A stretch of DNA of 32,231 nucleotides, from the NCBI GenBank assembly GCA_003662995.1, contig QMZC01000021.1:1-32231 (forward strand), written 5' to 3'. A program made the position numbers and the translations under genes. The stretch comes from Archaeoglobales archaeon (GTDB taxonomy: Archaea > Halobacteriota > Archaeoglobi > Archaeoglobales > Archaeoglobaceae). Positions within the stretch are counted from its first letter, which is position 1; the number at the start of each line of letters is the position of its first letter. Shown piece by piece: positions 1-32,231 of the stretch. The notes under the pieces are model-generated. The model was not told where the DNA came from. It saw only the letters and a program-made list of their open reading frames with translations, and ran no database searches.

Positions 1-380
1 AGTTCGTTTATGCGGAAAGAATGCACGACTTTTCCAGTATCGTTGTCGAACAGTACAACTAAGACTTCCTTTGTCGCTGGTGAGGTGCCGACGAAGACTG
101 TAAGCGGGATTACGCCACCTTCCGGCTTCATCAATCCGATATCTGTTAAAACGAGTGCAGCGAGCTCGATGAATATGTCTTCAAACAGCCTCATTTTTGC
201 CTCGACTTCATCAACCGCATAGTGTTGTTTTAGCTTTTCAATAAACTGCGAATCCTGATGAGCTTCGATCAGGGAAAACTGATGCCATTCGTCAAATACG
301 CTTATTAGCAAATCATCGGGAAAATTTTGGCTCAACCTCTCCTTAAGCCTTTCAAGGATTTCTTTTCCTGAAGTTTGCAT
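1..380 (-). CDS. Unknown protein, C-terminus beyond the window edge
   Basis: The minus strand is open from an ATG at 380 to the left edge, giving 126 residues without a stop. I do not recognise the family. The visible part is an acidic, mostly helical N-terminal half (about residues 1-80), then a beta-rich stretch with GGVIPLTVFVGTSP and a run of hydrophobic strands. The ATG lies close behind GGTGAA. It overlaps the end of the upstream gene by 29 nt, which argues for one translationally coupled minus-strand operon. No signal peptide, membrane segment or catalytic motif is visible. Confidence 0.75.
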   Translation of the reverse strand, partial: MQTSGKEILERLKERLSQNFPDDLLISVFDEWHQFSLIEAHQDSQFIEKLKQHYAVDEVEAKMRLFEDIFIELAALVLTDIGLMKPEGGVIPLTVFVGTSPATKEVLVVLFDNDTGKVVHSFRINE

Positions 381-747
381 AAATTTCACCTACTCTTTTT
401 CTTCGCTCTAGGTCATTTAAGACAATCCCTGTGTTTAGAGCGTATTTTTTGTTTTTATACTCATACGGGATTTCCACTAACCCGCTTCGAGTAACGAGGT
501 ATATCATTGTTCTTATATCATCTTTTTCTTTGATCACTCTTTTGATGTAGCTACCTTCGAGAACATCTACAACAAACTTCTTATCCACGAATCCACTAAC
601 GTCGATCTTGTTAATTGTTTCCCTTGACAGCATCCAGGTTGGAGTCCAACTACCTTTGGTGTACGCAAGCTCCATCTTCAGCTCGTTGCCTGAGCGGTAG
701 AAGAAGCTCATATGTTTTAACACAAGCTGCTTAAGAACAGTTAACAT
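352..747 (-). CDS. Unknown small basic protein, 131 residues
   Basis: An ATG at 747 is preceded by GGAGGG at good spacing, so the start is well supported. The protein is basic, with no transmembrane segment and no motif I can name. The C-terminus is rich in Arg and Lys (ERRKRVGEIYANFRKRNP), which could contact nucleic acid, but that is only an inference from charge. Its end overlaps the next minus-strand gene by 29 nt. The VWA-domain gene ends upstream at 2237 to 819, so this gene probably belongs to the same transcript. Confidence 0.7.
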   Translation of the reverse strand: MLTVLKQLVLKHMSFFYRSGNELKMELAYTKGSWTPTWMLSRETINKIDVSGFVDKKFVVDVLEGSYIKRVIKEKDDIRTMIYLVTRSGLVEIPYEYKNKKYALNTGIVLNDLERRKRVGEIYANFRKRNP

Positions 748-818
748 AACAACCCTCCAACAAGGTCTTAGGACAGAAATCCTCGGGGATTAAAAATTCA
801 AGTTAAAAATAAAACTAA

Positions 819-2237
819 TCAAACTAACTTCTGGAAAATTGCTTCCGCTGTATCTGAATCGACTCTACCGTTTAAAGCCAGCACCTCATTACAGAATTGC
901 CTCATAACCATAGGAATGCCACTTATCAACACTCCAACAACGCTTACGTTTCTCTGCTTTTTGAACTCATTGAACTTCTCAAGGAACTCCTGCTGAATGT
1001 TGCATTCGCCATCTGAAATAAACAGCACATCTGCTTTCGTGAAATCTCTTTTCTGCTCAATTATCCTCATAACCTCTCTAAGCGGTAGCTCGTAGTTTGT
1101 CCCACCGCTCGCTCCTATTTTTATGATCTCCAGCACTTCTTCAGGCTTTGGTGGCTTTTTGAAGACTTTAACGTATTTTATCCTGGCATCGAATGCTACG
1201 AAAGCCCATGGACGTTTATCCTTCACGGCAAGGTCTGCGGTGGCGAGCGAGACAGCCTTAGCCCACTGCTCTTTCTCCCCAGCCATCGAGCCCGATAAAT
1301 CCAGAGAGATTACTACTGGGCCTTTGGCCTCTTTTTCCCTTCTCTTTAGATCGTAGTGCAGGAGTTTGCCTTCGTGGTAGTCTTTGCAGAAAATTAGTTT
1401 GTATTTCCTAAGCTTTAGAACCTCTGAAGGCAGCAGTCTTTCGATTTCCCTACCCATTGCAATGTTGTGCAGTTCAAGCCTGCTTTTCCTTGGTTTAGCC
1501 TTTGCCGTTGATTTGAGCAGATTCCTCATCCTTCCAAGCAGCTCGACCATCTTTTTTACGTGCTGGTTGTTTTTCAGCTCTACAGCAAGCTTTATCGCTG
1601 TTTCAGGATCCACCTCTATGGGCTGTCCGGGCTCGCTTCCAAATCCCAGCGCTGCTATGGCACTCTGCACTTCCTCAAACTCCTGCTGGGCTTTTCTTAC
1701 AGCAACGCTAGCAGTTCCTTGCGTTACAATGCCTTGTAACGCTTCAGCGTACTGCTCGATTTGCTGAATAGTCTGCTTAAACTCACGCTTACCTGCATTA
1801 GGCAACTGATTTCTTAGCTGTTGAATCTTTTCAGTGTGCTCTTTTATCTCTTCAAGCTTGTTTTTCAGCTCCTCATAGAGCTTATCTATAAGAATTATGG
1901 TTGCTATCGCAGAATTTACATCGTCAAGAATAGTTGTCTCCTTTAACTCATTAAAAGTGTCAGTATTCATAACCTTCTCAAGCACACGCTTGTTTACTCT
2001 GAACTCCGGGGCTATCTGGCTGTCATCCAAGAATTGTGGGTTGGGCTTGTAAAAAATGCTGAACGTGTCAATGATAAGCGGTGGGAGCTGTGGTATGAAC
2101 CCCTCAACTTTCTCCTTAACTTTCTCTGTTAGCCTGTCTTTGTGCCTGCCGAATAGGAGATCGTCAAGGTTGTCTCTCTTTATAGTATACGGTACCTTCT
2201 CGTATACCTCTAATAGAGAATTAAGAATACCTCTCAC
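819..2237 (-). CDS. VWA-domain (CoxE/ViaA-like) protein, 472 residues
   Basis: The C-terminal third is a von Willebrand factor A domain with a full MIDAS metal site: DLSGSM with D313, S315 and S317, a GGTNYELPL loop that supplies the threonine, and a later SDGEC aspartate. Residues 1-300 are largely helical, with a coiled-coil-like, Glu/Lys-rich stretch around residues 110-190. This matches the CoxE/ViaA type of VWA protein, which works as an adaptor for a MoxR-family AAA+ ATPase. A MoxR ATPase lies about 1.8 kb upstream in the same direction (4021-5127). The start is GTG with GGAG about ten bases upstream. A role in metal-dependent substrate binding and remodelling by the pair is inferred; the client is unknown. 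Confidence 0.88.
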   Translation of the reverse strand: MRGILNSLLEVYEKVPYTIKRDNLDDLLFGRHKDRLTEKVKEKVEGFIPQLPPLIIDTFSIFYKPNPQFLDDSQIAPEFRVNKRVLEKVMNTDTFNELKETTILDDVNSAIATIILIDKLYEELKNKLEEIKEHTEKIQQLRNQLPNAGKREFKQTIQQIEQYAEALQGIVTQGTASVAVRKAQQEFEEVQSAIAALGFGSEPGQPIEVDPETAIKLAVELKNNQHVKKMVELLGRMRNLLKSTAKAKPRKSRLELHNIAMGREIERLLPSEVLKLRKYKLIFCKDYHEGKLLHYDLKRREKEAKGPVVISLDLSGSMAGEKEQWAKAVSLATADLAVKDKRPWAFVAFDARIKYVKVFKKPPKPEEVLEIIKIGASGGTNYELPLREVMRIIEQKRDFTKADVLFISDGECNIQQEFLEKFNEFKKQRNVSVVGVLISGIPMVMRQFCNEVLALNGRVDSDTAEAIFQKLV

Positions 2238-2261
2238 AGTATCAACTCCAAAAGAATTTAA

Positions 2262-2771
2262 CTAAATCAGCTGTGCAAGAAGTTCCTGACCGATCTCTTC
2301 AAGAACTTCTCTAAGATTTCCCGGAGTTACAATCCTCACAGGCACGGCATCGAAAGGGTTGAAATCTTCATCGCTTATCCAGCCAACTTCAATCGCTCCG
2401 AGCTTTATGAAAAGCTTTTCAATATTATCCCAGCTCGCTAAATGCCAGCAGATGCAGCTGAGATATATCCATTCACCATTGTTGTAAAGCTCATAGCCTT
2501 TGTGCATCTCACATCTCCCAGCGAGGTAATTCATGCATACATCATTACTTCTGGGCTCCGGCAATTCTATCAGCTTTGCAACGAGGGGATGCTTCTCCTT
2601 AAGTATTCTATCTCTTCCCTTCACCGGAATCTCTGTCTCACTTCTAATTCTCTGCCAGTCATCGTGAAATTCCGCAAGGTCGTCCAGCACGTATTTGGCT
2701 ATTTTAACTGCCAGCTTTGCCTCGTCCTCGCTTCCAAATCTTGCTTTAAGGTAAAAAGTAGCTTCTCCCAC
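2262..2771 (-). CDS. Unknown cysteine-containing protein, 169 residues
   Basis: A GTG start at 2771 sits six bases behind CGGAGGCG. The protein has a cluster of cysteines and a histidine in the middle (CMNYLAGRCEMH at about 80-91, then CICWH at about 105-109) that could bind zinc or a metal, flanked by acidic helices. I do not recognise the family. It lies between the VWA gene, only 24 nt downstream, and a group of small genes, so it is probably co-transcribed with the MoxR/VWA pair and is a candidate partner or client. Confidence 0.7.
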   Translation of the reverse strand: MGEATFYLKARFGSEDEAKLAVKIAKYVLDDLAEFHDDWQRIRSETEIPVKGRDRILKEKHPLVAKLIELPEPRSNDVCMNYLAGRCEMHKGYELYNNGEWIYLSCICWHLASWDNIEKLFIKLGAIEVGWISDEDFNPFDAVPVRIVTPGNLREVLEEIGQELLAQLI

Positions 2772-2869
2772 AAAACCGCCTCCGGCTGTTCAGAGTAAAA
2801 TGAGTATCAGACCAGAGCCATTGAGTCCTCTATTAGAACAGTAGTTGACGAAGAGATTCATATTTGAAA

Positions 2870-3187
2870 TTAATACTCGCTTGCTAGCAGGAATGTCAGC
2901 GTATACCGCGTCTTCACTTTTTGACCGAGCTGCTCGCTTAAAGCTTCGGCGCTTCCATAGTCGTCTAGGATAGCATACACCTTCTCCTTGATTTTTCCGA
3001 ACGGTACTCTTAACGTTCTTCCTTCGTCTTCCAGCTGCTCTTCATCCGCTTCTGGATCAAAGATTACCCAGTCCGTCTTTGGATAGATCTTTGACAAGGC
3101 TATTCGCATTATCTCAGCCTGCACATCCGGATTAAGATTTGCAAATCCGGCTGTCCTCAAAATAACAAATCCACTCAAGGATGTCAC
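2870..3187 (-). CDS. Unknown small acidic protein, 105 residues
   Basis: The start is a GTG at 3187 that overlaps the stop of the gene before it as GTGA, a typical sign of translational coupling. The product is acidic with alternating strands and helices, has no cysteine or catalytic motif, and is not a family I recognise. It reads like a conserved hypothetical of an archaeal element. The coupling matters because it shows that the frame ending at 3184 is really translated. Confidence 0.65.
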   Translation of the reverse strand: MTSLSGFVILRTAGFANLNPDVQAEIMRIALSKIYPKTDWVIFDPEADEEQLEDEGRTLRVPFGKIKEKVYAILDDYGSAEALSEQLGQKVKTRYTLTFLLASEY

Positions 3188-3448
3188 CTTTTCAAAACAA
3201 CCCCAAATCCCAGCTCCTTCAAAGCCTCTACAGCCTCCTCAACACTGCTGAACAGATATGCGTCGCTATCGTCTTTCAGCGCTCTCACCGTATCCCCATT
3301 TATGAAGAACACATGCAAGCCCTGACCTTTGTATCTGTTTACAATCCCCTGTTCCCCTCCAGCGCTCCCACGAGATTCTGCTGCCGTCTTTCCCGTACTT
3401 CAACACAAACCGTCTGGAAAAACATGATACGTCCACCTTGTAGCGCAT
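3184..3448 (-). pseudogene. Small gene split by a one-base frameshift
   Basis: The frame from the ATG at 3448 gives a plausible N-terminus (MRYKVDVSCFSRRFVLKYG) and then runs into a stop after 60 residues. From about 3350 a second frame gives a clearly protein-like C-terminus (NRYKGQGLHVFFINGDTV, ending FGVVLKR) and stops at 3184 in a GTGA overlap with the next gene. Removing a single G from one of two GGGG runs (minus-strand complement of 3346-3349 or 3354-3357) joins both into one protein of about 87 residues. Either the base is a sequencing error, the gene is freshly broken, or the ribosome shifts at the G runs. The function is unknown. Confidence 0.7.
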
Positions 3449-3506
3449 AAAAACAACCCCTGCTCCTTAAAAACCTAAAATGCTTAAATGAGAAGAAATC
3501 TAAAAC

Positions 3507-3758
3507 TCAAGTCTTCTTTCCAGAAAACTCGTAATACCTCCTGAGGAACTCCTCCAGTTCCATCTGCAAATCCTCTCTGATTATTTTTCGCAGCAAACCT
3601 CTTGGTATCTCTCTGTTTCCATGAACGGGGACTGTCGTAACCCTGCCGTCATCAGCTTTCAACCTTACGTGTGAGCCTTTCATCCTCACGGGTTTAAAAC
3701 CGAGTTCTTCAAGGAATTTGATTAGATCTTTTGCCTTGATTAATGGAAGCTTTGCCAT
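3507..3758 (-). CDS. hicA: HicA-family mRNA interferase toxin
   Basis: The product of about 83 residues has the dsRBD-like HicA fold, with KDLIKFLEELGF at the N-terminus and the GSH motif carrying the catalytic histidine (H30 from the chosen ATG). HicA toxins cleave mRNA until they are blocked by HicB. I chose the ATG at 3758 because GAGGTCG lies just upstream; a TTG four codons earlier is possible but has no binding site. It overlaps the 3' end of the HicB gene by 50 nt, so antitoxin comes first and toxin second. The C-terminus has the usual long amphipathic helix, so the toxin looks intact. Confidence 0.88.
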   Translation of the reverse strand: MAKLPLIKAKDLIKFLEELGFKPVRMKGSHVRLKADDGRVTTVPVHGNREIPRGLLRKIIREDLQMELEEFLRRYYEFSGKKT

Positions 3759-3987
3759 ATTCGACCTCAACCTCTCTGTAACCCACGAATTTTACTGCTC
3801 TATCTATCCCCTCCTCTTCCAGACACATTTCTATGACTTCCCTTATGTTATCCATAGCCTCCTCAATTGTTCCGCCGTACGTATGACAGCCTTTAAAGAG
3901 GGGGCAGCTAACGATGTAATAGCCGTCCTCGTCAACCTCGACTATTACCGGGAAGCGGAGCCTAGCTTCACTCGTTTTTTGCACCAT
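3709..3987 (-). CDS. hicB: HicB-family antitoxin
   Basis: The product has the degenerate RNase-H-like fold of HicB: FPVIVEVDEDGYYIVSCP, then GCHTYGGTIEEAMDNIREVIE. This family neutralises HicA by masking its active site. I chose the ATG at 3987 because AAGGTGA lies at good spacing; a TTG at 4011 would add eight residues but would place that binding site inside the gene. The C-terminal tail after residue 75 is short and has no obvious ribbon-helix-helix DNA-binding domain, so autoregulation by this protein alone is doubtful. It is encoded just downstream of the MoxR gene. Confidence 0.87.
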   Translation of the reverse strand: MVQKTSEARLRFPVIVEVDEDGYYIVSCPLFKGCHTYGGTIEEAMDNIREVIEMCLEEEGIDRAVKFVGYREVEVEYGKASINQGKRSNQIP

Positions 3988-4020
3988 CACAAATATTTCA
4001 CCTTTACTCAATATAAGCTT

Positions 4021-5127
4021 TTAGAACATCTTATCTAGCATGCTCACCTTCAAAGACTGTATTTCATCGAGGATCTCATCCAGCTCAGCAGTATCTTTTC
4101 CACTGCTCAAAGCCATCTTGCTCAACTCTTTGATTTCATTCTCAATAACTTTCAGCTTTGCCATGATCTCCTGAACTTCCGCTGGATCAATCTTGCTTTG
4201 TAATTTACTTGTGTAATCGTTGATTATATCCCTGTACTCCATCACCTTTCTCGCAAATGGGTCAACGACATCCATGATTACTGATCTAACAATTCTCACT
4301 TGCTCTGGAGAATCCCACATTATGTACTGGAGAACTCTTAGATCGTCAGTTGTTGCGACACTTCTAACGTGGAAGAATGCATGAGCTTTAACAACAGCTA
4401 TTGCTTGCTTGAAACGCCTATCGCTCACAATTATTCCGTTTTCTCTGAAATTTCTCCTCAGCTCAACTATGATTGGCAGTATGGGACTGATATCTACCTT
4501 AGCCACGTGTTCTTGCATTATTTTCAGCTCATCCTTTGTAATTCTAGTCTTCGGAGTGTACTCGTCATTTTTCTTTAGCATTTCTTCGAAATTCCCATCG
4601 TTCTTGATGTATTCCACAACGTACCTGATGAGTAACCTGTCGTAGAGTGCTGCCAGCTCCTTCTCATCCTCCGGCAGCTCGTTGCTCGCTGCAATGAGAG
4701 TGTTCAATGGTACTTTTACAATTCCGCCATCGTGATAAATTCTCTCATTGATTACTGACAGTAGAGAATTCAGAATCGCACTGTTGGCTTTGAATATCTC
4801 ATCTACAAATGCTATTTCAGCCTCTGGAAGTTTGTTTGCTGTGATGCGTTTGTACTCTCCCTTCTCCAACGCTGTCAAATCGATTGGGCCAAAGAGTTCT
4901 TCTGGCGCAGTGAACCTCGTAACAAGCCATTCGAAATATTTGGCATCAAAGTGAGAAGCTATAGCCCTCGCAATTGCGGACTTAGCAGTTCCAGGAGGAC
5001 CAAGGATATATACATGCTGTTTGCTCAAAACTGCCAGAATCAGGAGTTTTACAAGCTCTTCCCTCTCCTTAAAATATTCACACATCTCCAAAACGACATT
5101 CTGGAGTTTCCTACTCTCAACTCCCAT
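4021..5127 (-). CDS. MoxR-family AAA+ ATPase, 368 residues
   Basis: This is a typical MoxR/RavA-like AAA+ protein. Walker A is GPPGTAKS (residues 43-50), Walker B is IAFVDEIF (about 105-112), sensor 1 is N149 in AASNEL, and the YDR at 162-164 is in place for an arginine-finger or sensor role. A helical lid follows, and the C-terminus is coiled-coil-like (about 290-368). The ATG at 5127 sits behind GGAGGTG. MoxR ATPases act as hexameric remodelling machines with a VWA partner, and the partner is encoded at 819-2237. The two are separated by five small genes including HicAB, which is unusual, since these pairs are normally adjacent. Confidence 0.92.
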   Translation of the reverse strand: MGVESRKLQNVVLEMCEYFKEREELVKLLILAVLSKQHVYILGPPGTAKSAIARAIASHFDAKYFEWLVTRFTAPEELFGPIDLTALEKGEYKRITANKLPEAEIAFVDEIFKANSAILNSLLSVINERIYHDGGIVKVPLNTLIAASNELPEDEKELAALYDRLLIRYVVEYIKNDGNFEEMLKKNDEYTPKTRITKDELKIMQEHVAKVDISPILPIIVELRRNFRENGIIVSDRRFKQAIAVVKAHAFFHVRSVATTDDLRVLQYIMWDSPEQVRIVRSVIMDVVDPFARKVMEYRDIINDYTSKLQSKIDPAEVQEIMAKLKVIENEIKELSKMALSSGKDTAELDEILDEIQSLKVSMLDKMF

Positions 5128-5168
5128 TAAAACACCTCCAGAAGAGAGTGAATTCGTTAAACTCCAGA

Positions 5169-5452
5169 TTAGATTAAATTAGCTAGCAAAACCTTCTTTA
5201 CTGCTTCTTCTACAATATCGCTCCTAATCTCAAAATAAAGCGGCGCCCACCAACCATTGCCAGCATCCCATGCTATGAGCGAGATCTCATCGCTGATTTT
5301 GAACCTCCAAGCCCTTTCACATATTCTTCAGCACGTTCTATACTCGTTTTACGTCCAAACTTTGACAGTGTATTATCGAGTTCTGATTCCTCGATTTCAC
5401 TTTCTTTATTCCAGCCATCAATAACTTCTTCAACGGGTAAGAGCACAATCAC
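5169..5452 (-). pseudogene. Small gene split by a one-base frameshift, about 94 residues
   Basis: A GTG at 5452 lies six bases behind GGAGGA and opens MIVLLPVEEVIDGW, followed by an acidic middle. The frame fails after EEYVKGL, but the next frame continues as AWRFKISDEISLIAWDAG and ends at 5169 with VKKVLLANLI. Adding one G to the GGG complementary to 5312-5314 restores a single protein. The C-terminal part is rich in Trp and looks like a folded domain. The function is unknown. The tight spacing to its neighbours suggests it was part of the same operon as the MoxR gene. Confidence 0.65.
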
Positions 5453-5480
5453 TTCAACTCCTCCAAAAAATGAAGTTGGT

Positions 5481-6440
5481 TTAAGCAGTCGACTTAGCTT
5501 TAATTTCAACCTGTGAGTATTGTATCTGCCTTATTTTGTTTAGCAAACGCTCTGCTTTTTCGAGTAAGCTCGTCGTCCTGTTCAAGGACACTTTGAGCAT
5601 TTTAGTGTACTTCTCTGCCATTCTCGTCGCTTGCTCGATCTGCTTCGCAATTTCATCAACCTGCCTTACCTTGGAATCTTCAGAGTCAATTTTTAGCAGC
5701 CGTTCAATGGCCGAATTCAGAATCTCTTCTAAAGTATCCTCAACCTTTATCTCGAGCATTCTGCGGTGACGCGTTGTGTTTGCTATGGGAGCGTACCAGA
5801 TCTCTGTTCTGTTGCTAGGATCTATCTTCTTAATCTCCTCTACGATCTTGGAAAACCTCTCAATCCAGTAGAAATCATCGATAGGTACGAAGTATACTCC
5901 ACCGCTCGGCTTCAGCTTTACCCTATTGCAGCTGTCAAGGATTCTGTGGAGGATTTTTCTTACGTGCTCATCAGTATAGCAGTCCTTTTCCCTTTCAAAC
6001 CTGTCTAGAATTTCCTTCACAATATCTCTAACTACTGGATCTGCCGTTTTAAGGGAATAATTTACATTCCTGCTTTTCTCATCATATGCAATCTCTCCAA
6101 CAACATTGTAGCTCAACTTTTTGCCCTTCTTCCTCTTCTCCAGTACTATCTTCCTCGTAAGCCCTGTTTCCAGCGGTCTGAGCAGGAGGAACGTTTCAGA
6201 ATCTGCAAATTCGTCAATCTTCTTTTCTTTGTACTCAGAGCAAATCCGCTTGAAAGCATCGCCATGCTTTGGATCTACCGGTTTAAACCTCGAAAGTCCA
6301 TGCTTATCAAACCAAGCATGCAGCTTATCTTTATGCACAAGGGTTCTGCTAATCGTATACCAAACAGCATACCCTAACACATCTTTCTCATCATTCTCCA
6401 AAAATACAGCCTCAGATCCGCCAATTCTTAACCTCTGCAT
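5481..6440 (-). CDS. Unknown 319-residue protein, possibly DUF6744-like
   Basis: An ATG at 6440 is preceded by GAGGTGAT. The first 60 residues are compact, a central region (about 90-240) mixes strands and helices and includes PSGGVYFVPIDDFYWIERF, and the last 80 residues are a long Glu/Lys/Arg-rich coiled coil ending near the stop. The overall plan resembles proteins of archaeal mobile elements annotated as DUF6744, but I cannot confirm this. It overlaps the putative longer form of the following small gene and lies upstream of MoxR in the same direction, so it may provide a scaffold or substrate for that ATPase. Confidence 0.7.
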   Translation of the reverse strand: MQRLRIGGSEAVFLENDEKDVLGYAVWYTISRTLVHKDKLHAWFDKHGLSRFKPVDPKHGDAFKRICSEYKEKKIDEFADSETFLLLRPLETGLTRKIVLEKRKKGKKLSYNVVGEIAYDEKSRNVNYSLKTADPVVRDIVKEILDRFEREKDCYTDEHVRKILHRILDSCNRVKLKPSGGVYFVPIDDFYWIERFSKIVEEIKKIDPSNRTEIWYAPIANTTRHRRMLEIKVEDTLEEILNSAIERLLKIDSEDSKVRQVDEIAKQIEQATRMAEKYTKMLKVSLNRTTSLLEKAERLLNKIRQIQYSQVEIKAKSTA

Positions 6441-6511
6441 ATAATCACCTCAAAATCGAACAATTTCGCTAAAAATCAAAAATTTGGAAAAATAACACAA
6501 AATACAGCTAT

Positions 6512-7288
6512 TTAGCAGAGTTTTAGATTGAAGGGGCAGATTCTTCTAATCTTTTTCCAGCTCTCTTCAATACCTTTATACAGTATTCTGTTACTTCTAT
6601 CGTTTGAGCAGATTGCACAGCTTCCGTCTGCGTCGATACTCATGCTGGCAATCCCTTGTCTACATCTTCCAATACCTGTTATTTCGGCAACACAAGCATC
6701 TACTGCGACTTTCAGGCCTTGCTGTTTAACAAGCTCTATCGCATCGAGCCATGATTCTTTATCTATCCTTTGAATTGGTTTGAGTGCTAACAGGGTAATC
6801 GTATTTGCATACTTCCCTAATACGTCCAAAGCTCGCTTGAGTTCTTCTTTTGTTGTGATAATGTGATTTATCCAAACTTCGGCGACCTCGCTATAGGTTT
6901 TAGCTGCTGTGATCAGACTTTCCGGACTTCTCCAAGTTTGTTCGTGAACTGAGTCAAAACTTATTGCATACTTGCTAACACCATCAATTGGCTTGCATAT
7001 CGCTCCGTTAGTTGTTATTGAAACGATCTTGCCGGATTCAGCTAAAAAATTGATGAAATCGCAAATGTTTGGATGCAGCATCGGTTCTCCACCGCCAATA
7101 GCAACGGCTTTAACCCTGCTTGCGGCAACATCTTCGATTATCTTTTTAACCAGCTCTGGATTTTCCTCGCCTTTATAGTAACATTTTCGGCAGTTCAGAT
7201 TGCACTTTTTGGTTATCGAGAGATGAACAACCGCTGGACACCTCTTAAGCTGTTTTTCAGAGATTTTGGCAATCATGCTACCATTCAT
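6512..7288 (-). CDS. Radical SAM protein with a C-terminal cysteine-rich (twitch/SPASM-like) region
   Basis: The CxxxCxxC motif that binds the SAM-cleaving [4Fe-4S] cluster is CNLNCRKC (C29, C33, C36), and GGGEP at 65-69 is the SAM-binding motif. The last 70 residues carry further cysteines (CVAEITGIGRC, then CAICSN and two near the end), which suggests a second cluster as in twitch or SPASM maturases. Such enzymes often modify peptides or proteins, but the substrate here is unknown. I chose the ATG at 7288 behind GGAGG; it overlaps the end of the upstream gene by 11 nt, so the two are probably coupled and may act together. Confidence 0.87.
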   Translation of the reverse strand: MNGSMIAKISEKQLKRCPAVVHLSITKKCNLNCRKCYYKGEENPELVKKIIEDVAASRVKAVAIGGGEPMLHPNICDFINFLAESGKIVSITTNGAICKPIDGVSKYAISFDSVHEQTWRSPESLITAAKTYSEVAEVWINHIITTKEELKRALDVLGKYANTITLLALKPIQRIDKESWLDAIELVKQQGLKVAVDACVAEITGIGRCRQGIASMSIDADGSCAICSNDRSNRILYKGIEESWKKIRRICPFNLKLC

Positions 7289-7967
7289 CGGTGAGGTCCT
7301 CCAGCTTAACTCCAAGCACCTTAGCAAGCCTCTGTAAATGTCTTCTATAGTTTCCTCTCATACTTGCATCGTCTCGATACCAGTCCTGATTTGAATAATC
7401 GACCGTCATGCTCCTGCCGTTCGCTATTATGTAATCGCTGCAGTTGTGATCTCCGAACTTACCCCATACCACTCCTATCTCCAGTACGAAGTCTCTGAAC
7501 GATGGATTACTCTTCAGCCTCTCTCTAATCATTTCGATAGCTTTTCTAACTCCAGTAAGTCCAACTGGGAGCTTTCCTCTTACAATTTTAACTTTCTTGC
7601 CGCTTACAGTTGTGCATACTTTTACAGTCTTTCTCTCGTAAGGAGAATCGTATTTGAAAGCCAAGCCCTCTACCTTGTGCTTCTTCGCGTAAGGGCCCTT
7701 TGCAACCTTTCCGTATTCCTCTTTCGTGATTGGAACAGCATAATAGTCCGACTCGTATTCTTCCTCACTAATGATTGTACTTCCCCTATCCTCTATAACC
7801 TCGTATTGTTCACCTATTGAGAGTCTTACAATGTTTATTGCTCTAACAACATCGCTTTCGCAAACTCTCAGCACATCTTCCAGCATCTTTTCTACAGCAT
7901 CATAATCGAGAATGTGAGGATCTGCAGTACAATCAACCACATTAAGATCAAGATAATAAATCCTCAT
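7278..7967 (-). CDS. Unknown 229-residue protein coupled to a radical SAM enzyme
   Basis: The ATG at 7967 follows GGTGATAG; a GTG nine bases earlier is less likely. The protein begins MRIYYLDLNVVDC, has an acidic, Tyr-rich middle (EEEYESDYY) and a C-terminal half with conserved-looking HNCSDYIIANGR and WYRDDASMRGNYRRH. I recognise no family. Its stop (TAG at 7278) lies inside the start region of the radical SAM gene, a strong sign that both are made from one message. It could be a partner or substrate of that enzyme. It is the first gene after a perfect palindrome at 8013-8033. Confidence 0.7.
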   Translation of the reverse strand: MRIYYLDLNVVDCTADPHILDYDAVEKMLEDVLRVCESDVVRAINIVRLSIGEQYEVIEDRGSTIISEEEYESDYYAVPITKEEYGKVAKGPYAKKHKVEGLAFKYDSPYERKTVKVCTTVSGKKVKIVRGKLPVGLTGVRKAIEMIRERLKSNPSFRDFVLEIGVVWGKFGDHNCSDYIIANGRSMTVDYSNQDWYRDDASMRGNYRRHLQRLAKVLGVKLEDLTDEW

Positions 7968-8012
7968 ATCTATCACCAGCTTACTTTTTTAGGTATTTTA
8001 TCTACCTATTTG

Positions 8013-8033
8013 AGTATACTTAATAAGTATACT
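8013..8033. promoter_or_regulatory. Perfect 21-bp palindrome upstream of the radical SAM operon
   Basis: Two exact 10-bp arms, AGTATACTTA and TAAGTATACT, flank a single A, about 45 bp upstream of the ATG at 7967. It contains the octamer AGTATACT twice. Related palindromes lie at 14500-14507, at 28016-28031 and in the repeat at 12200-12251. A repressor operator overlapping the promoter is the simplest reading, but no protein is identified as its ligand. Confidence 0.6.
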
Positions 8034-8057
8034 TCTTCAAGTATTTTTTTCAGAAGT

Positions 8058-8339
8058 TCAGAATACTTGGAAGGCTTCAAAAACTCTGCTCACGAATTCC
8101 TTTGAAACTTTCATCAAAGAGCTGTAAGATGGCTGGATTCCGGACTCAGTATACTCCGGCTTAGCCTTCACGTACAGATCGAGATTCTCAAAAAAGTAAA
8201 TGTTGTATGAGCCGCCAGTAGCGACAACTCTGAATTCAATCGGTGGCACGTGGTGTTTACTTCTTCTCCTGACTCTTACAGTCTTTACACTCTTCAAGCA
8301 GACACTCCTAACTAAATCCGCTAAAACTGCTTCAGACAA
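8058..8339 (-). CDS. Unknown small basic protein, about 93 residues
   Basis: The best start is a TTG at 8339, six bases behind GGAGGTG; the longer reading from a TTG at 8354 would place that site within the gene. The product begins SEAVLADLVRSVCLKS, contains a very basic patch (RVRRRSKHH) and then strands ending VSRVFEAFQVF. It has no family I recognise. The basic patch is compatible with nucleic-acid binding. Confidence 0.6.
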   Translation of the reverse strand: MSEAVLADLVRSVCLKSVKTVRVRRRSKHHVPPIEFRVVATGGSYNIYFFENLDLYVKAKPEYTESGIQPSYSSLMKVSKEFVSRVFEAFQVF

Positions 8340-8420
8340 TCCAATCACCTCCAAAATCCTAGAGTTAAATTAGATAAACAAAGAAAGCTAACTTTAAAAT
8401 TGAGATTAAAGATTTAAATT

Positions 8421-8840
8421 TTAAATTTCAAACATCTGTATTATCTCTTGCGTCGTGTAAACTTTAACAACATCCTGCTCCTTTAACTTCCTATCATTCG
8501 ACCAAATTGCACAGTTCAATTTTAATGCGAGCGCAAAGTAAGGAGCGTCATCGGGATCTGGAGAAATATTTTTGGCTTTATCGTACTTATCTTCAAATTC
8601 TTCAAATGGAATTACCTCTATTTGCTCCTCCAGAAAATTCAAAACAACTTCTAATTCTTCTTGAGAAAGTTTAGCCTTTTCCAATATTTCGTCAAAATGC
8701 TCACGAATTTCGATGAACAGATACTCTGGAGCTATGAAACGAAATTTCCTCAGAATCTTGTTCGTTACAAAAACTCTGAATGTCCCTCCTCTGGCTATAA
8801 GAGCGGCAAATATTACATTAGCGTCGATCACCAGTAACAT
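8421..8840 (-). CDS. vapC: VapC-like PIN-domain ribonuclease toxin
   Basis: The product of 139 residues shows the PIN fold with the four acidic metal ligands in order: D6 in VIDANVIF, E44 in LFIEIREH, D98 in DPDDAPYFALAL, and D116 in SNDRKL. PIN toxins cleave RNA in a magnesium- or manganese-dependent way. The start is the ATG at 8840; a longer reading from 8861 has no support. It overlaps the antitoxin gene by 23 nt. It is close to the family's usual length and looks intact. The long, acidic middle (about 55-90) is typical of archaeal PIN proteins of the COG1569/COG4113 type. Confidence 0.85.
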   Translation of the reverse strand: MLLVIDANVIFAALIARGGTFRVFVTNKILRKFRFIAPEYLFIEIREHFDEILEKAKLSQEELEVVLNFLEEQIEVIPFEEFEDKYDKAKNISPDPDDAPYFALALKLNCAIWSNDRKLKEQDVVKVYTTQEIIQMFEI

Positions 8841-9057
8841 GTTTCCTAAACCTCTCAGCAATCGATTTACTGATTTTCTCGCCGAGTTCTAGAGCATCTT
8901 CTTCAGTCATCTTGCTCTTGGATACTATCCTCTCGATCTCGGTCAAATTTTGAATTTCCCTTTCAATCATTCTCCTTATCGCTGGTGACCAATCAACTCC
9001 GAACTTTTCCATCTTCCTCTTTAAGTCTTCGGGAATTTTAATTTTCAATTCAGCCAT
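8818..9057 (-). CDS. vapB: VapB-type antitoxin
   Basis: This 79-residue protein opens with an N-terminal ribbon-helix-helix-like sequence (LKIKIPEDLKRKMEKFG) and a helix WSPAIRRMIEREI, then a charged C-terminal tail that would wrap the PIN toxin. It lies just ahead of VapC and overlaps it, as toxin-antitoxin pairs do. GGAGGTG is about eleven bases before the ATG, slightly further than usual. The RHH part would bind the promoter and autoregulate the pair. Confidence 0.82.
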   Translation of the reverse strand: MAELKIKIPEDLKRKMEKFGVDWSPAIRRMIEREIQNLTEIERIVSKSKMTEEDALELGEKISKSIAERFRKHVTGDRR

Positions 9058-9099
9058 AGATATTACGACACCTCCATAGATTATATCTCTTACTTTACT

Positions 9100-9549
9100 T
9101 TAGATCATGTCAGACCAGATCTCTTTAAGCGTATCTCTGACAGGATTAAGTAAAGGTGTTTGCATCTTTTCCTCATCAACCTCTATGACTTCCGCCTTTC
9201 CCTTTCTTTTGACGATCAAGACACTCTGAAGCTTTACTGCATCTATCTCGTGAATCATTACAACGTCTTCGACATCAGATTCAAGGATTGGAACTTTTAC
9301 TAACCGCCTCATTCTGCATGGGAAAACGACAATACAAGCTGTTGGTCTGTGTATTTTGATTATCTGTGGTAGAAGAAATGTGAACGTGAATTGCTTTGTT
9401 AAATTGTCTACGAATCCCAATCCTACTACCGCCTTTAGTTTGTCTCCATCGAGGAGGATTGCATGAGGAAAAGGCTCTTTCCCGGCTTCAAAATCCTTTC
9501 TAACAGACTCAACCACTCTATCAAATACCCTTTCAACTTGATCCTGCAT
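9100..9549 (-). CDS. Unknown 149-residue protein
   Basis: An ATG at 9549 follows GAGGTGATACT. The protein has a helical N-terminus (residues 1-22), a beta-rich core around residues 28-90 with KQFTFTFLLPQIIK and a further set of strands with DVVMIHEIDAV, and a helical tail. It recalls hypothetical proteins of archaeal viruses and plasmids, but I cannot name a family. No membrane segment or signal is visible. Confidence 0.65.
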   Translation of the reverse strand: MQDQVERVFDRVVESVRKDFEAGKEPFPHAILLDGDKLKAVVGLGFVDNLTKQFTFTFLLPQIIKIHRPTACIVVFPCRMRRLVKVPILESDVEDVVMIHEIDAVKLQSVLIVKRKGKAEVIEVDEEKMQTPLLNPVRDTLKEIWSDMI

Positions 9550-9586
9550 AGTATCACCTCTTTTGGCAATAAAATTGAAATAAAAG

Positions 9587-10171
9587 CTAAGAATAGCGGA
9601 TCCAGACTTCGTCCCAGCTTCCCGGCCCTAAAACCGGATGCGGCAAGGCAATTGTTGTTATGCCCTTAGCTTTAGCATACCTTGTTAGATCTGCAATTTC
9701 CCTAGCGAGCTGCATTCCCTCTGAATTGTGCCCGTTAACACCATTGTAGGATGGTACAGCGAGTTTTGTGATTTTGGTTCTAACACTCTCAAGTCCTTCG
9801 ATCAAGTCTTTTACAATTGATGCTTCGCCAGCGTTAAAGTCACCAATGAAGAGGGTTATCTCACCATTACAGCTAATGATCCACCATGTGCTGTGAAGTC
9901 TGTTGATCTGCCTGCCAGCAATCCTACCCACTTCTCTTGGCGTTAGAGCTTTAACTGTTATCTTGGCACTTTTGCTTGGTTTAAAGACTATTGGCTTTCC
10001 ATCTGCTATTATTGGCTTGACATGCTTGACGTTCGGCCTGTCAGCCCAATACTTGTGGATGATCACCGCATTTGTGATATTCTCAGGAATGTGGTCGGCG
10101 TGGCTGTGGCTTATGACTGTTAGAAATGGTGTAATTGTGGACGGAGACCTCCAAACATCTAGTTGCAGCAT
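9587..10171 (-). CDS. Metallo-beta-lactamase-fold hydrolase
   Basis: The motif SHSHADH gives the metal ligands H22, H24, D26 and H27. Later signs of the fold are IGDFNAG, whose aspartate would bridge two metals, and a C-terminal ALPHPVLG histidine. At about 195 residues it is short for the family, without the extra beta-CASP domain of RNase J-like enzymes, so it is closer to UlaG-like or small hydrolases. The ATG at 10171 sits behind GGGGGA, and I prefer it to a TTG five codons earlier. The substrate is unknown; a phosphodiester or lactone bond would be usual. Confidence 0.8.
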   Translation of the reverse strand: MLQLDVWRSPSTITPFLTVISHSHADHIPENITNAVIIHKYWADRPNVKHVKPIIADGKPIVFKPSKSAKITVKALTPREVGRIAGRQINRLHSTWWIISCNGEITLFIGDFNAGEASIVKDLIEGLESVRTKITKLAVPSYNGVNGHNSEGMQLAREIADLTRYAKAKGITTIALPHPVLGPGSWDEVWIRYS

Positions 10172-10187
10172 TTTAATTTCCCCCAAA

Positions 10188-10424
10188 CTACTTAGTACAA
10201 AAGCCAGAATCAGTCGACTCTAACATTGCAATCTGACGTAGTTGGCTTTTGACCCTGTAAAATCTGCCACTAAGTAGGTTATCTATACAGGCTTTTAGTA
10301 GAGCAGCTCTCCTAATCCAATCCACAACCTTCCTAACAAACGCAGGCACTGCTCTCAAGCCCCTTCGGGCGACCTCGCTGGAGTTAACAAAAGGCTTATA
10401 TATTCCATTCTCCACTTTATCCAT
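10188..10424 (-). CDS. Unknown small basic protein, 78 residues
   Basis: The ATG at 10424 is preceded by GGGGG about seven bases upstream. The protein is basic, with a helical middle (FVRKVVDWIRRAALLKACIDN). It is not recognised. It is of special interest because its leader contains a GC-rich hairpin (10444-10480) whose base lies about 20 nt from the start, so expression could be controlled at translation. Its stop lies 16 nt ahead of the metallo-hydrolase start. Confidence 0.6.
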   Translation of the reverse strand: MDKVENGIYKPFVNSSEVARRGLRAVPAFVRKVVDWIRRAALLKACIDNLLSGRFYRVKSQLRQIAMLESTDSGFCTK

Positions 10425-10443
10425 ACTCAAACCCCCTTCTCAG

Positions 10444-10480
10444 GGGCGGCGGGCGTGTTTCAGCCCGGAGAAACCGCCCC
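10444..10480 (-). promoter_or_regulatory. GC-rich two-storey hairpin in a leader
   Basis: The outer stem is GGGGCGG (10444-10450) with CCGCCCC (10474-10480), and the inner stem is CGGGC with GCCCG around the loop GTGTTTCA. A competing pairing of GTTTC with GAAAC is possible. Next to it, CCCC of the stem could also pair with the GGGGG that serves the following start. In an AT-rich genome such a GC-rich block suggests a structured RNA. A TATA-like TTATAT lies just upstream on the minus strand. It could be a regulatory leader or a small RNA; the function is not known. Confidence 0.55.
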
Positions 10481-10612
10481 ATATAATTGATTGAATAAAA
10501 GGTAAGTTCTAAGCCTAGAAACAACTATTTTGAAAACTTAGTAAGTTAAAAATGAGAAAAGACCGTTCAATGGCTGAAGAATGGTAAAAAAGAGTATAAA
10601 GCTCAGGTTTAA

Positions 10613-10858
10613 TCAAATTTCTAGTTCAATTTCTCCTGCCGCGATTGGGCGCATTAGTAATTTCCCTTCGTGGAATTCTCTCATAATCTTGTCTATTTTC
10701 TTGGAAATTTCTGGCGTGAAGTATGATTCTCCACACTCCTCACAGATGAAAGCCGGAACGTCCTTAATTACAACTACCCTGTTTCCAACTCTTGCAACAA
10801 ATTCTGTTTTACCTTCATGTAATTTTCCATTACACAAACTACATCTATCTGGCTTCAT
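10613..10858 (-). CDS. MqsA/YgiT-type zinc-finger antitoxin
   Basis: The 81-residue product has the two CxxC knuckles of the YgiT/MqsA N-terminal zinc domain: CSLC (residues 6-9) and CEEC (39-42), with the conserved FICEECGESYFTPE after it. The C-terminal helix-turn-helix DNA-binding domain of MqsA is absent; only a short tail is present, as in many archaeal versions. The ATG overlaps the stop of the DUF4258 gene as ATGA and follows AGGAG. This order, toxin first and antitoxin second, is normal for MqsRA-like pairs. Confidence 0.85.
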   Translation of the reverse strand: MKPDRCSLCNGKLHEGKTEFVARVGNRVVVIKDVPAFICEECGESYFTPEISKKIDKIMREFHEGKLLMRPIAAGEIELEI

Positions 10859-11178
10859 ACATTTCTCCTCCTAATTCTATAATCTATCCACTTTTCTTCT
10901 TTTGGTTTGTAAACTGTAATAATTCTTACGTGATCTTCACACTCTGCAATAACAACATGGTATGGGGCATCTTTCAAATATCCCAAAACTAGAGCTGATG
11001 GGCAAGGTTTATCGTCTGCATACTCTTCAATTATTTCTCCATCTATAATAACCCTTTTAATGTCGTCCGTAGATGTATTTCGTTGAAACATTCTAACTCT
11101 TGCGTGGTTAGAAATTATAAAGTTATCTTCTTCAATAAGTCTCTTGATTCGTTTAAAGTTGATCGCTTTCCTTTCCAT
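10855..11178 (-). CDS. DUF4258 protein, probable RelE-superfamily toxin
   Basis: The conserved HARVRMFQRN with the helix SNHARVRM, then IIDGEIIEEYADD and HVVIAECEDHVRIITVY, are hallmarks of DUF4258, which belongs to the RelE/MqsR-like ribonuclease fold. It is encoded with a YgiT-type antitoxin, as is normal for the family. The ATG at 11178 follows GGGAG; a TTG at 11193 would add five residues. Its start overlaps the end of a third small gene by 26 nt. The toxin looks full length. Confidence 0.83.
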   Translation of the reverse strand: MERKAINFKRIKRLIEEDNFIISNHARVRMFQRNTSTDDIKRVIIDGEIIEEYADDKPCPSALVLGYLKDAPYHVVIAECEDHVRIITVYKPKEEKWIDYRIRRRNV

Positions 11179-11371
11179 ATTCCACACTCCCAAGAATAGT
11201 TATAATGCTGCTCCTGAGCGCAAATACTGATAAGAAACCCTCATACGTTGGATATTCTGACAATTCTCCTCTTTCAATTTTTCTCTCTATTTTTTCCAGC
11301 TCTTTCACACCATACTTTGAGAGTACCTTTTCGAACTTCTTTTTCTGCTCTAGTATTTCTTCAATAACCAT
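11153..11371 (-). CDS. Unknown 72-residue protein at the head of a toxin-antitoxin unit
   Basis: An ATG at 11371 follows GGTAGG and opens a Glu/Lys-rich coiled helix (EEILEQKKKFEKVLSKYG) with a C-terminal half PTYEGFLSVFALRSSI. It overlaps the DUF4258 gene by 26 nt, so it is likely to be translated together with it. I know no family for it. A third partner, an extra antitoxin or a regulator, is possible. Confidence 0.6.
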   Translation of the reverse strand: MVIEEILEQKKKFEKVLSKYGVKELEKIERKIERGELSEYPTYEGFLSVFALRSSIITILGSVEYGKESDQL

Positions 11372-11549
11372 AACCTACCACCTACTATATTTGTGGTTAC
11401 TCTTCTAACTTGGGACCTTTTCATTTTATATCTTTTCGTATCTATTCTCTCTTTGTGATTTCAGCAATTTTTTAAACCATCTTTTCAGAATATATCTCTT
11501 AAAAATCGCTATAATTTTATCTCTAATCTTACTAACTCAAGTCTATCTT

Positions 11550-11849
11550 TCACCTGTTCCTTTCCAGCCGAATTAGATCTCCTACTTTAAAGCTCAGCAG
11601 GTGGCTACTGACGATAACGGCAGCATGAAGCTCCGAATCATAGACAGCAATTATTGGAAAGTTGTAGAAATACTTCCGCATGATTATGCAGTAAAGCCAC
11701 GCTGGACCTTCGCCGCTTATTACGAGCGTGTTTCCACTTAATACAGGAAGTTGCTTTTCAACTTTAGATATGTCAGCCTGTTTTGTAGATTCCTTCATCT
11801 CAAATTCTAAAACGAGTCCAGTAAATACTCCTGCTTTAAACTTTTTCAC
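11550..11849 (-). CDS. csx3: Csx3-like protein (CRISPR ring-nuclease family), stand-alone
   Basis: The 99-residue product matches the Csx3 (Crn3) fold: VLSGNTLVISGEGPAWLYC, then FPIIAVYDSELHAAVIVSSH and FKVGDLIRLE at the end. Csx3 proteins in Archaeoglobus (AF1864) cut or bind the cyclic oligoadenylate messengers of type III CRISPR. Here the aspartate of the canonical YDPRL is kept (D71), but its arginine is replaced by E73, and the histidines that normally follow WLY are replaced by Arg, Tyr and Phe. A binding-only role or a changed activity is therefore possible. No cas genes or CRISPR array occur in the window. The start is GTG at 11849. Confidence 0.82.
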   Translation of the reverse strand: MKKFKAGVFTGLVLEFEMKESTKQADISKVEKQLPVLSGNTLVISGEGPAWLYCIIMRKYFYNFPIIAVYDSELHAAVIVSSHLLSFKVGDLIRLERNR

Positions 11850-11958
11850 ATTGCATACGAGCTTAACCGTAATACCACCCCAAATCTCAATTTGTTTAGC
11901 TCAAACAATTCAACAAAACCACATACAGACAACTACCTCATCACTCCACACAACCCGC

Positions 11959-12167
11959 CTGCATATTGCAGAACAGGTTAGTTCTGATGTAGTAAGCTAC
12001 CTATGCCAGTTTCAGCTGGGTTTCATTCAGCCAATTTGCTGCATTTCGCCGACACTCGGTCGGCATTCCAGTTTTAACCCCACACCGCATTCAGCGGCTG
12101 CGGATCTCGTCCGCAGGTCCAGCATATTGCTGGACTGGGTTTTTACAGGAGGCTGGCTCCCACCTGT
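11959..12167. repeat. Array of about ten short hairpins
   Basis: Successive stems are CTGCA/TGCAG, CAGAAC/GTTCTG, GTAG/CTAC, CCAG/CTGG, CAGC/GCTG, GCCGAC/GTCGGC (12048-12064), CCGC/GCGG, TGCGGA/TCCGCA (12099-12115), GTCCAGCA/TGCTGGAC (12117-12135) and ACAGG/CCTGT. The stems differ but the loops recur: ACTCG and TCTCG, TTTCA and ATTCA, and TAT twice. The run is more GC-rich than its surroundings. It is not a CRISPR array because there is no direct repeat and the units touch each other. It could be a structured RNA, a replication or packaging signal. Confidence 0.65.
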
Positions 12168-12199
12168 TATCAGACTAATAAAGTATTTCAGTAAATAAA

Positions 12200-12251
12200 G
12201 TTACGTATTAGTATATTTAAGTATTTCGGTATACTAAGGAAGATACGTAAC
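12200..12251. repeat. Nested inverted repeat
   Basis: The outer arms are GTTACGTAT (12200-12208) and ATACGTAAC (12243-12251), and the inner arms are TTAGTATA and TATACTAA. The inner arms contain the AGTATA core that is shared with the palindromes at 8013, 14500 and 28016. It lies next to the hairpin array and is either an origin element or a binding site. Confidence 0.6.
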
Positions 12252-12664
12252 TACTGATATTACCCAATTACCCAACAGTGACTGAAAGCCTCACCGCATT
12301 GCCAAAATTGCTGCAAAATCTGATAGGGCTATTAGATTCAATGATGTCTATCCCCCCTTCATGGAAAAAATAATACAATATCGACATCATTAACCTTTGA
12401 GTTCACACCATCAAATTATTTTGTAATGTTAGGAAAAACGCTTCACCGCTATTGTGGTCTCTATAGGTGTATCTAGAGGATAGGTATTAGAGTGGCAGGT
12501 TTACAAGATTGCATAATATGAAAATTATGGGATTGGTTGATACTCATGCTACATTATACCGCTATATTATAGGTGATTTATGGGAAAAATATTAAGACAT
12601 CTTGGCGCTCTATAACCTAGTGGAAGTTAAACTAAGATACATCTAGCTAATCGGGGAGTGTGCT

Positions 12665-13876
12665 ATGGACGATAGCAGGAAAGATAAATCAAGGAGGGAG
12701 ATTCTCAATCATCTTAATGACAGAGCTTGGATTAAAAACTTTTTAGAGAAACATATTTGGTTCGAGCATCAAACAGCCTATCCGTCTCTTGTGGGATCGG
12801 TATTAGGGGAGATGATTGGAAGAAAAGAAATAAACCGCAGGGAAGAGGGTGATAAACAGGCTTATGTTTTTATAAATGAAGAAAACGTAACTGAGGAATT
12901 CTTAAAAAGATACAGAAGGATAAATGAGCACATACGAAGTGAGAAACACTTCAGAGTTTTAGAGTTGTTATTTGGCTTAGCTTTGATTATAATCCAAAAA
13001 GAATTGGAAAGTTTCCAAGAGTTCAATATCTTTATTCAAAAACCAATACATGGAGGTAGGCCAGATTTTACAATAGAGATTCCTTGGAAAATAAAAATCC
13101 ACATCGATCTTAAGAACAGATTCAGCAATTTCTCAGATTCCAATGCAAGGGAAATCATAAACAAATATTCTGAGGCAAATGCCACACAAATGGTTATCCA
13201 TCCCTTTCTCTCAGCTGAGGCTCAGAAAGTACTGACTAATAACGATGGTTTCTTTTGCAATATTGGGAGAATATATACTGGATACTACGATGGGATAATT
13301 GACGATTTTAGCAAGGAAGGACTACAACGGGGGACCATTGTTATTAAAGGTGATATAGTCAAAATCTATTCAGAGTTAAAGGAAGACATCGAGAGAAAAA
13401 ATTTCAGATTCTATGAGAGAGCAAAAGAGATCTTCAAAAATGAACCGCTAAATTTCTTTCTCAGAAAAATAAGGGGTATCACCAACTTTGCTATACTGAA
13501 ATACTACTTTAAATCTCTTGAAAAATTTCATATGGAAGCATTTGAACTGGGCTTGACAAGCATTAATATAAGTAAGAGAGACTTAGAGCTCCTAAGAGCA
13601 GTCCCACTTGCATACTTTGTATTCCTCTTCCAGCCTACCAAACGGATAACAGTGTCAATGCTAGCAAAGAGTTTGACAAGGTACCCTGAATTAAAATACT
13701 TCAAAAAATTAGATTCTGATAGAAAGCGAGATCTTGCCCGTGATGCTGCAAAATTTTTACAGAAAAAAGGTTTTATCAAAATTGAATCCAAAAATAAATG
13801 GTATGCCGATGATGTAGAGTCTCCTTATCCTTCTAAAAGAGATATTTTGAATGAAATGGAGATGATCGAGATCTAA
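12665..13876 (+). CDS. Putative PD-(D/E)XK nuclease-like protein, 403 residues
   Basis: The central part fits the PD-(D/E)XK core: GGRPDFTIEI (P133, D134) followed by KIHIDLKNR (D148, K150), a distance typical of restriction-type nucleases. The N-terminal 120 residues are helical; the C-terminal 130 residues look like a winged-helix domain (SMLAKSLTRYPELKYFKK, then a basic helix). A single-gene restriction or repair protein is the natural guess, but I do not recognise the family. The ATG follows GGGGAG. The gene is AT-rich and is the first in the rightward arm. Confidence 0.72.
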   Translation: MDDSRKDKSRREILNHLNDRAWIKNFLEKHIWFEHQTAYPSLVGSVLGEMIGRKEINRREEGDKQAYVFINEENVTEEFLKRYRRINEHIRSEKHFRVLELLFGLALIIIQKELESFQEFNIFIQKPIHGGRPDFTIEIPWKIKIHIDLKNRFSNFSDSNAREIINKYSEANATQMVIHPFLSAEAQKVLTNNDGFFCNIGRIYTGYYDGIIDDFSKEGLQRGTIVIKGDIVKIYSELKEDIERKNFRFYERAKEIFKNEPLNFFLRKIRGITNFAILKYYFKSLEKFHMEAFELGLTSINISKRDLELLRAVPLAYFVFLFQPTKRITVSMLAKSLTRYPELKYFKKLDSDRKRDLARDAAKFLQKKGFIKIESKNKWYADDVESPYPSKRDILNEMEMIEI

Positions 13877-13892
13877 CAGTTCCATAGTGGTA

Positions 13893-14155
13893 CTAGTGAA
13901 AAAAGAATGTAGAGGAAATGAGAAGAAGGTTAAGGAGCTTGAAAATGCTGAAGAGGTTGAATAAGGGAAATAGCGTCATATACATCGCCTCTTGTAACTC
14001 AGTTCTCAAAAAATAAAAAAGTCTGTTGGACAGGTTGAACTTCTTAAGCATACTTATTGGTTCCTTTGAATCCAGTATTTTCCCGTTGTAGCACCACTTT
14101 ATTTCATGGTTTTTTTGGAGTATTTCTCTATGGCTTTTACAACCTCATAGCTCAT
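13893..14155 (-). pseudogene. Relic of a small unknown gene
   Basis: From the ATG complementary to 14153-14155 the minus strand reads MSYEVVKAIEKYSKKTMK and stops, while the next frame continues EIKWCYNGKILDSKEPIS, then KKFNLSNRLFYFLRTELQ. A single-base shift joins them. The fragment looks like coding sequence of the element but is broken, and I do not know its function. Confidence 0.4.
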
Positions 14156-14493
14156 AAAGATGAACTAAAAAGAGTCTTAAAATTGTCTCGGAAGAGCTCA
14201 GAAATAGCTTAAGAAATTATATTACCGACAATTACTGTCATTCCAGATCTTGCTGATACTAAGAAAGCTTTAACTCCAAGATATTCTTTGAATACAGTTA
14301 AAATCAAAATTAGAGAGATACCTAAATATATTGAGATTCTTAATTTCTTAATTTATTAAGAAAGTGTTGGAGACTGTTTTGTTAAACTTATCAAAATTAC
14401 TGGTTGGATCTGCATCTGGATCTAGCAGTGCTTGTGTTGATAATGTCTCATTTTTTCCACAGAGGGGGGCTCGATTTTCAATAGATAGGGAAA

Positions 14494-14516
14494 AGTATAA
14501 GTATACTGATACTCTT
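14494..14516. promoter_or_regulatory. AGTATACT site upstream of the Orc1 gene
   Basis: AAGTATAAGTATACTGATAC contains the self-complementary octamer AGTATACT at 14500-14507, with a flanking AGTATA and GATACT. It lies about 40 bp upstream of the first GTG of the Orc1 gene, where an archaeal TATA box and operator would sit. It matches the sites at 8013-8033 and 28016-28031. Confidence 0.5.
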
Positions 14517-14540
14517 ACTATTATAGTGGAAAAATAGAGG

Positions 14541-15707
14541 GTGGTGGATGTGACCACGCTTTTGGACTTCTTTGAGGACACGAACATAATAAAGAACGGT
14601 GAAGTGTTTGACTTAAGGTATGTTCCAAGGCACTTCTACATAAGAAAAGAGATGCACAGGATTGCGGAGAACATAAAGATGTTCATAAAGTACGGAATTC
14701 CTGAACACATCTACCTTTCGGGAAAGCCGGGGAGTGGTAAGACAGCAAGCATCAAGTACCTGCAGAGGGAGGCGGAGATGAGGGGATTTAACCTAGGCTT
14801 TTACTACGTCTCTGGGAGGGAGTACAACACGAAGTACAAGATTATGGCTAGGATATGTGGGTTTGAGAGGAGCATTGACCCCAACAAGGTGCATGACGAG
14901 TTCTTTAGAAGGGTGAAAGGTAAGGCAATCATCGTGCTGGATGAGGCGGATCTTGTCAGCCCGAGGGAGCTGAACGATGTCTGCTTCATGTTCTCACGGT
15001 GGGGTGAGGCTGTTGAGGTTGCTAACGATTCGGTTGTGCTGTTAATTCTGATCGGATGCAACGTAAACCTAACAAAATCTCTCGAACCCTCGGTCTTCTC
15101 CTCCCTCCATCCAAAGTTTGTGTTTTACGGCAGCTACAAGAAAGAAGAGCTCTTCGAAATACTGAGGCTGAGGGCTAAAGAGGGTTTGCACGATGGCGGT
15201 TGGAGCGATGAAATGCTCGAGGAGATCGCAGCTGTTTGTGCTGAAGAGTATTTGGGCGATGCCAGGTTTGCGATACTTGCTTTGAGGGAACTTGCTGTCA
15301 ACAGCGAGTTTAGAGGATTGGATAGGATTGAGGGAGATATAGAGGGGGCATTTGTAAAGGCTGCAGAGAATGTATTAATTGCCACTCTTTCCGGACTCGG
15401 CTCTCACGAACTCCTCATACTTTATTCAGCCTGCAGAACGCCGGAGGATGACAGGACGATCGGAGCGATTCGAAGAATGTACGAATTTGCATGCAGTTGT
15501 GCTGGCGTTAAACCAGTGAAGAAGAGCAAGTTCTATGAAGTTGTGCATGCTTTAGATAGGCTAAACGTTGTAAGCACTGCTGGCAAGGCTAAGGCTGGGA
15601 GGGGGAGACCATTAAACTATGTCATGCCCCTCGTCGATGAAGATCTAACAATCAGATACGTTGAGGGGATGTTCGATGGTCTGAGGAAAGGTCTAAGCTG
15701 GGGGTGA
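14541..15707 (+). CDS. cdc6: Orc1/Cdc6-family replication initiator, 388 residues
   Basis: The N-terminal AAA+ domain has Walker A GKPGSGKT (61-68), Walker B IIVLDEAD (130-137) and the sensor stretch VVLLILIGCNVNL. The C-terminal 120 residues carry a winged-helix domain (FYEVVHALDRLNVVSTAGK, then GRGRPLNYV). These proteins bind origins and load the replicative helicase. The start is one of three GTG codons (14541, 14544 or 14550); the last has the best spacing to GGTGG. Divergence from chromosomal Orc1 and the RadA gene four bases downstream suggest an initiator belonging to the element. AGTATACT sites just upstream suggest control. Confidence 0.9.
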   Translation: MVDVTTLLDFFEDTNIIKNGEVFDLRYVPRHFYIRKEMHRIAENIKMFIKYGIPEHIYLSGKPGSGKTASIKYLQREAEMRGFNLGFYYVSGREYNTKYKIMARICGFERSIDPNKVHDEFFRRVKGKAIIVLDEADLVSPRELNDVCFMFSRWGEAVEVANDSVVLLILIGCNVNLTKSLEPSVFSSLHPKFVFYGSYKKEELFEILRLRAKEGLHDGGWSDEMLEEIAAVCAEEYLGDARFAILALRELAVNSEFRGLDRIEGDIEGAFVKAAENVLIATLSGLGSHELLILYSACRTPEDDRTIGAIRRMYEFACSCAGVKPVKKSKFYEVVHALDRLNVVSTAGKAKAGRGRPLNYVMPLVDEDLTIRYVEGMFDGLRKGLSWG

Positions 15708-15711
15708 TTTT

Positions 15712-16623
15712 GTGAGCGATTTTGATATGCTGCCCCATCATTCAGTTCTTAGAGATGCGGGCTACAAAACTGTTGGTGAGGTGGCGGAAGAGGGCACTCA
15801 CGAGCTCTCTGTAAGAACAGGGTTGACGAGAGAAACTGCAGCAGAAATCATTTCTAAAGCCAGAAGAATTGCTTACGCTTCAGAGTTCAAAAGATTGGAA
15901 TCCTATCTTAAGGCAAGGGAGTCTGTGGAGAGAATAAGTACTGGTAGCAGGAGTTTTGATGAGCTGCTTGGCGGTGGAGTTGAAGTAAGGGCGATTACCG
16001 AGTTCTTCGGAGAGAGCTCATCAGGTAAGAGTCAGCTCTGCTTCCAGCTTGCTGTCAACGTTCAGCTTCCTAAAGATAAGGGTGGGCTAGAGGGGGCAGT
16101 TATTTTCATAGATACCGAGGGAACTCTAAGACCTGAGCGTATACTGCAGATGGCAGCTGCTAAAGGACTGGGAAGAGATGTTTTGAGTAACATCTACGCT
16201 GCCCAAGCCTACACAACTGAGAAACAGATCAGACTGCTCGAATCGGTGTTTGAGCTTGCAGAAAGACTAAACGTGAGGCTCTTGATCGTTGACTCTCTGA
16301 CAGCAAACTTCAGAAGGGAATTTGCTGGAAGGGCTGCAATGCAGAACAGGAGCAAAAAGCTGAACGAGTTCATGGAAATACTTAGGAAGTTTATCAGAAA
16401 ATTCGATGCCGCTGCTGTGGTCACAAATCAAATTTCTGCAGAAGTGGATGCCCTAACACCTGCGGTAAGAGCTGTTGGCGGAAACATAGTTGCCCATAGC
16501 TCAACCTACAGCGTGTTGCTAAGAAAGGCCAGAGCGGATCTGCGAATAGCCAAGCTGGTGGATGCACCTCATTTGCCTGAGGCTGAAGTAACATTCAGGA
16601 TAACTGAGGAAGGAATCTGCTAA
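15712..16623 (+). CDS. radA: RadA-like recombinase, 303 residues
   Basis: The N-terminal helix-hairpin-helix domain (DAGYKTVGEVAE, then GLTRETAAEIISKARR) precedes a RecA core with DELLGGGVE, Walker A GESSSGKS (100-107), Walker B LLIVDSLTANF and the L2-like region ending with AHSSTYSVLLRKA. RadA forms filaments for strand exchange. The P-loop differs from the usual GEFGSGKT, and the protein is about 20-30 residues shorter than chromosomal RadA. It starts with a GTG four bases after the Orc1 stop, so the two form an operon. A paralogue carried by the element for recombination-dependent replication is a reasonable inference. Confidence 0.9.
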   Translation: MSDFDMLPHHSVLRDAGYKTVGEVAEEGTHELSVRTGLTRETAAEIISKARRIAYASEFKRLESYLKARESVERISTGSRSFDELLGGGVEVRAITEFFGESSSGKSQLCFQLAVNVQLPKDKGGLEGAVIFIDTEGTLRPERILQMAAAKGLGRDVLSNIYAAQAYTTEKQIRLLESVFELAERLNVRLLIVDSLTANFRREFAGRAAMQNRSKKLNEFMEILRKFIRKFDAAAVVTNQISAEVDALTPAVRAVGGNIVAHSSTYSVLLRKARADLRIAKLVDAPHLPEAEVTFRITEEGIC

Positions 16624-16925
16624 ATTTCTGGTTAACTTTTATTTTTCGAGATCCCAAAACACGATATGTGGAAGCATCCTCGCTAAATTTTCCTCTATCT
16701 TTATCTCCTCACTTCAAATCCATTTTTCATCACTTACTTAATTTTAAAAAGGTTTTAGCATATTTTTGCAAAAGGTTGTAAATGGCGTTAAGCATGAACT
16801 TTTTAATACAAATTGTAAGCTAAAACCAGACATTTTGTGATGCTTTGAGGTTGTGGAAAGATGTGACAACGAGAACCAAACTAAAGTGGCAAATGGTTTT
16901 ATACTTTTAAATAGAACTAATATCA
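16624..16925. other. Intergenic region with a TATA promoter
   Basis: No gene is visible. A T-rich run follows the RadA stop, a plausible archaeal terminator. TTTATACTTTTAAATA at about 16900-16915, just before the ATG at 16926, fits an archaeal TATA box and would give a nearly leaderless HicB message. Confidence 0.5.
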
Positions 16926-17153
16926 ATGAAGTTCACGGCTGTAATAAACAAAGAAGGTAAACTTTACGTTGCATGGTGTCCCGAGCTTGACATAGCCAGC
17001 CAAGGTAAAGATGTAGAGGAGGCTTTGGCAAACTTAAAGGAGGCGATAGAACTTTACTTGGAAGATGAGGATGCTGAACTGCCAGAAAATGCCCCTTTGC
17101 TTACAACGATAGAGGTAGGAGATGTCAAAGCTGCCCGTGGTATCGGGACGTGA
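16926..17153 (+). CDS. hicB: HicB-family antitoxin, second copy
   Basis: The 75-residue protein shows FTAVINKEGKLYVAWCPELD, then ASQGKDVEEALANLKEAIEL, typical of short HicB antitoxins. It is not closely similar to the copy at 3709-3987. The next gene, which overlaps its end by 32 nt, is a truncated HicA, so this antitoxin has probably lost its toxin. It may persist as a regulator or as an antidote to other HicA proteins. Confidence 0.88.
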   Translation: MKFTAVINKEGKLYVAWCPELDIASQGKDVEEALANLKEAIELYLEDEDAELPENAPLLTTIEVGDVKAARGIGT

Positions 17154-17244
17154 AGTTGTAAAAGCACTAGTTAAAGCTGGATTCGAAATTGTTGGAAGAA
17201 AAAGGAGGCGCACCGGGTTAAGAACAGTTACGAATCCCTACTAA
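17122..17244 (+). pseudogene. hicA: Truncated HicA toxin gene
   Basis: An ATG at 17122 opens MSKLPVVSGREVVKALVKAG, the standard N-terminus of HicA, then FEIVGRK, after which the frame changes to an unrelated RRRTGLRTVTNPY and stops. The GSH motif with the catalytic histidine and the whole C-terminal half are gone. The toxin is therefore inactive. Confidence 0.8.
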
Positions 17245-17443
17245 ATTTAGTTAGCCAAAGAGTAGGCAATAGTATTGCTAAATGTTATGAATGTTAGCTT
17301 TATTTTGTACATACCTCAAGTTTCTTGCTTCTGGCAAATCATCAGAGGGGTGCTCTAACCAAATGAGTAGCATTCCAAAAAATCAAATTTGTTAAAAAAA
17401 TTCAAGTGCAAAAGGAATAAACTTAGTTTGAGGTGAGCTTAGC

Positions 17444-18346
17444 TTGAAAGAATCTGAAGTTAGAAATGCCATAAAAGACTATCTCAGGGATAATAAATAC
17501 TATGTGCCAGAAAAAGAGTTTAACATAGGAGTTAGACCTGATGTTGTTGGTTTTCAATGGATTGACAATTTCGAGATTAAATCGATAGCCGTAGAGTGCA
17601 AGACATTTGTCTCATCACGCTTACTTATAGAAACAGCCCTGAATCAAGCTCGTGAGTATCAGTTAGCTTTCCCATATGTTTACTTAGCTACACCCAATCT
17701 AAAAAATCATAGGGAGTTGGAGGGGGTCTTTAGATCACTTAGAATTGGTCTGTTTATGGTTGATGGGGCAAAAGCTAAGGAGATTTTCAAGGCTGATATA
17801 AGCCCAAGGCTTGATTACGATGACTTCTTATTCAAGGTTAGACAGGTTGCTGCTGCAATTTTAACATACAGAGAGGTTATTGGAGAGCCTGACGTAAACA
17901 TACCATATCCAGGAGAAGTCCATTGTTATATAAAAGAGGAATCTGCAAACTTTCTTCTTAGCAATTATCCAAAAGACAGGAACTACTACTTTGGAATATG
18001 TGTCGAGAAGAAAGAAAATGTTAGGAAATTGGAAAGAGTTTCAAAAGACAACTTTTATAAATTGATACAAGCTCTCCCTGAGGAATACTTGATTAGACTG
18101 GATTATGTTGATACATATAAACCTCGTGAGGTTTGTTGGCTTGTAATGGGGACAAGGGTTCAAGAACTATCTTCTGAGGATATTGAAGGGTTGTTAGACT
18201 ATTGCAAGAAGAAGGAGTGGAGGACTCGCTTTATATTATGGAGAAAAGTTTGGGAGGAGGATGAAGCACTCAGCAAGAGAGAGCATAAAAGAAGACTTGA
18301 AAAAGTTATTGAAGAACTTACTCCAATTAAAGAGTTAATTGGATAG
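17444..18346 (+). CDS. PD-(D/E)XK nuclease-domain protein, 300 residues
   Basis: The N-terminus has the nuclease core: KEFNIGVRPDVVGF (D33) and IAVECKTF (E51, K53), followed by LIETALNQAREYQLAFP, a helix typical of Mrr-like and Holliday-resolvase-like enzymes. The C-terminal 180 residues are of unknown function, with many Tyr and Trp and a basic tail. The TTG start lies behind GAGGTGA. It may be a stand-alone restriction or DNA-repair nuclease. No methylase is next to it. Confidence 0.82.
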   Translation: MKESEVRNAIKDYLRDNKYYVPEKEFNIGVRPDVVGFQWIDNFEIKSIAVECKTFVSSRLLIETALNQAREYQLAFPYVYLATPNLKNHRELEGVFRSLRIGLFMVDGAKAKEIFKADISPRLDYDDFLFKVRQVAAAILTYREVIGEPDVNIPYPGEVHCYIKEESANFLLSNYPKDRNYYFGICVEKKENVRKLERVSKDNFYKLIQALPEEYLIRLDYVDTYKPREVCWLVMGTRVQELSSEDIEGLLDYCKKKEWRTRFILWRKVWEEDEALSKREHKRRLEKVIEELTPIKELIG

Positions 18347-18419
18347 AGTTGTTATAAGTGCCCAAGGGTGACACACGCCTAAAGTTTTACAATTTACACA
18401 CTCAAACGCATTGTAATAA

Positions 18420-18569
18420 AAAAGGGCTCAAGTAGTACCAAGAAAGTTCTGCCCTCAATGCAGTAAACCATTTAAAGTAATCCACTCTTACAAGTGTTCT
18501 GAATGTGGTAAAATAAACTTATTACCTATTCAATCCTTTCATGACTTTAGAATAGAGTTGGTGAGATAA
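18420..18569 (+). pseudogene. Zinc-ribbon fragment without a start
   Basis: The plus frame after two stops at 18414-18419 reads RKFCPQCSKPFKVIHSYKCS, then ECGK and a hydrophobic tail to a TAA at 18569. The pattern CPQC and CSEC is a zinc ribbon, but no ATG, GTG or TTG lies ahead of it. It looks like the C-terminal remnant of a larger gene. Confidence 0.55.
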
Positions 18570-18903
18570 AAAGTATCCAAATAATTAATGCCACAATATT
18601 AATTAAATACCACACTGTAAGTATAACCATTGCCCATTCGTCATATTGGGAGTCATCTATTCTGTCATTTTGATGTAGGTATTCTATATAATCTCCAATC
18701 TTATTTTTTATATCTTCTATAGCCCAGAGAATTAAACTCAGTACAATGGTATGCAGAGAGAAAGCTCTCAACCTGCTGATTTCAATTCCCTTAGGCTCTA
18801 AAAACAGGGATAAAATCAAGATTACTCCTCCTATATAAAGCAGAAATCTATACCAGTTTTTTATAGCAAGAGTCTCCAGTAAACCAACTTTTACTTCAGT
18901 CAT
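18547..18903 (-). CDS. Small membrane protein, 118 residues
   Basis: Three hydrophobic segments are visible: about residues 20-36 (LLYIGGVILILSLFL), 47-63 (AFSLHTIVLSLILWAIE) and 92-113 (VILTVWYLINIVALIIWILF). The loop between the second and third is acidic and polar (IEYLHQNDRIDDSQYDEW). The ATG at 18903 has no ribosome binding site but lies downstream of TTATAATTTAG on the minus strand, so the message could be leaderless. It is a lone minus-strand gene in the rightward arm. It may be an effector or immunity-type protein; the function is not known. Confidence 0.65.
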   Translation of the reverse strand: MTEVKVGLLETLAIKNWYRFLLYIGGVILILSLFLEPKGIEISRLRAFSLHTIVLSLILWAIEDIKNKIGDYIEYLHQNDRIDDSQYDEWAMVILTVWYLINIVALIIWILFISPTLF

Positions 18904-19180
18904 AAATTATCTATTTTCTAAATTATAATATTATTAAGCTTTTTTGAATCAGGAAGGAGTATCCAGAAATATAACCCCATCATATCTAAGCTCAAAGATG
19001 GAATGGTAAGGTTTACAATGTTGAAATACTTGTAGGAATTCTTGAAATTATTCTTCAATCAATGAATATTGAGTGGAAAATCAAAGAAAGATGGCTTGAA
19101 GATTCATTGAATGTTTGAAAGCTTAATTAAATAACTACAAAACTTAGTTAAATTAGATTTTAACAAGGGAGGTCGATACT

Positions 19181-19468
19181 TTGAGCTGGCAGAGAGGGGT
19201 TGCATTTGTTAGAGGAATTAACATGTATAAGAGTAAGAGGATAAGCCAAGAGAAAATGGTCGAGTTGTGTAGAAGCATTGAGGATGAAAACCTCAGAATC
19301 ATAAGGGTTGTTAAAACTGACAACATTGTTTTTGAGAAGAGGAAGATTCACTATGCTACTGTCAGCCAAAGACTTGAAAAGGTTCTGTCAGAATATTTTA
19401 ATGAGAGAGTATATGTGACTTCAAGGAGCATGAAAACAATTAAACTCTTGACGAGATTTGAGGGATGA
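19181..19468 (+). CDS. DUF1697-like protein, short archaeal form
   Basis: The N-terminus RGVAFVRGINMYKSKRIS matches the opening of DUF1697, where AFLRGINV and a later NIVF are conserved (here TDNIVFEKRK). DUF1697 proteins are usually about 180 residues, and this one has 95, so it is either a short archaeal form or a truncation. A TTG start follows GGGAGG at good spacing. No role is established for the family. The 270 bp upstream contain only a relic reading frame (KVYNVEILVGILEIILQSMN). Confidence 0.7.
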   Translation: MSWQRGVAFVRGINMYKSKRISQEKMVELCRSIEDENLRIIRVVKTDNIVFEKRKIHYATVSQRLEKVLSEYFNERVYVTSRSMKTIKLLTRFEG

Positions 19469-20411
19469 TTTTTGAAGCTCAGCAATAGCATATTGGCATA
19501 ATAATGGATGTATTTGGACAATATCAGAATGTGCCAGAGTCACCACCAGTGATGGTTGATGGTGGATGAATAATAGGTCGAAAACATTGTAGCTAAATCT
19601 CAGCTCTTGTAAAATATTTAGGTACTAAATAAAATATCACCGAGCTCATTTGTAGATGCAAAAAAGGCTGTTAACACCTTTAATCTAACATCAGACTTCT
19701 ACATCATCTTTTATTTCCTATTAATCAGAAATGATGGACACTTCAAGATTACTTAAGTGAGAAGATCAGTTTATCTTTTGTATAATACTAGCTCCCATCT
19801 CCTTTTTGAGGTAAAATGCACTTTTTTGGAGATTAAGAAGTAAACAATTGACGCCAAGAATTTCGAGAAAATAAAAATATATCTCAGATTACAGCAAGAA
19901 AAACGGTGCTTCAAGATATTAGATACTGTTAAAATTAGTTTTTGTAGGTATAGTCTTTATAATAAATGAAGTTTATAAATATTTTGCATAATTTCTTTGT
20001 GACCTCCGTTCTTCTGAAGTCTCATAAAGACAAAACATAATATTTCTTTTACTTATTATATTTCTAGGAGAGCTTCGTTTGATGAGTGATTCATTTTACC
20101 TCGGCCAATTACTATCTCGATGAATTTACATTTCTCGTTCTCCAAACAAATGATTGCTGCGAGAGCTAACGTTTGTTATGCCCTCTCTGCAAACTCCGTT
20201 TGTTGAGTTAGTTTGTTGATCTGCATGAACGTCCATTGCACCTCTCATAAGACTAAACTAAAGTGACGCTCACCCAACTACAGAAACTATCCAGTAATTT
20301 ACATTAAAATAAATACACAATAAATATGCCTTACTAATAAAAACAAATGGCTGTTTCCACAAGTATTCTCCATTTAATTTCAGAGAATTACATCTGTTTT
20401 CTGGTTAATAG
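19469..20411. other. Gene-free, AT-rich gap of 940 bp
   Basis: I see no gene in either strand. The stretch is AT-rich with many stops in all frames and a few weak inverted repeats, for instance GAGAG with CTCTC around 20160-20187. It precedes the cassette array, where an integron platform might be expected, but I find no intact integrase gene here. Confidence 0.5.
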
Positions 20412-20693
20412 GTTGTTGAATCGATAGAGTATAAAGAAATTGGGAAAAAGTATAAGCCTCAGAAGTGGCTTTTTCCCGGGCAGAAGAAAGACAAACATAT
20501 CACCACAAGAACAGTGCAGAAAATCTTTGAAAAAGTATGTAGAAAAACTGGGATAAACAAAGAAGCTACGGTTCACTCTTTAAAGCGCGGTTTTTATCAC
20601 ATATTTGCTTTAAAGGGTGTTAATCTGAAATACATTCAGGAGTTGCTTGGATATAAAAGCAACAAAACGACAGAAATTTATAGTTTACAATGA
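20412..20693 (+). pseudogene. C-terminal fragment of a tyrosine recombinase
   Basis: The frame from 20412 reads KPQKWLFPGQKKDKHITTRT, then a helix and KEATVHSLKRGFYHIFALKG, VNLKYIQELLGYKSNKTTEI and YSLQ. This is the C-terminal catalytic part of an XerC/D- or IntI-like recombinase. The HxLRH box is altered to HSLKRG, changing the catalytic Arg, and the normal His after LLG is Tyr; the nucleophile Tyr remains. A stop lies just before the fragment, so the N-terminal half is missing. It ends 115 bp before the first cassette boundary and points in the same direction as the cassettes. Confidence 0.85.
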
Positions 20694-20709
20694 AGAATTT
20701 AAGGAGGAT

Positions 20710-20841
20710 ATGAAGCCCGCTGGATATGCTAGAGAGGTGATAAAAAGAATGGATAAGTTCGTATATCTTTCTGCATCTGGACAAAACGTGAATTTCGTAT
20801 ACACTAAGTTAACCGCAATCGCTGGAGGTGAAAAATCATGA
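20710..20841 (+). CDS. Possible small ORF spanning the first cassette boundary
   Basis: An ATG at 20710 follows AAGGAGG at very short spacing and opens a 43-residue frame that ends in an ATGA overlap with the next gene. However, the frame runs straight across the first cassette boundary (GTTAACC, 20808-20814), and the next gene has its own good binding site. It is likely to be a chance or remnant reading frame; confidence is low. Confidence 0.3.
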   Translation: MKPAGYAREVIKRMDKFVYLSASGQNVNFVYTKLTAIAGGEKS

Positions 20842-21071
20842 ACGAAGAAGAAATTTTATCCAAATTAGAAAAACTGAGTGTAATTGAAGTGTTTGAAAGG
20901 ATAAGTCACCAATTATCATCTGAAAAAAGCAGGTCATTATGGAGAAGTATACAAAGTGAAATAAAAAGCGGAGCTGTTAGAAGTGCCGTTAATTGGCTTG
21001 AAAATGCCTTAAAGCAGAAAAGCGAACAAGTTAGAGAAGCATTAAACCGGTTTAGGGAGGTGGAAGAATGA
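20838..21071 (+). CDS. Small helical protein, first gene of cassette 1
   Basis: The ATG at 20838 lies eight bases behind GGAGGTG and only 30 bp after the cassette boundary. The 77-residue product is entirely helical and charged (EEILSKLEKLSVIEVFERIS, then KQKSEQVREALNRFREV) and has no motif I can name. Its stop overlaps the start of the SMC-like gene as ATGA. It probably is an accessory component that binds the ATPase, as in multi-component SMC defence systems, but this is an inference from order. Confidence 0.7.
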   Translation: MNEEEILSKLEKLSVIEVFERISHQLSSEKSRSLWRSIQSEIKSGAVRSAVNWLENALKQKSEQVREALNRFREVEE

Positions 21072-23188
21072 ATTTCAGGATAAACTCCATAACTATAGAA
21101 GGATTTAAAGGGTTCGCTAACAGACAAACTATATCTGTAAATGGTAAAAATCTTTTCATATTCGGTCCAAACGGTTTTGGGAAGTCAAGCATTATAGAGG
21201 CTATAAGATGGTGTTTGTTCGGTTTAACTGGAAGACCTGAAGAAATAGTAAGAAATCAATTTTATAGTGGAAATTGTTTTGTAGAATTAGAGCTAAAGGA
21301 TGAGGATAGTAAGCTGTGGAAAGTTCAAAGAGTGCTCTCTCCCGGTGCTAGCCGTTCCAGAATGAAAATAATAGATCCAGAAGGAAAAGAAAGAACTCAA
21401 ACAGAAGTTTTTCCCTTTTTAACTTCTGTTGGACCTAGGGAAGGAACTTATATTGTTTTTGGTGGTCCATCACAATTTCCGTCCCGAAGACGACCCTTAG
21501 AGAGTGTTGAAATTTCGGACTTCGGTAGAACCATATACGCATATCTGCGTTTAGAGGAGTTACCGGAATTAATAGAAAGGCTAAACAGACTGATTGAAGA
21601 GCAAAAGGAAGAAGAGACACAACTAGCAGAAGAAATTGATGAAGAAAAAGTAAAAATTGAAAGAGAATTGGAGGAAGTAAATGAGAAGCTGGAATCCATT
21701 CTTAAAGATCCACCATGGGGAGAATCTGAACCACCTACATTAGAGGAAACAAAAGAGAAAATTAAAGATTTAGTAACTCGGTTAGGCGAGGAAGTAAAAC
21801 AAGCGCCTCCAGAGGGTTTAAGTGAAAACGAGTTAATCGGCGTGGCTGAAAAATGGTTACAAGAATTATCTATATCTGAGGAAGATTTGGAGAGAAAAAT
21901 TTCTGAAATAAAAGAAAAACAAAGGAGGATTAAAGAACTATGGGATGAATTAAAAGGAGAAGAAGTAGGCATTGAAAGGTTGAAGGAGGAGATAAAACAA
22001 AGAGAGAGCAAACTTCAGGAGCTTTTGGGTGATAAGAAGAGTATCGATGATATTCATAAAGAGCTAGCAAGACTTGAAAGAGAGATAGAACAAACAAGCC
22101 TTTTAACAGAAATCCTTGATAAAACGCGTCAATATTTAGAAACAAACGAAGTAGAGGAGTGTTTTATCTGTTCATCTCAAGTTAACGGAGAAAAGATAAG
22201 GGAAGATATTAACCAAAGACTTGAAAACATAGAACCTAGCAAACTACGGCTTATACAGAAGTGTAATGAACTAAAAGATCTATTAGAACGGATTACACAA
22301 ATGCAAAAAGAACTTGATGAGAAAAATCAAATTCTTCAGCAATTTTTAGAAAACTACCAAGAAATTAAAAACTCTCTGTGCGAAGTTCTGGAAGTTGAGG
22401 GTGAGTCAACTTCTGAGGAAGTAGAATCTGTTCTGGAAAGGTTAGAAAAGGAAAAAGAAGGGTTAGAAAGGAGTTTAGAGTCAAAAGAGGGTTACCGCCG
22501 GAATTGGGAACGTAAGATAGAGAAAGTAAAAGAAGAAATGCGTTTTCATCGATTGCGCAAGAGGAAAGAAAAACTTGAAATGCGCTTGGAAGTAGGATTA
22601 AGCCCAGTTGAGGAATCATATGGTGAGCTGGTAGAATTTAGAGAAAGTTTAGAAGATATAAGAGATGCACTATATTCCGAACTTAAGAAAGTGTTGGAAG
22701 ATGCCCTTCCCCCAATTAGCGAGATGATGACAGAAGTTTATAGGCATCTTACTAATCAACTCTCCTTTGACATGATTAAGTTAAAATTAGAAGAGCAAGA
22801 TGGCTCATTTTCTCCAAAATTGATAGTGCGTGTTGCCTCCAGCGATGAGCCTGATCTTCTTTTGGATCCAGAACAGGTTTTAAACGGACAGGCACTGAGT
22901 GCTTTAAGGCTAGTACCATACTTTGTATTTTCTAGATTTCAAAGAAATAGATGGGGGCTCGATTTGCTTTTACTAGATGATCCCACTCAAAGCTTTGATA
23001 CACAGCGTATTGAACTTTTACTGGAAGAGTTAGGAGTGGCATCTGCACATGCTCAGATAATCGTGTCCACTCACGAAGAGGATCGCTTCCGCCCGCTTTT
23101 ACCTAAGTTTTTCAAAGAAGAAGACGTTACAATGGTGAATGTCAAAGGATTTGATAGGAGAGAGGGACCTAGGTTTGATATCGAATAA
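21068..23188 (+). CDS. SMC/Rad50-like ATPase, 706 residues
   Basis: Walker A is GPNGFGKS (33-40) and Walker B is LLLLDDP (D637, D638), followed by a D-loop-like SFD. The signature region is degenerate (LNGQALSALRL in place of LSGGQ). Between them lie two long coiled coils with a CFIC hook (C365, C368) of the Rad50 zinc-hook type. Rad50-like ATPases bind DNA ends and drive a nuclease. Here the next gene, overlapping by 50 nt, encodes a PD-(D/E)XK-like protein. The gene order recalls Lamassu-like and other SMC-effector defence operons. Arg codons of the CGN type are more frequent than in the flanking arms, which suggests transfer from another lineage. Confidence 0.88.
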   Translation: MNFRINSITIEGFKGFANRQTISVNGKNLFIFGPNGFGKSSIIEAIRWCLFGLTGRPEEIVRNQFYSGNCFVELELKDEDSKLWKVQRVLSPGASRSRMKIIDPEGKERTQTEVFPFLTSVGPREGTYIVFGGPSQFPSRRRPLESVEISDFGRTIYAYLRLEELPELIERLNRLIEEQKEEETQLAEEIDEEKVKIERELEEVNEKLESILKDPPWGESEPPTLEETKEKIKDLVTRLGEEVKQAPPEGLSENELIGVAEKWLQELSISEEDLERKISEIKEKQRRIKELWDELKGEEVGIERLKEEIKQRESKLQELLGDKKSIDDIHKELARLEREIEQTSLLTEILDKTRQYLETNEVEECFICSSQVNGEKIREDINQRLENIEPSKLRLIQKCNELKDLLERITQMQKELDEKNQILQQFLENYQEIKNSLCEVLEVEGESTSEEVESVLERLEKEKEGLERSLESKEGYRRNWERKIEKVKEEMRFHRLRKRKEKLEMRLEVGLSPVEESYGELVEFRESLEDIRDALYSELKKVLEDALPPISEMMTEVYRHLTNQLSFDMIKLKLEEQDGSFSPKLIVRVASSDEPDLLLDPEQVLNGQALSALRLVPYFVFSRFQRNRWGLDLLLLDDPTQSFDTQRIELLLEELGVASAHAQIIVSTHEEDRFRPLLPKFFKEEDVTMVNVKGFDRREGPRFDIE

Positions 23189-23708
23189 ATCTTATAGAGT
23201 GTATAAAATTCTAAATGAATTACGTGAAAATGTAGGAGATAGTGAGTTTGGATATAGAGTCCAAGGGTTATTCGCTGCTACTTTGGTATGCCTTGACGTG
23301 AAGATATTAGAAATCAAACCTCAAGGGCATCCTGATATTATAGGAATGAAAGAAAATGAAATTATTAAATTCGAAGTAGAAGCAGTATTAGGTGAATCAA
23401 GGAAGAGGATTGTAGATAAGGAAGACATCGAGGCTATCAAACCTCATAATAAGGGTGAAAAAGGCTATATTGCAGTATTATATTGTAGATTTCCACCTAA
23501 ATGGTTGTTAATAGACTATAATCGCTTGAAGCGACGTGTATCTGAACATATTTCTATAATTACTATGGAGTGCTTAAATGACAAGGAATTTTCTAATGAG
23601 TTTACTGAATGCTTTTACAAGTTAATCCTGTCTAACGCATCTCGTCTCTTTACTTTTACTTTTCATTTACTTCGTAATAAAGCCCTAGAAGGAGTGAAAT
23701 TAATATGA
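23139..23708 (+). CDS. PD-(D/E)XK-like nuclease or effector, 189 residues
   Basis: The motif GHPDIIGM (P65, D66) followed by IKFEVEAVLG (E79, E81) resembles a PD-(D/E)XK core with ExE in place of ExK. Helices around residues 16-50 precede it. The last 60 residues contain the sequence CFYKLILSNASRLFTFTFHL. The start is uncertain: ATG at 23139 overlaps the ATPase by 50 nt, while TTG codons at 23151 or 23175 would reduce or remove this overlap. It is the last gene of cassette 1, ending 46 bp before attC1, so it is likely to act with the SMC-like ATPase. Confidence 0.75.
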   Translation: MSKDLIGERDLGLISNKSYRVYKILNELRENVGDSEFGYRVQGLFAATLVCLDVKILEIKPQGHPDIIGMKENEIIKFEVEAVLGESRKRIVDKEDIEAIKPHNKGEKGYIAVLYCRFPPKWLLIDYNRLKRRVSEHISIITMECLNDKEFSNEFTECFYKLILSNASRLFTFTFHLLRNKALEGVKLI

Positions 23709-23754
23709 ATATTAATATGGTGATGTTCATTGAGAGATCTTTGCCAGCGACTGC

Positions 23755-23836
23755 GGTTAACAGCGGACATACGGCTACGCTTTACTCCACCCAAATTCGG
23801 CATAGCCGAACTTCGTATGTCCGCAAAACGTTAGGC
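23755..23836 (+). other. attC-like site 1, between cassettes 1 and 2
   Basis: R'' is GGTTAAC (23755-23761), L'' GCGGACATACG (23763-23773), L' CGTATGTCCGC (23814-23824) and R' GTTAGGC (23830-23836). L'' and L' are perfect 11-bp complements. The terminal hairpin is TTCGGC-ATA-GCCGAA (23796-23810). Length, box order and core GTTRRRY agree with integron attC sites. The GTTAGGC belongs to cassette 2 apart from its G. Confidence 0.87.
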
Positions 23837-23870
23837 GACATGCTTTATAAAATAAGGAGGTGAGGACAAT

Positions 23871-25538
23871 ATGGCATTTATAGAAGCTAAAGAAGTTAAA
23901 TTACAGGCTCTGCTCTCCAATGCGCAAGAGGCTTACAGAGTACCTCTTTATCAAAGACCTTATGCGTGGAGCAGAGATCAGTGGGAAGATTTATTTGAAG
24001 ATTTAAACAGCCTAAAACCTAGTGATGTGCATTTTCTTGGTTCCATTGTAGTAGTGCCTGAGGGTGAGCATAGACTGGGAGTAAATTATTTTCAAGTAGT
24101 AGATGGACAACAAAGGTTGGCAACAATCCTAATTTGGCTTTCTGCTATAAGAAACCTCGCTCAAGAAAATGGAAACAACGAATTAGCAACTCATTTAACG
24201 GAAACATTCCTTTTTGCTAGAGAATGGGAAAGCGGTAAACAGAGAAAAATACCTAAACTTCAACTTGGGCAGTTGGATAATGATGCTTTTCAGCGAGTTT
24301 TAGAAGGAAAACCAAAAGACTATAACCATCTAATATTCGAATGCTACGAATATTTCAAGAACAAAACAGATAATGAAAACATGTGGCAAATTTTGTTAAA
24401 TAATGTTTCTATCGTACATATTAATGCTTTTAATCATTTTAACGCTTTTAGGTTATTTGAAACATTAAATGATCGAGGATTAGAATTATCTGCAGCAGAT
24501 TTAATAAAAAATTTCCTATTAATGAAAGTTTCATCAAAAGAAGAAATATTCAATGATACTATAAGTCAATGGAATGAGATGTATGAAAAAGTTAGGGATA
24601 AGGAGCCTGTGAAATTTGTAAGGAGATATATCTTGTCCAATTACAAGGGGAAAATTTCAGAATCACGACTCTACGAAGGAGTAAGAAAAAGATTGGAAAA
24701 AGAAAACCCTGAGAAGATATGTGATTTTGTAAAAGATTTGAATGTTAATGCAACCATTTACAAGAAAATCTTTGAGTGTAGTTTCTCGCAAAATAAAATT
24801 AATAAAAAACTACAGGAATTACATTTAGTGGAAGTTGCTCCAAGTTTCACTTTGCTCTTGAAAATCCTGCGTTATTTAGAAAAAGGAGAAATTTCTGAAG
24901 AGGATATATTAGAGATAATGGAAATGATAGAATCTTTCCACATAAGATGGGGTGTTTGTGGACAATCAACATCCAGATTAGATCAAATCTATAACGATAT
25001 TTGCATGGAGTTAAAAAACAAAGACAAACAACCTCAAAAATTCAAAATAATCATAAAAAACAAGTTATTACAGGAAATAAAAAATAATGCAGATGATGAG
25101 ATTTTTAAAAGAAACTTTAGTCAAAGAGCTTTTAAGCCAAATGAGACTAGAACAAAATACATTTTGTGGAAGTTATCAAAACCAACAGGTGAAACTGCTC
25201 TCAATATAAAAGAAATCCAAACAGAACATGTATTGCCTCAAACATTAAGCAATGAATGGATGAAGTATTTGAAAGAGAGAACTTCTAAAAACGAGAATGA
25301 AATAAGTGCCCTTCATAAAGAGAACCTTAACAGAATAGGTAATTTGACCATCATAAAAGGTGAGTGGAATATCAGCATGTCAAACAGATTGTTTATTAAA
25401 AAGAAAGAAGATTATAGAAAAAGTGAATTTCAAATAACTAAAGAACTCTCTAACTATGATGAATGGACGTTCGAGGAAATAGACAAAAGATCAAAACAAT
25501 TAGCGGAGGAAGCTTGTAAGATATGGAGATTGAAATAA
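23871..25538 (+). CDS. GmrSD-like type IV restriction protein (DUF262-DUF1524)
   Basis: The N-terminal DUF262 domain has VPLYQRPYAW (24-33) and VVDGQQRLAT (76-85); the C-terminal DUF1524 HNH nuclease domain has TEHVLPQ (E452, H453), then NRIGNLTI with the usual N and K residues. Fused GmrS and GmrD halves in one chain form a modification-dependent endonuclease that cuts glucosylated or otherwise modified phage DNA using nucleotide hydrolysis. At 555 residues it is normal for the fused family. The ATG follows AAGGAGGTGAGG, 35 bp after the cassette boundary. It is the only gene of cassette 2 and looks intact. The target DNA modification is not known. Confidence 0.92.
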   Translation: MAFIEAKEVKLQALLSNAQEAYRVPLYQRPYAWSRDQWEDLFEDLNSLKPSDVHFLGSIVVVPEGEHRLGVNYFQVVDGQQRLATILIWLSAIRNLAQENGNNELATHLTETFLFAREWESGKQRKIPKLQLGQLDNDAFQRVLEGKPKDYNHLIFECYEYFKNKTDNENMWQILLNNVSIVHINAFNHFNAFRLFETLNDRGLELSAADLIKNFLLMKVSSKEEIFNDTISQWNEMYEKVRDKEPVKFVRRYILSNYKGKISESRLYEGVRKRLEKENPEKICDFVKDLNVNATIYKKIFECSFSQNKINKKLQELHLVEVAPSFTLLLKILRYLEKGEISEEDILEIMEMIESFHIRWGVCGQSTSRLDQIYNDICMELKNKDKQPQKFKIIIKNKLLQEIKNNADDEIFKRNFSQRAFKPNETRTKYILWKLSKPTGETALNIKEIQTEHVLPQTLSNEWMKYLKERTSKNENEISALHKENLNRIGNLTIIKGEWNISMSNRLFIKKKEDYRKSEFQITKELSNYDEWTFEEIDKRSKQLAEEACKIWRLK

Positions 25539-25557
25539 AATTAGTTACGTGCATGTT

Positions 25558-25642
25558 GCCTAACAGCGGACATACGAAGTCCAGCCGTTAGGCTGGATTT
25601 GGATGGAGCAAAGTATAGCCGTATTTCCGCAAGACGTTATAC
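25558..25642 (+). other. attC-like site 2, between cassettes 2 and 3
   Basis: R'' is GCCTAAC (25558-25564), L'' GCGGACATACG (25566-25576), L' CGTATTTCCGC (25620-25630, one mismatch) and R' GTTATAC (25636-25642). A terminal hairpin TCCAGCC-GTTA-GGCTGGA lies at 25580-25597. L'' is identical to that of attC1. The outer flanks are complementary to the start of cassette 2 (GTTAGGCGACATGC against GTTAGGCAACATGC). Confidence 0.87.
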
Positions 25643-25673
25643 GCCATTGCTATAATTAAGCAAGGGTAAAAAT

Positions 25674-26296
25674 ATGATGCATAAAGGAGCTGCACGAGGT
25701 AGAGGTAGGGATATGCCTGAGGAAATGTGAAGAAAGGTAGAAAAGTTTTTAGATGAATTTGGAGTTATTGTAGAGCGCATCTCTCAAGAACATAGGCTTC
25801 TGAGAGCAATTGTTAGAAATCACTTCTCTTGTAGTTTTGTTAGTATTATTAGACGCTCAAAACCTCTATATCCCTGCTCAATATCATTTTGGAATGCCGA
25901 ATACAATATACATTTACGGACCTAACAAGGATTTATCAATCCATTATTAAACCCACAGTCGAATCTATGGAACTTGTTTGCCGTCGGGCTGATGATTATA
26001 AAACAAGTGGGGCAATAATTCAAGATATATGGAAAGCAATTTGTAAAGCACGGATCATCATTGCCAATCTTACTAACTTAAATCCTAATGTTATGTGTTA
26101 GTTGGGTATCGCTCACACTGTTGGAAAAGAGACCACCTTAATTTATCAACGCAAAGAGAAGGAAATTAAATTTCCTTTTGATCTTATACATATCCGACGG
26201 ATAGAGAACGAAGACACTGCTCTTAGTGGTAAAAAATTGGAAAATGATCTTAAAGAGACCGTAAAAACTATCCTTAAATCACCAACAGTCTCATGA
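25674..26296 (+). pseudogene. Cassette 3: broken gene with a nucleotide-processing-like domain
   Basis: The C-terminal part reads IIKPTVESMELVCRRADDYK, then AIIQDIWKAICKARIIIANL, NPNVMC, a TAG, and LGIAHTVGKETTLIYQRKEK. Homologues of this nucleoside 2-deoxyribosyltransferase/TIR-like family have NPNVMYELG, so the TAG lies where Glu is expected. Upstream, from the ATG at 25674, the frame reads GRGRDMPEEM followed by a TGA and KVEKFLDEFG. The gene is therefore broken at two points or more. Such domains process nucleotides or sense infection in defence, but this copy is inactive. Confidence 0.75.
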
Positions 26297-26312
26297 GGAG
26301 AAAAGCAACGGT

Positions 26313-26355
26313 GTATAACAGCGTGTTTACGGTTCGCTACTACTCACCCAAGTTG
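26313..26355 (+). other. Left half of attC-like site 3
   Basis: R'' is GTATAAC (26313-26319), followed by AGCGTGTTTACG, TTCGCTACTACTCACCCAAG and TT. This matches the left half of attC1 (AACAGCG, TACGG, ACTC, ACCCAA). The flank CAACGGTGTATAAC is complementary to GTTATACGCCATTG at the start of cassette 3 with two mismatches. The right half (L', R') is missing, so the array is cut here. Confidence 0.75.
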
Positions 26356-26477
26356 TAAATAAAATACTTCAAACATCGGTTCTGCTTTGTACAATGGTTG
26401 GTCTCAACCTCCTAACTTTGTAGAGCCAGAAATTTTCATAGTAATTAAAAGGTTTAGTTATCTAGATTGCTAGAATG

Positions 26478-27728
26478 CTAGAATATTTCCCTGTCCTTTT
26501 CTTCAATTATCTGCATGAGAAGTTCCACCACCTTCTGTATGGGTGCTACGATACCATACTTTCCATAAGCGTTGCTTGCAGCTCTCAGTAGAGCTTCAGC
26601 AACGTATACATCTTCCTTGTCCTTTTCCCTGAGTTTTGTCAACACATAGCTCGCCGCAAGCCCACATACGAAGCTGTTTGATAGCTGACAGACAACATAC
26701 ATAGGATACCGTATAAAGTTCTTTGGTTTAGGGGTAAAGCTGTAAGGTAGCTCGTAATCCGCAACTTCTATGGGTCTCAGCTCTAGATTGGTTTTAGAAA
26801 GCCTATATTTCGATATTTTTACAATCTGGTTCCTCATAGCCTTCAACACCCTCTCTTCCTTATTCCTGATGTTCTCGAATATGCACTTCTCATGCCTTAA
26901 CAAGGCAAGCTCTGCCCTTCCTGTCTTCGTCGAAAGCTTACGCAGAGCTACTGCAAGTTCCCAACTCCTCACTTTCCTCTTCGCCCCCTTCAGGCATTCA
27001 TTACAGAAGTGCAAGCCCTTCCCCTGACCAACATATTCTGCATGCCTCTTCCTCAGCCTCAGCTCTTTCCCAATTGCCCTACAACACTTACTGGAGGCGT
27101 AAAGCACCTCTGGAGCGAGAAAGCTTGAGAATACTCTTGCACTTCTCACCAGTGTATTGTGCTCTGATAAATGATATGCATAAGCTAAAGCGACACCGTC
27201 AATCGTGATTGTAACAGTCTTCCTGTATCCTACTTCCTCCTCTTTCCTCCTTACGAATGGTTTCATTCTATCTATATAAAATAGTAGAAAGTGCTCTACA
27301 GTCTCTGACTTAACGTCAATTGATATATCTGTCTTATCCGGAACTTTAAGCCTCCTGCTACCGTGCTTCAGCCTCAGGATTCCCAAATCTCTGAGTCTTC
27401 TGATTGCTCTCTCCGCATACTTCTCCAAACCAATCCTTCTCAGCGTATCCTCCGCGGCAATCCGAAGCTCTTTTTTGGTCATCTCTTTCAGTTCTATTGC
27501 TCTCCAGAGGCACTTCACGCATGCAGTGTTAAGTATGTCCTTAGTCATCCAAGCGAGTAGGAAGCCAATTTCCGCTCCAGAGAAGGATATGGATTGCTTT
27601 GTAGTGAGCGACAGTATGCGAGTTGCCTGGTCTGCGAAGTTTATCTCCAGCTTCCAAACTTCTGGCTTCGATTTCGCTATATGCTGATTAAAGCTTCCTT
27701 CACTCATTCTCGCTGATTTCGCCATCAT
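26478..27728 (-). CDS. Unknown element protein, about 416 residues
   Basis: A large protein with an N-terminal helical region (about 60-130), a winged-helix-like stretch (ELRIAAEDTLRRIGLEKYAE, then RRLRDLGILRLKHG) and a probable zinc site with CC and CNEC (SSKCCRAIG and HFCNECLK, about 215-250). The C-terminal third is helical. I do not know the family; replication or regulation would fit. Its start is uncertain: ATG at 27728, 27725 or 27707 overlaps the end of the upstream gene. It uses GCN- and AGR-rich archaeal codons, unlike the cassettes. Confidence 0.65.
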   Translation of the reverse strand: MMAKSARMSEGSFNQHIAKSKPEVWKLEINFADQATRILSLTTKQSISFSGAEIGFLLAWMTKDILNTACVKCLWRAIELKEMTKKELRIAAEDTLRRIGLEKYAERAIRRLRDLGILRLKHGSRRLKVPDKTDISIDVKSETVEHFLLFYIDRMKPFVRRKEEEVGYRKTVTITIDGVALAYAYHLSEHNTLVRSARVFSSFLAPEVLYASSKCCRAIGKELRLRKRHAEYVGQGKGLHFCNECLKGAKRKVRSWELAVALRKLSTKTGRAELALLRHEKCIFENIRNKEERVLKAMRNQIVKISKYRLSKTNLELRPIEVADYELPYSFTPKPKNFIRYPMYVVCQLSNSFVCGLAASYVLTKLREKDKEDVYVAEALLRAASNAYGKYGIVAPIQKVVELLMQIIEEKDREIF

Positions 27729-27990
27729 TTCTCTCTTCAAACAGCGATTCCTTGAGATTCGCTGATTCACCCTCAAAAAGATTCCGAATCCACCCATCTG
27801 TTTTGGGTTCTGGCATAAGCATGCTTTGAATTGCAGACGAGTGCAGCACGCTGATCTCTGGTATAGCCTCCTTAACCTTCTTCAGCGAGTCCTCCTTACC
27901 TTCGAAGCCAATTACAAATCTGCCATTCTGCCAGACCTCAAGGAGGCATCTGCTATCAATCTCTACATAAACGATTTTTCGCTCTTGCAT
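27700..27990 (-). CDS. Unknown protein, about 96 residues
   Basis: The chosen ATG at 27990 follows GGTGG; an ATG at 28008 is possible. The product starts MQERKIVYVEIDSRCLLEV, with a beta-strand-rich first half and an acidic disordered tail. It is co-transcribed with the next gene, which overlaps its end. I recognise no family. An AAGTATA palindrome lies 30-40 bp upstream. Confidence 0.6.
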   Translation of the reverse strand: MQERKIVYVEIDSRCLLEVWQNGRFVIGFEGKEDSLKKVKEAIPEISVLHSSAIQSMLMPEPKTDGWIRNLFEGESANLKESLFEERNDGEISENE

Positions 27991-28015
27991 TTCACCACCA
28001 TAATGCATTAAGCAG

Positions 28016-28031
28016 AAGTATATTTATACTT
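28016..28031. promoter_or_regulatory. Palindrome upstream of the gene pair at 27990
   Basis: AAGTATA and TATACTT flank TT (plus strand AAGTATATTTATACTT). It resembles the sites at 8013-8033 and 14500-14507. It lies about 25-40 bp before the minus-strand start, where a TATA box and an operator would be. A second AT palindrome, with CGCATATA in its centre, follows at 28036-28053. Confidence 0.5.
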
Positions 28032-28158
28032 ATCCCTATATACGCATATACTAATAGAACTAATCTGCAGAGGAGGGCATATAGACTTCAAGTTCAATTC
28101 TATTCGACTTTCAGAAAGGGTCTAAAGTAAAATACTGTTTTGCAGGAGGTGTTATTGG

Positions 28159-29352
28159 ATGTATAAAGTAGACAAATACATACGCAATAACCTAGAGAAT
28201 ATCAAAAAAAGATCAATCAGAGAGTTACCAAGCCATAGAAGACTTTTTGAGCGACTTGATTGCTGAAGGAATTTCAATTTACAGAGTTTACACATACTCA
28301 TGCTGGTTGAAGAGAATTAACATAATAAGAAATAACAGAGTGGGATAAAAGAGATATCAAAGCTATCCCCAATCATTACATTCTTTTGGTGAATTCGGGA
28401 AAATTGTCAGATAATTCATTTGAAAAGTTAAGAAGACTCTCAAGAAATTCTTTAAATGGCTTGGAAAGGGGGAACTCCTAAACTGGCTTTCGCTTAAAAA
28501 CATTAGCAGCAAGGTTATGTCCCAAGATCTCATCACAAAAGAGGAATCTGAGGCGATGCTAAAAACATGCATGAATTCAAGGGATAGGGCTTTGATATCC
28601 CTGCTTTATGAGTCAAGGGCGAGAATTGGTGAAATTGGTTTAGTGAGAATAAAGGATGTTTCATTCGATGAATATGGAGCGATAGTATGGTTGCCAAAGA
28701 GCAAAACAGTTACAAGGAAGCTCAGAGTAGTTTATTCGGCAAGGTATCTTTCAGAATGGCTTTCTGACCATCCTCTAAAGAATCCAGAATCTTCACTTTG
28801 GATAAAACTGAGTGGTAGAAACGCATTTAAAGGAATGGACTACGATGACATCAGAATACAAATAAAGAAGATTGCAAAAAGAGCAGGAATAAAGAAGAGG
28901 ATTTATCCTCGCTTGTTCAGGCACACAAGGGCTACAAGACTACTTTCAAGAGTTTCCGAATCGATTAGAGCTAAGTATATGGGCTGGGTTAACGGTAGCA
29001 AGATGGTTGGTGTTTACGTGCATTTAGCAAGCGAGAATGTGGATGAGGCAATTTTGAAAATGCATGGCATCAAAACAAACGGTAATGGAAAAGATTTAGA
29101 AGTTAAGCAGTGTCCCGCTGCTTGATGGTAAATCCCGCAACATCAAGATTCTGCTCAAGATGCGGTTTACCATTAACAGAGGAGGCTATCCGGGAAGTCG
29201 AGGAGTGTGAGAAGAGGAAGATTGAAGCTTTAAATGAGCTGACAAATCCACAATTTATCAAAATCTTCATGGGGATGCAGAAGGAGATTGAAATGCTGAA
29301 GGCTGAAATTGAAAGGATGAGGAATGAAAGAAGTGGAGGAGAAGCTAAATGA
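28159..29352 (+). pseudogene. Broken archaeal tyrosine integrase with a zinc ribbon
   Basis: From the ATG at 28159 the protein can be followed through frame changes near 28222, 28335 and 28430: MYKVDKYIRNNLENIKKRSI, then YQAIEDFLSDLIAEGISIYR, EITEWDKRDIK, KTLKKFFKWLGKGELLNWLS and the intact catalytic part from 28517. That part has RARIGEI (first Arg), PRLFRHTRAT (the HxxR box with His changed to Arg) and VGVYVHL (nucleophile Tyr). Another single-base loss near 29108 hides the C-terminal zinc ribbon (CPRC and CSRC when corrected). The recombinase would have moved an archaeal element. Single-base shifts at short runs could include sequencing errors, but the His-to-Arg change supports decay. Confidence 0.85.
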
Positions 29353-30392
29353 AGTACTTGCGATAGGATGAAATACTTTTCAAGGACAAAACCGTGTTTG
29401 ATCCTGGCTATTTACCAGAAACATTACTCCATCGAGAAAGGCAGCTTACAGCTTTGGCAGCAAATCTAAGGCCAGCTTTAAGGAGCTCAACTCCAATGCA
29501 CACCCTTTCATTCGGCCCGCCAGCAACAGGCAAAACTTCAGCCATGAGAACAATTCTGAATGAGATAAGTGATTACGCCTACACAGCATACATCCGCTGC
29601 CCTTTAGCAAGATCAGCGTACAAGGTTATGGCAAGGATATTCGAATGTGTTTGCAGGCATCAACCTTCGCAAACTGGAATATCGATAGCAAGGCTCTACG
29701 ATTCGATATGCTAGGAGCTTGCTGATGATGGAAAAGTTCTAATCGTTGCCTTGGATGACTTCAACTTTCTAGATGACGAAGCAGCTAACGACATCCTTTA
29801 CGCTCTTTTAAAGGCCCATGAAGAATATGCGGTTAAAATTGGAATTGTTGCAGCAACAACTGAAGGGGTTATGCTGGACATGGAGACGGGAGCAATCTAT
29901 TTTCCTCTTTATGATGAGGAAGAAATTGTAGACATATTAAGGCAGAGAGTTAAACTTGGCTTTTTTGAAGGAGTAATGGCGAATGAAGCATTCGATAGAA
30001 TTGTTGAGCTTACTGCAAAGGTGTGTGATTTAAGGTTTAGCATCTATTTATTAAGAATGTCAGGAATTGAGGCTGAAAGAAGAGCGAGCAGAAAAGTTGA
30101 GGTGGAGCTAAGGTTTTTCTGGCAAAGAGCATATCTGCATTAAATTTAGATGAAAGAGAAACTCTCAAAATCATTTACTCCATCAGAGGAGATGTAAACT
30201 CAGGAGATGTTTTCAAAAATTCTCAAAGCAGAAGTTAACATGAGCTATACTCGCTTTTACGAAATCATAAACAAGCTTGAAAGATTAAGGCTGATTGACG
30301 TTGTAATAGGAAGAAAGGGAAGAGGAATGACGAGATACATCATAAAGAAGTATGATAATAGTGCGATGCTGAAGGCTTTGAGTGAGTTTTAA
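29349..30392 (+). pseudogene. cdc6: Orc1/Cdc6 pseudogene, second copy
   Basis: From ATG 29349, overlapping the integrase stop as ATGA, the frame reads MKYLR, TAG, DEILFKDKTVFDPGYLPETL and Walker A GPPATGKT, then DSIC, a second TAG, and ELADDGKVLIVALDDFNFLD with Walker B. Around 30140 the frame changes (ALNLDERETLKIIYSIRGDV), and again at a run of A near 30215, where ILKAEVNMSYTRFYEIINKL and the winged helix follow. Two nonsense codons and two shifts make it non-functional. It belongs to the same decayed element as the integrase and is different from the intact copy at 14541. Confidence 0.85.
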
Positions 30393-30521
30393 AACTCCTG
30401 TTAACTCCACAACTCTTTGGATTGCATTTCAACTTTTGAGTTTTTAAAGTATGTGCGCTGAAGTGGAAATTGCTTAACTCGCATTTTGGCATAAATTGAA
30501 ATAGAAATACTGAAATATAAT

Positions 30522-32231
30522 GTGGAGATTAAGAAATATAAAATGTATGGTGTTAAGTGGGATAAAAAGACGCGTGGAATAAAGCTAATAACTTCAGGAG
30601 ATGGAGACATATCACCTTTAATTAGACCAGTGTTTCATGAGGAACTGGATTTACTGGGATTTAATAGATACTGGAAATATCCAAAATCGAAAGAACCTCT
30701 TCTTTGGAGTGTGGGTAGATACTATTTCTATGATGGAGTGAAAGTCGCTCGTGTTAAAGGTGGTGGATTTTACGAAAACCCACAATTAGAAGTTTTTGAA
30801 GATAATCTAGAACTTGAACCAGTAGATATTGAAAAAATGATTCGCAAAAATCGAGAGATTATGGAAAATGTTGTGCATACGACTTTAGACTTTATCAGTG
30901 AAATTTACTCAGAGTACATTAATAGGGTTGATAAAGTAGTTGTTGCTTTTAGTGGTGGAAAGGATTCCGCAGTATTATTGGATTTGGTTCAGAGAGTCTT
31001 GGCTCCGGATGAGTATATTGTGATGTTTAATGATACGACAATGGAGTTATCTCCCACATACAAATTTGTCGAAATTATCAAACAAAGATATCCAAATCTC
31101 AACTTCTACACAGCCAGATATAAGAAACCCGCGATTGAAATGTGGCGTGAAGTAGGGATTCCAAGCAGAGTCCATAGGTGGTGTTGTACGATTTATAAAA
31201 CTGTGCCTACAATAAAAACTATACAGAAGCTTGTAAACAAAGAAACACCCAGAGTTCTACTTTATGATGGGATAAGAGCTGATGAAAGCCCTAGTAGGGC
31301 TAAATTATCTCAAATTAGCAGAGGGAAGCACCTTCAACAAATAAATGTCCACCCCATCATAGATTGGAATTCCGCAATTGTTTATCTATACACATTTATG
31401 AGAGACTTGCCGTTGAATGAACTTTACCGATATGGAACTGTCAGAGTTGGGTGTGCCGTTTGTCCTTTTGGGTCAAATTGGAAAGAAGCGATATTATGGT
31501 TAAAATTTAATGAGGAGATAAAACCTTATTTAAATCTAATAGAAAAATACGCTAAATTTAGGTGTAGAGGAGAAGGATTAGAAGACTTTATTCGTGAAGG
31601 TGCATGGAAAAAGAGAATTGGTGGTGCAAATCTAGGTGTTTCAGATAAGATTACAATTCTTGAAGAGAATAATCAAACAAAAATTATAATCCACCATCCA
31701 AATATAAAAAACTGGTTTGAGTGGTTTAAGGCTGTAGGAGATGTTACGGTAATCAACCCTTCTGGCTATGTGGTGTTTGATAAAGCGTATTATGGTTTCA
31801 GTTTCTATTCAGACTCAAGAGAATTAAAAATAGTTTTCGACTCAGCATTACCTAAAGATTTGATATACTATCTGAAAAATGCAGCATACAAGGTAGCATA
31901 TTGTATTAAATGCGGAACTTGTGAAGTAGAATGTCCAAATTCAGCAATTGAAATAAGAACTGACAAAATCAAAATAGATGAAGAGAAATGTACAAAATGC
32001 CATAAGTGTCTATCATTTGTTGATAGAGGTTGCATAGTTGCTGACTCATTTAGAATTAGCTTGGTGGTGGATAAAATGAGCAAAAATACTAGCTTAAGTA
32101 GGTATAAATTTGGAATTAGGAAAGAGTGGTTAGAAGAGTTTTTCTCAGATCCTGAAAAATGGTGGGTTGAGAATAGTCTTGGACCCGTTCAATTTGAAGC
32201 CATGAAACTCTGGCTAATTGATGCTGAGATA
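30522..32231 (+). CDS. PP-loop (PAPS-reductase-like)/ferredoxin/DUF4007 fusion, 3' end outside
   Basis: From a GTG at 30522 the frame stays open to the edge, 570 codons. Residues 144-149 are the SGGKDS PP-loop of the PAPS reductase/ATP pyrophosphatase fold, followed by HRWCCTIYK and VGCAVCPFG. From residue 461 there are two [4Fe-4S] ferredoxin motifs, CIKCGTCEVECP and CTKCHKC. The last 40 residues (KFGIRKEWLEEFF, then NSLGPVQFEAMKLWLIDAE) look like the start of DUF4007. Such fusions are found in archaea and in Dnd-like DNA sulfur-modification loci, where the PP-loop enzyme activates nucleotides or handles sulfur. An ATG at 30543 is an alternative start. The N-terminal zinc ribbon seen in relatives appears to have lost its cysteines. 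Confidence 0.85.
   Translation, partial: MEIKKYKMYGVKWDKKTRGIKLITSGDGDISPLIRPVFHEELDLLGFNRYWKYPKSKEPLLWSVGRYYFYDGVKVARVKGGGFYENPQLEVFEDNLELEPVDIEKMIRKNREIMENVVHTTLDFISEIYSEYINRVDKVVVAFSGGKDSAVLLDLVQRVLAPDEYIVMFNDTTMELSPTYKFVEIIKQRYPNLNFYTARYKKPAIEMWREVGIPSRVHRWCCTIYKTVPTIKTIQKLVNKETPRVLLYDGIRADESPSRAKLSQISRGKHLQQINVHPIIDWNSAIVYLYTFMRDLPLNELYRYGTVRVGCAVCPFGSNWKEAILWLKFNEEIKPYLNLIEKYAKFRCRGEGLEDFIREGAWKKRIGGANLGVSDKITILEENNQTKIIIHHPNIKNWFEWFKAVGDVTVINPSGYVVFDKAYYGFSFYSDSRELKIVFDSALPKDLIYYLKNAAYKVAYCIKCGTCEVECPNSAIEIRTDKIKIDEEKCTKCHKCLSFVDRGCIVADSFRISLVVDKMSKNTSLSRYKFGIRKEWLEEFFSDPEKWWVENSLGPVQFEAMKLWLIDAEI

What the first reader, a model, noticed from the sequence alone, without database searches (positions are those of the whole stretch)
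11550..11849. Stand-alone Csx3-like protein with altered catalytic positions: candidate anti-CRISPR
Csx3 degrades the cyclic tetra-adenylate signal of type III CRISPR. Here it is encoded on a mobile element without cas genes. The aspartate of YDPRL is kept, but the arginine is Glu and the histidines after WLY are replaced. It may bind the messenger without cutting it (a sponge), recognise a different one, or be a faster-evolving antagonist. Viral ring nucleases that block type III CRISPR are a known precedent in another family.
Basis: partly seen in the sequence, partly recalled or inferred. Interest (0 to 1): 0.78.

Follow-up and report, generated by a model that had tools for sequence, protein, structure and literature searches.

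The report
Mobile-element Csx3 without its catalytic residues
A mobile DNA element in an Archaeoglobus-like archaeon carries a relative of Csx3, the enzyme that destroys the alarm molecule of type III CRISPR; the residues needed for cutting, and several that touch the molecule, have been replaced in the same way in every close copy found, so it probably works as a non-cutting binder or blocker, perhaps against the host's CRISPR immunity.

Summary
The ORF at 11849-11550 (-) is a true Csx3 relative (Pfam Csx3 E=1.7e-16; AlphaFold model pLDDT 92.6; best PDB matches are all A. fulgidus Csx3/Crn3). The 32 kb contig is a mobile element with no recognised cas gene. It is one of four variant copies (YD[PS]EL: Glu for Arg71, Arg for His57, His60 lost), sister to two copies with Lys71. 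All six come from Archaeoglobales; where the neighbourhood can be read they share element genes. All 28 other aligned Csx3s keep Arg71 and His60. Pairwise dN/dS within the Glu71 set is 0.08-0.30, so it is not a decaying gene. Asp69 and His80 are kept, but cA4-contact positions 22, 46, 49 and 71 are altered too, which weakens a simple cA4 sponge. The host genome has three Cas10s with GGDD and Csx1/Csm6-type effectors, so cA4-type signalling is plausible. No CRISPR spacer against the element was found, and Cas10 co-occurrence is not above background. Anti-CRISPR action is therefore plausible but undemonstrated. By-product: a 90 kb tailed phage carries a catalytically intact Csx3 away from cas genes, apparently unreported.

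The parts
11550..11849 (-). Csx3/Crn3-fold protein, Glu71 variant (99 aa as called from GTG). Asp69 and His80 kept; R71E, H57R, H60 lost (+1 insertion), R46E, I49A, I22T
11850..11881 (-). Upstream stretch with an SD-like GGGGTGGT. The ATG of homologues in L009, L010 and L012 aligns with ACG here (11870-11868), so the start codon is uncertain
   Evidence: DNA alignment
11153..11371 (-). 72-aa protein next downstream, also found in the elements of G017
10855..11193 (-). DUF4258 / BrnT-like putative toxin
9587..10186 (-). 199-aa protein conserved in the elements (83% identical in L009/L010; distant relatives in L011 and L013)
9100..9549 (-). 149-aa protein conserved in the elements (82-93% in L009/L010, 39% in L013)
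8421..8861 (-). PIN-domain protein (likely a toxin-antitoxin partner of 8818-9057)
7278..7976 (-). 232-aa protein of unknown family, 88-90% identical in two elements of G017
6512..7327 (-). Radical SAM protein
5481..6440 (-). DUF6744 protein; lies directly next to the csx3 variant in L011 and L013
4021..5127 (-). MoxR AAA+ ATPase (bpMoxR; PHROG 19600), 79% identical in L013
819..2237 (-). VWA-domain protein (CoxE-like; PHROG 24053), 73% identical in L013; a distant relative lies beside an ATPase gene in Moorella phage MTATph1
14541..15707 (+). Orc1/Cdc6-type initiator
15712..16623 (+). Rad51/RadA paralogue
28517..29125 (+). Tyrosine recombinase (integrase) of the element

Best explanation
A mobile-element branch of the Csx3/Crn3 family has kept the fold but lost the catalytic machinery of the cA4 ring nuclease. 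Shown by sequence and model: homology and fold; a monophyletic set of four Glu71 copies next to two Lys71 copies; co-ordinated replacement of His57, His60 and Arg71; retention of Asp69 and His80; low dN/dS; a place in a conserved element gene block. Inferred from published mutants: it does not cleave cA4 by the canonical Mn-dependent mechanism. Inferred, and my commitment: it is an antagonist of the host's type III CRISPR signalling that acts without cutting, by sequestering a cyclic oligoadenylate (or close relative) between stacked dimers, as H60A Csx3 and Csx15 do. The acidic Glu71 on one face and Arg57 (and Arg61 in three copies) on the other suggest that the two faces still meet, with the charges redistributed.
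For: Csx3 profile and fold. Four Glu71 copies group at 98/87 and all six element copies at 92/89, with the active-site columns left out. dN/dS 0.08-0.30 within the Glu71 set. Among positions at least 80% conserved in canonical Csx3, 5 of 9 ligand/catalytic positions are replaced in all four copies against 2 of 15 others (p=0.06). No cas genes in the window. Host has three Cas10s with GGDD, a Csx1 (CARF+HEPN) and a Csm6-type effector. Published: H60A Csx3 cannot cut, was crystallised with cA4 in a filament and turns colloidal with cA4 (PMC7371418); Csx15 sequesters cA4 in head-to-tail filaments and relieves type III immunity in vivo (PMC13148439). A tailed phage carries an intact Csx3, so the family is used by mobile elements.
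Against: Arg46 and Arg71, whose side chains contact cA4, are Glu/Lys and Glu, and Ile22 and Ile49 are replaced too, so cA4 affinity may be lost. PMC13148439 argues that type III systems make too much messenger for sponging to pay. No spacer from the host's 51-repeat array matches the window or the related element pieces. Cas10 hits occur in 26 of 55 family genomes overall, so 3 of 4 element-bearing genomes is no enrichment; the Cas10 candidate of G011 has no GGDD motif in its palm region. The gene heads a block with DUF6744/MoxR/VWA, which hints at a role in the element's own biology.
Confidence: 0.4

Rival explanations
1. Re-purposed Csx3 fold: ligand binding has been lost, and the protein is a small self-assembling or partner-binding component of the element's own conserved gene block (DUF6744, MoxR, VWA), for example an adaptor or regulator, with the opposite charges at 57 and 71 replacing the nucleotide as the glue between dimers.
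For: Contact positions 22, 46, 49 and 71 are all altered. The gene lies directly next to DUF6744 in L011 and L013, with MoxR and VWA following in L013. Csx3 has been listed as a domain combined with MoxR-vWA conflict systems in cyanobacteria (PMC7159879). No enrichment with Cas10.
Against: Asp69 and His80, both at the ligand site, are invariant in all six copies. In the window many genes lie between csx3 and DUF6744, so adjacency is not strict.
Confidence: 0.3
2. Still a nuclease with a rearranged site: Asp69 and Glu71 bind the metal, Arg57 takes over the phosphate-holding role of Arg71, and the preferred ring size or product is different.
For: Asp69, Glu71 and His80 are invariant in the Glu71 set, and Arg57 is fixed. 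The pattern reads like a swap of acidic and basic roles between the two faces.
Against: H60A is completely inactive and R71A strongly reduced in AfCsx3 (PMC7371418). No second metal-binding His cluster appears in the variant.
Confidence: 0.13
3. Ordinary cargo in decay: a Csx3 picked up from a cas locus and drifting towards loss.
For: The start codon of the homologues is ACG in the window copy, and the window copy has extra private changes (Ser70, Glu46).
Against: Pairwise dN/dS 0.08-0.16 between the window copy and its closest relatives; intact frames in all six copies; the same substitutions recur across two genera.
Confidence: 0.06
4. It acts by mixing into and poisoning a canonical host Csx3 assembly (dominant negative).
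For: Csx3 works only as a dimer-of-dimers sandwich (PMC7371418).
Against: G000 and G017 carry no canonical Csx3, and poisoning a ring nuclease would strengthen, not weaken, CRISPR.
Confidence: 0.03

Closest known systems
Csx3/Crn3 cA4 ring nuclease (A. fulgidus AF_1864; PDB 3WZG, 6YUD)
   Same: Profile match, 33-35% identity, same fold (Foldseek E 1.4e-6, TM 0.72), Asp69, His80, Gly45, Pro48 and Trp50 kept
   Different: Arg71 to Glu, His57 to Arg, His60 lost, contact positions 22/46/49 altered, not in a cas locus, carried by a mobile element
AcrIII-1 (DUF1874) viral ring nuclease
   Same: Possible role: mobile-element antagonist of cA4 signalling
   Different: Unrelated fold; AcrIII-1 is a fast enzyme, whereas this protein lacks the catalytic residues of its family
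Csx15 cA4-sequestering protein
   Same: Proposed mode: head-to-tail dimers sandwiching a cyclic nucleotide without (fast) cleavage (PMC13148439)
   Different: Different family, located in type III loci, not found in phage genomes; binding here is untested
CARF domain of Cat1 (cA4-bound filament, 9MUE/9MUD)
   Same: Next best fold match after Csx3 (TM 0.67); binds cA4 between stacked dimers with no detectable ring nuclease activity (PMC12162218)
   Different: Fused to a TIR NADase; a defence effector
Acb2 / Tad-type phage sponges
   Same: Mobile-element proteins that neutralise nucleotide messengers by binding
   Different: Unrelated families; for this protein binding is only a hypothesis

Membership tests
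Csx3/Crn3 | Sequence profile of the family | tested here: met
   PF09620 E=1.7e-16 (60.2 vs 21 bits); TIGR02579 56.3 vs 55.4 bits
Csx3/Crn3 | Csx3 fold | tested here: met
   AlphaFold pLDDT 92.6; top 13 PDB matches are all AfCsx3 entries
Csx3/Crn3 | Catalytic Asp69 | tested here: met
   YDSEL; invariant in all six element copies
Csx3/Crn3 | Arg71 (phosphate contact, reported absolutely conserved) | tested here: not met
   Glu in four copies, Lys in two, Arg in all 28 others aligned
Csx3/Crn3 | His57/His60 putative metal site | tested here: not met
   Arg at 57; no His at 60, with a one-residue insertion
Csx3/Crn3 | His80 | tested here: met
   SSH kept
Csx3/Crn3 | cA4-contact positions Ile22, Ser44, Gly45, Arg46, Ile49 | tested here: not met
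   Ser44 and Gly45 kept; Thr22, Glu46, Ala49
Csx3/Crn3 | Linkage to a type III CRISPR locus | tested here: not met
   No cas genes in the 32 kb; the host's cas10 genes lie on other contigs
Csx3/Crn3 | Mn-dependent cleavage of cA4 | not testable with these tools
   Needs purified protein; published single mutants predict loss (PMC7371418)
Anti-CRISPR (type III) | Encoded by a mobile element | tested here: met
   Integrase, Cdc6, RadA paralogue and a conserved element gene block
Anti-CRISPR (type III) | Host has the targeted cyclase-active system | tested here: met
   Three Cas10 with GGDD plus Csx1/Csm6-type effectors in G000; not enriched over family background
Anti-CRISPR (type III) | Element is targeted by type III spacers | tested here: inconclusive
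   No match in 50 spacers of the host array; family scan scored only 5 candidates per genome
Anti-CRISPR (type III) | Inhibits type III immunity | not testable with these tools
   Plasmid-challenge assay needed
AcrIII-1 (DUF1874) | DUF1874 profile | tested here: not met
   The only Pfam match is Cas_csx3

The most novel reading that the evidence does not exclude
A counter-defence lineage derived from Csx3 in which the active-site charges have been redistributed between the two stacking faces (Arg71 to Glu; His57 to Arg), so that it captures a different type III or CBASS messenger, or assembles without any ligand, and blocks signalling without catalysis.
Probability: 0.2. Interest if true: 0.78.

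Novelty: new variant of a known kind. Interest (0 to 1): 0.55.

Why it matters
Csx3 has been regarded as a cellular off-switch inside type III loci; a 2025 survey that included Crn3 models listed only AcrIII-1, Csx20 and Csx16 among ring nucleases in 28,114 phage genomes (PMC12409355). Here the family appears on mobile elements in two forms: a set with the catalytic residues replaced in Archaeoglobales elements, and an intact copy in a tailed phage. If the first is a non-cutting antagonist, it would test whether sequestration can work against type III signalling, which is currently doubted (PMC13148439). The natural Lys71 to Glu71 series is a ready-made set of variants for dissecting ring-nuclease chemistry.

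Tried and rejected
Searches for the variant in INPHARED phages and PLSDB plasmids found nothing. A single-sequence scan of IMG/VR and of genome contigs found nothing; only alignment queries did. Fifty spacers from the host array matched the element pieces no better than shuffled controls. Seven short matches from the family-wide DNA search were inspected and none lay in a repeat array. Poisoning of a host Csx3 was rejected because G000 and G017 have no canonical copy. Chance similarity was rejected on E-values and fold. A viral-fold search gave no significant match. YN00 dN/dS failed for several pairs, so NG86 values were used; synonymous sites are near saturation against the window copy.

Full report
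OBSERVATION. The ORF 11849-11550 on the minus strand encodes 99 aa from a GTG. It matches Pfam Cas_csx3 at E=1.7e-16 and that is the only Pfam family found; it passes the NCBIfam Crn3/Csx3 equivalog cut-off narrowly, 56.3 against 55.4 bits; and it matches the solved A. fulgidus Csx3 chains at about 2e-10. An AlphaFold2 model built with 20 relatives has mean pLDDT 92.6, and its thirteen best PDB matches are all AfCsx3 entries (TM about 0.6-0.7), followed by the cA4-binding filament effector Cat1. The similarity is real.

ACTIVE SITE. In AfCsx3, H60A and D69A are dead and R71A and H80A strongly reduced; cA4 is contacted by I22, S44, G45, R46, I49, R71 and H80, and H57/H60 are the likely Mn ligands (PMC7371418). 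In a 35-row alignment the window protein keeps S44, G45, D69 and H80 but has T22, E46, A49, R57, no His at 60 (there is a one-residue insertion between 57 and 69) and E71. Three other copies (two contigs of G017, one of G026) share R57, E71, the loss of His60 and the insertion, with K46. Two further copies (G017 contig C154; G011) share the insertion but have K71, R46, I49 and H57, with a His that may stand in for His60. All 28 remaining rows have R71 and H60; 25 of 28 have H57.

EVOLUTION. With the active-site columns removed, the four Glu71 copies form a supported group (98/87), the two Lys71 copies another (96/93), and all six fall together (92/89) apart from the Cmr-linked Archaeoglobaceae copies (bootstraps had not fully settled). 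Pairwise dN/dS (NG86) is 0.08-0.16 between the window and the other Glu71 copies and 0.13-0.30 among those. Synonymous sites are near saturation against the window copy, so the exact values are rough, but the protein is clearly conserved. Of positions at least 80% conserved in canonical Csx3, five of nine ligand/catalytic ones are replaced in all four Glu71 copies against two of fifteen others (Fisher p=0.06): change is concentrated at the active site while the fold core is kept, though this test is only marginal. The window copy has ACG where the three close homologues have ATG, so either the internal GTG or a non-standard start is used.

SURROUNDINGS. The window is the whole of contig C21 of a 2.6 Mb, 187-contig genome. 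It carries an integrase, Orc1/Cdc6 genes, a RadA paralogue, toxin-antitoxin genes, a GmrSD restriction enzyme and an SMC-like ATPase, and no recognised cas gene other than the csx3 itself. The csx3 variant heads a leftward gene series; many of its members recur in contigs of G017 at 80-93% identity and in G011 at 40-79%, including DUF6744, MoxR and VWA. In G017:C154 and in G011 the csx3 variant lies immediately beside DUF6744. MoxR and VWA match phage families, and an ATPase-VWA pair is found in Moorella phage MTATph1. Genome identities: G033 encodes the AF_1864 sequence and is therefore A. fulgidus; G011 has the length I remember for Ferroglobus placidus (from memory, not tested); the G017 and G026 contigs correspond to records titled Archaeoglobales archaeon.

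HOST. G000 has Cas10 genes on three contigs, each with a GGDD motif, a Csx1 with CARF and HEPN domains, a Csm6-type effector and CARF proteins of APE2256 and NE0113 type. The window's is the only Csx3 in that genome. G017 has two Cas10s with GGDD. G011's Cas10 candidate lacks GGDD in its palm region, and none was found in G026, which is 76% complete. Across the family, 26 of 55 genomes have a Cas10 hit at E<=1e-3, so co-occurrence proves nothing.

TESTS OF THE ANTI-CRISPR IDEA. Fifty spacers from the host's array showed no match to the window or the related element pieces better than shuffled controls. Short matches from a family-wide search with 20 kb of the window did not lie in repeat arrays, but that search scored only five candidates per genome. 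These results neither support nor exclude targeting.

MECHANISM. Published mutants make canonical cA4 cleavage very unlikely. Precedents for a non-cutting sandwich exist: H60A Csx3 with cA4 forms filaments in the crystal and a colloid in solution (PMC7371418); Csx15 sequesters cA4 and relieves type III immunity in vivo (PMC13148439); Cat1 binds cA4 between stacked CARF dimers with no detectable ring nuclease activity (PMC12162218). I therefore commit to non-catalytic antagonism of type III signalling at 0.4. The chief objection is that R46, R71, I22 and I49 are lost, so cA4 itself may not be the ligand, or no ligand may bind. The main rival (0.3) is re-purposing within the element's DUF6744/MoxR/VWA block.

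BY-PRODUCT. IMG/VR contig 3300028908_000006 (90 kb) encodes a 111-aa Csx3 with every catalytic residue intact, between a primase and a UvsX-like recombinase gene. The same contig has a terminase large subunit, portal, tape-measure and minor tail genes, and no cas homologue was found in the 16 kb around the gene. Its model matches AfCsx3 at TM about 0.92. It was the only IMG/VR match in three scans, and the 28,114-genome phage survey named no Crn3 (PMC12409355).

Noticed in passing
L046:9956-10291 (IMG/VR UViG 3300028908_000006, 90,338 bp): A catalytically intact canonical Csx3 in a tailed phage (terminase, portal, tape measure present), with no cas homologue in the surrounding 16 kb; a candidate Csx3-type viral ring nuclease.
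   Followed up: partly
window:21068-25538: SMC-like ATPase (best PADLOC match LmuB), a weak Hjc-like nuclease and a GmrSD-type restriction enzyme side by side: a possible defence island carried by the element.
   Followed up: no
L014:9643-10579 and L010:8574-9385: A gene that looks like a minimal nucleotidyltransferase (by eye) directly follows csx3 both in a canonical Cmr locus (G035, with a HepT-like partner) and in an element with the Glu71 variant (G017).
   Followed up: no
window:819-2237 and 4021-5127: MoxR-VWA pair conserved at 73-79% in the element of G011 and distantly related to an ATPase-VWA pair in Moorella phage MTATph1.
   Followed up: partly
L126:3901-7278 (G011): Cas10 candidate of 1126 aa without a GGDD motif in its palm region, possibly a cyclase-dead type III subtype.
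   Followed up: no
L026:754-1677 (G068): A Csx3 domain fused C-terminally to an ATPase-like region in another member of the family, the reverse order of the cyanobacterial Csx3-AAA proteins.
   Followed up: no
window:14541-15707 and 29394-30143: Two Cdc6-like genes in one contig, the second split over two short ORFs.
   Followed up: no

Follow-up and report, generated by a model that had tools for sequence, protein, structure and literature searches.

A Probable Degraded Integron-Type Cassette Platform with a Non-IntI Integrase Family in an Archaeoglobi Genome

Introduction

Integron surveys rely on the extra domain to recognise an integrase and on models derived from bacterial arrays to score attC sites. 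In the reversed integrons of spirochaetes and planctomycetes, the integrase gene and the cassettes are co-directional, and the integrases are IntIs. Ghaly et al. (2022; PMC9668308) reported archaeal integrons and CALINs. Of the 6718 genomes in that study, 75 held integrons; its integrase count was restricted to IntIs bearing the additional domain, of which there were six, and the Archaeoglobi are not named in the main text. CALINs in virulent phages have been described either without an integrase or with an IntI (PMC9892861).

We analysed a window of 32,231 nucleotides (contig QMZC01000021.1 of an Archaeoglobales archaeon) in which an integron cassette array had been predicted. With a probability of about 80%, we consider this Archaeoglobi locus to be an integron-type cassette platform in a degraded state, with a putative integrase from a non-IntI sister family. 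Like the archaeal integrons and CALINs of PMC9668308, it belongs to a set of attC arrays in archaeal MAGs with same-direction ORFs and hairpin attC sites, many of them lacking a recognised intI and with toxin-antitoxin and restriction cassettes frequent. It differs from them in that the array-side integrase has no additional domain and the attI is a palindrome.

Results

Cassette boundaries and attC sites

The original prediction held that the array followed the insertion logic of an integron, and every core pair was indeed present at its predicted position (Table 1). The three cassettes are delimited by a first boundary at 20808, two attC sites (23755-23836 and 25558-25642) and a truncated third site (26313-26355). 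The GTTAACC of cassette 1 (20808-20814) pairs with GGTTAAC (23755-23761), complementarity extending over 17 of 18 positions as had been claimed. In cassette 2, GTTAGGC (23830-23836) corresponds to GCCTAAC (25558-25564; 13/14), and in cassette 3 GTTATAC (25636-25642) corresponds to GTATAAC (26313-26319; 14/16, read by eye). The window has 1100 GTT positions, and only 2 of them match the R″ of cassette 1 as well as its own start does. A generic scan of both strands for R″/R′ and an inner stem gave stem scores of at least 8 at the two complete attC sites only; the core pairing is thus beyond chance. Pairing of a cassette start with its own R″, a property of IntI integrons, was also found in other genomes. 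The predicted boundaries therefore stood, with the corrections that cassette 1 contains three ORFs, the gene of cassette 3 is broken and the third attC consists of its first half only.

Table 1. Features of the cassette array and its flank in the window.
Feature	Position	Strand	Details
Tyrosine recombinase 3′ relic (array's integrase)	20415..20690	+	ends YSLQ-stop; all upstream parts lost
attI	20775..20814	+	right arm TTTCGTATACACTAA adjoining G/TTAACC; left palindrome arm decayed
Cassette 1 (~3.0 kb, three ORFs)	20809..23830	+	start GTTAACCGCAATCGCTGG pairs 17/18 with R″ flank 23744-23761
77-aa ORF, cassette 1	20838..21071	+	start 30 bp past boundary; PADLOC matches weak only
706-aa SMC-like ATPase, cassette 1	21068..23188	+	best PADLOC match LmuB (Lamassu)
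189-aa ORF overlapping SMC gene, cassette 1	23139..23708	+	motif HPDIIG..FEVEA
attC1	23755..23836	+	R″ GGTTAAC, L″ GCGGACATACG, L′ CGTATGTCCGC, R′ GTTAGGC
Cassette 2 (1.8 kb)	23831..25636	+	GTTAGGCGACATGC vs GTTAGGCAACATGC, 13/14
555-aa GmrSD-type (DUF262/DUF1524) type IV restriction protein, cassette 2	23871..25538	+	Pfam, PADLOC
attC2	25558..25642	+	R″ GCCTAAC, R′ GTTATAC; found by scan
Cassette 3, decayed	25637..26355	+	start complementary to own R″; interrupted frames
Truncated attC3	26313..26355	+	R″ GTATAAC, L″, first loop half (CTCACCCAAGTT); without L′ and R′

The sites have the R″-L″...L′-R′ hairpin form with a GTTRRRY core, exceptions in the core letters being GTTGTCC in a second genome (G007) and GGTTAAC in attC1. 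When the single strands were folded, as the original prediction had proposed, the bottom strand of attC1 folded at z = −3.5. The attC1 loop holds CACCCAAATT and AACTTC. Covariance models of the site family, which score members of the same family used to train them, gave attC1 82.5 bits (R1) and 86.2 bits (R2). Compared with attC1 and with the site family, attC2 has an inverted interior; its scores on the plus and minus strands were 71.5 and 33.6 bits with R1, and 41.0 and 42.5 bits with R2. Neither model matched the attC3 region, and an Rfam scan of the window returned no match. A search of the genome with the 15-base L″ pattern found exact matches at two sites only, both in the window. A CALIN is defined by two or more attC sites inside a 4-kb span with no intI in the vicinity. 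The locus fits this definition, attC1 and attC2 being 1.7 kb apart and IntI absent, although a non-IntI integrase relic adjoins it.

Cassette genes

The array had been described as loaded with defence genes, and two cassettes of defence type were confirmed. The SMC-like ATPase of cassette 1 matched PDLC03859 (PADLOC, E = 1.7e-30) and AAA_23 (E = 1e-15), and is related to Lamassu LmuB. The motif in the 189-aa ORF, identified by eye, suggests a PD-(D/E)xK-type nuclease; searches of Pfam, PADLOC and NCBIfam returned nothing for this ORF. The GmrSD-type protein of cassette 2 matched PF03235 (E = 3.4e-39), PF07510 (E = 2.3e-26) and PADLOC HEC-06/Orf5. The broken ORF of cassette 3 had weak similarity to a TIR effector (PADLOC, E = 0.0065). 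That the array lies in a mobile element, as was also predicted, is plausible, as the 28.5-30.4 kb region holds remnants of recombinase and Cdc6 genes, yet the element is a candidate only. A search with the 3′ flank for empty sites in relatives matched the recombinase/Cdc6 part only, and found neither the flanking gene order nor an empty site.

The site family in other genomes

A search with a generic attC grammar, run blind, identified an independent three-cassette array in G007, which belongs to the same family (Archaeoglobi); the array adjoins a glutamine synthetase gene. The covariance model of the site family had matches in 99 of 394 genomes of the phylum, a count that, unlike that of PMC9668308, comes from a family-specific model applied to one phylum. 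The expectation of an uncommon system was not upheld, as the array is not rare in the phylum. Related sites are also present in many bacteria.

The family attC sites are hairpins of 75-100 nt with variable R cores. Among consecutive site pairs, the 7-bp cores matched fully in 52 of 86 (10.2 in shuffles), and the complementarity between cassette start and R″ reached about 17 bp. In the stems, 88.6% of cells were paired, compared to 72.5% after shuffling and a maximum of 40.4% after sliding, and two-sided changes were present in 14 of 18 pairs. Long complementarity past the core was dropped as a unique trait of the family, as one of two cassettes of the R388 class 1 integron has it too (12 bp, by eye); the only family trait we claim from the sequences is an A at position 11 of the cassette start, which is usually mispaired.

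Stable hairpins soon after stop codons could also be terminators, REP elements or MITEs repeated beside defence genes, with no role in recombination. We consider this reading, and chance hairpins generally, to be extremely improbable and rejected it, because complementarity links two distant cassette ends, the shuffling of site pairs speaks against it, and the element at the first boundary is a conserved attI and not a hairpin. Misbinning of a bacterial contig was considered, as the genome is a MAG of 187 contigs. Such contamination was likewise rejected as having almost no likelihood: the contig bears Cdc6 and Rad51-family genes, its 28.4-29.4 kb region is 75-79% identical to relatives of the same family, the G007 array is independent, and such sites are also present in G024, G044 and G428, genomes of the phylum that each consist of a single contig.

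The integrase relic and attI

The original prediction of an integron-type array in an archaeon was sound, but it had overlooked an integrase relic and an adjoining attI; moreover, the integrase family is not IntI and the copy looks degraded. The relic matched PF00589 (54.5 bits, 20433-20681), lies on the cassette strand and is 54-65% identical to integrases adjoining attC arrays in other genomes. No intact copy was found elsewhere in its own genome, and the relic, used alone as query in an initial scan of viral sequences, had no match. It is followed by a palindromic attI ending at 20807, which is kept across 14 arrays from archaea and bacteria (11.4 bits over 16 columns, compared to 3.1 in controls, top control 6.1). 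An attI adjoining the integrase gene is also a property of IntI integrons. The window copy is probably immobile at present: with only a relic of the integrase left and a truncated attC3, its cassettes could be moved only by an integrase acting in trans.

The array-side integrase family

Intact relatives of the relic sit just upstream of such arrays in other genomes, although most integrases adjoining arrays are fragments. In every locus holding both, the type-A integrase was upstream of the array and on the same strand; this gene direction is that of the reversed integrons, whose integrases, unlike these, are IntIs. Type-A genes co-occurred with attC-bearing genomes (15/17 compared to 35/132; Fisher p = 1.2e-6). 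No close type-A integrase was found in 35 attC-bearing relatives, which may mean that a different integrase serves some arrays, and in G018 and G064 type-A genes had no attC detected nearby. Viral contigs, comparable to the virulent-phage CALINs (PMC9892861) in having attC arrays in viral DNA, here bear a Xer-like integrase gene oriented divergently to the attC sites.

All array-side integrases aligned (MAFFT, with IntI1) were without the ~40-residue domain near patch III that defines IntI, the distance from KGxKDR to HxLRH being 69 residues in an array integrase versus 112 in an IntI, and over that segment the window relic matches its relatives without the domain. Their TIGR02249 scores were 230-239, below the cut-off of 265. 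Many have a HARP-like N-terminal domain, a weak match (E = 0.004, below cut-off). In a midpoint-rooted tree, the IntI clade (100/100) had the array-integrase clade as its sister with modest support (86/78).

These integrases resemble XerA, XerC and XerD in length and in a catalytic core without insertion, and score above the cut-off as XerA_Arch (NF040815). Together with the short palindromic attI, this could indicate modules that a Xer recombinase flips between double-stranded dif-like sites, without integron recombination. We rejected dif modules as quite unlikely. The attC sites are covarying hairpins with variable cores and not 28-bp dif-like sites, each cassette has its own matching R″, for which a dif module has no need, and the best structural match of a relative was IntI4 (2a3v). 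In addition, the tree sets Xer apart from IntI and the array integrases, and the latter are linked to hairpin cassette arrays.

A more serious alternative, still improbable in our view, is an ordinary CALIN, in which canonical IntI integrons elsewhere made the cassettes and attC sites, these were carried into archaea, and the neighbouring Xer-like gene is unrelated. E. coli IntI1 can use archaeal attC sites, and most archaeal arrays are called CALINs (PMC9668308). Among 39 genomes with the family attC type, reached via genome-collection loci, five encode a true IntI; however, the loci of those IntI genes (~1.5 kb each side) had no attC of this type. Non-IntI recombinases of related families do adjoin it, in fixed orientation and with a conserved attI, and the family model (R2) found none of the attC sites of the R388 class 1 integron.

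Discussion

Under the reading of a degraded platform with a non-IntI integrase, a tyrosine recombinase, intact in relatives, would capture circular cassettes via their attC sites, which it would cut as folded hairpins at the G/TT step of GTTRRRY, and would insert the cassettes into the palindromic attI directly downstream of its own gene, giving an array that would read in the direction of that gene. The recombinase would represent a family sister to IntI, lacking its additional domain and having a HARP-like N-terminal domain. The sequences themselves show the boundaries, the covariation of the attC family, the attI, the link to the integrase and its missing domain; the circular intermediates, the single-strand recombination, the position of the cut and the specificity of the integrase are inferred.

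The predicted working is integron-like, but it is not that of a canonical IntI integron. Shared with canonical systems (class 1, Vibrio IntI4) are the R″/R′ cores, the GTTRRRY cut site, an attI by the integrase gene, promoterless cassettes and an SPLD-like integrase C-terminus. Unlike them, the system here has no additional domain, a HARP-like N-terminal domain, a type-A integrase on the array strand, conserved loop motifs (CCCAAATT and AACTTC) and some long, multi-gene cassettes. As far as we searched, the integrase class, its attI and its attC family are new to the literature; a search of open-licence papers other than preprints returned nothing on attC-array integrases that have HARP or are missing the extra domain.

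A bolder reading, which we consider somewhat more likely than not, is a second, IntI-independent class of integrons with its own palindromic attI and attC family, distributed in archaea, Patescibacteria, Dehalococcoidia and viral contigs. One branch would have the HARP-like domain and same-strand arrays, and others divergent arrays. This class may retain a state predating the extra domain of IntI, and could drive many arrays hitherto called CALINs.

Together, these data suggest an overlooked branch of gene-capturing machinery common to archaea, bacteria and perhaps viruses. If Xer-like integrases without the extra domain run arrays, surveys would have missed a large share of the system, above all in archaea, and living relatives would make it possible to test whether integrons arose from Xer recombinases. 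Archaea, and perhaps their viruses, could then exchange genes, those for defence among them, in the form of ready-made cassettes.

Cassette Boundaries and attC Sites in the Window

The cassette boundaries on which the original prediction of a three-cassette integron array was founded are present in the window sequence. A scan using only a generic attC grammar (R'' ending in YAAC, R' beginning with GTTR and an inner stem near both) identified exactly two sites with a stem score of at least 8 in the 32-kb window, attC1 and attC2. Both strands of each site folded better than nearly all shuffled sequences (z from -2.7 to -4.4); the remnant of attC3 did not. The start of cassette 1, GTTAACCGCAATCGCTGG, paired with its own R'' flank at the predicted 17 of 18 positions, and only 2 of the 1100 GTT positions in the window paired with that flank as well. 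The third predicted cassette stood in part: its start follows the pairing rule with its own R'' (14/16 by eye), but its attC ends after the first half; its gene is broken.

Features of the window and of comparison loci
Sequence	Position	Feature
Window	352-6440	Minus-strand operon: MoxR AAA, VWA (CoxE-like) and DUF6744 proteins; likeness to MoxR-VWA ternary systems
Window	14541-16623	Cdc6-like and Rad51-family (RadA-like) genes, side by side; may be an integrated element's replication module
Window	20415-20690	3' integrase relic, 92 residues
Window	20808	Start of cassette 1
Window	23755-23836	attC1
Window	25558-25642	attC2
Window	26308-26390	attC3 remnant
Window	28517-30392	202-aa tyrosine recombinase, then pieces of a Cdc6-like gene; recurs in several relatives (74-79% identity), with a second copy in its own genome (contig C3)
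L122	3960-4787	Broken array-side integrase
L226	3863-4852	Broken array-side integrase
L039	7088-7870	Broken array-side integrase
L225	4682-7335	Large metabolic cassettes, archaeal array
L272	4276-5678	Large metabolic cassettes, archaeal array

Spread and Structure of the attC Family

The window's attC sites are members of a family rather than an isolated case. Among loci chosen solely for holding a related recombinase, the same grammar scan identified an attC in G007, whose genome belongs to the window's family; further DNA from it contained three cassettes next to a glutamine synthetase gene, and restriction-modification genes lie in two of them. One G007 boundary, GTTGTCC, is against the GTTRRRY rule, and the R'' of that cassette is GGACAAC. 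A covariance model of five sites from the window and G007 (R1) matched 50 of 149 relatives, and a second of 47 sites (R2, E<=1e-4) matched 99 of 394 genomes of the phylum. At least 119 stretches in named genomes fit the family's DNA pattern; these genomes are both archaeal (Archaeoglobi, Methanophagales, Methanosarcinales, Aenigmatarchaeota, Bathyarchaeota and Methanoliparum) and bacterial (Dehalococcoidia, Ignavibacteria, Spirochaetes, Patescibacteria and others).

In an 18-pair structure for the 47 aligned sites, 88.6% of cells pair, against 72.5% in shuffles and at most 40.4% in slid structures, with two-sided changes in 14 pairs; the loop motifs CCCAAATT and AACTTC recur. All seven core positions of the cassette start were complementary to its own R'' in 52 of 86 consecutive site pairs (10.2 expected with partners shuffled). 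This complementarity extends to about position 17, and position 11 of the start is always A, usually unpaired (48/52). The interior of attC2 is inverted: R2 scored 42.5 bits on the minus strand versus 41.0 on the plus, and the reverse complement resembles attC1. Compared with attC1 and the family, its inner part runs the other way and its outer spacers do not, the pattern that a flip of the hairpin tip would give.

Among the largest ORFs of cassettes elsewhere, 26 of 30 lie in the sense direction. The proposed defence load applies to the window and G007 but is not a general rule, because cassette contents elsewhere are mixed. The metabolic cassettes tabulated include a 663-aa acyl/acetyl-CoA synthetase-like gene and a rubrerythrin-like gene.

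The Array-Side Integrase and attI

The closest relatives of the window's integrase relic (54-65% identity; genomes G080, G081, G082, G005, G025, G072 and others) adjoin attC arrays, all being upstream of the array and on its strand. Across 149 genomes, attC sites were found in 15 of 17 with the integrase gene versus 35 of 132 without it (p=1.2e-6). The intact G080 (362 aa) and G081 (348 aa) proteins are without the IntI additional domain and score under the integron-integrase cut-off and over that of XerA_Arch. Intact members begin with a short N-terminal domain that matches HARP weakly; related genes without it, in G007, a groundwater euryarchaeon and Patescibacteria, are divergent from their arrays. 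In our tree the IntIs formed one clade (100/100), its sister clade (86/78) took in all array-side integrases, and Xer proteins lay apart from both. The predicted structure of a relative from a viral contig (mean pLDDT 79.6, pTM 0.53) had IntI4 as its best solved match. Integrase decay is recurrent across many arrays, consistent with a cost of keeping the integrase. Around the first catalytic arginine, two broken integrases, one bacterial and one archaeal, have the same segment missing.

At 14 loci, the DNA that separates the first cassette from the integrase stop contains an imperfect palindrome of approximately GATATACGAA-nnn-TTCGTATATnnACnA|GTT. The sixteen columns left of GTT held 11.4 bits; 2000 random draws gave a mean of 3.1 and a maximum of 6.1 by the same measure. 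The window has kept the right arm of this attI, TTTCGTATACACTAA|GTTAACC.

attC-Like Sites on IMG/VR Contigs

The integrase alignment, used as a query against IMG/VR, yielded 80 loci, in 37 of which R2 made 74 attC-like matches, individually of low score (22-47 bits) and partly from near-duplicate contigs. None of the 74 shared a strand with the integrase, and 71 were upstream of it, though more downstream sequence was searched. These contigs may not all be viral. AT-rich contigs with divergent attC-like sites (L327, L328, L330, L343, L347, L352, L354, L356 and ~30 more) encode an integrase that is Xer-like and has no IntI domain.

Discussion

Sites, boundaries, attI and their association with the integrase gene are all present in sequence, and integron-like working of the array is well supported. 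If IntI systems are a guide, a circular cassette would present its attC as a folded single strand, which the integrase would bind and join to attI at the G|TT position; the array would grow from attI and be read outward. Strand exchange, circles and strand choice are inferred. The window copy is decayed, with an integrase relic, a decayed attI left arm and a truncated attC3. Under an IntI-based definition, the system departs from integrons on one tested feature, an integrase with the IntI additional domain.

A 2022 study described archaeal integrons in 75 MAGs, counting 539 attCs and only six IntIs (PMC9668308). Our data suggest that many archaeal arrays adjoin a recombinase outside the usual integron-integrase definition, and that few integrases were seen in that survey for this reason.
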